Origin: Nautilus pompilius
Lineage: Eukaryota; Mollusca; Cephalopoda; Nautilida; Nautilidae
Direction: 5' to 3'
DNA: 64,000 bases
NCBI GenBank assembly: GCA_018389105.1
Contig: JACATO010000091.1
Span: forward strand, 186,001-250,000
The notes below the pieces were generated by a model. It saw only the letters and a list, made by a program, of their open reading frames with translations. It searched no databases and was not told the origin of the DNA. The position numbers and the translations under genes were made by a program. Every line of letters begins with the position of its first letter. The first letter of the stretch is position 1. This document shows, in pieces, positions 1-64,000 of the stretch.

Positions 1-3000
1 ATATGCATGTACGAAACTTTATAAAACCATTTTTTAGTCAGAGATTCAATTCACCTTGAGCAGTGATAACTGTGACAGTTTTTCCATTTGTAAATTTTTT
101 AAAATAGAAAAACAATAACAAAATATAGAAAAAATAAAAACAAAAAATTCTGCAGCTTTCAACAAATATAAGCATTTAGGAAAAAGGTAAGGGAACAACA
201 AAAATCAATCAAGTAAAGAAAACACAGTAACAGTATAAGGGGCAGACTCTAGAATGAACCCTGCAGAACATGTAGCCGTCATGTTGATGGTGTAAAATGG
301 TATTTAAACTCTAAAAAGACAAACCAAATAAAGTAGACAAGCAGAGAACTACACTGGAAACAATAAATGTGATCTCACCAATGAAAATGAAAATGAAACA
401 AATATTTTCATCGAAAAAAACCCAAAAGTCTTGCATGACAAAACAGCCAAAGTAAACTATGGAACATGTTTTGTTCTGAAAGTCATAAGCCAGCATACAT
501 TTATATTATTTACATGTAAGTATTGCCGCTGACATTTTGTCCTCTGTGTATAGGTTTCACAGCTGTCTGTATACCTGCAAACGGAACAGCTTCTCTCCGA
601 GATTGAATAGCACCTGAGAAGATGCAGATTTCTGGTTATGGGGCTATCTGAAAGCATCACCAGACTGTCCACGGATGGCCGCTGATCCTAAGACCGCCGC
701 CTTCAGCAGCACACTATGGCCATCCACAACAGTCATTTGTACACAGTTATCGATAATGACGGCAGGCATTGTGAACAGTGACCGTAAAGAGTCAAACCAG
801 TTCAGCAAAATGTTAATACAATTTTATTTCAATAAAGTGGCATTCCTAACTTTCTTTTAGCCATTCTCTCTTACAGTCATACTCCAATTTCAGGAGAGAC
901 TTACTTTTAAAATTGTCTGTGGCCATTTTCGGCGTGAAATCATGTAGCATAAGTGTCAAAATCTGCAAACTCTGGGAATGCATTCTCATCACACACACAC
1001 ACCCCTCTGTGAATGCTCACTCTGTTAATGGTATGTGTGTGGGGAGATATCCACAGGAGAAAGTAACTTCACGGTCACCTGGTAAATGTCTAACTACAGG
1101 TGTACGCGCACAGATTATTTATGATGTATTTCGTTGTTGAGTTCACAGTTATGGCTGCCAGTGTAGGTATCAATATACAAAGGGGGAGAGACTCGTAGAC
1201 TACAGATACAAAGGTGACACAAGAACGGATATTTGCCATATATGCACCAGGTGAACTTTTGCACCACTGAGCACGCACAATATAAACTCTCCCATTAAAC
1301 AGTGCATCAGCCTGAATGAGAGCACGAAGATTAAATAGCTTACAAAAAAAACAGAACAATTGCACCTAAATTTAAAACAAACAAAACACTCACATATCAC
1401 TCGTTTTCATGTTAACTCTAACTCTTCCCCCCCCCCCATCACTGACTTGCTTTCTGACATCTTTCTATCTTGCTGCTAAGATGACATCTAACAAATGGCT
1501 GCCGTCTGCTGTTCTTCACATTAAAATAAAACTGTTCAGGTTTTTTATTTGAGGTGTTTAAAAATAAAATGTTCCGCCTTTTAGGAACACTGTGATGTGT
1601 AGGTGATTTCTGCACTGAGAGGGAATATTCACAGCAGCATCTCCAAAGTTTGAAGTCCTTGACAGTGGCCATGTAATTTATATATTTTTTTTTGGTAAAT
1701 GTGTATTTATCAACAAATAAAAGAGCCAACAAGTATTTGAAAATTTAAATATTAATCCTGTCTTCTTACTATGGCAATATCATAAACATAATACCTTAAA
1801 CGATGTAGATAACATAGCATGTCTGCCCAGCAGGGTAGCCAAAGTCCAGCCAGAAGCAGTTTCTCTCCCTAGCTCACCTGGCACAAACTTCCTCCATTAC
1901 TACTAATCAAAGGAGTTTAGCCGGTTCTTTCCTGGCTGGAGATACTGGAATCCAGTCCGCATGGCAGGGTTCCTGGGACACAATGTCAGTGCAGGTGCAG
2001 TTGGCTGTTCTGTTACCACAGGTAAGACGGGTAGAGATGTGAAAAGTTAGACCAGCAAAGGAGCCGACCTACGATGGCAGCCCACTTATATCCTGGTGCA
2101 GACAGGAGAAATGTTATACACTGCTTACATAAATCAAGTTTAACCGCTTGGAACTTGAAATGAAAATGAAGCGATCAGATAACTAAAACTGAGTGATTCC
2201 GTCATTGGACCGTTCTTAAAAATGTAACCATGAAGCACTCAGATCACAACATGGAATAAGCTAAACGACAAAAGTGCCAATAAGGTCCAAACCTCTCATC
2301 TGTATGTTCCTATCTGTGTTGGTGATGTTCATGGAACTTGATCAGCAAAACACATCATGCAAAGAAAGAAACTTTGAAGACTTCATCATCATCTTTTAGA
2401 CTAGACATCCCTTCATCCAAATGTCACAAAAGAAAGGTCAATCAGCGACAAAGAAAAAGTGAAATAAATGTGTTACGTGAGAATCCTACTTCCAGGTAGC
2501 AACTAAGGGAGGCACTATTAGGTGACAAGTAAACCTAAGGCAGCATAAAACACTCACACACAGACTATTAGACGACATGAAAGACTCATACATGCTATTA
2601 GGTGGCAAGTGAGACCAAGGCATTGTCTAAGATTCATATACATTAATAATTGGCAATCAAGAAGCAGGATTCATTTTAAAGTAGCATGTGAGAAAAGACA
2701 AAATAAAACTGAGACTTGTTGACTTTCTTCTAAATTATTTGCCTGTGTACTGTAAATGTGGGTAGTCTTTTTGTAATATAGTTTCAGGTATTCGGCATTT
2801 TTTTAATTTTTAAACCGAAGATAATTAAATATCTGAAAAACTGAACTTAATTCACATTATTAAAAAAAACAAAGAAATTACATTTGTCTGTCAATTAGCA
2901 TCTCCCAGCCAACTATAACAGGAAGTGGTCTGTCAACAACGAAGCCACACTGACAGTGAGCAGATTATCACATGACCTCCAGTGACCTATGGCAATCAAC

Positions 3001-4625
3001 CAATGACAGGCCAGCAAAACCCTGACCCCATTAACTTTAGGGTAGGGAAGGTGGATGGGTAGAGATGATCAGCTAGTTGGATCGACAGATCTTGCTGAAT
3101 ACCCACCACAGATAAAGGTAGGTAGGTGCGGGGGGGTTCTTCCTATGATGAGAGCTTTAAAGAATTGTCTCCACTTACCTTCATTGCATTGAAGATCACA
3201 GGTCCTTAAAGCTGATGAATACTACAGGGAACAAATGTGATTCCCCCCCCCACCCCATCCTTGCATATCCTGCATCTTTTACCTAAATAGTCCGAGGTTT
3301 CAAGCAAGTTGCAACTTGAAAAGATAAAGAAATAAATAAGCTATCTAACCATGACTGGAGTTTACTGCTGAAGAGACAATGAAGTCTATCAATAAGCATA
3401 CTTAATTTACTCTTCAATGGTAAACATTTCTCATAATAATTCACTTGTATCATTAATTCCAAAGGAATGTTTAGTCAGTTTAAACTATCCCTACTTTTCA
3501 ATCATGAATGCAGGCTGCAGAATAGCTCTCTTGTTAAAAGGATCAGAAACTTTGTAAGCAACATGCTGAGTACTGCATGGCTTCTCATGCCTCACTGTAC
3601 TGTATGGCATATTGTTGTAGAGTTGTGCATGGTACTGTATGGGTTCTGACCTTTTCTATTCTCACTTAAAGAGAGTTCAAAAGCACAAGACTGCAGTCTC
3701 TGATGTACTGATTGTGACTAGGAACATCAGCATTGAAAACAAGTCAGAAATCAGAATTGTGGGGACTTACTCAAATCTGAACAAGGCCTGTACTAATTCA
3801 GCTTTATTTGAGAATCATTTGCCCTTTTACATGTTATTTTTTTAAAAAGTAAAGAAATTTTCCATCTCTTCCAACCCAAAAAATCTGCAACACTAAGGGT
3901 CATATGGAGTATTGTAAGAGGAAAGAGGTGAAGCAAAATGTTTGTCTGTTTGTGTTATTTAACTGTAGATAAACTTAGAATAAATAATAATTTTGCTTTT
4001 GAAGTCAAAACACTTTACAGCAGCAAGAGCATGAAAGAAAAATAACAAAAGCTCTAAATTGATTAGAACAGCAAACATCTCTTTCTTTTAGCCTTCACGA
4101 CAGCATAGCATCCTCCAGAAGAGGTCTAACCACAACCTGATGTAGTTCATAGATTGTAAATCTAATCAGGAACCGGGAGTTTTCTAAAATAATACTGAGA
4201 GACTCTCATAGTCATCCCTGTTTCTTGTTTCTTCTGAAAAATTAAGTTTGTTTATATGAAGCAAAGTTTTTTTTTCAAAATTTAATTCAATTAAAATATT
4301 TCTTTTCTGCAGAGAATCTATCTACCTAAATGAAAGAAAACCAACTTCCTCCTGTTTACATGCGAGCGTGCTGGTGCTAAGAGATTGCACAATAAATGAG
4401 TTCAGACCCAGGTGAAGGTACAAACAGCGATTGTTTGACAATCTGAATCCGAGTGGAGCCAGCTGTACTCTTACCGCTCGTCTCTCGGTGCAGCCCTCAC
4501 AAAACTCCCTAAATGCTGCCGACACACAACCAGAATGTGTCTCCAGGGTTCCGTTTGTTCAGCGCTGGAAAACTGACTGCGTGCTGGGCAAGAGCGGGGC
4601 CCACTGCGATTAAGGAGATGCTTAC
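1..4625. other. PPWD1 intron 4, gene-free
   Basis: AT-rich non-coding sequence between PPWD1 exon 4 and the left edge. I looked for the expected next PPWD1 block (the region after VVDFG) on the minus strand and did not see it. Short C runs occur near 1,429 and 3,242. No RNA gene or transposase remnant was recognised. Confidence 0.6.
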
Positions 4626-4721
4626 CAAAGTCCACCACGTGAAAAATTTTTGCTGATTTGTCGTCAGAAACCGTGCAGCAGAGTGTCCCACTGAAATTTG
4701 CAGCAAGGTCTTGTATGTTAC
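4626..4721 (-). CDS. PPWD1: PPWD1 coding exon 4 (second WD40 repeat)
   Basis: It encodes NIQDLAANFSGTLCCTVSDD followed by KSAKIFHVVDF, matching the second WD40 blade of PPWD1 (…[21 protein letters not shown]…). The acceptor is TTTATATTCAG and the donor is G|GTAAGC, in phase 1. No continuation was found between here and the left edge, so the next intron exceeds 4.6 kb and the gene is truncated by the window. Confidence 0.9.
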
Positions 4722-4904
4722 CTGAATATAAACACAGAGACATACGAGAATAAAAAAAAGTTTGGTTCAAATAAACATTAAATCAGCTTTAAAAAGAACA
4801 AATTCTGTCCGTCTGAATGTATACATTAATCAGTCTCTTGGAAGCTACTTAAAGTTTGCTGAAATGAAACTTGAGTTTGAGCAACAGGCATAAGAGTCAC
4901 TCAC

Positions 4905-5008
4905 CCAAATGGCTTCTGAAATGTTTCACAAACTCAATTCCTTCCTCCTCTAACTTCCTCCAGAACTTCACGTGTCCATCACAGCTGGCCGTTATAATGA
5001 AGTCTGTT
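4905..5008 (-). CDS. PPWD1: PPWD1 coding exon 3 (first WD40 repeat)
   Basis: It encodes [20 protein letters not shown] and then [14 protein letters not shown]. The D-G-H-V-K-F-W core is a WD40 signature, and the segment is the best conserved part of PPWD1 in the window. The acceptor (TTTGTTTCAG) and donor (GG|GTGAGT) are near consensus, and the phases join exons 2 and 4 without a break. Confidence 0.93.
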
Positions 5009-6087
5009 CTGAAACAAACAATGCCACATGCGTGAATGAACAACAAGAGCAAGAGAGAGAGAAGCGGTAGACTGTGAGTGAGAAAGGGAAGGAAACGTAT
5101 CATCAGAAGGGCTGCACCGTTAACACAGGGTATCTGTAGAATCACCAGCACCTCTAGTATTGTTTTAGTCTAGCAGTATATTTGTGATGCTACATGCTCA
5201 ATGAAAGCTGTTTTTCTAAGTATTAGCATCACTATAACTTTGCCGTAGTTTGAATAGGATAATTAGATATCATCATCCCAATGGAAGAGCAACAAACCCT
5301 GTTTACCTTATTGTTTAAATAGCCAAGTGATAATTATTAAAAGTGTTTTACCATTTAAACAATACCAAAACATGTCCATCTGCAATTCATACTGGTAACA
5401 TTTTGCATTAATGCTAAAACATACACTGAAATGTGCGCTCTTTTAAATCCATGCTATCTATTATGCAAATACAGAGTTGTTCTGCGTTAGAAGTTCTTTC
5501 TCATCAGTAAAAATTGAATTAGCAGCCAATTATCTCTTTATAAAAATAAAAACTCAGAGAGGGATAATGGTGGCAGTCTGGCTTTTTTAATGTGCCCACA
5601 ACACAAAAGTGCTCAAAATAGTCAATAATTAGATTGCACTTTAATTCAAACATGGAGAGTTAGGCCCAGTTACAAAGTATTTGTTTGTTTAGAATTATTT
5701 ATTTACCTCCTTCCTCACTCTCTCTCTCTCCAAACGTTCCAAGATCACCACCCTGGCTTTTCATACCATTGCTTAAAACAACGATGGCGTGAGCAGCTTT
5801 AGTGTGCGGTGGGGTGCAACAAGCCCCCAACACTTAGTTCTGAGACTGCTGGCAGGTGGCGTGCAGAGGAACTGGGATGATTTATGTACTTTTTTACCTG
5901 CCTTCTGAGTTGCATTCCATTCCTGCCGAGCCTTGGCAGTGGAGAGAGTTGAAAAGGGGTTTCTCACCTTCCCCAAGTAACAAAAATAGACTTTTCTAGG
6001 GTGAGCAGTATTTTACCTGTCATCAAAGTTCATATTTGTTTCTCTCAAACTATTTTTAATGCATCAGATTCTCTTCTCTACTTCTAG

Positions 6088-6207
6088 ATGGATCCAATGA
6101 TGGAAGCTGAGAAAAGCCACAAATTACTTTATGGAATAAAGGAAGTAATTGATTCTGATGATGCCAAAGAAGATTTTGCCGATCGCACTCAAAACCGTGA
6201 TATATAA
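6088..6207 (+). CDS. Candidate terminal exon inside a PPWD1 intron
   Basis: A pyrimidine-rich tract ending TCTCTACTTCTAG precedes an ATG-initiated frame of 39 codons (MDPMMEAEKSHKLLYGIKEV, then IDSDDAKEDFADRTQNRDI) that stops at TAA. AATAAA begins a few bases past the stop. The charged, protein-like composition, acceptor and polyadenylation signal together suggest the last exon of a plus-strand transcript, or a retroposed cDNA end, nested antisense in PPWD1 intron 2. The family is not recognised and no upstream partner exon was found, so chance remains possible. Confidence 0.3.
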   Translation: MDPMMEAEKSHKLLYGIKEVIDSDDAKEDFADRTQNRDI

Positions 6208-6434
6208 AATAAATACATAAATTTGTACAAAGTTACATCTCTCCAGTTATTGCACTAAACTACATCCGGGTACCAACAGCACCACTGCCAGGTTAATACC
6301 CAACAACTGCACTGACAACAGAACTATTGTAACAAAATGTATTGGCTATAAATGTGAATGGCTGTTGCCCCCAAAAAGAGCCAACGATTCAACTGTTGCC
6401 AACCTCTTCATCGTACGTTTTTGCACTCACTTAC

Positions 6435-6537
6435 TTTGTAACCACTATGTGGGTGATGACATCACGGTGCATGTAGCTTCGCTCGTATGATTCCCCAGAA
6501 GGAAGGTTCTCCAAGTAGACCCGCTCAAACTCCAAAA
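6435..6537 (-). CDS. PPWD1: PPWD1 coding exon 2
   Basis: It encodes [20 protein letters not shown] followed by [13 protein letters not shown], almost identical to the vertebrate block just before the first WD40 repeat. It is bounded by TTTTTGTCAG acceptor and AA|GTAAGT donor sequences. The phases (2 nt in, 2 nt out) match exon 1 and exon 3 exactly. Intron 1 is about 6.3 kb and holds the 39/40-bp minisatellite. Confidence 0.92.
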
Positions 6538-9500
6538 CTGACAAAAACACACAAAGAAAAGACGACATTTTAACCAGGGAGGAACTTTCAGCCAGTTTGC
6601 AGCAGAGCTCAGCACTAAAAGGTTTATTTAAAGAGACTCCCAGTACAAAACCCATACTTCTTAGGGAAGCCAGCCACTCCACAGGTGAACTAGTATTTGT
6701 AACAACTCACCACTAACTCACGTGAACAGCTACAGATTTGAGGCTATTGGAGATCATGTGATTAAGAGAGCTTCATTAACAACAGTGATGAGAGATACAG
6801 TGGCTGTAAAGGATGCACAGTCTCTGGCAGTTCCAAAAATTAAGATGAAAGTGTTTGTGGGACACACAACCAGGCAAAATAGGCTCATTTCTGGTTCTAC
6901 TTGTACGTTTACATTGAAGGAACATGTAACAGAGACTTAATTCATTCCATAACCAAGCATTCTTTTAACAACTTACCTATATCGCTAACTCCACAAGAAC
7001 TTTAGTAATATATAAACCTTTAACATTTTTAATTGTTTACAGTTGACACCAGTTCTTGAGTCAAGAAAACCTCAAAGTCTGTCTGCAGTTTAGATGAGCA
7101 CAGCTCTGTGCGACATTTGGTTTATACGTTAGTTGTAGAAGAGTGTTGTATGGCATTTGTGCAAGACGGCTGGTGGATTCTGGTGTTGTAATTTCTTATA
7201 TGGGTTTGATAATCAGATATTAGGATTTTAACAACTGAAAAATAAATCATAAGTGACAGCGAGATGTGTTGCAGCCATGCAGACCTTGTGCACAATTAGG
7301 TAACCAGCCAAAACCTTTATTTAATACAGATCCAGACTGCGGCAAGTATTTAACTCACACGCATAAACAGCTTCTTTTTAAGGGAAAGGAAATTATTTTT
7401 CACAAAGTGAACTAACCAAAGAAATAATCCATCCAGCACAGAAGACAGTTCAACTAAAGAGAGTTCACTCTGATAAAAGTTTGAAGTGTGTTTGTGTGTG
7501 CGTGTGGTTCTTACAGGAAAATTAACTTCATTCCCTCCTCCCTATCCTTGCTAGGACAGATGAAAGCTTATTTCGCATATCATGGAGACGGAGTGGAAAG
7601 GGAACCCAAACAGAAAGTATCACCCGGGAATGGCAGATAATGGGGACTAACAGAAGCGGCCCGGTGACGGCTGGTGGGAGAAGCTAGAAACAAAAGCAAG
7701 AAATGTGAGGATGCGGTTTCTCGGCAGCTGCCATTTGCACCAGCAAAATCTAAATAGTTTGAATACTTGTAGCCATGACTGGGCAGACAGAAGAAAAGTT
7801 GTGTCACATGAACTTTTAGGAGCTAAAAAAAAAAAAGGTCATCTGTGAATTGAAGAAAACGAAAACTATCATTTTCTTTTTAATATCTAAAACTTCAAGC
7901 ACAAGTACAAATAAACTGGTATTTTAGAAAATGTTAGCCTTTTCGAACACAGTTTGTAAAAAGATAAGAGACTTCTGTGGAGAAAACATCACACAGTACT
8001 TCTCCAAAAAATCACTCAACTCTAGAGAAAAACAAAAAAAAGGCAACTTGAATTAATTAACACATTAATGCTTAAAAATGCAGCCGACTTAGTAGTATTT
8101 GCACTGAAAATAATGATGATTCTGCAGTCATTGTCATGGCTAAAAATTATAATGCAAAAAAATTCAACTTCCAGAGGCTGGTTTTTGGTTTTTAGCTGAC
8201 AACATATTTTGAAAACAAATATGTAAATAAATAATTATATATATATATATATATATATCTTTTCTTTGGTCAGATCTGTGTAATTGCTATCCTCACAGTT
8301 CAGATTACATACTGATGATTTTAATGTGTTTCAACACAAAGTAAAGTTACAAGAGACAAATTAATTTTTAGACGTCAATCAAGTGAGAAAAATGATTATC
8401 AGTTACTTGTGTGATCAGAAAAACTTTTTTAAGTTTTAAGTAGATGCAAACATATGATATTATTAAATAAACAATGTTAGTTTTTTTCAAAAGTATATAT
8501 ATCCTGTTGCTGAATCTCCTAATTCTTATTTTCAGAAAAGATATTTTCCAAAGCAAAACTCATATCCATTGTCCTTCGCAGGAGAACGGCAGGAATGCTT
8601 ACTTGAAAACTAAATCGTCAGGACAGACATGGGCTATGTACCAAAGCATAATAAAGAGCTGGTTTTCTCTAGAATCTAATGATCTCAAAGTTGCTAACCA
8701 AGCACATTTGGGGACAGAATTACAGTTCAGTCTAATTATGAACCATAATTATACTTAAATTAAAACATTACTGCTTACTTGATTATTCCCTAAAACAGGA
8801 TCACAGATACATAAGTTAATCCCCATCCAAGCAAATACGCCACAAAAAGTCATCTTTAGCTCCACTGTCACAAAGAACCAAAAGACCACCTTTACAGCAT
8901 GTATCAGGTGAAATGCCAATTGAAGTTGGTATTTTGGTTTTTCACAACAGTCATTAAAGATCCGAGAGAGAATACCTTATTAACAATTAAAGAGACATTA
9001 TGCCTTACCATATCCCAACTAGAACAACTGGATTATGTACCCAGATCTAACCTGTCTAGATTAAAATGAGAGACTCGAGTTTGAATATGCCCCTAACACA
9101 ATCCAGGCGACCAAACTTTCCCCTTAATTTCAGTAGAGTATTGATAGAATTGTATTTTTGCATGCGGTACCATGGCATAAAACAGGCAGGCAAATTTGAG
9201 TGTAGATGAAAATAAACTCATTTTAAGCTGCATTTCTTTCTTAACTCTGCCAAACTTTACTAATAGCCATATGAGAGTCCAGAGCTTCCCTTTAACAAGG
9301 TCAGAGTAGATTGGTTATCATTGGGTATAAGCTGCTGACCACTGTTCAAAGGTTTCAGTTTTGCTAAAATAACTGTCCCATTCCACAAAAAAAAAACTCA
9401 TGAATTCTTTGATTTAATACTATATATAGCATATGCAGGAGGATGCTGGTCCACATTATCCTTTCTTTCAGCTATTTATATTGATTCATTTTACCAGAAA

Positions 9501-10429
9501 AGTGACTTTACTAGTTAAGCTACTTGTGTCACATCCAAATTGGATTACCTAATTCATCTAAACGAATTATCATCATCTATGCAATGGTATCCAACGCTGA
9601 ATCCTCTCCGTCTGGTGGTGTGGAGGTCTTGAGTGCTCTAACCTTGGACCACTCATTAGTTAGTCAGACAGAGATGAAAAGATGCTAAATGTGGAGTGTG
9701 AAAGAAAGATCATCAAGTAAATATAGTAGTGGTAAAGTCTGAGTTAACTGCAACCGATCATTTTGCCAGTGTTTTCACAGTCCTCTAGCCCAGAGATTCA
9801 TGTGATGTTGCCAGCCAGAAGAATTTGTCTATGAGCTGACAGCGAACAATTTATTCCACAAATCACTAAGATAATGAAGCACTATGCAGTATAGGCCAGG
9901 CAGGCAGAGCTGAACAACACATGGAGGGACACCACCACCAGGGAGCAGGAAGTTGAAAGCTTTCTTGACAGTAAGTGTCATAATGAGTCTCCGTTTCGTG
10001 CTGTCCAAGGTAGGTTTTTGAAATGAAAACAACAGACTTAGCATCAAAAGTAATGACAGTGAGAAGAATCAAGAAATGAGATCAGTGCTGGCTTCTCTTC
10101 GACAACAAACTAGGTCCTTTCACTCTACATTTTTCATCTTCTACTCTATAAATTGAATTTTCTGAAAATAGGTCCTTTTTTCATATGAATTACTGAACTG
10201 TGTGCAAAGTCATTTGTGCTACTTGAATCATTCTATGACTTCTTTATGTTCTTTAATAATTTCAACCAGATAGCTGCATTTTGAACAGACATCTTGGAAA
10301 TTGTCTGAGCATCTGTGCGTATTAAATATTGCATTTTTTGAAAGGAAAGGGGTTAATGCATTCTCTATGTATCTTGTGCCACATTTTCTTTTGTTATTTG
10401 AATGTATGTATGAAAGAAAGCATGACCTT
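6538..10429. other. PPWD1 intron 1, distal part
   Basis: Non-coding stretch between PPWD1 exon 2 and the minisatellite. It contains an (AT)n microsatellite at about 8,236-8,259. I see no exon, transposase fragment or structured RNA that I can support. Confidence 0.5.
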
Positions 10430-12346
10430 CTTGCCAGTAAAACTGCCTCAGACACAGGACACCCATCTTTCTCCAGTATAACTACCTCAGACACAGGACA
10501 TCCATCCCTCTCCAGTATAACTGCCTCAGATACAGGACACCCATCTTTCTCCAGTATAACTACCTCAGACACAGGACACCCATCTTTCTCCAGTATAACT
10601 ACCTAAGACACAGGACATCCATCTTTCTCCAGTAAAACTGCCTCAGACACAGGACACCCATCTTTCTCCAGTATAACTACCTCAGACACAGGACAGTCCA
10701 TCTTTCTCCAGTATAACTGCCTCAGACACAGGACACCCATCTTTCTCCAGTATAACTACCTCAGACACAGGACATCCATCCCTCTCCAGTATAACTGCCT
10801 CAGATACAGGACACCCATCTTTCTCCAGTAAAACTGCCTCAGACACAGGACAGTCCATCTTTCTCCAGTATAACTACCTCAGACACAGGACACCCATCTT
10901 TCTCCAGTATAACTACCTCAGACACAGGACAGTCCATCTTTCTCCAGTATAACTGCCTCAGACACAGGACACCCATCTTTCTCCAGTATAACTACCTCAG
11001 ACACAGGACATCCATCCCTCTCCAGTATAACTGCCTCAGATACAGGACACCCATCTTTCTCCAGTAAAACTGCCTCAGACACAGGACAGTCCATCTTTCT
11101 CCAGTATAACTGCCTCAGACACAGGACATCCATCTTTCTCCAGTATAACTACCTCAGACACAGGACATCCATCTTTCTCCAGTATAACTGCCTCAGACAC
11201 AGGACATCCATCTTTCTCCAGTAAAACTGCCTCAGACACAGGACACCCATCTTTCTCCAGTATAACTACCTCAGACACAGGACACCCATCTTTCTCCAGT
11301 AAAACTGCCTCAGACACAGGACACCCATTTTTCTCCAGTATAACTGCCTCAGACACAGGACAGCCCATCTCTCTCCAGTATAATTGCCTCAGACACAGGA
11401 CAGCCCATCTCTCTCCAGTATAACTGCTTCAGACACAGGACAGTCCATCCCTCTCCAGTATAACTGCCTCAGACACAGGACAGTCCATCCCTCTCCAGTA
11501 TAACTACCTCAGACACAGGACAGCCCATCCCTCTCCAGTATAACTACCTCAGACACAGGACAGCCCATCTCTCTCCAGTATAATTGCCTCAGACACAGGA
11601 CAGCCCATCTCTCTCCAGTATAACTGCTTCAGACACAGGACAGTCCATCCCTCTCCAGTATAACTACCTCAGACACAGGACAGCCCATGTCTCTCCAGTA
11701 TAACTACCTCAGACACAGGACAGCCCATCTCTCTCCAGTATAACTGCTTCAGACACAGGACAGTCCATCCCTCTCCAGTATAACTACCTCAGACACAGGA
11801 CAGTCCATCTTTCTCCAGTAAAACTACCTCAGACACAGGACAGCCCATCTCTCTCCAGTATAACTGCCTCAGACACAGGACATCCATCCCTCTCCAGTAT
11901 AACTGCCTCAGACACAGGACAGTCCATCTCTCTCCAGTATAACTGCCTCAGACACAGGACATCCATCCCTCTCCAGTATAACTGCCTCAGACACAGGACA
12001 GTCCATCTTTCTCCAGTATAACTGCCTCAGACACAGGACAGTCCATCCCTCTCCAGTATAACTACCTCAGACACAGGACAGCCCATCCCTCTCCAGTAAA
12101 ACTACCTCAGACACAGGACAGCCCATCCCTCTCCAGTATAACTGCCTCAGACACAGGACAGCCCATCTCTCTCCAGTATAACTGCCTCAGACACAGGACA
12201 TCCATCCCTCTCCAGTATAACTACCTCAGACACAGGACATCCATCCCTCTCCAGTATAACTGCCTCAGACACAGGACAGTCCATCCCTCTCCAGTATAAC
12301 TGCCTCAGACACAGGACAGCCCATCTCTCTCCAGTATAATTGACTC
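10430..12346. repeat. 39/40-bp minisatellite in PPWD1 intron 1
   Basis: About 49 head-to-tail units built on GCCTCAGACACAGGACA followed by a variable CCCATCTTT, TCCATCCCT or GTCCATC block and CTCCAGTATAACT. Units are 39 bp, or 40 bp where the variable block gains a base (GACAGTCC/GACAGCCC). The left third is mostly 39-bp units and the right two thirds mostly 40-bp units. Higher-order structure is visible: the variant CAGATACAGGACACCC recurs at about 10,527, 10,800 and 11,036, spacings of 7 and 6 units. Frames stay open only where 39-bp units run together, so the repetitive peptides (SEAVILEKDGCPV) are by-products and not a gene. Confidence 0.95.
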
Positions 12347-12848
12347 AGATCTCATCCAAATTACACGAAAAATATTGTTTTTAATGCCAAGGACTTGGCG
12401 AAAATTAAATACCACCCCCCCCCTCTCCAAAGATGGCGTATTTTCCCGTGAATTGAATGGGGATTCTTCAGTTACCCCGGTAATTCATTGTGGAGTTAGA
12501 ATCGCCAGAGAGTGAAGCACCAGAACCCTTCAGTTTACGTTTTCCACCAAGTCTGATCTACTGTAGTATAGTGTAGCGGAACCCGCTTTCGCTTATACAG
12601 GATCCTCCAGGTTGGGGGTGGAGGGGCTAAATATAAATCTACATGGTTCTTAGATTAATTAAGAATATCAAAGAATGGGGGAGGGAAGGCAGGCAGGCGG
12701 GCTATTAAGCAGCACCACGGCTCTATTCCCAAGAAGCTTAAATCAAGAATCTCCGTCGACCCCTCCGCAGCACCAACCACCCCCCCCCCCCGCGTTCACA
12801 ATTCTAACCCTGGAATCAGATTCGGGACCCGTAAACCAGGCAACTCAC
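12347..12848. other. PPWD1 intron 1, proximal part
   Basis: About 500 bp between the exon 1 donor and the minisatellite, with C runs at about 12,413-12,423 and 12,780-12,791. It is more GC-rich than its surroundings, as expected near a promoter. No coding homology was seen. Confidence 0.5.
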
Positions 12849-12963
12849 TCCTTCTTTTCTTCGCTTTAGCCGCCTCTTCCGGCATCGGACCAATCCATTC
12901 GTTATCATCTTCCTTGGACAACACATCGACGCCAGCAAATCTCCGCTTTTCGCTGTCCGCCAT
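12849..12963 (-). CDS. PPWD1: PPWD1 coding exon 1 (start codon)
   Basis: First coding exon of a peptidyl-prolyl isomerase with N-terminal WD40 repeats, a nuclear spliceosome-associated protein in other animals. The exon encodes 38 residues beginning MADSEKRRF. It has an acidic stretch, then EWIGPMPEEAAKAKKRR, which corresponds to the WVGPLP...AKKRK block near the start of vertebrate PPWD1. It ends at a good donor (A|GTGAGT) in phase 1 and joins exon 2 as ...KKRR-I-LEFERVY. I chose the ATG at 12,963 because homology begins there. An in-frame ATG at 13,047 would add 28 unconserved residues that are more likely 5' UTR. Four exons (139 residues) are visible; the remaining WD40 repeats and the C-terminal cyclophilin domain must lie beyond position 1. 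Confidence 0.88.
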
Positions 12964-13261
12964 GTTTAGGGAGGGTATCGACCACTTTTCGTGCTCTCTC
13001 GGGACAGAAGATTTCGGTGGGGGGAGCCTACATTGTTTTTCGCTCATCTTGTTTCTCCCCCTCTGCCACTGGATCAGACTTTTAAAAGAGAAAAGTGCTG
13101 AGAGAGAAAACCATGATTCGTATTTGGGGCACGATGGAGTTTTTATTTCTCCAAAAATGTGCGAGTTGTTAGGGGTGAAGAAGATGAAGAATATTAATCT
13201 TCCTTTATGTAACTTTGTGAAAGTCGGTGAACAGCTTTTCTAAGACAACAACAACAGCAAC

Positions 13262-13307
<46 letters not shown>

Positions 13308-15228
13308 TAATAATAATAATAATTTGGGCTTATGGGTGCTGAAGCAGATTCCTCTCTTTCTTCTGATAATGGTTTGGAGTAACTGATTGATTGGAAGTTG
13401 GTGACTCTGGCCACTTCGGTCCCTACAAACTTGCTTCGATTATTAAATTAGTCAGGCAACATGAATTTCCCTTTTAATTTTTTAGATACTTGTAAGAAAC
13501 TCTAAATGTTTCACTACTTGGTATATAGGCTCCTTTACAACCTACTGAACCCCACCCCACCCCACAAGGCCCAGTACACCCTGCTGAAGTTGTTGGCGGT
13601 GCTGGGCCCCCTTGTGGTTAAAGGATCATGGTCTCTTAGTGGATGGTTCATGGCACTGCAACCAATGAAGGAAGATACAGCACATCTCGATACTGGCACT
13701 GCTCCTTCTTGATCATTCTACTGCAGCGAAAACCCACCCTGCTGCGGATAAACTTTCTTCCCCACTATTCTACACTTTAGCTATTTTTTTTTTAAAGCAA
13801 ATTCTGAGTCTCTTTTCTAACATCATAGTGCTACATTCACAAAGTTGTTGATGATTCTGATTAAGATGGCGAATTAAACTTCGTTACAGAGCAGAAACAG
13901 TTGTTTTAACTGAAGTGAAGTCTCCGATAGTGCCAAGACCTGAGAGGCGGCATTCATGGGAAGGTATAAATAAGCAGAGAGATCAGCTTGTTCCTATTAT
14001 TGCTTTTATTTTCATGTTAAAGTCTGTCAACAAATGTATTTAGGTTAATCCATTACTTTTAAAAAAATACATATATTACCCCCTATGTTATTAGCTTCAA
14101 GAGAACTTAAGTAAATTTAATTTGAAGATATGTTCAGTACTTTTCAGATATGCTTGGGCCGACATCATAGTTCTGTTAAAACCACAAACAACTTTGCATG
14201 CCATAGTTGTGCATATTTTTGCTTTCATTATCCATAAGTATTCAGACATTACAATATTTTCTCCTCTCACTCGTAAAGAGTTCAGAGACACGAGAAAGGT
14301 TGTGCCCTGATTATAGATACGATATGTATATGAATATAATAATTACAGCAATGAAAATGAATCATAGTAGTGTACATCAACCTTAGACTTTCCCCGTGTA
14401 TGACATCACATTTGCTTTATTGTACCTACAATCACAAGAAGAGATTACTTGCTCAACATCATATCACCATGGACACCTGCCATCAAGTCAGATGTGCTCT
14501 AATTGGCAGGGGTCTACAATTAAGATAAGATGCCATTTTAGAAGGCAACTAGCCATCTATGTGCATGTCTAGAATTATTTTTAATAATGTTGCAATCTGG
14601 GTGCTTGCCAAGGCATTCCAATTCACATGTCATGCAGATGGAAAAATAAATAATCTTTTTTTTTTAAATTTTTTCAGAATGTAAATATTAATGTCTAAGA
14701 GCTATCGGTGAAATTAACTTGAAAACTATAATAAGTTTACATCAGAAAATAGACTGAAATTTTAAGTTTCTTTAATGAGTATTTATTTTAAATATACATT
14801 GAAAATTTTATATGATAATCCTGTAATAGGTAAGTTATATTCTATGTTCATTGTGGCACTATTTGATCTGCTGATGTTGTCTATTATTTTATTGTAATAT
14901 CTGATAATATGTCTGATAACAAAGCTGGTATACTTCTGCAGCATTATATACAAAATTGTGTAGAAACAATTAGTTTAGCTTTAATAAAAATTATCTGATA
15001 TTGTATTTCCACATAGTAGACTATGCTAAGGAAAACATATCTAGGACATGCAGTATGGCTTTGAATTAAAGATGTATCATCTGAGATTCAAGAGTCAGTC
15101 TGAGTACCAAAAATGTATGGGTGTATATCACTTATCTCATATCATCAGAGACATGAATTCTAAGTTTTATGTTCTCATAAACAAATGTCTGAAATCTGAA
15201 GAATATTCAGCAAGAGTTTAGCACAAAT
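12964..15228. other. PPWD1 upstream / intergenic region
   Basis: Sequence upstream of the PPWD1 start, running to the TGF-beta exon. It holds an (AAT)n microsatellite at about 13,259-13,323. No plus-strand partner gene of the kind sharing a promoter with PPWD1 in vertebrates (CENPK) could be recognised. The rest is AT-rich and featureless to my reading. Confidence 0.5.
13259..13323. repeat. (AAT)n microsatellite
   Basis: About twenty AAT triplets, with one interruption near 13,308, directly after a CAA-rich stretch. Confidence 0.95.
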
Positions 15229-15904
15229 CTACATGCATGCACAACTATCCACAACCATGCAATCCGCTTGCTGATAAACAGTTTCATTTTGATGATTTCA
15301 ATACAACATATTTATGGAATTTTCATTTAAAGGCACACAACATGGCTTTGGAATGCCTGGAAATTGATGCACAAGTAGCACATTCAAAAAGTACTTGCTT
15401 CGCACATAAGCATGGTTTGTGGAAGGGAATGATTCTAGCAGCTGTGGGCAAGGTCCGGAGCAGAAGTTTGCCACATAACTTTGAGGCTCATAGATCCAGT
15501 CATCATACCCAAGCTCCAAGAACCTAACAACCCAACTATGTTTCTGGCAATGAGTAGATGTGGAATGTGTGGGCTGGGCAGTTATAGCTGCTTCACTAGC
15601 TACCCTTGAAGACTGCGTGAACTGCTGTCTGTGCTGCGCCTGTGGTGACCTCTCAGAGCTATTTGCGTAGACATTTTCATAAACTAGATGAAGTGGATTG
15701 GAGATTGGGCTGCATGTGTGGTAGATGCAGCTCAGACCTTCCTGTGAACAGTTGGTAATGTTTATGCTGATGGTGAATTCAAGAAGAATGTGACACTGGA
15801 CGAAAGCATCTGTGATGGGTTTTGTCAGAGTGATGACATCATAAGGATGATATCCTTCACCTGGAACTGACTGGTGGATTTCCGAAACACATTGGAGTAA
15901 AAGT
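15229..15904 (-). pseudogene. TGF-beta-superfamily ligand exon with in-frame TGA
   Basis: Read on the minus strand, this 676-nt stretch encodes the end of a prodomain and a complete cystine-knot domain. Visible landmarks in order are HCQKHSWVVRFLELGYDDWI (first knot cysteine and the LGYDDW motif), NFCSGPC, STNHA, PGIPKPCCVP, NSINMLY, and the C-terminus MVVDSCACM followed by TAG. The first-to-second cysteine spacing is 28 residues, as in BMPs. A TGA at 15,298-15,300 sits between MLY and NHQNE, where relatives have F or Y. The 26-position tail aligns without gaps to myostatin-type ends. No RxxR furin site is seen before the knot. A plausible acceptor (AACTAG) lies at the upstream edge. Either one nonsense change has killed it, the TGA is recoded or edited, or the assembly is wrong here. 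Confidence 0.8.
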
Positions 15905-17308
15905 CTAGTTATTACAAGGAGATAGGAAGCAACAAGACTAATTCAGGGCCATAGGAGAAAGGAAAGAAATATCTGTCAATTAGAGTTTTTAACTGGTTTA
16001 AATTATTACTATTAACAATGACCCACCACCTGCCCCACGATTATTTATTTCTTTCAGTTAAAATTTTTCTGTCAGTTTGATTTTAACACTGTTCAATCTT
16101 TGGTTTAACGTTTCACTTTAAATCAGCACAGTAAGACCTAATCATTAACCAATGATCATGTACACCGTATCTTCATAAATATTAGGTTTATACCATAATA
16201 ACCAGTAACCATTAAGATTACAGACAATCGATAAATGCCATGGAATAAACATTAAGATAGTTTCCATACACAAGTATATAGAATGGTCTTCATGCAGAAG
16301 TGAGTTTACATGCCATAGGGTCTCCATATGCTTCAGATAGATCTGGGAGGCTTGCATAAGCCCAGCCAACTTCCTATCTTGTCACCGTTAATTGAAATAA
16401 ACTACACAAGTATAATTTATACAGAAGTTACCAAAGTCCTTGTGACAGCCACAATGGTCTTTGCTCAGTTGAGACGACCACTGTTTGTTAACAACAGCTT
16501 GTTTGTATATACGGCCCATACTGATGTCCTCTTTCAGCTGTTGTCAATGGCAACAATGTTTGCATGAATTTCTGCTTGATTTTTCTCTTCAAATGGGTCA
16601 TGAATTAAGTTAGCATAATTTTGATACAAAGACTCCATTTACACCTGACACCCCCTTTTAAAAATGGCTGTAGGTTTAATACTTAAAGGGACACTGTACT
16701 CTATTAAAAAACAGGTTTATTTTACTTCATAACTAAAAATAATTTATGTCGAAGGCAGACTTTTCTGCCTTGTACAGGTGGCACCATAGCTCTCCTGTCA
16801 AAAAGACCACGGAAAACTGTCTTGTGCTATAGTGTTCACTTATAGATTAAGATAGTTTGCTCAAATGCAAAATAGGGAAATAATCCACTTCTTTTTAAGC
16901 ATAAATTACATAAGTGCAATTTTCATTTTGGTTAACTTATTCCCTAGCATGAATCCCCTTATGAGTAATGAAGATGGTACTTTAAATATTGTACAACGTA
17001 TTCTTAAAAATTTATTGAATTTATGTTGTCCTGATGCTAAAAGTAGCTAATTAATTTCTGATAATATTTACTGTTGCTATATTTGAATTATCTTATATTG
17101 TAAATAGGTCTTGTTAACCAAAAAATAATAATAAAAACTGATATAATGGAATTTTAAAATTGTTTAAGTACACAATACAAGATTATTGTTTCACAGGTTA
17201 TTTCCTTCTTATCAGATGCTATTTACCAGGCATTAAGCATTGACTTCTTTGTCACTTGCTTCATAAATAAATTTCAAATAACACACACATTAAAGTCACA
17301 CAAACATC
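15905..17308. other. Upstream of the TGF-beta exon, no gene seen
   Basis: AT-rich sequence in which further prodomain exons of the ligand would be expected on the minus strand. I could not identify any; the prodomain is poorly conserved in this family, so absence is not strong evidence. Confidence 0.45.
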
Positions 17309-18700
17309 AGTAGCGTGTATGGCCACCCCTGGTCTCCACTACATTGTTGTATCTGCATTTCATACTGTTTATCAGACATCTGACGCAGTCTCGTGGCAGT
17401 GCATTCCACTTTTCTGTCAAGGCCTGATGTAGTTCCGGAATGGTCCCTTGAGCATGTGGTCACTGCATTAGGTACCTAGGACACTCATCCCAGACTTGAT
17501 CTGTTGGTTTTAGCTTAGGGCAATGAGCAAGCCACAGAAAACATCAGATAATGTAGGACTGTCCCTGCGTGGTGGGTTCTTGCACTATCAACCCACAATG
17601 TTGAACCTATTACTGTAAGTTCATACAACTGGCACAACAACAGGTCTAATGGCTGTAGCTCTGGTCGTTAGCAGTTCATCAGAAAGAGTCAGGTCACTTT
17701 TGTGGTCATCCGTTACAGCATCCCAAACTAGAATACTGCTGCCCTAGAGCAGTTCGTCTCCTACCTGGTATAGCCATCGTTACATTGGTTTGGATGTTGC
17801 TGATGATTGTAGATGACCATCAGTAAGGTGAAGGGTGAATTTACTCATCAGAGAAGCAAATGCAGCTCCAGTCTGCAAATTACAGTGCAAAGGTGTTCTA
17901 CTATACTCTACTGCAGTCTCATCCCATCATCATCGTGAATAGGCTACCTCTGCTGAAAATTACCGGATTATTTTTAATAATCTGGACAGAGATATGAATC
18001 CAGTGATCCTTCTGCAACTGGCTCTGAAGAAGACAAGCTATGAAAGTGCAGTTAAGTTGAGTCCAATGGGTGATACCACTGTGGTGCCTCCTACCAGGTC
18101 TTTTGTGAACTGAACTGGTCTCTCTGCAGCTCTGCTATAGTTGGCTGATAACGCTCATTGTTACATCAAGTTCAGCAGCCACACCTGCCTACAGCCTAGG
18201 TATCTATTGCTTGCCTCCAAACACTGCTCACGTGTAAGTCATTGTTGAATCAAAGCTGACTTTTATGGGTACAACCACACAGAAACGAGGAGTCAAAATC
18301 CCAACACTCAAAATGGCAGAACTGCCTCCTGACTCCAGCTTCGGATTGACAAACCGACGAAGGACCAAGCAGAAGTTTCTGTAATGGCCTCAGCATCTTA
18401 CCCAAAAATATAAACCATGAAGCAGTAAATGGAAAAATGTCCACTACTGAGGGAACAGTGGAGTCCAAATAAGCAAAGTTTACATCATACCTATCTTTTG
18501 TGTATTAATTTACCTGTATAATTAATTTAGAGACCAGCAGATGGCTGAGTGACTGAGTGTGGTCCTCACTGGAAACTGTCTTGCTTTGGAGAACCTCCCA
18601 TAGCTTGGGTTTCTCTTGGGTGCTGCAGTTTCTTCCAGCCGATAAAGAGAAAGGTTCCTGTAAGGACTTTTAATCAAGCAAGTTCCTCTCTCAGCTACTG
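17309..18700 (-). mobile_element. Decayed Tc1-like element, copy A
   Basis: The minus strand reads as a broken Tc1/mariner transposase. Near 18,100-18,200 a helix-turn-helix remnant (GVAAELDVTMSVISQL) precedes KRPGRRHHSGI. At the end (17,309-17,520) PTDQVWDECPRYLMQ, a stop, then PELHQALTEKWNALP and VVETRGGHTRY match the family's C-terminus (qvWDe…aLqeeWn.iP…rGGhTRY). Several stops interrupt it. About 1.4 kb is nearly identical to 36,827-38,231. Clear terminal inverted repeats were not found. Confidence 0.8.
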
Positions 18701-21700
18701 CAAAGAGTGTGGATAAATCAGGAGGGGAAGCTGAGACGACCAGAAGAAAACAATTAATTTGGAAGAAAGCAGAAGAATCCAGAACCCTACAGAATTATGT
18801 TGAAATATTGTTGTGGTCCTTTGTTATGCAGCTATCCATCTTAGATGTTTTTATGAGTTATTTCCTTTACATAAATATGTTTTAAGAAACAGCATTCATA
18901 GATAAATTATTTCATTTATTGCACAAAATTTGTTCATTTAATCTTGCAGAGCAATGGATGTATCCTATTGGAAGATTTTTAATGGTACAGATTGATTTCT
19001 TTTGCTCTTTCCAGTTTTATATATTTTCTGAACACTTTACTGGAGAGAAAGGCTTTTGTTAGTCCAGCTGAGATGTTTGTTATGCAAATCTCACACAGAT
19101 ATTTTTGGTCTGTCGCTCTGCGCGCCTACTAGAGTCAGTTACTGCCCATATATGGAAGTGAGAAAGGGGCAAAATGGTTTGATGTTTTTGCACCTTCATG
19201 GGTGAAGAGCTCTCCACAAAGTTACCTTTAATGCAGGCAGAATTTGGTTCTGCTACAACTGACGAAATGGAGAACTGTCTCTGTTTATAATTTATGTTGT
19301 AATTGAGGATAACTGAGTGGATCAGTTGAGAAGAGGATCACAGAACTGTGAACTTTTAGGTTCTATAGAAAAATTGTTTCAAATGTCAAATAACAATAGA
19401 AATAATGGAATTTGTTTCAAATATTGAATGGAATGTTAACAAAGGACTATTGTTTCTTTGTGATAGAAACCCAACAACAATAATTTATGCACAAAGAACA
19501 GCCACGTTCACCTCATTCTAGAGAGGATGCCCCACGAGACACAAATTCACCTGTAACTACACAACACGGCCGCTTGATTATTGGACTAAGAGATTTTACC
19601 TGCCACAATTGTACCATTGATGTTTCTTTAGATATTAATTTTATAAATATATATACAAAAGTCTCATGAAAATACCACCATTTAGTGTTGACTTCCATTC
19701 TGTCAGTTATAGTTTTTCTCTAGTTGTCATTTTTTTCCCAAAATAAGTTTAGAACATTCAGCAGGTTCTCAGTCAATTTGGAGGATCAGCAGTGCATTGT
19801 GGGACAGTGGGCCTTCCATCGATGTATGATTCTCTATAATACTAGATAGGAAAATCTCTTGAAAATAATGCAGAAATTTGTTGACTCTTAATAACACAAA
19901 CAGATTAAAGTGTATGACCAATACAGGGCTTCAGTGAGATTTGTAATTCATAGTCTTCGATTTGAAGAAGAATCAGGCTGGAGACCAAGTCTCTGGAGCT
20001 GTAACTATGAGTGAATACCTACCGCATACAGAATTCTCCAGGAACACAGCAAACCATGTACAGTCCTGCGTATTCAGTGCTCTACTGTTACCATTATTCG
20101 TACAGTTTACTCTGTGGCTGTTCTGCTTATTATTACCTTGGAAACTTTACTGACTTTGAAGTGTTGCCATGTAGTTGTGTCCCTCAGGGACTGGATATCA
20201 GTTCTTGTAAACTTCCACCCACCTTTGAGGAAGATAGTTATTCCAGTTTAAATGTACAAATTGTAATATTTATTTCTACATCTGGATTATGAAATAATTT
20301 TATTAAAAATTATTTTCAGATCGATATTTCTTGTTTTAAACTGCAAATTGTTCTCAGTGCCAGCTTCATTTTTGCCTTTTATTAATAAAAATGTGTGAGA
20401 TTGTACTGTTGTATTGTACGTCTGCATAACGATCACCTGCAGTGCGAGAGAGGAACAGGTCTGCTCTTTTGATCCAGGTGAGGGCTCTGGTTATAAATAA
20501 AATTGAACTGAGAATGAATATATATGAGCGCTACTTTTCAGGGAGACTGAGTTTTGTTGAACTGGTATTCAGCTTTGATAAAGTGAATGGAAGAAATTGA
20601 TGGAACTAGATTCCAGAGAAACCTTATTACGGGAAAGTTATGGTTATCTAAATAGTTTACTTCATTTTAATTATATAGCAAATTCAAACTATTATTATAC
20701 CTCACGCAAGTTGTGAACATCAATTCAGTTACTTGATCTCATCTTTTAACATTGTCATTTTCTTTTGTTTTCTTTTCTTACAGCTCAGTTATTAATTTAC
20801 TCTGTTTATTTGGTTTCTGGTCCTGGTAAAGTTTCCTTCAGTGACATCTGTCCTGCAGACTCCAAGCATTTCCTGCCATTGATTGGGCCACTTATATCAA
20901 TTGGATTTCTTCTTTGTCATAGACATAATAAAAACAACAACAACAGCAGTAAGGTAAACACAGGTGCGTTTATTGGTGAGAACAGATTATAGACAGGTGA
21001 TCAGTAAAACAGCCAGGTATATCAGCCGGTGCAGGAGACTGAGGTGGGAGTAAGCAGCAGAACACAGGGACGGAGTTCTCCTCTTGTCTACAGTGAGGGC
21101 ACTGAATATAAAACTAAGAGGAGTCTTTTAGAGTTGACAGTCACAGTCAGGTAAACAGAGACAGCAGCCGGTTGATGATTTAGTGGAAAGGTTTCTGTTG
21201 CTCTTATAAAAAATTCCGATAAATTAATTATTCAGTTTTACTCTTATTTATGAAGTAAATTATGGTGGGTAACATGTGACAGTGTTGATAACGAGGTGAG
21301 CGCCACCTGGAGAGTCAGTTTACCTCCCCCTTTACATCAACAGACTGACTTTTACAAACGTATTATTTGAATCGTTCATGATAAATTAATTGTTACAGTT
21401 CAGGTGAGAAAGGTGTGAAAACTGGATCTGTGAGTATTAATTTAGGGGGACATCACGTGGCTTGGAGAGTAATGGCGGCGTGTCGTCTGCTTTCTGTGAC
21501 TGAGAGGAAGAGAAGGAAAGATAAACAGAAGAAAATCGTCTGAGGGAGATAATGGGAGGGACAGCAGCAGGGGAAAGGAGCTGAGTGGTCCATACTAAGG
21601 GGAGATTTCACACACAACCATCCAGCTATGAGGACAGAGTGTTTATAAGAAGATGGTGACTCCCTCATCTGATCACATCTACTGTGTGTGATGCAATCTG

Positions 21701-21789
21701 GATATTCAGCATCACTCTAAAGCGAGTGAGACATCTCTTATGTAAACCCATCCCTGGGCTGTGTAACTACCATTCAGGACTTTGACAAG

Positions 21790-21975
21790 GACGTCTTTAC
21801 TAAAGTTCATTTTTTTTATATGTGGGAGGAAACACAAACCAACTGGTGAAAAAGTATGAAAAGAAACCAAGCCTTGGAGGTGATCCGAGGAAGCCAAGAT
21901 CAGAACCAGGCCCCTTTTGATAGTAGTTCAGACCCCTGTACCTGCATGCAGCCCAATATCTCACACTACCTGAAC
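21790..21975 (-). repeat. SINE-like element, copy 1
   Basis: Reverse-complement sequence contains GGTTCTGATCTT (degenerate pol III B box), then GGTTTCTTTTC…CACCAGTTGG…CCTCCCACATATAAAAAA. The block CACCAG(T/C)TGG(C/T)…CCCACAT(A/C)TAAAA is shared with copies near 58,640 and 59,700. Boundaries are approximate. Confidence 0.5.
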
Positions 21976-24282
21976 AGTAGGAATAGAACCAACCAATGAA
22001 TCTAACAGTTCATAAATCATTTTATGTTTCCTTCACCAGGATGTAGTCCTGAGGGGACCGTTTCTTGAGTCTCTCGATGTTAACTATTTGTGGATTTTAC
22101 AAAGTGGTTTTCCGGTCGGAACCCCACAGAGTTTTTGGTTACTACCACTAATAATTTTTCTTTGTTGCGTCGGAAAAGGTGAACAGCCCGAAAGTTTAGA
22201 TATTTTAGGGGACCGAGTTCTATACAGACCTGCACAAACAAATGGGTTGGGGTTTTTTTGGCTGGTCTTAAAACCAGCTAAATAGAAACCGGCAGCTGGT
22301 TGGCTCCCTGTGATGGAGAATGGTTTTATTTGGTGTATTGGTCAACTGCATGGAGATCTGTATCCATCATTCCGTCAGCTGATCCGATGATGTCCACTGC
22401 AAGCTCCATTAGCACCGGCTGAACAGTCATATTGTTGATGGAGTGATTTTATAAGAGATTGTAATGCATTCAGTGCAACAACCACTTTAACTATTCCTCT
22501 GTACACCAGGTCCCACTTGGTGACATTTTCCAGATCATCTAGAAATGAGGGACCTTTTTTCTTTCATAAACCAAAATTATTGCATTAAAAAACTTGATGT
22601 TGGGCCCCTCACAGGAACTTGCAGAAGGATGAGAATTGCTATAATCCATTCAACTCCATATTTTCCAGGTGCTCCTGTTTTCCTCTTACATTTGAAAATG
22701 AAGAATTCTGATAAGGGGTTTTTGAGTACCTATGGAATATGGGCAGTAAGTTGTCTGGTTTTTGCAGATGTTCCTTGAGTCCAGTTCATGCTCTCTGATG
22801 TTTTGGTTGCTATGTGGCTAGCAGCAGCTGCTTCTCCAAGGTGTTTGCATGTAACCTGTAAATGGCCATCTTGGGTTATAAGGGGGCAAGCATTTTTATA
22901 TTAGATCCTTAGTTCTTTTGCTTTATTATTTTTTAAAGTTTTTCACTAAAATCTTTAAATATTTCTGATTTTTTCACTCTTGACCATCGAAGAACATACA
23001 TTTGGCGTAGCTAAGCAGGTAACTTGTAACCTCGTCTTTACACAATACAGATAATCAAGAGGATGGAATGAAATTTCACTACTGCTTCATGCTAATTTAA
23101 CTGTTTAAAGTTGTAAATCCAAGCGATTATATGTCCCTTTAATTTGCCATGATATGGCTGGCGACTTTGGCAGTTGATAATAGATATTAGCTTATTGGAG
23201 AATTCGCGCTATCTAGAAAATTAAGAACCCCGACGTCTTTGCCTGCTTGGTTTTGAGTCTGGAGGGTGCAACACTTTTCTATCAGGTTGTGGAGTTTTGT
23301 GGAAAATATGGTAAAGATAATGTAATCTATTGAAGATAAGTCTATCTACACCCATTACTCACAAGAGCCAGGTTTGGCCTAAAGCAAAGGTTCCAATCCA
23401 TTCATGAGAAGAAACATTTTTTTTTAATTTACAAATGAACCTGATGAACTTAAAGATGAGGATGCCAGTTCCTTCGCCTTCCTCCTCACTAACTGCACTG
23501 TTAATGTGGCCGGACATCTTACAAGATCAAAATGAGATGTCACATCGACTTCCTTGTTGGTGATTTCATGTCATGTGATCCTTTATTCTCTCTGTCACAG
23601 CTACAGCTGCTGACTGATGACAATGACAGTGGTGTGACAGAGTATAATGGTCCAATGTTTCCCATGAACGGAAGCGCTGAAGTGGTTGAGTTTGCTTCAG
23701 CTGGAAGAAAAAGGGAGACAATCAGACTAAACTGCAGAATATACTGTTTGTATTCAGAATTGCAGGGACTTAGCCCTGTGTGTACCAGGTCAGCTCTTCC
23801 CTTATAACAAACACCTGGTGTGTATGTGGCTACATATCTGGCCAACCCACTGGTAATAGAGACCATAGGGTTGGCATGATACAGATTTGTCGTTACAAAG
23901 GGTTATATTTAAGAGGAAGGTACTGTGTCTGAACCTCTATGGCCCCACCTGTGCTGAGTGATACAGATCTGAAGGATAGTAAGATGCAAATGCATCCCAA
24001 GTGGTATACAAAGGGTTAATAGAACCTTGTTATCTGCGCATTTCATCTTATAAAACTAATATTTATGAATTGATTTTAATATGGAAAGTACTAATCAGTG
24101 CATATAATTAACAAATTCATATTGAATGTAAGTGGAAAATTATGTAAATTTTTAGAAAACTGTATTTAGCTGGGGAAAAAATTAAAACAAAATTTTTACC
24201 AATACAGTGATTGTTGTCAACTTTACAAAAACTTAGAAATAATAGAACTGTAGTTCTTAAGTGAAATCAGTGATATATACAT

Positions 24283-24415
24283 GTGTTTGTGTGTGAGTGA
24301 GCGTGTATCTGTTTGTTTCTGTGTGTGTGTCTGTGTGTGAGTGAGTGTGTATCTGTTTGTTTCTGTGTATGTGTGTGTGTGTGTGTGTGTGAGTGAGCGT
24401 GTATCTGTTGTTTCT

Positions 24416-24462
<47 letters not shown>

Positions 24463-24502
24463 TGAGCGTGTATCTGTTTGTTTCTGTGTATGTGTGTGTG
24501 TG
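24283..24502. repeat. Compound GT-rich microsatellite
   Basis: Interrupted (GT)n in which a longer motif (GAGTGAGCGTGTATCTGTT followed by GTTTCTGTGTATG) recurs four times between GT runs, so it is also a tandem repeat of roughly 55-75 bp. The open frames here (TH or VC repeats) are low-complexity artefacts. Confidence 0.9.
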
Positions 24503-25402
24503 CCAAAAAACCTTGAGAATTATTTTGCTCATTTAAATTTGTTTTTTTGCTGGTAATAAAAAGGATTTTCTATTCTAGTCCTTAACTGAGAAAACTCGTG
24601 TCTAAAGGTCAGATTATCCTCCTTGCAATGGAATTGAACTCAGTTGTAGATACAGTGGATAATTTTTCCAATTAATTCAGATCTACAGTTCCCACTTTTA
24701 AGAGAATAAACTATACATGGTTTCTCAGGGCCAGGAAGACCTCAAGATTTTGGACGGACTTTGTATGCACTCCCCTGTTTGTTTGCTTTCAAAAGCTAAA
24801 ATGAAACTAGCAAAATTCTTCATCTTCTAACTTCTGTCTTTTCCTCGCTGTCCAGGTCAGTGCCTTATGTTCAGCCCGTTATTTTTCCTAAATTATACCT
24901 CGCCGACAACCGTTGGTCTCTTATTGTTTTTGTTTATGTTTGTTTAAACATTCTCACATTAAGAGAAAAACTGCATGAGCAGCTATCGCACGTGCACACG
25001 CACGCACCACTACAAGAGACTGACGACCATCCATCGCTATGCGCAACTACGGTACACACCTTCATTTCGACGGTGAGGAAATACAAGAGTGTCCCACCCA
25101 TCCATGCTGTTCACCACAGTAAGCGCGCACAACTGCAATTTATACTGGTGCACTAAACTGTGACTTTAAATGTAAATCAATAGTCTGAACAGAAGGAACA
25201 ACCGATATTTACAAAGACCAAAAGTAAGAGCAGAAATAATTGCAGCGATGTAGTTTTACTATAGCGATTTCTTTATTGTCAGCAGGTAAGACGCAGTCTG
25301 TGGCCTCCTGTTATCGTGTTACTGCGCCGCAATTTTGCTTTCTACATTCCATCAAAAAGTCTGAATTACTGTCTCATAGAGGAGAGCTCTCGATGAACTT
25401 AC

Positions 25403-25529
25403 CGAGGTCTTTGGAGCCTCGCTCTGAAGCCCTGCCATCAGCAAAGTTTATCCCATCAGACCCAAGTTGCTGTTTCATTTTGCAGATTTTCCTTTCTAAC
25501 TTGTCAATCTGTTTCTGTTTCCTCAGCCA
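25403..25529 (-). CDS. Repeat/coiled-coil gene, exon 7 (last located)
   Basis: It encodes WLRKQKQIDKLERKICKMKQ, then QLGSDGINFADGRASERGSKDL. The first half keeps the charged heptad-like pattern of the preceding exons; the second half is serine/glycine-rich. Acceptor TTTCTCAG is followed by the phase-0 TGG expected from exon 6. A strong donor (CTCG|GTAAGT) implies another exon downstream that I did not find. Without splicing, the frame would stop nine codons later at 25,374-25,376. Confidence 0.7.
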
Positions 25530-26238
25530 CTGAGAAAGGAAAATTGAATCGTTTTTAAATCATCTATTCCGAAAAGTACTGGCCCTTTTGTTTTGCTGAT
25601 GATGATCCTGCTTTGTCTTTTCTGTGCAATCTGAAGCAAACTTCTCCTAGCCAATATCAGAGCAACATTTCCACGATGGCCTGCTACAGAAGCCAACACA
25701 CCGGAATGGGCATCGTCAGTCATACTTACAGACTGGGGGTGCGAGACCAGCTCAAGCCACTCGGATGCCTTGAAAACAGAAATGTCCGCTACAGCAGATC
25801 CTCTGAAATACAGCGATGCTTCGCACTAAAATGGTACAGGGTTAAAGCCTAAAACGATGGTGATGGAGAAAGGTCACAGGAGCACGGTTTGGTTAGTTTC
25901 TATTAGATGTCTAGATGTGTGAACTAACTTTATTTTCTGTACGTCCTCCTAACGTTTTGTCGGTTTGTGTTTGGGCAATAATTTTCCAATCAGGACTCTG
26001 TATCGGTGCATGCACACAGGGGCACGCCGCCCTTGGCCTTTCTAACTGCTGTGCTATCGATACGTGAGACACCCGAGGTAAAACCAGGTTTCACACTGAT
26101 TCCGTTGTTTGCATTCCCTGGTTGGTTCATAAACTGACAATTCAGGTGATGTTAAGAAGTCGGCAACTAGGAAAGTGGAGTCACTTGCTAGAAACTTTAT
26201 TTCTTAGCTATGACAGCAAATCAGCCTCAGGACAGGAT

Positions 26239-26241
<3 letters not shown>

Positions 26242-26271
<30 letters not shown>
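26242..26271. repeat. (GT)n microsatellite
   Basis: About fifteen uninterrupted GT dinucleotides, in non-coding sequence just upstream (minus-strand sense) of exon 7 of the repeat/coiled-coil gene. Confidence 0.93.
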
Positions 26272-26274
<3 letters not shown>

Positions 26275-27949
26275 ATCTGGTGGAATAAAAAAGAGAGAAA
26301 TTGTGAAAATGAGTTTACCTATGTAACAAAGGTGCGTGTTCATCCCACTCAAGAGAAGTGTCGCCTCCGAATAAAATGACTGATATGTTAAGATAGCAAG
26401 TAAATGGAATAACTAATTTTGAGGCCCAAAAACTGCAGCACAATTAAATGGCAGAGAGAGAGAGAGAGAGAAATGTGTTTCTACAAGAAGATGCTTAGTC
26501 CCGCTGAACTAAATAGACTTATGACAGCTGCCATCAGGGCCTGCTAATAAAACTGAAATGCTCCTGTGAGCAAAATTACAGGTAAACTAACTGACGGGAA
26601 AATGGAAGTTGCTGCGGTTAGATAAATCAGAATTTGAGATGTTTGACTGAAAGCGCATTGTGTGTTCAATTATCCAAGCATCTGTTATTTCCGTCCCGGT
26701 TCAGCTGCCTTCAAACATGAGGAAGATAGGAACAGGCCAAATGTGACGGGTTTTTAAAGAGTTGCTGAGTTGTCATTCCCTGGGTGGCCAGTCCCATTAT
26801 CAGGGCCTGTTTTGGTGAGAAAATAAAATTAGAGGAACAATGTATATAGAGCAGATCCAAAAAAATCCTCCAAGCGTCATTTACTGGTGGAAGTCTCTCT
26901 TTTTCAGGTGTTCGTTCTGCAATATGTGATGGTCGCACTGACAGGGAGGGATAGTTCCTTACAAAAACCCTGTTTTGGTCACCTGACTGCTGCCTAATGA
27001 ACTTAATGGGAAATGAAATTCACAGAAGTACAAAATCATTGAAGCAACTTGGTGAGACAACTTCGGCAATTCATCCCTATGACTGAAATACCCTAATACC
27101 TGATGTAACCATAAATCTGACCACTACCCGGCCACTCAGTACCGATGACTCTTTTGGAGATGGGAATGGGAAAAGATTCTCCAAGATGATGAAAGTTCAT
27201 CTCTGTAGGTGGTGGTGAAAATGACTCTGAACTGAAAGAATAAATAAAATTGTCTTCTGATTATGATTTCATTGCACAGATATCTGGAGGTAATTCCCCT
27301 TTGAAAAAGTGATAAATAATTGGATGTCATTTGCACCTGAGCAAGGATCTGTTCTCTCAGCTGACAGCACAACGTCAATGGTGGATCTCTACCATCAGCA
27401 TCTGTTCATAAAAAAAAAAGTTTTGTGTAAGGAACTCACCAAGGTTTTTTAAAAATCAAATTCATGAAGAGAATTGGTTGTAAACAAAGTAAGAAAGAGC
27501 CATATACAATTGAAAGTAGATTTTAAAAACTATCACCCAAAAGATGGGGCACAGTTCCACAAACTCCTGATCAATCTTCATCCACATGCATTTCATTTTT
27601 TTTGTCTTTCTGACGAAGCCATCCAGTTAACAGTATATGAAACAAAATAACAGGAATAAAGTTTGTTTACTTAGAAAATGAACCAGATGATGCAAATAAA
27701 GTTACATTTATTTACATGTGGGAAACTTGTCATTAGAAACATCTGAAACTAATAGGTGATCAGGTAGGAAAAGAAACTGAAGAGTATTCCAATGTAACAC
27801 TGCACGGAACTATACACAAATAATAAATAGATTATATAGAAAGTATGCATTCAGTGGTATTACTAACAAGTTCACTCTCCTACTTACATTTGATTATCTG
27901 TTTACCAATATATCTGCCCAAATACGAACATCATAGGTGTAACATGTGT

Positions 27950-28330
27950 GCAATTATTCGGTAATGTGTGTACAGTAAACTGCTCAAAAGGTCCTCTCAA
28001 TTTTTGGTGGGAGTATCTGTTGTATCGTGCAGTGTTTATAGATGTAACACATATCGAGTTATCACTGATGACCTGCTCCAGATTTTCCTACAAATTTTCA
28101 GGTATTCCTTTAATTGCTGCTGAGATTCATCTTGGTTGTTTGGCTCTTATTTGTTTATCAAGATGTTCCCATGGGACTCGGTGGATTCTAGGGAGGCTGC
28201 TGATCCATTCCACATTTTTCCAAGCTGGCATTATTCTGGATATGGTGAATTTGTTGGCAGATCTCTTGACTGGATAATATATAAGCATGAGTGTATTCTG
28301 AAGGATGGACATCTAAGAGGTGAAACTTAA
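27950..28330 (-). mobile_element. Tc1-like transposase fragment
   Basis: On the minus strand, IHRVPWEHLDKQIRAKQPR resembles the Tc1 segment (SPDLNPIEHLWEHLDRQIR…) that follows the last catalytic acidic region. The sequence around it is frameshifted and full of stops. This family differs from the two long Tc1 relics in the window. It sits in an intron of the repeat/coiled-coil gene. Confidence 0.6.
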
Positions 28331-29238
28331 ATATCAATCAATGACTGCAAATCAGAGTCTGATTAACTGTGCCATTTCATGGCACCGATGATGGTCAGGT
28401 TTGTAAATTATTCTTATAGAAATTTTTATAAGTTATAAATATGTTTCTCTTCTGGTTGATTAGTGAGAGATTTACATAATGGTATGGATGGAATTCTAGG
28501 AAAACCTTGAATCAAACACGTACAGATGATACTGGCAATGAAGATGCTGGCGCTAATGAGATTTTAATTTTCTTCTTTCCAGTTGTTAGAAAAAAATTGT
28601 TAACACATCAGTGCTAAGATATCTTAGAAACAAATGCTGGTTAGCGGCATTCTTGGTAAAATCAGCAGTGCTGCAAGACTGGCGATGCTTTTTCCTCTGG
28701 CGCTACAGTTCTTCACAATGTCGATTTAGGCGAACAACACCTTCGGTGCAGCGTTGACCAAGGCAATGTTTACTGTTGCAATAAGAACGGTGCCAAAGTA
28801 CTGAAGAGTTCCGAATTGTTTACACTTATTTCCAAAAAAATATCCTGCTACTATATAATGACTGTGAAATTAATTAAAACTATTGTTGAGTTGTTTTATT
28901 AGTTATTACTAACCGAATCCAATGATGAGGGAGGTATCATTGACATGTTATTTTAGGACGGTACCAATAACGTCTGGTTTTGATCAGACTATCAATGGGT
29001 CAAAAGCTTTCTAAAAAAAATACCAAAATCATCTTTTTTTCTTTCTAAAATGTCAGGGTTTTAAACTTCTTTCTATCTACCTTTAATGATGACCAGTAAA
29101 AACTTAAAGATAATTTTTTTCCAATGTACTTTCATGAAATTGAATTGAAATATAGAAAGTACTGTAGATTTAGTTCTTAAAGCAAGCATTGTGTGTTTTT
29201 TTCTAAAATTATTCTATGTGCTAACACAAGCCAAAAAG

Positions 29239-29582
29239 CTTACCATATTTTTCAGGTTATGAGTCTATGTGAAGTATAAGTCAAATAGGTCAATTTTCCA
29301 AGCCGTCATTCATATATAAGTCAAAGTCGATAGTACAATCGTAAACCGAAGACAACGTGGGCCTCCCAGATCAACAGAGATCTAAGGGAGGTAACTGAAT
29401 CTGAGTCAGTATGCACCCACACCATGCTCATATAATCATACATAAATTTCCCAAAGTACTAAAGGATCCCATGTTCCCAGTATCATGATTTCATCCATAT
29501 GTAAGTCGGAATGGAATATAAGTCGATGGTCGGGCCTTTTTAGGGAAAAAGTATCGACTTACATGCTGAAAAATACGGTAAG
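29239..29582. mobile_element. MITE-like element with imperfect terminal inverted repeats
   Basis: The left end, CTTACCATATTTTTCAGGTT, and the reverse complement of the right end, CTTACCGTATTTTTCAGCAT, are inverted repeats. Both continue into a TAAGTC/TAAGTCG motif that recurs inside (TATAAGTC and TGTAAGTC). At 344 bp with no ORF it fits a non-autonomous DNA element, resembling the CCGTATTTTTC…TAAGTCG ends of many animal elements. The target-site duplication is unclear. Confidence 0.6.
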
Positions 29583-29887
29583 TAAAATGGTCATACCATT
29601 GGAAAACTATTGCAATATTCTGATCAAAACTGATTTGTGAAACTTATTAATTATTTGTGACCACTTTAGGAACATCTTGTGAATATTAAATGCATTTTCC
29701 ATTTTAACTGCTGTTAGGAAGGAATTCTTAAAAGTCAAATTCTCATCTAGCATTGAATGAGAAGCATCTCCACTCCACAATTATAAGGTATTACTGTGTG
29801 TGACATACTACTCACATAGCTCTGTCTTCTGCTGTACATACCGCTATTGAAAACAGTCTTCAACATGATTATCCTGTCTTCCCTCAC

Positions 29888-29956
29888 CTCATGCACCTTA
29901 GCCTTGGCAGTTTTCAGCTGTAGTTTCTGTTTGGCAGATCTCTCAGCCCAATTTCC
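29888..29956 (-). CDS. Repeat/coiled-coil gene, exon 6
   Basis: A 69-nt phase 0-0 exon encoding GNWAERSAKQKLQLKTAKAK and VHE. It lies between TTTCTTACTCAG and GTGAGG. Both flanking junctions keep the frame (…VILK|GNWAE… and …KVHE|WLRKQ…). Confidence 0.72.
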
Positions 29957-31982
29957 CTGAGTAAGAAAGATTATTTTAAGTTAATAAATTAGCTTTTCAA
30001 ATAATTTTAAAAAAAAATAATTAAAAATTGAATATAATGAAAATTGGGTAACAGATTTTCTGCAACATCTTCATCTATCAGCCCACAAAGGTGACTGTCC
30101 TGTAGTAGCCATTTTGTAATTATTATGTGTATAGGCTTGTAGCCAACAACTGACTAACAGCAGCATCATATGTCATCAGCCATGAAGTTGGAGTCTTTGG
30201 AAGCTGGAGTGAGTGATTAGGTGAAGAAATTCCCACAATGCAATGTTGCAGAATTCAATGATGCTCAGCTCTGATAGAAAGCTCCCAAATTTGTTTACAT
30301 ACAAGGAAAAAAATGGCAGAAAGACAAAAAGAACAAAGTCTCATGAAAATGCAGTACTCTGTGCCTCACATTGTGGAAACCATGTACAAACTGTGGTATT
30401 ATTTACTATTAACAAGCTGACAGAGAGGGTCATCTCCATGTCTAATTGTTTGTTGTTTATCATGTTTTTTTGTAGCAATGCATTATGGGAACATTTTGAT
30501 AGCATCAGGGGAAAGAAACCATTTTAGATTTTATGTCCCTTTACTTTAAGATTATGAAATCATGGAAGACAAAATCATGATGAGTGAAATAATTTTAGCT
30601 GTAATTAAAATGTCTCACTCTTAACTGGAACATTACCAAGGTGAGAAAGAGAAGGTGCATGACACTAAAATCTGTTAAAAGCATGAAACTTCTTGATGCT
30701 TTCTGGTTTTGGCTGACCTAACAAATCTACCAAAAATCCATAGTAGAACTCTTCACTTTTAGATGTGACTGGTTTTGGAAGAAAAGTGAAAATAAATGGT
30801 GCTAGTGACCTACACCAAACTGAGCCATTCCCAACTTCTGAACCCTCAATCACTGCAGGCAAGTTTAGAGTTTTCAAATGTCTTGTATTTTAGATTTTAG
30901 AAACTGTATCTTATAGTGGCATTTCCCAGGATTCCTTATTTTTTTTTAATATTATGGCTTAAAAGTACACTATCTACCTTTTTAATGGAGCAAAGGATTG
31001 TAAACTGGAGTCAGGCAGTGTCAGTCTGCTGCATACAGTGGTGTGCTCACATGTTTTTCTTGGAGGTGTATCTAAAGAATTTTTGGAAAATGCAACCAAC
31101 TTGGATTTCATGAATCAGCCATTGATTTTTCAGTAAACCCCATTATTAGCAAACTCATGTTTTTTGTCACCATATAGTAAACTTCAGCATTTGTCAAGTC
31201 CTTAAAAGTGCAAGAACTTGTAAATGTAAATGAATTACAAGAAGGATTCCATGGCAGCTTGCATGTCATTTCACAAAATGAAAATCTGAGTGATGGTCTT
31301 AAGAGGGTTGGCACTTTCAAGGAGTGCAGGGTTAAAACTATGCCCAACATGGTGAAAATAGCACCCTATTTTTAAAGTTTGCTGCTAGGATCTAATGTAT
31401 TTGCAAAGAGAACTTGTTCACTGTTGGAAGTAGGCAGAAAACAGGAACCGCTGTTCACCAGACTTAATCAAAAGCAAACTCTAAGTAACTATTAACTTGT
31501 TATGACTTCTTTTTTCGCTACATCCAAATCCAAAAGGATGCCAATCTCCTTAGGAAAACAAACAGACTAAAAAGTAAGTCATTTATTGATCGTTCGTGTA
31601 ATTTTTAACAGCATTATAAAATGTTTCCGGCCGAGTCACGCGGATATTGGCTGAAGATTTCAATTTTGACAACTTGAGATCATTTTAGTTACTGTTGGTA
31701 AGGACGAGCAACTATTGAACCTGCTGGGCGTACCTTTAAAACAAGGATTCTGTTTTGCTATTATTTGGAAGCAATTGTTTTATATCTGTTTATGCCCATC
31801 TAATCTGAATATAGGATGAGTTTGTTGGGTTTTAGGTTGCGTTGGCTGCTAAGGTCATTTTACTGCTATGAATATAGGTCTACTAATGTTAAAGGTATCC
31901 TGTGGGGTTTTTTTTAATAAAACGTTGGCAATTCTTCCGCAATTGTAATACTTCTCAGATTCATAAGTAAACAAATACTCAC

Positions 31983-32062
31983 CTTCAGAATTACATTTTT
32001 CAATGTCAACTTTTCAATGGTAGAATTTCTTTCAGAGTTAATGTCTGTTAAAAGTGAAAGTT
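31983..32062 (-). CDS. Repeat/coiled-coil gene, exon 5
   Basis: It encodes (E)LSLLTDINSERNSTIEKLTL followed by KNVILK and ends at AAG|GTGAGT. Two AGs lie close together at the acceptor (CATCTTAGAG). Using the second gives the two-base lead that completes codon GAA with exon 4; the first would shift the frame into a stop. The acceptor is the weakest part of this model. Confidence 0.65.
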
Positions 32063-32375
32063 CTCTAAGATGATAGTGAGAATTGAAAAACAAAGTAAAC
32101 TTTCTAGGACATGCAGAATTCATCCACTTGTCTTCATCCTTTATGGATGGAGCCCCTTATCATCCTTTTAAGTTAAACTTTATTTCCCATATGACAGTGG
32201 TTAAATCAGTCCCATCTGTCTGCTGGAATTACTTCACTACTCCCTTCTTTTATTATCATACATCAAAGTCTGCAAGGGAGCGCATTTTGCGCTATCATCC
32301 TCTAGGAAACATTTGCCGATGCCCCGGGAGCCCAGCATTTGGGAATCTCTATTAGGATTCTTAATATTTCTTTTA

Positions 32376-32621
32376 GTTGTGCAAACAAGCGAGAGAACCT
32401 GAAGGAAATTCACATGGCCAGCTAGTAAAGAGGGGACAGAAGGAACCCTGCCATGGAGTTGTGCAAACAAGCGAGAGAACCTGAAGGAAATTCACATGGC
32501 CAGCTAGTAAAGAGGGGACAGAAGGAACCCTGCCATGGAGTTGTGCAAACAAGCGAGAGAACCTGAAGGAAATTCACATGGCCAGCTAGTAAAGAGGGGA
32601 CAGAAGGAACCCTGCCATGGA
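32376..32621. repeat. Three perfect 82-bp tandem copies
   Basis: The unit beginning GTTGTGCAAACAAGCGAGAG occurs at 32,376, 32,458 and 32,540, and a fourth start is present at 32,622. The copies look identical, implying very recent expansion. They lie in an intron of the repeat/coiled-coil gene. The frames through them (…GRVPSVPSLLAGHVNF…) are not considered coding. Confidence 0.95.
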
Positions 32622-32948
32622 GTTGTGCCAAACCAGGTTTGGCCTTTGTGGTAATGAAGCTCAGGACAACGACTTTGGATGGAAATCTATTAAACCAATC
32701 ACTTTACTGACTAGTGCGATAAATTATTTACATTCACTATTTAAGTACATTTTATTGTAGGTACCCATAATTTTGACTTGTTTCACGATGACCTGGGTCA
32801 TTGACATTCAGCTTTGTCAACTCCACAGACCAGGCAGGAATAGCTTTCTTCTCAGTATATATGCATGAATGGCTGGCCATCCCTTTTATTTTCCTGCTTG
32901 ACAGAGGGAAAGAACTACACTAATAAAATGCTAACTCCTGGAACTAAC

Positions 32949-33095
32949 CTGTTAGCTCTTCAATTTTCTTTTTCAGCAACTCTCTTAGTTCTTTTTCTAG
33001 CAGCTCCAAGTTTTCCAGATCATCTATTTCATACAGATAGTCAGATACAATATCCTCTTCTTCCTCCACTTCTTTTTCCATCTGTAAAATTATCC
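32949..33095 (-). CDS. Repeat/coiled-coil gene, exon 4
   Basis: It encodes (G)IILQMEKEVEEEEDIVSDYL, then YEIDDLENLELLEKELRELL and KKKIEELT. It is strongly acidic, then shows leucine/glutamate/lysine heptads typical of a coiled coil. The acceptor is CTCTTTACAG at 33,096-33,098; the nearer ATTTTACAG would give the wrong phase. The donor is ACAG|GTTAGT. Length 147 nt, phases 2-in and 1-out, consistent with both neighbours. Confidence 0.78.
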
Positions 33096-33900
33096 CTGTA
33101 AAGAGATTTATGCACAATAGGTAGCTGAGAGCTCTGCTTACCTGCCGGTCAAACAACAGGCAGTCATATCGATCAATTTTTAGTAGATGCCATGGTCTGA
33201 CCTGGTAAATCAATTAAATCCTGAAGAATTTTCTCTACTTTTTACTATCGGGGCGAAGTATAAATTAATATTTTATAGTGTGGGAATGTTATTTACTTGT
33301 CTCTAAATATGTGGACAAGTTATTTATTTTTCACAATTTTACTTGAGGCAAATTCAGATTTTATTTCTTTGCCGTGTGAGCAAACTTGTATTTCATCGCA
33401 AGATGCAAGAAAGTTGCATTCACTTTAAATGACTGATGCCATTTGGGTTGGTTTACTGTGCGGACGAGTTAAATCTGTTGGCATCTAATTATCTGGACAA
33501 GTTGGATTGAGATTTTAGGGGGTGTTTAATGTAGGCGGAAAGTTGATTTTTAGCTACAACTGTCTGGAGCAAACTGAGTGCAGATAACCGTGACTTTGTA
33601 TTTGATACAAGTATATACTGAGTGGTCTCAATAGTAGGTTAAACTCGCTATAGTGCTTATGATAATTTTCCTTTTGCATTCTTTTAGTAGACACAAGTTT
33701 CTGCTTTTGGATAACTTTGGAAAATTGTTTTGTTTTTATAATTGTATGTTCATCCTATCTACATGGAGGAAAAGTAATATTCTATCTATTTTGAATAATT
33801 TTGTCCTCATAACAGAAACATATAAGATCTATTTTGTGTATACAGTAAAATATAAAACTCCATTTATTTTTGTCAAAGGAGGCAATTGTTTTGTCTCATA

Positions 33901-34613
33901 TACAGGGTGTTCCAAAAGTCTTGGGCACATTTTGACAATGAATATCTCGGAAACTATTAAGGATATAAAAACGCATCTGGTAAATTCAGAAAGCTTGTAA
34001 TCTCAATTTTTACATGGAATGTTCAAAGATGTTCAATGTGAGCACCATTGGTCACACGACACACATCAAGCCTATAGTCCAATTCTTGCCAAACGCGTCC
34101 CAGCATTGCATTGTCAATGGTTGAAACAGCTTCTGTTATTCGTGCCTTCAGCTCATCCACGTCTCTGGGAATAGGGGGCACATATACCAATCCTTTCACA
34201 AATCCCCACAAAAAGAAATCGCATGGTGTGAGATCTGGAGATCTGGGTGGCCAGGACATGAGATCGTGATCATTCTGCCCAGACCTTCCAATCCATCTGT
34301 CTGGCAGTTTTATGTTCAGAAACTGTCTAACCCTGAGGCTCCAGTGTGGTGGCGCTCCATCCTGTTGGAAAATGAAGTCACCAGACTCTTTCTCACTCAA
34401 TTTATCCATTAACTAAAAAATCTGAAAATATATCTAAAAAAATCTTAATCTAAAAAATCTTAATATCTGAAAAGAATAAAAAAAAAATCAATAGCCTTAC
34501 AAAAAAATTAATGTAATTAGCTTTAAAATGACACAACTTTTATCTTACTACCATTCATAGTTAAATAGATATGGGGACTTCAAATGTGCCCAAGACTTTT
34601 GGAACACCCTGTA
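33901..34613 (-). mobile_element. Internally deleted mariner-like element with perfect 32-bp TIRs
   Basis: TACAGGGTGTTCCAAAAGTC and 12 further bases at 33,901-33,932 are the exact reverse complement of 34,582-34,613. The element is flanked on both sides by TA, the target duplication of Tc1/mariner elements. It is 713 bp long and retains only the C-terminal part of a transposase ORF. The perfect ends suggest recent insertion into an intron of the repeat/coiled-coil gene. Confidence 0.92.
34023..34409 (-). pseudogene. C-terminal transposase fragment of the mariner-like element
   Basis: A 128-codon open frame with DFIFQQDGAPPHW (second catalytic Asp) and MSWPPRSPDLTPCDFFLWG (third catalytic region), ending at VCRVTNGAHIEHL. 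The spacing between the last two catalytic Asp residues is about 46 by my count, long for mariners (34 in classic DD34D). The N-terminal DNA-binding domain and first Asp are missing, so the product cannot be an active transposase. The frame itself is intact. Confidence 0.85.
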
Positions 34614-34701
34614 TAATACAAAAGAAAGACATTTCTTCTTCCATTCTGTTGTGAGGGGCAATCTGCGTTTCTTTCCTTAAAACACTACCAAAAAAAATTA
34701 C

Positions 34702-34848
34702 CTTCCATTTTGTCACTTTTGGCCTTTATCATCCTAGCTTGAGCTTTATTTTCCTCTCGGATTTTCTTGGTGCATATAATTTTCTGTAACAAGATGTTGT
34801 TGGCCCTGGTTATATCAGACAGCTCGAAAGCCAGCTCCTCATGTGACT
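34702..34848 (-). CDS. Repeat/coiled-coil gene, exon 3
   Basis: It encodes (E)SHEELAFELSDITRANNILL, then QKIICTKKIREENKAQARMI and KAKSDKME: alternating charged and hydrophobic residues consistent with a helical coiled coil. Acceptor CACCTAG, donor GAAG|GTAATT. Length 147 nt with the same phases as exon 4, suggesting the two may descend from a duplicated module, though their sequences are not clearly alike. Confidence 0.75.
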
Positions 34849-36432
34849 CTAGGTGGTAATAAAGAATTTATATTGGCTGATATTAAAGCCATGGATATTG
34901 AAGAACAGAGTATTTCAGTTACCTCCCCCTAAGATAAATGTTTTTTTTAATATTCTGATAGGATGGCAATTGTTGCCAATTACATATTATTTTGAAATAT
35001 CTAAAGCTGTGAATGCATTCTATATCTGATTTGTATCTGCCAAGAATTTAGTAAACCTACCTACAATGCATTACTAGTGGTTCATTATCCCTGCCGGTTT
35101 GCTCCAAGCATACGGCTGTCAAATCAGCTTGGAAAATTAAGAAAACAAATTATAAAACTGTACTAGAAAAATATCATGCTAAAGAATTAATCTTGGATCT
35201 GAAGACTGACAAACATTTTACCAACTTCTACTCTTAGGCAAGCATCTGTTTATTGTAATGGATGTTGTATTATGGGAAGGTTTTCCAGCTCATTGGGAAA
35301 TAGAATCCAGAGTCAGATTAGATGCAAAGCCACTTTAAAAGTAAATTTGACGATTACTTTGGTAAATCAACAAATAAGTAGACAATTATTTATGACCAGT
35401 TTGCCAAAGATAGTTGCAACAATACACATTTAAAAAGAAAGAAAGAAATGTTGATTGAAACAGTTTTACAATGTAATGGACTTAATTTGCTTAGTTTGAT
35501 GCTACTATCAGACAATCAAGGTAAACTCCTCTTGGAAATTAAAACAGAATCCACACCTAAGACAAACAATATATAAATCTTGAAGTAAGAAAAATTTATT
35601 CTACTAAACCAAATCAAAGGTTATAATGCTAAAAGCAAGGAAAGTTCAAGGTTAAACTAATGTCCTACAAAATTTCACAACACAGAATCTTTTCCATCGA
35701 CTCCAAAAAAAAACTCTCAGCTGACAACAGAAAGGTTTTGGATTTTTTAAAGTAGCAGGTGAGCTGATAGCTGCACAACATTTGCAGCAGGGAATGATAC
35801 CAGAATCTAAAACTCTGAGGTATATATCGGCAATGTTCAAATTGTGAAGCTCGTGCAGATACCATCAATTAGTTCCTTCTGGCTTGATTAGAAACACTAC
35901 AAAACCAGAATTGCTGTTCTTCCATTGTAATGCCATCATCTAAATATGCTTCTAAAAATGGTTATGCTAACATCCCCTTGCTGGCACCAAAATGGGTTCA
36001 GTCTGGATGAATTAGAAATAATGATTACATAATAGTTACGTCCCTCTATCACAAACATTATATAAATGCATATTCAAATGCATCGTTGTTATGGTAATTT
36101 GTTCTTGTGATGGTATATGTGGTGGGGGGGGGGAATCTAACCATCTTTGCACTAAATCACTGGAACAGAAAAGAGACACTATCGGAAAGATGACACTGTG
36201 GAACCGCTGAAAATTGAAGGGTTGACATGGGGAGATAACTTGGATAAGAAAAAAGATTAACGAAACAGAGTATAGCAGAACACACTGTGTTGGTTGGCAC
36301 AAATGTTAAAATTGAGAGTAGTTCCACTCTAACTCAGAGCATCAAACCCCGACTTTCACAAGCAAATTTTTGCTTGTTTTTATTTCAATGGACGTTCGTT
36401 TTTGCTCTGTTACTCACAACTTTAACCCTCAC

Positions 36433-36564
36433 CTAGTAGCCTTGTTTTTGACGATTTGTTTCTGAAACATGAACAAGTCGCCGACCTTTGTTTCTTAAGT
36501 AGGATCTTGCTGCTGGATTTCCACACAGTGCTAGAGCGGCTGGGTGCTGGGTAGGTTTCGTCCA
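36433..36564 (-). CDS. Repeat/coiled-coil gene, exon 2
   Basis: It encodes (V)DETYPAPSRSSTVWKSSSKI, then LLKKQRSATCSCFRNKSSKT and RLL: a basic, serine-rich linker between the repeat domain and the coiled coil. Acceptor TTTTTAG, donor CTAG|GTGAGG. Phases 2-in and 1-out match exon 1 (ACA G) and exon 3 (AG TCA). Low complexity makes it the least convincing exon on its own, but both junctions fit. Confidence 0.62.
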   Translation of the reverse strand, partial: WTKPTQHPAALALCGNPAARSYLRNKGRRLVHVSETNRQKQGY

Positions 36565-36826
36565 CTAAAAACCATGATTAAATCAATAGTATAAGAGGCA
36601 TTGTCACAGATGTAAACATTTACACACACACATATGCTGATGAGTATAATGTGACACAGACCAAATTTATCGATGGTAGAACATTTGTACACAGTTCAAA
36701 ATTTACCATAAAGTCTGAGATATAGAGTTTTATTTAGTGGAATATCTGGACACTGCTGAATGTATTACTGATGTCATAATGACAAAGAATATTCACTATC
36801 TACACATTAATTTTGACATGAACATC

Positions 36827-38231
36827 AGTAGCGTGTTTGGCCACCCCTGGTCTCCACTAGATTGTTGTATCTGCATTTCATACTGTTTACCAGACATCTG
36901 ATGCAGTCTCGTGGCGGTGCATTCCACTTTTCCGTCAAGACCTGATGTAGTTCCGGAATGGTCCCTTGAGCAAGTGGTCACTGCATTAGGTACCTAGGAC
37001 ACTCATCCCAGACTTGATCTGTTGGTTTTAGCTTAGGGCAATGAGCAAGCCACAGAAAACATCAGATAATGTAGGACTGTCCCTGCGTGGTGGGTTCTTG
37101 CACTATCAGCCCACAATGTTGAACCTATTACTGTAAGTTCATACAACTGGCACAACAACAGGTCTAATGGCTGTAGCTCTGGTCGTTAGCAGTTCATCAG
37201 AAAGAGTCAGGTCACTTTTGTGGTCATCCGTTACAGCATCCCAAACTAGAATACTGCTGCCCTAGAGCAGTTCGTCTCCTACCTGGTATAGCCATCGTTA
37301 CATTGGTTTGGATGTTGCTGATGATTGTAGATGACCATCAGTAAGGTGAAGGGTGAATTTACTCATCAGAGAAGCAAATGCAGCTCCAGTCTGCAAATTA
37401 CAGTGCAAAGGTGTTCTACTATACTATACTGCAGTCTCATCCCATCATCATCATCATCATCATCATCATCGTGAATAGGCTACCTCTGCTGAAAATTACC
37501 GGATTATTTTTAATAATCTGGACAGAGATATGAATCCAGTGATCCTTCTGCAACTGTCTCTGAAGGAGACAAGCTATGAAAGTGCAGTTAAGTCGAGTCC
37601 AATGGGTAATACCACTGTGGTGCCTCCTACCAGGTCTTTTGTGAACTGAACTGGTCTCTCTGCAGCTCTGCTATAGTTGGCTGATAACGCTCATTGTTAC
37701 ATCAAGTTCAGCAGCCACACCTGCCTACAGCCTAGGTATCTATTGCTTGGCTCCAAACACTGCTCACGTGTAAGTCATTATTGAATCAAAGCTGACTTTT
37801 ATGGGTACAACCACACAGAAACGAGGAGCCAAAATCCCAACACTCAAAATGGCAGAACTGCCTCCTGACTCCAGCTTCAGATTGACAAACCGATGAAGGA
37901 CCAAGCAGAAGTTTCTGTAATGGCCTCAGCATCTTACCCAAAAATATAAACCATGAAGCAGTAAATGGAAAAATGTCCACTACTGAGTGAACAGTGGAGT
38001 CCAAATAAGCAAAGTTTACATCATACCTATCTTTTGTGTATTAATTTACCTGTATAATTAATTTAGAGACCAGCAGATGGCTGAGTGACTGAGTGTGGTC
38101 CTCACTGGAAACTGTCTTGCTTTGGAGAACCTCCCCTAGCTTGGGTTTCTCTTGGGTGCTGCAGTTTCTTCCAGCCGATAAAGAGAAAGGTTCCTGTAAG
38201 GACTTTTAATCAAGCAAGTTCCTCTCTCACC
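36827..38231 (-). mobile_element. Decayed Tc1-like element, copy B
   Basis: A near-identical partner of 17,309-18,700 in the same orientation, including the same internal stop after YLMQ in the transposase relic. It differs by scattered substitutions and an expanded (ATC)n tract at about 37,443-37,471. It lies in intron 1 of the repeat/coiled-coil gene. Shared stops show the element was already dead, or mobilised in trans, before the two copies separated. Confidence 0.85.
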
Positions 38232-38432
38232 TACCATGGGGAGTATAAGAATGTCTGGCCTCATAAAAATGGCATCTGGTTACAGAAATGATTGAAAGGG
38301 ATTTAACACTAGTGCTGGATGGTTGATAGTGGTAATTAATTTAAAGGAAATTTCATTTATTTAAAACTAACTTTAGTTTTCAACAATACCCTAGTTACCC
38401 TATTGAAGAAATTACAAACAAATTTCTACAAA

Positions 38433-39220
38433 GTAACTGTGCACCATTCTGTATGGCATTTAATTACATGTCATAACTGTGCACCATTCTGTATGGCATT
38501 TAATTACATGTCATAACTGTGTACCATTCTGTATGGCATTTAATTACATGCCATAACTGTGTACCACTCTGTATGGCATTTAATTACATGCCATAACTGT
38601 GCACCATTCTGTATGGCATTTAATTACATGTCATAACTGTGTACCATTCTGTATGGCATTTAATTACATGCCATAACTGTGCACCATTCTGTATGGCATT
38701 TAATTACATGTCATAACTGTGCACCATTCTGTATGGCATTTAATTACATGTCATAACTGTGCACCATTCTGTATGGCATTTAATTACATGTCATAACTGT
38801 GCTCCATTCTGTATGGCATTTAATTACATGCCATAACTGTGCACCATTCTGTATGGCATTTAATTACATGCCATAACTGTGCACCATTCTGTATGGCATT
38901 TAATTACATGTCATAACTGTGCACCATTCTGTATGGCATTTAATTACATGCCATAACTGTGCACCATTCTGTATGGCATTTAATTACATGTCATAACTGT
39001 GTACCATTCTGTATGGCATTTAATTACATGCCATAACCGTGCACCATTCTGTATGGCATTTAATTACATGTCATAACTGTGCACCATTCGGTATGACATT
39101 TAATTACATGCCATAACTGTGCACCATTCGGTATGACATTTAATTACATGCCATAACTGTGCACCATTCTGTATGGCATTCAGTTACTGGTCATAGCTGT
39201 GCATAGTTCTGTATATGATT
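38433..39220. repeat. 40-bp tandem repeat array
   Basis: About 19 units of 40 bp (TAACTGTGCACCATTCTGTA then TGGCATTTAATTACATG(T/C)CA) with very few differences: C/T at the end, GCACC/GTACC, and CGGTATGAC variants near the right edge. The last unit decays into unique sequence. It is located in intron 1 of the repeat/coiled-coil gene. Confidence 0.96.
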
Positions 39221-39988
39221 CTTCATGTGTCATGACTGTGCTGTATGGCTTTTAAATGGCTGATGAAATGACTCCATCTACTCTCAGGAGCTCAAAATCA
39301 CATGAGAATAATTAATTATTTGTTATGTAAACTTGGTATTTTTTTTTCAGAGAAATTAGTTTAATCTTGCATGCAGTGTTTTACATTTTTCTTATTTTAA
39401 CCTTTTGTTTTCATTACTATTACTGCTGACCTCCCCACTACATTAATGAAGTAGTTTGCACAATGATTGGTAATGGTCAACATGTTCTAATGTTTTGAAC
39501 CTCACACAAAACCTGTCTCATGGATTAGGAAACAGCTTTACAAAGATGGTGGCTGGTTCAACATCTGCTAGTAAGTTACTTTATGCTAATCAGTTTTTTT
39601 TTTTGAAAAAACATTAGAACCATTCCTAAATACCCACATGTATTTGGAACAATCCTTGTTCAATGCTGCTTTTGAAGACCATAGTGCCTCTGTTTCATGC
39701 GCTTTTAACCTGGTTAGTCTGTGAAGATTCTCTTTATCTACGTTTTTCTTTCCTAATTATTAAGAACTGTAGCTGGTTTTTGGAGATATTGACTGAAAGA
39801 GATATTTATGTATATTCTACATGGTACGTTTTTTCAGGAAGAAGACTATTTGCATATCAGACATGCACTAATTTTTAAACCTTCCTTATGATATGAATTT
39901 TGTTTAAAATGAAGATGTAATGTGGCTGCATACACTGCCATCTGATGGTTTATACCTAATATATTTACATGCTCCAGAAATAGCATAC

Positions 39989-41607
39989 CTGTGGGCTCCA
40001 TTTTAGTAGAAAACCTTTCCAAGACAAGTTCTTTGTCATTTTGCTCTTGGTTTTCCTCAAAAGATGTCTGGCATTGAAAGTTACTTTGTTCAACCTTTTT
40101 TGAAACTGTAGATACTTCATCAGAATGTTGAAAATTGCTTTGATCATCCCATTCTGGATATGATTGGAACAAAACCTGGTTAGCCATTTTTGAAAAGGGC
40201 TGGCTCTGAAAATTACTTTGTCCAGTGTGTTTTGGATGTGATTTATAAGTGACTCGGTTGATCGTTTTTAAAGACAAATTATTGCGTTGGATATCACTTT
40301 CATCAGCCTGCTTTGAATAAGACTGGTTAGAAACATGGTTGGGTATTTTTGAAGAACGCTGGCTTTGGAAACTGCTTTGAACTTCTTTTGGATGTGGTTG
40401 GTCAGAAAGTTCATCGCAAATTTGTGAAAAACGCTGGCTTTGAAAATTGCTTCGAACTTGTTTTGGATGTGGTTGGTCAGAAAGTTCATCGCAAATTTGT
40501 GAAAAACGCTGGCTTTGAAAATTGCTTCGAACTTGTTTTGGATGTGGTTGGTCAGAATGTTCTTTGTACATTTGTGAAAAACGCTGGCTTTGGAAATCGC
40601 TCTGAACTTGTTTTGGATACGGTTGGTCAGAAATTTGATCAGCTGTTTTTAAAGAAGAACGCTGGCTTTGGAAATCGCTCTGAACTTGTTTTAGATACGG
40701 TTGGTCAGAAACCTGATCAGCTGTTTTTAAAGAAGAACGCTGGCTTTGGAAATCGCTCTGAACTTGTTTTGGATACGGTTGGTCAGAAACCTGATCAGCT
40801 GTTTTTAAAGAAGAACGCTGGCTTTGGAAATCGCTCTGAACTTGTTTTGGATACGGTTGGTCAGAAACCTGATCAGCTGTTTTTAAAGAAGAACGCTGGC
40901 TTTGGAAATCGCTCTGAACTTGTTTTGGATATGGTTGGTCAAAAACCTGATCAGCTGTTTTTAAAGAAGAACGCTGGCTTTGGAAATCGCTCTGAACTTG
41001 TTTTAGATACGGTTGGTCAGAAACCTGATCAGCTGTTTTAAAAAGAACGCTGGCTTTGGAAATCGCTCTGAACTTGTTTTGGATACGGTTGGTCAGAAAC
41101 CTGATCAGCTGTTTTTAAAGAAGAACGCTGGCTTTGGAAATCGCTCTGAACTTGTTTTGGATACGGTTGGTCAGAAACCTGATCAGCTGTTTTTAAAGAA
41201 GAACGCTGGCTTTGGAAATCACTTTGATCAACCTGTTTCAGATATGGTTTATAGGAAGTATGGTGGACCATTCTAAAGGACACATGCTGATTTTGGAAAT
41301 CATTTTTATCAGTTTGTTTTGGGTATGATTGGTCAGCTATTTTTGAAGAATACTGACTATGAAAATCACTTTGATCAACCTGTTGTGGAGGTGTTTTAAT
41401 AGGAACGGAAACCTCTGTCTTTTTTATGCTCAGATTAAGGTTTTTAAAATTATTCTGATGACTCTGGTTTAAAAATGATTCCTGAGTCATTTTATCAACT
41501 GTATCTGTGTTGGTTTTCTGATCAAGAAATTGTAGAGATGAATTCATATCAACAATTTTCTGACCATTTACCTTAAAAAGAGAGTGCCTTTTGATCATGT
41601 CAGCCAT
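39989..41607 (-). CDS. Repeat/coiled-coil gene, exon 1: tandem-repeat domain (frameshifted)
   Basis: Large first coding exon of a gene I do not recognise. The ATG at 41,607 (MADMIKRHSLFKVNGQKIVD) has an in-frame TAG nine bases upstream. After a short unique N-terminus, degenerate then near-identical units of 25-26 residues follow, e.g. SDQPYPKQVQSDFQSQRSSL + KTADQV: hydrophilic, Q/S-rich, without cysteine. The exon ends …FSTKMEPT at CACAG|GTATGC. One unit near 41,036 lacks two bases, which stops the frame (…QRSF-stop); beyond it the second frame runs open to the donor. Allowing for those two bases, the exon is 540 codons plus one nucleotide, exactly the phase exon 2 needs. Six downstream exons add a basic linker and a charged, probable coiled-coil region. 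A cytoskeletal, ciliary or scaffold role is only a guess from the coiled coil. Confidence 0.68.
40379..41226. repeat. 75/78-bp coding tandem repeat
   Basis: The landmark GAACTTGTTTTGG (plus strand) recurs at 40,379, 40,454, 40,529 and 40,604 (75-bp steps), then at 40,682, 40,760, 40,838, 40,916, 40,994, 41,070, 41,148 (78-bp steps, except one 76-bp step). Both unit lengths are multiples of three, so frames stay open. Units on the right are nearly identical, which points to recent expansion or homogenisation. Confidence 0.93.
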
Positions 41608-42906
41608 TTTAAAGCTCTAATGAGTCAACGGTTCACTTTCTCCAAGAAACCATTTAGTTTGCCTTTGTTCAAAGGTCTTCTATCTGTCCAACTGCATTCT
41701 TTGATTGTGATGTAATGACATATTGTGTAAGTGCTAACGTCGGAAAGAAAGTTGTGATTGTGTCTTCTTAATTCTTTGTGCAAAAGGATTTACAGAAATA
41801 TTATTAATTGTATTGTTTTGTTATGAAACCATGGTTTACAGAATTTCTTTTAGATGGTATACTCTATTAATATGGTAATTAAAAATGTCAAATTAATTTT
41901 CTTCTTTTATAGCAAGCCGATAAATGCCTTCAGAAAAGATATGGAGTTTATAATCAATGTTACATGTTTGACTTTCGATTGAAATTCAAAGCATATGATG
42001 TCAATAATTCCTAATCTATACATTTAATTAGAAATTACTAATACTGTAACAACTAGTTTCCCACTAATGTAGACAACTCAATCACGAGGAGGACTTGACA
42101 GAGAACAGAGAACAACAGTTACAGCTGTGATGCAAAATCTGTTAATTCTTACTTTCTTAATAAAAAATTTGTCCAGAATATTTTCTTCCTTTTACATGAA
42201 GGAAATGACTGTTAAAACTGAAGATTTTTTTTAACATTAAATAAGAGTAACAACTCTTTGTTTTCCATGACAATTGTATATTACCAATGGCAAGATGTGG
42301 CTCAAAGATGACTACTGCAAAACTGAAGATGCATTCCGCTCAGATTTCTGATGGGAAAGTTATCCAAAAAGTTATTCTGAAGATACTCCAACAACCATTC
42401 GTGACATGTTTTGATAAAAGGTGAGAAAAGATAATGGTGCATTGAGATATTTTACCCGGGTGGTCATGAAATAAGACAACAGCATTGTTTGACAATAAAA
42501 ACTGCTAACAAGCCTCATAGTACATTTATTGAGAAGCAGCTGCTTGTTGTTTGCAAGTGTTGATTCTGTGAAATGGGATGCTGTATCTCATCTGGTTTCT
42601 GCACATGCCAGTGGGCACAAACAGTCTTGATATAACATGTGATATATTATGAAATCTGTAGCCTTGTTTAGTTGAATAAATATGGAGTATTCTATACCTA
42701 AAGGTGTGTGTATTTTGATTGAATCCAATCAATCAAATAACAAAACACAGTTCAATGATTTTTTAAAAAAAAAAAAACATTTAAAATTCTGCATGAGCTC
42801 TTTTGTCAACAGATATTATTAAGATAAAATTTCAATATGGCCTCATTTTTTAAAAAAAAATAGATTGCAATAATTTTAATATAGAAGTAGATAACTAATC
42901 TATGGA

Positions 42907-43310
42907 CTTTTGTAGAGAGAGAGAGAGAGACTTTTGGTAAAATAAACTTCTTTCAGTATAAACTTCTGTTGGCAAATTAAAATAGACTCAACGTGGACAT
43001 AGATAAGTAACCAAATAAACCGCAATATGGACTCGGACTTCTGGAGAGAGAAAGAGAGAGAGACTTTTGTTAGAATAAACTTCTTTCAGTATGAACTTCT
43101 GTTGGCAAATTAAAATAAACTCAACATGGACATAGATAAGTAACTGAATAAACTGCAATATGGACTCGGACTTCTGGAGAGAGAGAGAGAGAGAGAGACT
43201 TTTGGTAGAATAAACTTCTTTCAGTATGAACTTCTGTTGGCAAATTAAAATAAACTCAACATGGACATAGATAAGTAGTAACTGAATAAACCGCAATACG
43301 GACTTCTGTG
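42907..43310. repeat. Three ~132-bp tandem copies with (GA)n core
   Basis: Three copies of about 132 bp contain an AGAGAG tract followed by CTTTTGGTAGAATAAACTTC…GTTGGCAAATTAAAATA…CATGGACATAGATAAGTAAC. The starts are near 42,907, 43,039 and 43,172, and the last copy is partly degraded. Confidence 0.88.
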
Positions 43311-43926
43311 CATATAGACTTTTGCTACGACAAACTTTTCTTTTTAAAATATAGACCAGTTAATTTTGCAGTCACAACAACCATTTGTTCGGGGAAGAAA
43401 GACGTAAAAACAAGTAAGACTGGATGGTTTCTGAATTACAAACCACGATAGTGATAACACTGGTCAACACAATATTTTTGGCAGGAAAAGTGAGACTGGT
43501 TTCTGGGGTTTTCAAGGGCGCTGAATCCGAATCTGACATTTGTTTTTTCAAGTTGGCTCTAGTTTTGGAGATATCACAGGGGGGTCGTTCGTCTGAAATC
43601 ACCCATTCGCGACCATAACTAAACGTACAAAAAACGGCTAAATAGTGCAAAAATGTCAGATATTGATTTTTATGATAATCCAAAACCACAAAGACAGTGT
43701 AAAATCTCAATCTAACAAGTTAAGTTAGATATAACATCATTTCATTTATTAATAAATGAACACTTTTCATATATTTCGAGAATATACAAAAAATTTGCTA
43801 AAAATTTGCTGAATTTTAATTCTCCAAGGGAAAAAAACATTTACATAATCAGTTATATATCATAAATTAATGCAAAGCATTATATACACTAGATTCTTAG
43901 TTACAATGAACACACAAAACAATATT

Positions 43927-44277
43927 TTATTCACAAAAGTGAAATTGACGTTTATACGATTTTCGCTTGTGAGCAACTTTCGGGCAGTCTCTCAAAAGGT
44001 TCCAGCAGTAGTCTGCCATCATGTGCTCATCCCATTTGCCTTGATACCTCTCTTCCATTGTTTTGATGTCTTGATGGAATCTCTCTCCTTGCTCCTCACT
44101 GTAATCACCAAGATTACCAGGAAATCTGTCGAGGTGGCTAAACAAGAAATGAACTTTGATGCTCACATTTGCCCCTAGTTTTTCGTATGCAGTAAGCATC
44201 TTACGGACCAATTGCTTGTAATTGTCAGCTTGTTGATTCCCAAAAAGTTTGTCACTACATCTGTGAAGGACACCCAA
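43927..44277 (-). pseudogene. Mobile-element ORF, C-terminal part
   Basis: Continues the preceding fragment in another frame: FGNQQADNYKQLVRKMLTAY, VHFLFSHLDRFPGNLGDYSE then EQGERFHQDIKTMEERYQGK and HMMADYCWNLLRD, ending KSYKRQFHFCE. The intervening bases read DFTNHMNMVELNAWVSFTDV in a third frame, so at least two frameshifts separate it from the N-terminal half. Confidence 0.65.
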
Positions 44278-44323
44278 GCATTTAACTCAACCATGTTCAT
44301 ATGATTAGTGAAGTCAGAATCCC

Positions 44324-44899
44324 TCATGAGCGTTCGAATCTGAGGTCCTCGAAGATGCCACCTTTAGCTTTTTCGATGGAAAGACCTGGAAATTGCCTGC
44401 ATATGTACTTGAAGCAATCCCCATCTTTGTTCAACGCCTTAACAAACTGCTTCATGAGCCCTAGTTTTATGTGCAATGGAGGGAAGATGATTCTATCCCT
44501 GGGTACCAAAGGCTCATTGATGACGTTGGCTGTGCCGACTTCGAGACTTTCTCGTTCTGGCCAGTTCTCCCTTCTCCAGTGCTGGATTCTTGCTCTGCTA
44601 TCCCACAAACAAAGAAAGCAGGGATACTTTGTGTACCCACTTTGCTGACCAAGCAGAAAATTCACCATTTTCAAGTCCACACAAATCAGCCATTTATGAG
44701 TGTTGTAATTTAGCTTTTCAAGAACAAATTGGATACCATCATACTCTTCTTTCATCTTGGTAGAATGGCCAAGTGGTACAGGAGCAAACTTATTGCCATT
44801 ATGCAAAAGTACAACTTTCAGAAAATTATTATTTACTGCTTCTATATTGAAGTATTTCAGGGAGAATTTTAGCAGTTTAGGCTTATTTGAGGCTATCAA
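44324..44899 (-). pseudogene. Mobile-element ORF, N-terminal part
   Basis: A 191-codon frame with GYTKYPCFLCLWDSRARIQH (a C-x2-C cluster with a following His), VPRDRIIFPPLHIKLGLMKQ, and FKYICRQFPGLSIEKAKGGIF. Related ORFs recur in many invertebrate genomes without an assigned function; the motif CFLCLWDSR is their hallmark. The frame ends early and continues, shifted, in the next segment. Confidence 0.65.
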
Positions 44900-45235
44900 T
44901 ATCTTCTAAACTAGAGCCAATCAGACAAAACCAATGTTATATTCGTAATCAGCGACCTTCAAAACCCCAGAAAACACTCCTAGATGGTCTGCCAAAGAAA
45001 AAAAATAAAAATTTGTTGACCAGTGTAATCAATCAATCTAATCCAAAACAACAGAGCAGAAACAAAACTTTCGCTTACCTCCCTTTACCGGAAACTGCCA
45101 AACACAGATGGCGCCGTGTGTCTTCTCTTGCTGTTGATAGATGAGCGACTGATTGTTTTATGTGTTTCTGCAGATGTTTCATTTTGGTTGAAAACACCTT
45201 TCGGTCGGACATAACAGCGGTAAGTATCCGCTAAT

Positions 45236-45730
45236 TATGTATCTGTGGGGGGGGGGGATGGGGAGGGGGGGATATGATATTTGACCTACAACGCGTTCAA
45301 ATGAAACCAGGCCGAAAACGCGCTCTCCTTGATCACATTCGGCCGGGTTTTATTTGAACGTTCTCCCCACCCCTTCCATCGACTGGGTGTTCGATCCCGC
45401 TCTCAGTTCTTCTCGTTATAGATCCAACCCGACTGTTCTTCCTGAGACTGTTGACGAGGTCCCACGCTAAAGAACCCAGGGAGTAGACGGTGTGTCGGCC
45501 CGGGTTAGTGGGGGGGGGCATAAGCGGCCCTGTTGAGAGAGTTCCGACATAGCCAGGGAAATTCTGCCGGAGTTGCATGGTTACCGGCGGGTTACCTTCA
45601 TCATCGGGCGCCCTGCTGCCGGCCTTAGGTGCCTGACAGGTGCTGGAGAAGCCAGCCATTCATTCCTGGTCGGGGGCGTGAGCCAGCCAGCCCTGATGGG
45701 GACCCATCCATTACCCCCCCCCCTCCTCCA
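45236..45730. other. GC-rich patch, possible repeat
   Basis: Markedly GC-rich against its surroundings, with G and C runs at about 45,247-45,270, 45,511 and 45,714-45,723. TGTTCGATCCC at about 45,388 resembles a pol III B box, so a SINE-type repeat is possible. Open frames on both strands follow from the GC content, and no protein was recognised. Confidence 0.35.
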
Positions 45731-45930
45731 GCCACCCTGTGGTTATAGGACAGATGCTAATCTAGAAAATTTAGTTGTTGTTTTTTTTTTAAAGGAACCA
45801 GGGTAAGGAGGTGATATATCAGTGATGGGGGACATTAGATGTCGAGAATGGTGCGGTTCAGCTGCTGCTGACAAAGCTGATTCTAGAAATAGGTAGATAA
45901 ATCTGAAGCCAGGGTGAGCAGCAGTGCTAC

Positions 45931-46600
45931 TTTTCATCGTTTATAGAGGGCACAGGTGTGTGTCTGTCTACCTACCTGGAGCAACCCTCACTCTTAGATG
46001 ACCCTCAGGGTTTCTATGCACAGTGTACTTCTGTAGATGGGCAGAGTGGGTAGGCAGATATTAGAAAGAGAAGTTGAAGAGGAAAAAACCAGATGCATAG
46101 GAAGTAACTCGTGAGGAATAACTGTAGGTCCCATGGAGAATGAGAGTTCCTTTTTCATCGTTTATAGAGGGCACAGGTGTCTGTCTGTCTACCTACCTGG
46201 AGCCACCCTCACTCTTAGATAACCCTCAGGGTTTCTATGCACAGTGTACTTCTGTAGATGGGCAGAGTGGGGTGGGTAGGCAGATATTAAAAAGAGAAGT
46301 TGAAGAGGAAAAAACCAGATGCATAGGAAGTAACTCATGAGGAATAACTGTAGGTCCCATGGAGAATGAGAGTTCCTTTTTCATCGTTTATAGAGGGCAC
46401 AGGTGTCTGTCTGTCTACCTACCTGGAGCCACCCTCACTCTTAGATGACCCTCAGGGTTTCTATGCACAGTGTACTTCTGTAGATGGGCAGAGTGGGTAG
46501 GCAGATATTAGAAAGAGAAGTTAAAGAGGAAAAAACCAGATGCATAGGAAGTAACTCATGAGGAATAACTGTAGGTCCCATGGAGAATGAGAGTTCCTTT
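45931..46600. repeat. Three ~221-225-bp tandem copies
   Basis: The unit starting TTTTCATCGTTTATAGAGGG occurs at 45,931, 46,152 and 46,377. Copies differ by a few substitutions and a 4-bp insertion (GGTGGGTAGG). The repeat ends near 46,600 at a T run. No coding sense was found. Confidence 0.92.
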
Positions 46601-48370
46601 TTTTTGATTCGATGGTTCTTCCATCTTATTTAGGGATGCAAAACGGTGAATTTAAGAACTAATCAAACTTGTGGATTGTAGCCTATTTTGCTTCCTGTTC
46701 AAAGGTCTGTTCTAGGATTTTTAGAAGTCGTCGTCTATGGGTTTTATTTCTTGGCATTTTAAAACGTTAACTCTAGCTGTGTCTGCTAGATGTGCGTACT
46801 TCAGCTTTATCTACTGCCTCACCCCGTGTGCATATAGGCCGAAATATTCTGAGAATGGCCGGTGCACCTTCACTTGTGTTTTTTTTATTTTTTTTTTTTA
46901 GAGTATAATAAAAATATTTAAATAACTTTTTTGTTGTAAGGGAAGAATGCAGGGTTAGGTAGTAAGTACCCAAGGTCAAGGTGTAGTGAACAGAGATAGT
47001 CCAACTTTTCAAACTGTTGATTAAATATGATTTTTTTTGTAATTCTGTCATTGTCTATCACACGAATGCTTGCAATATCCCGATACCCTGTTATTACGTC
47101 TTGATAATGACTTTTTGTGTTTTGCATACGTATATAGATTCTGAAATTCCAGATATTTTGGGTAAAAACCAAGCCAGGACGCAGTAGGTGCTACCCTTGT
47201 CGAGTATAAGGAACTGTTATCTCCAACTAAGTTCTTGAAAACGAAAAACTGTTGTTCTGCTGATCCAATCTTAATGTAGTTTTTATTTCAAATGCCACAT
47301 TAACTGTTTTAGATTTCTTTCTAGAAATCCCTCCTGCCCCACCCCTTTTTTTTTTTTTAAATTTGTGATTTAGTTTTCTTTTTTTAAAATTAATCTATAG
47401 AGTGATGTTAAAGTGATAGTGCATCATGTGCTGCCACTGAACATCGCGTATACATTTCCCATTATGAGGTCTTCTCAATTATTGATTTTGCAACAAAAAG
47501 GCGAATAATGGATGATCTGGTCTTTTTATTTAACTCCGCTTAGTCGCTTACCTTTCAGTAATTTGGCTACACGAACTCAACGAGCATTTTATGTCGTCCT
47601 ATGTTATAATAGAAGTCAGTTTTTCATCCGCTGGACCCCCCCTCTCTCTCTCTCTAATCTGTAATTAGTCGCACTGTTTGTCCAGTTGCGTGCCAATAAA
47701 TTCTGGATTTGAGAGGATTTGGCTAATTACAAAATTTCCCAAAATTGTATAGCATATTGTAAGGATTAAACATTTAAAAGAAAAGAAAAAAAAAAAAAAA
47801 ACAAAACTCTGAGACTCAAAGGGTATTGGAGACTTTATGTATAGTAAATCCTCTGTTATGCTTCCTTCAGCACTGGATGGGACATAAATTAGGGCTACAA
47901 CCCTTGCAGTGAAGTAAGTCCCCTAATTTTTTATAAAAATGATCAATGGAAACTTTCAAAATGAAATATAAATAAATATGCAATGAAATTTTAAAAAAAA
48001 ATTGAGGTATTCATTGAGAACAGCTTGCGGGGAAGATCTGTCGCCACATCGTTGGAATGTCACGTTTTACGAGAGTTTATGAAAAGGTAGATAAAAATAC
48101 CATTTCTTTTTTTAAAAAACTGATTCTCACAAGTATCCTGTTGCTTGTAAGGTTTGGCACAGAACCACGTGTATATAGCTGTTGACATAAACATGAAAGT
48201 AGCTATGAATTCTTTAAAATCAAAGACTAAGGAATTATCCCCAATGTTAAAGGTGGTGGCATTGCCATACTATTTCGAAGAGGACCTAGCAGGATTTTTT
48301 TAAAATTAAAATTCATGTTACAGTTTTTGATGCTTGACGACAGTCACATCAAAAGTGCAGGGCCATGTAC
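46601..48370. other. Gene-free interval
   Basis: AT-rich sequence with T/A homopolymers and a (CT)n stretch near 47,640. No exon or transposase homology was recognised on either strand. Confidence 0.45.
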
Positions 48371-48442
48371 GAGGTGTAGTCAAAAAGTATCCGACCTTTG
48401 GCCAAAAAAAACAAGTAATATTAAAAAACTCACCATTTTGAT

Positions 48443-49074
48443 TTAGTCTCCTTCAAAGTATTTGCCTTGGGAGTCTACACACTTCTGCCATCGTTCCTGC
48501 CACTGCTGGAAACATTTCTGGAAATCACTTTTTGGGATGCTGTAGAGCTGTGCCGTCGAATTTTGCTTAATGTCCTCTGTTGACTCAAATCTTCTCCCTT
48601 TGAGTGTTTTTTTTTTGGAGCTTTGGGAATAGCCAAAAGTCACACGGAGCCAAGTCTGGGGAGTAGGAAGTCTGACGAACAAGTGGTGTGTTATGCTTGG
48701 CGAGGAATGCTTGGATGATGTGGGTGGAATGAGCGAGTGCATTGTCATGGTGGAGTTGCCAGTTCTTTGCTGCCCACAGGTCGGGTCGTTTTCACCGCAC
48801 AGCTTCACAAAGGCGACGAAGAACCCTATTCTTTGTTAATTGTCTGACCTTGCGGTGCATATTCATGGTGCACAATACCTCTGTAGTCAAAAAAACAGAT
48901 CATCAGTTTAACATTGCTGCGCACCTGTCTTGCTTTCTTTGGTCTTGGCGAGGATGGATGCTTCCATTGGGATGATTGCAATTTTGTTTCAGGGTCATAG
49001 CCGTACACCCATGTCTCATCGCCGGTGATGATAGTGTTCATGAAGTTTTGATCTTGGCTAGCACACTCTAACAT
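48443..49074 (-). pseudogene. Mariner transposase catalytic region, frameshifted
   Basis: Two frames cover the catalytic core. At 48,826-49,074, ITGDETWVYGYDPETK holds the first catalytic Asp and is followed by SQWKHPSSPRPKKARQVRSN and YRGIVHHEYAPQGQTINKE. At 48,443-48,808 the C-terminus KGRRFESTEDIKQNSTAQL…WQKCVDSQGKYFEGD is in frame, while the HHDNA and SPDLAPCDF motifs lie in a neighbouring frame. Confidence 0.85.
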
Positions 49075-49372
49075 GTCCTGGGAGATTTCCTTTCTGCTGG
49101 TCAGACAGCAACTTTGGTACGAATTTGGCCGACACCCTCCTCATGCACAAATCTTCTGTTATAATTGACTGAACTGACCCATGGCTGATTCCAACTTCGG
49201 CAACAATCTCCTCAATAGTCACACGACGGTCTTCATAGACTATTCCTCGAACCTTTGCAATCATTTCGTCGTTTCTGCTAGTCGATGGTCTTCCACAACG
49301 TGGCTCACTGTACACTGAGGTGCGGCCATCTCTGAACCGGTTGTACCACTCCTTTATTTGTGTTTTTCCCAT
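49058..49372 (-). pseudogene. Mariner transposase fragment, helix-turn-helix region
   Basis: It contains GKTQIKEWYNRFRDGRTSV, RPSTSRNDEMIAKVRGIV, VTIEEIVAEVGISHGSVQSI and MRRVSAKFVPKLLSDQQK, the paired HTH region of mariner transposases that binds the terminal repeats. It continues, frameshifted, into the catalytic part below 49,074. Confidence 0.85.
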
Positions 49373-49692
49373 AGCATCATCTCCAAAGGCCTCTGAATCT
49401 TCTCGACAGTCTGGGCTTGCGTATCACCAAGTTTTGGCAGAATTAGAATTTGATACAGTATCTTTGCTCAATGCGTTGGTCATCTTGACTCAAAAAGAAG
49501 AAAAATCGCACGGCACTCTCTTCACGTCTGTACTCAACGCGTCACTGCGGGCGACTGGCGCCACCTACAGACACGAAAATTTTTGCACATGCTCAGGAAG
49601 GACGCGGCCACCTAATACCCATGCGGATTTTGCTCACGCATTATTATTTTGTTCAAACAAATTCAAGGTCGGATACTTTTTGACTTCAGCTC

Positions 49693-52600
49693 CAACTCCA
49701 AAAGGTGTGTAAGAAGCCTTGTATATCAGAAGTGAGTATAGCACTGATGCATGCTGCTTTCTAAGGGAGAAAGTTCCTGAAACCTGAATTATAAAACAAC
49801 AAAAACAAATGGGTTTATTTGTTATTTAAAAAAAAAAGAAAAAACTCTCTTCTTGTCACTTATTAAATAATGGAGCTGCAGAATTAACCCAGATTATTAC
49901 TATTATTATTGTTGTTGTTGTTGTTTGTTTAAAATTTTATTTTATATACTAATTGTTCTGATATCTATAACTAGTATATGACAATTTATCAAAATTAATA
50001 ATGTAACATGGAGATAGAATTTTAAAAAAAAACGACTGTGGGAATGGCATTTGGGGAGGAGCTGGTTGGTGTATCTTCATTGAATTATTGTTTGTTTGCT
50101 TTAAATAGTCAATCTTATTACTAACTTGTGACTTAGGTGATCTGGTTTAAAGGTATTGTTAGTGTTTGTACCATCAGCAAAGGAAAGACACTCCTGGTGT
50201 ATGTGTGTGGGTGGGAGTCAGGAGGTCTGTCTGCTGTTAGATTAACGAAGCAGGTAAGAAATTATTTGGAATGAACCTGGCTGTGGCTTGCCTGCTGCCA
50301 GGCTGCTTCTTCAGTGCCCTGTTAACTACAACTCCTACCCTTTTCAGCTATTTTTATACTCGTTGGGGAGGAGGAGGAGGGAGGGGGAAGGGGGGAAACT
50401 GCTCCAAGCATTCCAGCAAACAGGATAGGCTTGTTGTAACTGGGTCTGCCAGGGAGGTCACAGGCCCCAAATTTGGCTGGGGAAAAACTAGATAGATGCC
50501 TGAGTCTGGAGCTACCCATGACTAGTAATAAGCAGTTTTCTGGAAGAAACAATATACAGGATCTTAAATAATATATATATATATAGCGCGCACAGAGCCA
50601 AGGTAAGTAGTTATTATGGAGTTAATGAAAAAGATCTAGCTAGGACAGGGTGTTTGTTTGTTCGTTCTCGGTGTTGTTGTTGTTTTGTTTGATTAGAAAG
50701 AAAAGAAGGGGGAAAAACACAAATACTTCATAGTTTGCCCCTGGTCTGTCCATGGGTCTTCTGGATGAAATGTCAGCTTCTTTTAATTATTTTAGTTCTC
50801 AAATAAGATTTTAATACGATGGAAATTCCTCACGGAAGAGTATCGCAGTATCACCAAATAGGTTTATTAATAGATGGCAGCAGTGATAACTAACTGTTAG
50901 TCACTGTAACCAGTTAATCCTGGGAGTTGGATACCTAAAAATGGACGTGTTGTGTGTGTGTGCTGCTTCTCCAGTGGAGCTGGGGAGACATCCAAAGGGA
51001 GACTTGTCTTGTGATATATTTTAAAAAGTCGTCATAGAGCTCTGAAGATTCATACTTCAAGACTGGTTTTTACATTTGTTTACTTTTCTTTATCCTAGAA
51101 AAAAAGGGATCACTGTTATAAATAGTTTGTGTTTGGAATGGATTTCTTGTTTGAAGTATCAGAAGTTCATGCCAGAAAGGAAGTGTGTAATTTGCTATAG
51201 CTTATAGTAGATATTATACATTGAGGTTTGTTAAGTTAGTCTGCTTGAAACAGAAAGAAAGCTGACTTTTGAATTCTGTCATTTATTAGACATGTTGAAG
51301 AGGTTTCTGCCATCCTGCCCCATAGTACCATAAAGTAAATGTCATTCTAAAACATCAGAACATAGTAAAATCTGTACCAAAACTAATTTTAGCTGACATG
51401 AAGAAAGAAATTCTAAAATGTTTTTTTTTTTTTTGACATATGACGCTGAAATGCTAGAAAATGATGCTGCTATTATTAATTATCATTTAAACAAATTTTT
51501 TGGAATGTAAATTATTCTGTATCCTCAATTGATCTGGGGGTTTTGCTTGTTGCAGACAAAAGCTTAGACTTAATTCACAAAATTGCATTAATAGTTACTG
51601 TCAAGCAGACGACAGAAGTGTATAACAAAGAATTAAGTCAAGAACTCCATTGATTTAAAAACAAAAATGATAAGGTGTCAGATTGTTGCCATTAAGAAAT
51701 TGCTCTTTGCACAAAAGCACATGTGGTACTTTGGGAAAGATAGAAGATGATGTGACATCCGCATTTTTGTTGTTGAAAAAGGATTTCTCATTTGTAGACA
51801 AAAATGGTAACACGTGTTAGCCCATTGTTGGATATTTGAGAGTGATATGCGATCTTAATTCATTGTGTCATTTTTTAGATCTTTTTCAGACTTCATAGTG
51901 TCAGAATATCTTTTAAGGAAAACTGACTGCCAGAATTTCAGACCTGTTTGATGCACAGCTACTCAACAGTAATTCTACTTCATAACAAGTGAAAACATAA
52001 TTCTGACAATTTTCTCTAATATCTACTTATGGGACTTATTTTTGTTTTAGTAATGCTACATGGATATTTTTAATGTGTGTATTGTTTTCAAAATGCTAGG
52101 AAGTAACTAGGACAGCTAATGATTTAAAGAGAAAAAAAAACAGTAATGACATTCAACAGTATGATGGTAGACATCAATGGCTTCCTACTACAACGAACAT
52201 CTTATCTTTGAAGAAGTCATAAAAGGACCTGATCAGATTTTGATGGCTAGTCTCTTTTTCACTGTTCTTAATCTACCAGTTTGAATAAACAGATTGTGTG
52301 GTATTTCCTGTTAAAACTCAACAAACATGCACATTATGAAGTACTCCAGCACAGCCTTTACTTTAAATTGCCTTAGACTATTGTGTCCCAGCATATGCAA
52401 CATGTCAAAGTTGGCCTACCATAATTGAACTCCATTAAAAATCAGTCAGCTTGCACAGATTTTATAGATGGGATGACACCCACTCATTTAGCATCTCTGT
52501 CTTTAAGAGTCAGATTTCCTGAGCCTCTCAGTCTTTGACATTCTTTTTTTTTGGTGGGGGGGGGGGTAGTGTGATGCAATTGTTATGGCCTGTTTGTTAA

Positions 52601-55600
52601 GTTTGCATGTGTGTGTGGTGTAGCTGGGTCGGTTCCACGACCGGCCGCCTCAGCTGTTTATGAGTGAGGTCTTATTTCGACCTGTATTATTTTTTTTAAT
52701 GTTAGCCAGATGTGATAACATTTGTTTGTTTCCATCAACAGTGATCGGTAAATTGCTTCTCTTCTAGCCTAACTTCAAACTCTGTCATACCTGGGGGAAT
52801 GGTCTCCTCCATTTTGCTTTTGAAGATACTTGCTAGCATTTGATTTAATGGCATTCTTCACATACATCATCTTAATCCTTTAACTGCTAACAGATGTTAT
52901 GATATGTATACTTTTATTTTAAAGGAAAATGGCTTCTATCAGCATATTCTTATCTCACAAAGCCGTTTTGATCAAAGATGTGGATAGAATAAGATTAGTT
53001 AAGGTGCTTTTGAAAGTTTTAGGAGATCAGGTTCTATTGCAGTTGTGATTTGATTAGAAGTATCTCAGTACTTGAGATAGATTTAGCTATAGAAAGTTAG
53101 GAAAGGAGGAAGGAGCTTTCGAAGATTATACACAAAACAAACCAATATAGAGATATTTTGTATGAGACCTGGTGTGTGGCAGTTTGCTTTGGCCTCTCCG
53201 TCAACCCCAAGGGTAACACACACAGTGTTCTTTTGCTTCAGGTCATACATGTGGCTCTTTATCTCTGGGTTAGGGTTATGTCTACAAAAGTTGCATCGCT
53301 TTTTAGGAGATTATAAATTAGTATGATGGGTCAGATTTGGTATAAAATCTGTCACAATTGTTTACATACTGATATCACCAAACATTGAGAACATGGTACT
53401 TCCATTTCAACACTGATATGCAGCAAAAACTAACCTCAGCTAGGTTAAGGACCAGAAGTAGATGGATGGATAGATAGATATGGCTGCTGAACTTGGCGAG
53501 ACGTGCTACGTTATGAGCCAACCTTGGCAAAGGTACAGAGAGAACAGAATTAGCTAGTAAAAGACCTGACCACCATTTATACCAAGCACTCTTGGCAGAT
53601 CTTATATGAAACAAATTACAGAGCGTATGTGGGACCCAAAGTTCTGACCATTGTGTTGTGCAAATGTTCTATGTTTTGATCAGTGTGTTATACCACACCC
53701 TGCTGCCATTTAAATGATTGTTCCTAGATAGTTTATAGCTTACAAAACCAGTTGCATTTATTTTATATAAAGGTGGCACAACTACAACTACTCGGTCTGG
53801 TTTCTCCCCGCCCACATTTAAAAAAACAGAGAATACTAGTAGAGATTTCAGACGTGCTGGACACCGCTGTTGGTTCTTCCAGAGCAGTCGGTGCCGACTT
53901 CTGTCTTGTCACCCGCCCGCATGGAACCCCTGAGCACATTTTCCAAGCTGCTTTTGCTTATCCCAGTCCGTCTGTGAAGGAATTCCATGTATAAATTTGT
54001 TATATACAGAAACTCCTGGCTGCATCATCGTACCAGGGTATCTTCGCTAGAATTGTATCTCCACTGATCTGGTTATTGTGCGTGCCTGTCAGACTGGCAC
54101 ACACGGAAGGCAGTAAGAAGAGGGGGGGTCTGGACTTCAGCTCATGGGGTACAGGGGGTGTCACAAAACAGTAGCATGAGTGGGGGGGGGCATTGCTAGA
54201 GCAAAAAACCAAGCTGGCTCATAGAACTAGTAAACTTTTTTTTTACAGTTAGCTTGTGTTTTTTTTACTTGTTGAGGCTATTCATGTCCTGGAATTTCAA
54301 GCCTAATTTGGGTTCATTACAGGGCCCACCCAGCAAGGGCTGCTTTGAGATGATTTCCTGTTTGTCACCCCAACTGCTTGCCTAACTAATTACTGAGTTT
54401 GGGGAGGGGTGGGGTGTGTTCCCCCTTTGCTAATTTCCTGGATAGCAGCCACTGCATTGGATCAGACCAGGTGGTGTAACTGCAAGGAGCTTCAGCTCTC
54501 TATCACAGGAAGCAAGCAGAAACTATTTCCTTCCTAGGCCCCCTTACCACGTACATTCTCTGGATGCTTACCAGTTCACATGCTGGCTCACTGCAACAAA
54601 AAAAGGTGCGGATCGTATACAGTTTACTTATTGTTGTGTGCGCGCTAATAATTACTTACTGTTTGTAAAACGCATGGCATGTGTTAGGGATTTGTTGTTG
54701 CAGAGTTCTAGTTACGAGAAAGGAACTGCGTCACCCTGCGACTCAACCGATTTATGTGAGAAGGTACGGTCTGACCAGAATGGGACAAAAAGTATCAACT
54801 TGCTGCTTTACCTGTACCTGACCTCCCTAATTGCAAAAAGACGTTTCCGCGTCATATTAGAAAAAAAAACACAAGGCTGCTGTTATGGGTACTTCCTAGG
54901 TGGGTCCATCAGGACTGTGTTGGATAACCTCATCTCTCATCTCGATAGCGTCCCCTTTTCAAGTTTAGTTTTCAGCCTGTAAACCCTGCGCTGAAACTTC
55001 AAGCTCAAACCACTTGTACATAAGAAATGTCATTTTGCTTTCCCCATGAAGATTACTATGGGAGAAAGGGTTTCCTCGAAGGTATTGAGCAGGGACTTCG
55101 ATTTTCTATTTGCTTTTTTTCAAAATCTTTTGCATTATCTTAAAGCCAGCCAATAGTATCAAACACTGAAGAAGCTTTGGGTTCCTCATTTATTTTTCTT
55201 TTAATTCTAAAAACTGTTTCTGAAGATATTTCACCATTGCTGATTGTTCTCCCCTCATGTGAATCAAAGTTTCGGTGGTCAGGGTCTGAAAGCTGCATGC
55301 CCTTGTACCTCCTATTGATAGTGGTTGCATTTACAGATTGATCTTAGTAAGAGCTGGGGTTGGATTCCAAGGTTTCAAGTCTATTGAGCGCCCGTTTGAT
55401 TGAAGCTCAACTTGGCTTTAAAGTTTATTTTTTGGAAAGAATCTTCTCTAAGAGTAGACAAAAAAAATCAAGTAGAAAATGCAAAGCTACAACAAACCTG
55501 AAACATTTTTTTTCCCTTTTTCTTTTAAAGTCTCGTGCCCATGGAAACATCATCCATCTTTTCATTTGACACATCTAAGTGATGCACAACCATGACTTTT

Positions 55601-57938
55601 TTTCCACACACGATTCAGAACAGCTTATCAAACTGATATAAATCCATCGACTGGTCATTGAGATGAGGACAGAGTGCGATGCAAGAACAATGGTTAGCTA
55701 AGGTGATGGCAACGTGGCAACTCGCATGGCTAAAAGTGTGGGTAGTCTTCGTCCTTCCACACGTGGCACTGAGACTAATGGACTAGACACATTGCACTAT
55801 TGAGGAGGGGAACCATTCTGGAGGCAAGAAACTGATTCATCTGGTACATATGGTGTATGTATCTGTGTGTGTGTGCGTATATATGGTAAAAAACAATTGC
55901 TCATAGAGCCAGTAAAGTTTTTTTAATGCCATGCACATATGCTCCCACTAAAACTCGCAGAGTGAAAGTAGGAATTTGGTAAAAAGCCTCATTTTAAAAC
56001 TCTCTCTGTTTAATGAGAAACAGGCCTTATTCTCTCTCGTTGTGAGCTGATGATGCATTCTAAAGGCAGATTTTGAAGCCACTGGGGCCCCTAGATGACA
56101 GACAGTTTGTCACTGGACAGGAAAATGGACAGACCTTGAGGAATTGTGCGGAGTTGGCATCCTAATAACCATTTCAGATGCTAGCCATCCAAACACCCCT
56201 GCCTCCCAAGAAGCAGCAACATCGCTATGTCTGTGTTGAAGATAGTGGAAAGTGGTGAGTTCTTGGTGGTAAGAAGCCAAATGCGTGTGCTTCAGTCTCA
56301 AGTAGATGGTAATGTAGACAGTATGGTCAGGCATAGCAGCAGTTATGCTAGAGTGCACTAACCGTTTTGGGCTTTTTTTTGTGAGCCGGGGAAGGAAGTT
56401 AAATGAATAGATCTATTAAATCGAACTTCATTTATTTTAAATAGATTCCCCCCCCCTCAGTTATTGTCAGTGTAAAAAAAAATGTTTTAAAAATTTAGTG
56501 AACTCGTTTTAAGATTTTTTTCCCCTTGTGCATAAGTTTTATTTATAAGCTAGAAAGTTGTTTGTGTGCGATGTAGCTAGATTGGTTGTACATTTGGTTG
56601 ACATGACTGTTTAAAAGTGAAGCTTATCCTGCATCTTTTGGAAGGTGTATGAGACTATACAGAGGTAGCTTGCCACCCAACTCTTTCCTGTAGGCAGGAA
56701 TGGTATGAGTTATCCTAGTGCATGCACTTGTTTTTGAACAGTTTTCTCTCTGTGCAGACTCTGCCAACTGTGGAGGACAAAGTGTTACCTTCTTGACCCC
56801 ACCCTGGGCTTACATAGCTGGTTGGCCTGGCATGCTTTGTGCTGTGGTTCCTCTGGCTGGAGAGTAACCTTTTGGGGGGGGGTGTGTGCCAGGGAGACAG
56901 ATTAAGCCAATTTAAAGCACAGTAAAATTAGCTCTCTTTTTTGGCCTTCTAAGTGGACCCAATTAACCAAGTATCTGAAAATTGCTCTCTGTCACTCAGG
57001 CTGGAGTCCGTCTCCATGTTCCTTTGTCTGAGTGGAGCCTTGTGTATCTTCTGTATGTTAGCTTGGATGGAGTGGATTTGCTGTCCTCTAGCAGGGTTAG
57101 GATTAGGGCATTTAGAAGACCTGGCCCGTTTTTCTGTGAGGGGGGTGAACCCAAAGACACGCCAGTACACACAGTCTGCGCAGATGACGACTGAAGCTGG
57201 ACCAGGTCTCTCTCAACTCTTTACGTGGCAAAGTTAACTGTCTCCCCTTGTTTCACTCGTTCAGTGTTCTCAAATTTTTCATGGTGCGTGCACATCACTT
57301 CTACACGTTACGCATTGCTGCTTGTTCCAAGAGACTGGACATGATTTGATTAATAGAATCACGCTGTCATTAATGGCTGCATGTATTTTGTATAGGATTT
57401 TTAAGCTATCAGCTCTTCTTGGAATACCAGGGCAAAACCTTTTGACTGGGAAAGCCAGTTAGCGCATGTAGCATACTTGCTTTGTGATCTAGCTTCCATT
57501 TGGTCCACCATCTGTCTAGTATTCAGCCATTGGTTCAGTTTATCTTTCTGTTTGATGCCAGTCTGTTCTTTGATGGTTCTGTTCCACTACTAACCAGAAA
57601 CCCTGCTGGTGTGTGTGTTTGGCGGAGCAGATAGCCAACCTGCCTCTGTATAATGCAGGCCGCTTACTGTCACAGATTTACAGATATATCTCTAGGTGTA
57701 TATTGGTGGGGGGGGACGGAAAAGACTTTGCTGAGTCATTCTTAAAGTCAACAGGCAGAAATTAAAGACTTTCTCATATGAAGTATTTGTTGTATACCTC
57801 CATGATTAGGAATATCTGATGTACAAACTCTTGCTGTGCTAGCTTCCACAAGGCATCCATATTGGTCAAGCAAATACAAGAGAACTTCAGAACTTATGGT
57901 TTATAAATAACTAAAGATTACTTTCTTTCTTTTTCCAG
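49693..57938. other. Long gene-poor interval
   Basis: About 8 kb without recognisable coding sequence. The first, untranslated exon of the Reeler gene may lie here, since its first coding exon begins with an acceptor. The best donor-like site I see on the plus strand is CCAAG|GTAAGT at about 50,602-50,603. Other contents are (AT)n near 50,571, homopolymers, a GC-richer patch at 50,270-50,480 with a G run, and a (GT)-rich tract near 55,865. Confidence 0.4.
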
Positions 57939-57976
57939 AAGTTTTAGTTTGTTCTGCCCCTCGGAAACTACCCACA

Positions 57977-58169
57977 ATGTCGATTTTGGTTGCTGTGGTG
58001 ATCAGCATTATTAGCCTGTTCCTACATGTGCCGGTGCCTTTGTCTGCCTTCACAATTGACTGTACCACCTTGATGCCATCTGGCTTGAGCGCCTCTCCCC
58101 AAGTGTTTCCATCTCCCTTCCAAATTAAGGTATCTAAGCTTGGCTATGAGATAAAAGATGTCATCGAAG
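57977..58169 (+). CDS. Reeler-domain protein, exon 1 (signal peptide)
   Basis: The ATG at 57,977 opens MSILVAVVISIISLFLHVPV + PLSAF, a hydrophobic signal peptide, followed by TIDCTTLMPSGLSASPQVFP. The cysteine and the MxP…SPFQIKVSK pattern match the start of Reeler domains (…C..M.P.H…PQ.SP.PY.I.V). The exon starts after TTTTTCCAG at 57,938, so a 5' UTR exon is expected upstream. The donor is GAAG|GTGAGT. With the next three exons it gives 177 residues of a secreted or membrane protein. Reeler domains head ferric-chelate reductase 1/SDR2-type proteins and small insect defence proteins; which one this is depends on exons beyond the window. Confidence 0.85.
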
Positions 58170-58516
58170 GTGAGTAAACTTTCAATAACTGTTTAAAGAA
58201 AAGGGTGTTTGTTAAAATCCATAATTAATTGATATTTAAAAACCAATAAGATACATCAAACTACAGGTGCTCTTTTTTTTTACAACTGTATGAGTGTGTA
58301 ACCAGAATCTGGCTGTATTTTTTGAGAGCATGAAAGCTTGCTAAAAGTATTGTCCAAAATTTGAAGCAATTACCAGGTTAATGAAACTGGTAGGAAAAAG
58401 ATGTTTATGTTCATATTTTCTTTCCCAAACTTGTGCATTATATGGACTACGGATGCTAGTCCTTTTTGCTCAGTAATTGTGTAATCTTTTATTTTATTGC
58501 GTTTAAATAAACAAAT

Positions 58517-58700
58517 ACAGTGGGGCAGCGCACTGATCTGGTGGCCGACTGCTGAGGTGCTAGGTTAGGGGGGGGGGCGAGTTCGATCCTTAAGGATGGA
58601 CCGACTCAATTTGGGGTACCTGGTTTCTTACTCTTCTTCACCAGTTGGCCACATGGATATTCTCCCACATCTAAAAAAAGAAGAAGAAGAAAATGATGGT
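58517..58700 (+). repeat. SINE-like element, copy 2
   Basis: GTGGGGCAGCGCACTGATCTGG (A-box-like), a G run, then GAGTTCGATCC (good pol III B box), ACCTGGTTTCTTACTCTTCT, CACCAGTTGGCC and CTCCCACATCTAAAAAAAG with an A-rich tail. It is tRNA-derived in structure. It lies in intron 1 of the Reeler gene and shares its core with copies near 21,850 and 59,700. Confidence 0.6.
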
Positions 58701-59659
58701 AGGGGATTTCTCGTGGCACATGATTGGCATTGCTTCATAGTGGACACCTGCAGCACTATGCTTTTTCACCAGGATTGTCTCCCTTGTAGGCATATTGGTG
58801 TGCAAAGAAGAAGAAAAAAATCAGTTGCAATTTTAACGCATTTTTCTCTCTCCTGTTTCTTTAGACTGTAATCTGTGGGGGGGGATACAGTTAGTTGTCA
58901 CGTGACCAAATGACAGTCACCCATTAATCCAGGACCACCAAGCCCCTGTCGGTTGGAATCAGTGTTGTTACGACTATCAGCACCTACGCTTAAATTATAG
59001 CTTTTCCCCTTTTCGCTTTGTACTGGCGACAGGGGGTGGGGGACGCCATCTTACGCCGTGCTCGACAGCAGTGGCGTTTTACCCTAACCCTGTAATCCTG
59101 GCCCTTGTGTCCTTGCCATCATGGGGTTGTACTTTGTTTTGGAAGCATCTTGCCAAATCTTCCAGCAGTGTAAAGTTAAAATCACCCAGTTCTCACTCAT
59201 TGCCGTTAGAAAGTGGTGACGAGGGGAAAGAGGGGGCATTTCCGGTTTGGTCTGGCGAGCAGACAGCTGAATCTGGAAGTTCGTTTGTGAAAATTAAGTT
59301 GCATGGATAGCTAAATATGGATGTGGGCAACAGTGGTTGGAAAGGTACCCTGGATCTCGTTAATGAGCATGGCTTTTCCCGTTTTCAGTTTTCATCATAT
59401 GAGGGCAAGGGGGCAAAACATGGTGCCTCTAGCAGCCCTTGCCTAGTTTGTGAAGCCATCTTGGGGAGTGTATGTCTGAATATGCCTTACTGGTTTGCTA
59501 TGAAAGTTTCGGTTTGGGTGGAGGGGGGCATTGTCTGGCAGCAAATTTGTCTTGAAATGTAACAGAGATGGCTCATGTAGCATAAAGCAGTTGTTCTGTT
59601 TGTTATCCTGTACTGAGGCTTGCAGGGGAGGCAATCCTGCACAACCTGGGGGGCTTGGC

Positions 59660-59850
59660 AGATCCCTGCCGGAAGTCATATTTTGAGATGTGGGAAGAAA
59701 CGCCCATGCAGCCAGCTGGTGGAGGAGAGAGGGAGAAGGAAATGTGCCGAACCCAGGCTCTGGTTTAGAATGAGTCAAACTTGGGGGGGGGGGTGAACCT
59801 TCGACCTCAGTAAACTGACCACTACTGTGCCACCTCTCTTAATTCATTCT
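59660..59850 (-). repeat. SINE-like element, copy 3
   Basis: On the minus strand: GAGGTGGCACAGTAGTGGTC, GAGGTCGAAGGTTCACCCC (B-box-like, followed by a C run), GCCTGGGTTCGG, CACCAGCTGGCTGCATGG and CTTCCCACATCTCAAAATATG. It has the same order of blocks as the copy at 58,517 but inverted, in the same intron of the Reeler gene. Confidence 0.55.
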
Positions 59851-60048
59851 GTGGAGGAGGAATCTGAGCAAAAGTACTCTGTGTCTTTCATGTCACGGGA
59901 ATTGATGCCCCCTTTTTTTACCCTGATTTAGTTTTCGTGCTGCTCATTTTCGGATGAGATGGTGCAGTTGCTAAAACAAGCAGTTTGGACCTCTTCCTCC
60001 GTGTCCGCACCCAGTAATCCACAAACCTATCTTTTCGTTCTGTTTTAG

Positions 60049-60191
60049 TGGAAATCCGATCTTTGGAAGGCAAAACCTTCCAGATGATGATGATCCAGGC
60101 TTGGAAGTATGGCCGGAATGTGACCAGCGGAAAGTCAGTTGGCGTTTTCAAAGAAAGTGATGAAATGGGACCTGACTGCGGCGGATTAAAC
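60049..60191 (+). CDS. Reeler-domain protein, exon 2
   Basis: It encodes (V)EIRSLEGKTFQMMMIQAWKY, then GRNVTSGKSVGVFKESDEMG and PDCGGLN. The strand FQMMMIQAW corresponds to the Reeler core GFL(L/I)QA; VGVF and the later cysteine are also typical. A possible N-glycosylation site (NVT) is present. Acceptor CTGTTTTAG. The donor is weak (AAC|GTATTA), but the phase is right for exon 3. Confidence 0.82.
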
Positions 60192-61147
60192 GTATTAATT
60201 CTTTCTTAATTTGGCCACATTTGTGTTCAGAATCTTCTTCACAGGCCTGATGTAGCTCTGTGTTAGTGCAGTTTTAACAGATGTCTCCTTTCTACCCTTC
60301 CACCCCCTGTTACTGATAGAATTGGAGTTCGAATTCGTTTCTGGCGAGTAAACACTGTCTCTCACCATTGGTTATTTAGCTGTGGCTGCTGTAATTGGCA
60401 GCCAGTAACTTGAGATGTGATGCGAGAAGAGTGCAGCGCGGAAGAGCACCACTCAACTTCCCGAACCGTTTGATAGACGTGAACGTGTTCATGCATCCCA
60501 GTGCAACTTTGGGAGCAGCTTCATTAATGACATATATCCATCACGAATACTGTTAGAAATAAGCTGAGGGGACTTGTTGCAAAGGTTGCTTCCTGCTGTT
60601 GATTTTTAAAATGTTTTTTCGAAGTTTGTCGCGGTTTAAATCCTAGTTTCCTGTGGTTTGGGAGGGGGGGTAGATGACAGTAAACACACCCTGCAAATTT
60701 ATCCCAAAGGTCGTCGTTTTTAACGAAGGCTTACTGTTTGAGAAAGATGGGGGGGGGACTCGAAATTAGCATCACACAGATAGTCTTTAAAGGGTTAGGT
60801 GACCCACCTGCTGTCTGTACTGTATTAAAATTCAGCAGCCAGGCATTCAGACTGATAATGGAGCTTGTGTTGGGACGGATCTTCAGGACAAAGCTTCACA
60901 AAAAAACACTGTGGAGATGCAGCAGCCGCCGCAGCATCTGGAAGATTATTCGCGAAAATATTCCTCAACTTTCAGATTTACATTCCACAGAATATTATCA
61001 TTATTAGCCTTTAATCTGTTGTTTTTCTGTATCCATTCTAAACCAAAAACCAGAAACTCTCACTTAATTTTTAAAAAAAAAAATCTTAAATTGAATGATT
61101 TTAAATCTAAATCTTGCGAGTTGTGTAACAATTGTTTTATTATTCAG

Positions 61148-61239
61148 AATGCCCTGATTACCAAGAACCAAAATCCAAAAAGCTATTTGAAAATAGTTTG
61201 GAGAGCCCCTAGCACTTTTGTTGGACATCTGCAATTCAA
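61148..61239 (+). CDS. Reeler-domain protein, exon 3
   Basis: It encodes NALITKNQNPKSYLKIVWRA then PSTFVGHLQF(K). It matches the Reeler segment (vTH.n…K..v.f.WtAP…G.v.F). Borders are TTATTCAG and CAA|GTAAGT; phase 0 in, phase 2 out. Confidence 0.86.
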
Positions 61240-61530
61240 GTAAGTGAGCGCACGCATCATTGCCATCCATCCTCATCTACTGTACAGTGTGTCGAGTTAA
61301 GTGGTTTAGTTTTCATAAATCCCAGATGCAGCAGTTTCTCCATCACCAATGTTAGGAAGGTGGAGACACGTGCCGAGTCTTGCTTGTCAACTGGCAGGAT
61401 CTTTTCTTCTTCCTCTTCCTCCTCTGAACCGGCCCATAAGGTGCATCCCAGCAGAGGAGACCCCCACCCGATATCAATTTTGTGAACCAAGCAGAAATAA
61501 CAGGGTTCAGAATCTAAGTCACGCGCCCCC

Positions 61531-61535
<5 letters not shown>

Positions 61536-61561
<26 letters not shown>
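61536..61561. repeat. (TC)n microsatellite
   Basis: A run of about thirteen CT dinucleotides in intron 3 of the Reeler gene. Confidence 0.95.
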
Positions 61562-61564
<3 letters not shown>

Positions 61565-62577
61565 GAAGCTTCGTTTCTTCAGTCACCAAACAGAGATGTG
61601 AACAGAAAAGGGTCTTTAACTTGTGCCGGAAAACGGCGCATAGTCCGTCTGTAGTGAACTACTAAAATGAGTATGGTGGTAGACTGCAGCCAACACGTTC
61701 AGTGGCTGTGTGCATGGATGTATGTATGGATGGATGGATTTCAAGCTGACCCCGAGGAGTTACAGAAGAACTCACCCTGATGGATTGGGTTGCTTGCAGG
61801 ATATTGTCTTTTCTTGTACGGGTCTTGGTTTCTTCGCGTAGTCAATGCCTCTCGGTCAGAGTGAGGACAGCTCCTGAGCTGACACAAGAATTTTATGTCC
61901 GGATTTAACTCTAAGTTGCACCTTAACGTTACAGTGTACAGAGGAAATGCGTGCACTTGTATTAGAAGTCAAAACAAAAACTCACGCCTTTAGTGTAGAG
62001 AGAGCTCTGTACTGTGGTGGTTGTTAATGGTTAAGTGGGAGACAGAACGGTCACTAAAGGTCATCCGAGAGAAAAGGGAAAGGATGTACAAACGGAGAAG
62101 AGGGGACTTATGGCAAAATGGCAGCACAATTAATTAGTGAAATAGTATTGGTTTTCATTGTCGTACAGTACTGTAGAAATACACACAAGTTTTACCAGAT
62201 GGTGTTCGTTTATTTTTGATACAAAGCAGCTTAACGAAATACATATGAGGAATATTATAAGACGACGACATTTTGATAACGTTTTCTCAGACTTACTGCA
62301 TGTCTGATTGTGTTAGTGAGTGTTATAGAAAATCTGCCTATCAGTAAATGCCAGTTAAACGTCATGAGAAGATAGACTTTACACTGATCTTTCATAGAAA
62401 TACGAGATTTTGTTAGTTAGTTAAAAGGGTCGTTATCTCCTCCATTGATTCACCTTTCTGTTTCAGGATTGCCGAGGCTAACACAAGTTTTTCTGTTTAT
62501 TTATTTATTTATTTATTTTTTTGTGTGTGTGTGTGTGTTTTCATTTTTATATATATATATATATGTGAATCTTTCAG

Positions 62578-62680
62578 AGCTACGTTCATAGAAAATTTCA
62601 ATACTTTTTGGGTTCGGGAAGCCTCCGCAATGTTAGCTGACCCTACCATACCGCTTCCACTTCCCGACTTTCCTCCCGAC
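62578..62680 (+). CDS. Reeler-domain protein, exon 4
   Basis: It encodes ATFIENFNTFWVREASAMLA then DPTIPLPLPDFPPD. The ATFV….FWV strand closes the Reeler domain; the proline-rich tail is a linker to whatever follows. Borders are ATCTTTCAG and GAC|GTAAGT, phase 0 out. The gene continues past the right edge. Confidence 0.85.
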
Positions 62681-62991
62681 GTAAGTAATGCACATTTGTC
62701 TCTCTCTCCATAGCTTTTGGGTGGATCTCTTGTATAGGATGCTGGCCAGACTCCTTTTGGAGCATGAGGCCGCACCATGATACCTGGGGAAAAGATTGAC
62801 GATGCGCACAATCCTAGGAACATGGAAATACTGTAGAGCCAATCGTCACGAGAGCCGAAAGTGGCTGTGGTGGGCTCTGTATAATTCATGGAGCTGCCAG
62901 TCATCTTGAAGGAGGAGGAAAATATTTCATAAAACAAAACAGCAGCATCAGTATTAAACAGATATTTCTAGTGTGATGCTTGCAGACAGTA

Positions 62992-63564
62992 CAGGAATAC
63001 TCCAACTTACGTGAGGGTTACGTTCCAGTCGGCTGTACGTGAGTCAAACCCACACGTGTACAGCTCATCGTCGTGCATCCACACCATCCACAATATCTCC
63101 ATCTCAGCAATCACACCAGCCCTTTGTTTCGTTATCACCGTAGATTTTATGGGGGATCCTTTCACGTGTTCTTTAGTACACTCTTTGTCTCTCTCACTGT
63201 CATGCTGACCATCGACACAGCTATGCCCGGGCCACGTGTGATGGAAGACAGGAGTTTGCCCATCTTCATATTTCTTTGTTATGCTCACCCTCTCCTCAAG
63301 TGTAATCACCTTATGCTTCTTTGCGGAACCACTAGCACCAAGCATCACTTTGGTGCCATGGCTCGCAGAACGCACAGCTGAGAGCGCGGGAGAGGGATGC
63401 TGGCCGACTGACACACTTGGACCCCCAGCGCGCATTATTCCGCGGCTCAAAGTAGTGCCTGCTCATACCCAGGTACCCATACATAAAACTACAGAACATT
63501 TTTACTGTGTTTTGAATTTATTTTTGGAATTTATCTCTTACGTAATTCGGGGTGGATATTCCTG
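62992..63564 (-). mobile_element. Tigger/pogo-type internally deleted element
   Basis: The ends CAGGAATACTCCAACTTACG and (reverse complement of the right end) CAGGAATATCCACCCCGAAT form short imperfect terminal inverted repeats starting with CAG. Both are flanked by TA (62,990-62,991 and 63,565-63,566), as for pogo elements. The 573-bp body has the N-terminal part of a Tigger transposase on the minus strand. It lies downstream of Reeler exon 4. Confidence 0.75.
63007..63450 (-). pseudogene. Tigger-type transposase N-terminal fragment
   Basis: An open frame with AKKHKVITLEERVSITKKYE (start of the CENP-B/pogo helix-turn-helix) and EHVKGSPIKSTVITKQRAGV + IAEMEILWMVWM, both characteristic of Tigger1-like transposases. 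Between them the HTH is garbled (TPVFHHTWPGHSC), indicating compensating frameshifts. The catalytic domain is missing. Confidence 0.8.
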
Positions 63565-64000
63565 TACTGTGATTTGGTAAGGAACCTCACTACTTGGCCA
63601 CACGTTTCTTTTGGAGCAGCTGATGCCAGTTATTGACACGACAACCATCTTCATGAGCATCTGTTGGGACCGTTTTGCCAATGCAGATAGTGAAAGTAGA
63701 AATTGTGAATATTTTTAAGAGTAGACTTTAATTTTTTTTTTTTTTTTAGGGGATGAAACGGAATGTATAAGTTTTGAGAACTTCCTGCCCTTATGACTTT
63801 TTATATCTATACTTATATAATAGCTTATCCATTTTTTAGTAGAAGAAAAGAAAATTTGATAAACTTCAGAAGTTTAAGTCCAGCAAGGATGTGTATGTAC
63901 TTCAGGAAGTCAATAAACTCATGTGGACAAATACGGACAGTTAACGAAATTGCAGAATTAGAGGGCGCACTGTACAGCTTTGTGTTGTTGTTGTTGGGCG

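Follow-up and report, generated by a model that had tools for sequence, protein, structure and literature searches.

A candidate split gene of Nautilus pompilius with Q/S-rich tandem repeats and a predicted coiled coil

A 64,000-nucleotide stretch of Nautilus pompilius contig JACATO010000091.1 (the window) was found to carry, on its minus strand, a candidate gene in which an array of Q/S-rich tandem repeats is followed by a charged tail. We consider it about as probable as a coin toss (roughly 0.5) that this is a single-copy, poorly conserved cellular mollusc gene, coding for an oligomerising coiled-coil scaffold with disordered, multivalent repeat tails. The gene structure, the single detected copy, the repeats and the predicted coiled coil are computed results, and are described first.

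Gene structure and predicted protein

An earlier note on this DNA had proposed seven minus-strand segments joined by six splice-like junctions. All were recovered, each junction being GT-AG (39989/36564, 36433/34848, 34702/33095, 32949/32044, 31983/29956 and 29816/25529), and the proposed junction phases of 1,1,1,1,0,0 make the chain phase-compatible (Table 1). The same note let the gene end at a donor at 25403. This proved wrong, as the last exon continues to a TGA, followed about 100 nt further 3' by a possible polyadenylation signal. Onward splicing from 25403 was rejected, with 22/60 and 15/60 shuffles scoring at least as high as the real chains.

Table 1 Coordinates of the candidate gene and of repeated elements in the window.
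Feature	Position	Strand	Details
Exon 1	41607-39989	-	1619 nt; ATG at 41607 (context TTTAAAATGG); Q/S-rich repeats
Odd repeat unit (exon 1)	41061-40986	-	76 nt vs 78 nt in neighbours
Exon 1 donor	after 39989	-	CACAG/GTATGC (slash marks the cut)
Exon 2	36564-36433	-	132 nt; phase 1-1; basic linker; optional
Exon 3	34848-34702	-	147 nt; phase 1-1
Exon 4	33095-32949	-	147 nt; phase 1-1; acidic coiled coil
Exon 5	32044-31983	-	62 nt; phase 1-0
Exon 6	29956-29816	-	141 nt; phase 0-0
Exon 7, coding part	25529-25374	-	TGA at 25376-25374
AATAAA, possible polyadenylation signal	25277-25272	-	~100 nt 3' of TGA
Inverted-repeat transposon in intron 3, outside gene	33899-34615	+	34-bp perfect ends
40-bp-unit minisatellite in intron 1, outside gene	38434-39214	+	19.5 copies
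Second, different 40-bp-unit minisatellite	10434-12349		48.5 copies

The exon 5 donor has the top score of the 811 donors in the span. Exon 2 is doubtful, since its acceptor ranks only 271 among 952 AG sites although its donor ranks 4 among 811 GT sites; it can be skipped without loss of frame and is possibly a cassette. Exon 6 contains a second, in-frame donor after 29888, use of which drops 24 residues. The product would thus span approximately 740-800 residues, set by exon 2 use and by the choice of exon 6 donor.

The translation of exon 1 (18% Q, 16% S) is dominated by 18 repeat units, of which FQSQRSSLKTADQVSDQPYPKQVQSD is typical, with a core of QS[DN]FQSQ..S. The Q/S-rich part of about 540 residues described earlier was confirmed, whereas its units, given as 25/26 residues, measure 18-27 (the last was cut at 26 residues by our script). 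Seventeen of the 18 are in frame and differ by whole codons only. The remaining unit is the 76-nt one among 78-nt neighbours, which bears out the 2-bp deletion already suspected in exon 1 and breaks the reading frame as assembled. The original frame meets a stop at 41040, so that exon 1 is open for 187 codons in one frame and then for 332 codons in a second, up to the 39989 donor; the other five frames of both stretches hold 7-31 stops each. A simple gene finder proposed the 76-nt unit as an intron, which we judge unlikely. On the opposite strand, too, the repeats stay open, over 236 codons, yet an antisense reading was set aside, as the antisense frames of the two exon 1 stretches contain 7-19 stops each. 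Of 17 units, ten distinct ones were retained for comparison, in which variability is lowest at the second codon position (0.31 vs 0.45 and 0.44). With a pN/pS of 0.61, the units are under mild constraint only.

Exon 2 encodes 44 residues with a net charge of +8, and the 261-residue tail has a high content of K, E and L. Using a COILS-type score (window 28), a coiled coil was predicted at tail residues 79-155 with a probability of at least 0.9, and none in the repeats. Both the basic linker and the charged coiled coil of the earlier description are borne out by these values.

Codon usage was scored with a table built from 3578 codons of nine open reading frames in this genome, of which seven lie at kinase matches and two at haemocyanin matches; length-matched stop-free intron stretches served as the null. 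In exons 3, 4, 6 and 7 the true frame outscores the other five, with 4/62, 7/62, 5/65 and 3/53 null stretches, respectively, scoring as well. Exon 2 scores -0.4 and exon 5 scores -6.8, values matched or exceeded by 11/82 and 275/359 null ORFs, respectively, and neither is conspicuous. The two stretches of exon 1 score below background (-51.5 and -69.8 bits), which we attribute to their odd composition.

Copy number, surroundings and family searches

The 727.6-Mb assembly (2558 contigs) was searched at E <= 1 with the 261-residue tail and with the first 161 residues of exon 1. Each matched this locus only, among the best 12 and the best 9 candidates scored, respectively; more distant paralogues may have escaped a search of this sensitivity. 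Matches to the haemocyanin beta-sandwich family, the mollusc type of haemocyanin, form two clusters of seven in the same genome.

The transposon in intron 3 has a 129-aa transposase-like ORF without a Pfam match. It is present in at least 40 full-length copies (40 of 243 candidates scored), and the 99-100% identity of all 40 suggests a recent burst. Intron 1 contains, besides its minisatellite, one member of a pair of 1.4-kb copies (36802-38234 and 17285-18698) that are 97% identical and lie 19 kb apart. Elsewhere in the genome only fragments of this stretch were found among 40 of 216 candidates scored, and the pair therefore appears to have arisen when an old repeat was duplicated locally.

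Several other features of the window were noted. On the same strand as the candidate gene lie a TGF-beta domain exon (15298-15942, 62.2 bits), with BMP6 and BMP7 as nearest solved relatives by E-value and, to our eye, perhaps nodal-like, and a PPWD1 exon (6431-6706) identified by a PDB match (E 1.5e-12). Minus-strand ORFs at 4471-5169, with weak WD-repeat matches below cut-off, probably belong to the PPWD1 gene. A Mariner-type transposase extends over minus-strand ORFs in different frames at 48443-49423 (Transposase_1 above cut-off, Mos1 HTH just below). Two long minus-strand ORFs of 119 and 193 aa at 43927-44905 have a transposon-like look and no Pfam match, and a 221-bp tandem repeat occurs in three copies at 45931-46602. 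Neither an Rfam nor a tRNA scan gave a match in the window.

Family searches were in line with the earlier statement that no family of this layout is known, as profile searches of Pfam and NCBIfam matched none. For the tail, the best Pfam score was 16.6 bits (cut-off 25) and the best NCBIfam score 11.2 (cut-off 50); for the repeats, the corresponding values were 20.6 bits (cut-off 26) and 15.6 (cut-off 234.75). A sequence search of the PDB gave four matches, the best at E 0.32, which we take as chance. Queries with the tail, the full layout and exon 1 found no match in a protein database of uncertain mollusc coverage. Pattern scans with 332 residues of the repeats yielded 11 pattern matches and no relatives among prokaryote contigs and, in a single scan of the viral contigs of IMG/VR, one pattern match and no relatives. 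Among the literature matches listed, no title or abstract dealt with this gene.

Control searches and rival explanations

The exon chain was assessed with a splice-and-codon chain finder written for this analysis. With the start fixed at the exon 1 donor and in the right phase, the strictest setting gave a top chain of exons 3, 4, 5, short 6 and 7, with a score of 50.5; for the seven-exon version, which includes exon 2 and the long form of exon 6, the score is 39.5. At two looser settings other chains were favoured, via a transposase ORF. It is improbable that the locus is simply an open minisatellite accompanied by accidental ORFs with splice-like borders. None of 300 dinucleotide shuffles reached 39.5, the top one scoring 33.4, and the sense frame begins at an ATG and remains open across the diverged outer repeats. 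Real sequence makes a noisier control, and here chance fares better: of 111 unmasked plus-strand chains, 42 reach 39.5 and 30 reach 50.5. The antisense strand of the repeats probably contributes to these scores, and its openness itself suits an accidental origin. With tandem repeats and transposons cut out, 15/117 plus-strand chains still reach 39.5, but none reaches 50.5 (best 46.3). Unmasked, wrong phases at the exon 1 donor score 47.2-53.0 by way of a transposase ORF; after masking, the right phase comes out on top (50.5 vs 45.1-46.6). This speaks against a division into two genes, with exon 1 as a transcript of its own and exons 3-7 as a second gene, for a coiled-coil protein, that starts from a different first exon, as do the end of the Q/S-rich character at the 39989 donor and the lack of AATAAA or ATTAAA within 300 nt past the exon 1 read-through stop. 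Such a division, which we hold to be rather unlikely, would fit the weak acceptor of exon 2 and the selection of exons 4-7 under every phase forced at the exon 1 donor in the masked runs, which makes the tail independent of exon 1. It would also agree with an over-liberal, unconstrained run over the whole window, in which the locus was split into several gene models, one holding exon 1 with a 76-nt 'intron' among its repeats, another exon 3, and a third exons 4-6. The masked and unmasked controls together leave exons 3-7 as the firm, best-supported part of the gene, while the join of exon 1 to the tail, which we infer from phase and position, is favoured rather than proven.

The broken frame raises a different matter, as this copy may be inactive or the assembly may be wrong. 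The shifted frame and its early stop are what a decaying pseudogene of such a gene would display. We nevertheless regard decay as unlikely, as the 76-nt unit is the sole lesion seen in approximately 2.4 kb of coding sequence in which splice sites, stop codon and AATAAA are intact, and its neighbours are near-identical repeats, a setting prone to assembly errors. The assembly yielded one locus only and hence no second haplotype for comparison. An origin as part of a transposable element or viral insertion is highly improbable. Mobile or repeated elements do occupy the introns, but the exons have no Pfam transposase match, the tail and the start of exon 1 occur at one locus compared with at least 40 full-length copies of the intron 3 transposon, and the IMG/VR scan found no relative of the repeats.

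Interpretation and comparison with known systems

A single cellular gene remains our preferred reading, and from composition and layout we infer how its product might work. The approximately 540 residues of Q/S/K/D-rich repeats are probably disordered, and a short basic linker (exon 2, if used) would separate them from the charged region, within which the coiled coil is predicted to cover about 80 residues. The coiled coil could form dimers or higher oligomers, such that many repeat copies would be displayed per complex. Each repeat, by means of its F and Q/S core, may bind weakly to a partner or to other repeats, with the length of the array setting avidity. That this is a mollusc-restricted scaffold family not yet described, in which binding strength depends on how many copies a 78-bp coding minisatellite contains and splicing switches the exon 2 linker, is a tentative idea to which we give little credence. 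If transcribed, the locus is possibly a gene confined to one lineage, with a repeat array of potentially variable length, and its one short repeat unit could lead automated annotation to split it or to label it a pseudogene. For those working on molluscs it would be one more orphan gene, and no new principle is shown.

Among known proteins, the kinetochore scaffold KNL1/Spc105 has a coiled coil after its MELT array; its hallmarks are MELT repeats (M[ED][LIM][ST]), N-terminal PP1-docking SILK and RVSF motifs, and C-terminal RWD domains. The predicted Nautilus protein resembles it in having an array of short motifs followed by a coiled coil, and the mode of action proposed above is comparable to that of KNL1. 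The KNL1/Spc105 array is one of short MELT motifs whose copy number matters (PMC7292645). The likeness does not extend to the motifs, and a KNL1/Spc105 assignment was rejected: the predicted protein has no match to M[ED][LIM][ST], a single MEPT being the only approach to it, and, unlike KNL1/Spc105, none to [SG]ILK or to the RVxF pattern. No RWD domain was matched above the Pfam cut-off in the tail, a result to be read with the fact that Knl1_RWD_C is unmatched genome-wide too (E <= 0.1), so that the profile may not reach this species.

Multivalent partners of LC8 (dynein light chain) carry tandem TQT-type motifs, of which the predicted protein has none, and an LC8 partner reading was likewise dropped. 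SQ/TQ cluster domains, as found in ATM/ATR substrates, have at least three SQ/TQ within 100 residues. Here there are up to 7 per 100 residues, the total for exon 1 being 18 observed vs 19.0 expected from composition.

The suggestion in the earlier note that the gene is undescribed holds insofar as no family was matched, and is not supported for the layout as a new kind, as scaffolds commonly combine a coiled coil with tandem repeats that are disordered. The novelty is accordingly modest, and the locus has the look of an unremarkable animal gene yet to be characterised, not of a novel type of system. What sets it apart from known scaffold repeats is the core QS[DN]FQSQ..S, which matches no profile above cut-off; what it shares with the common scaffold class is the layout itself, a multivalent flexible part joined to an oligomerising rod.
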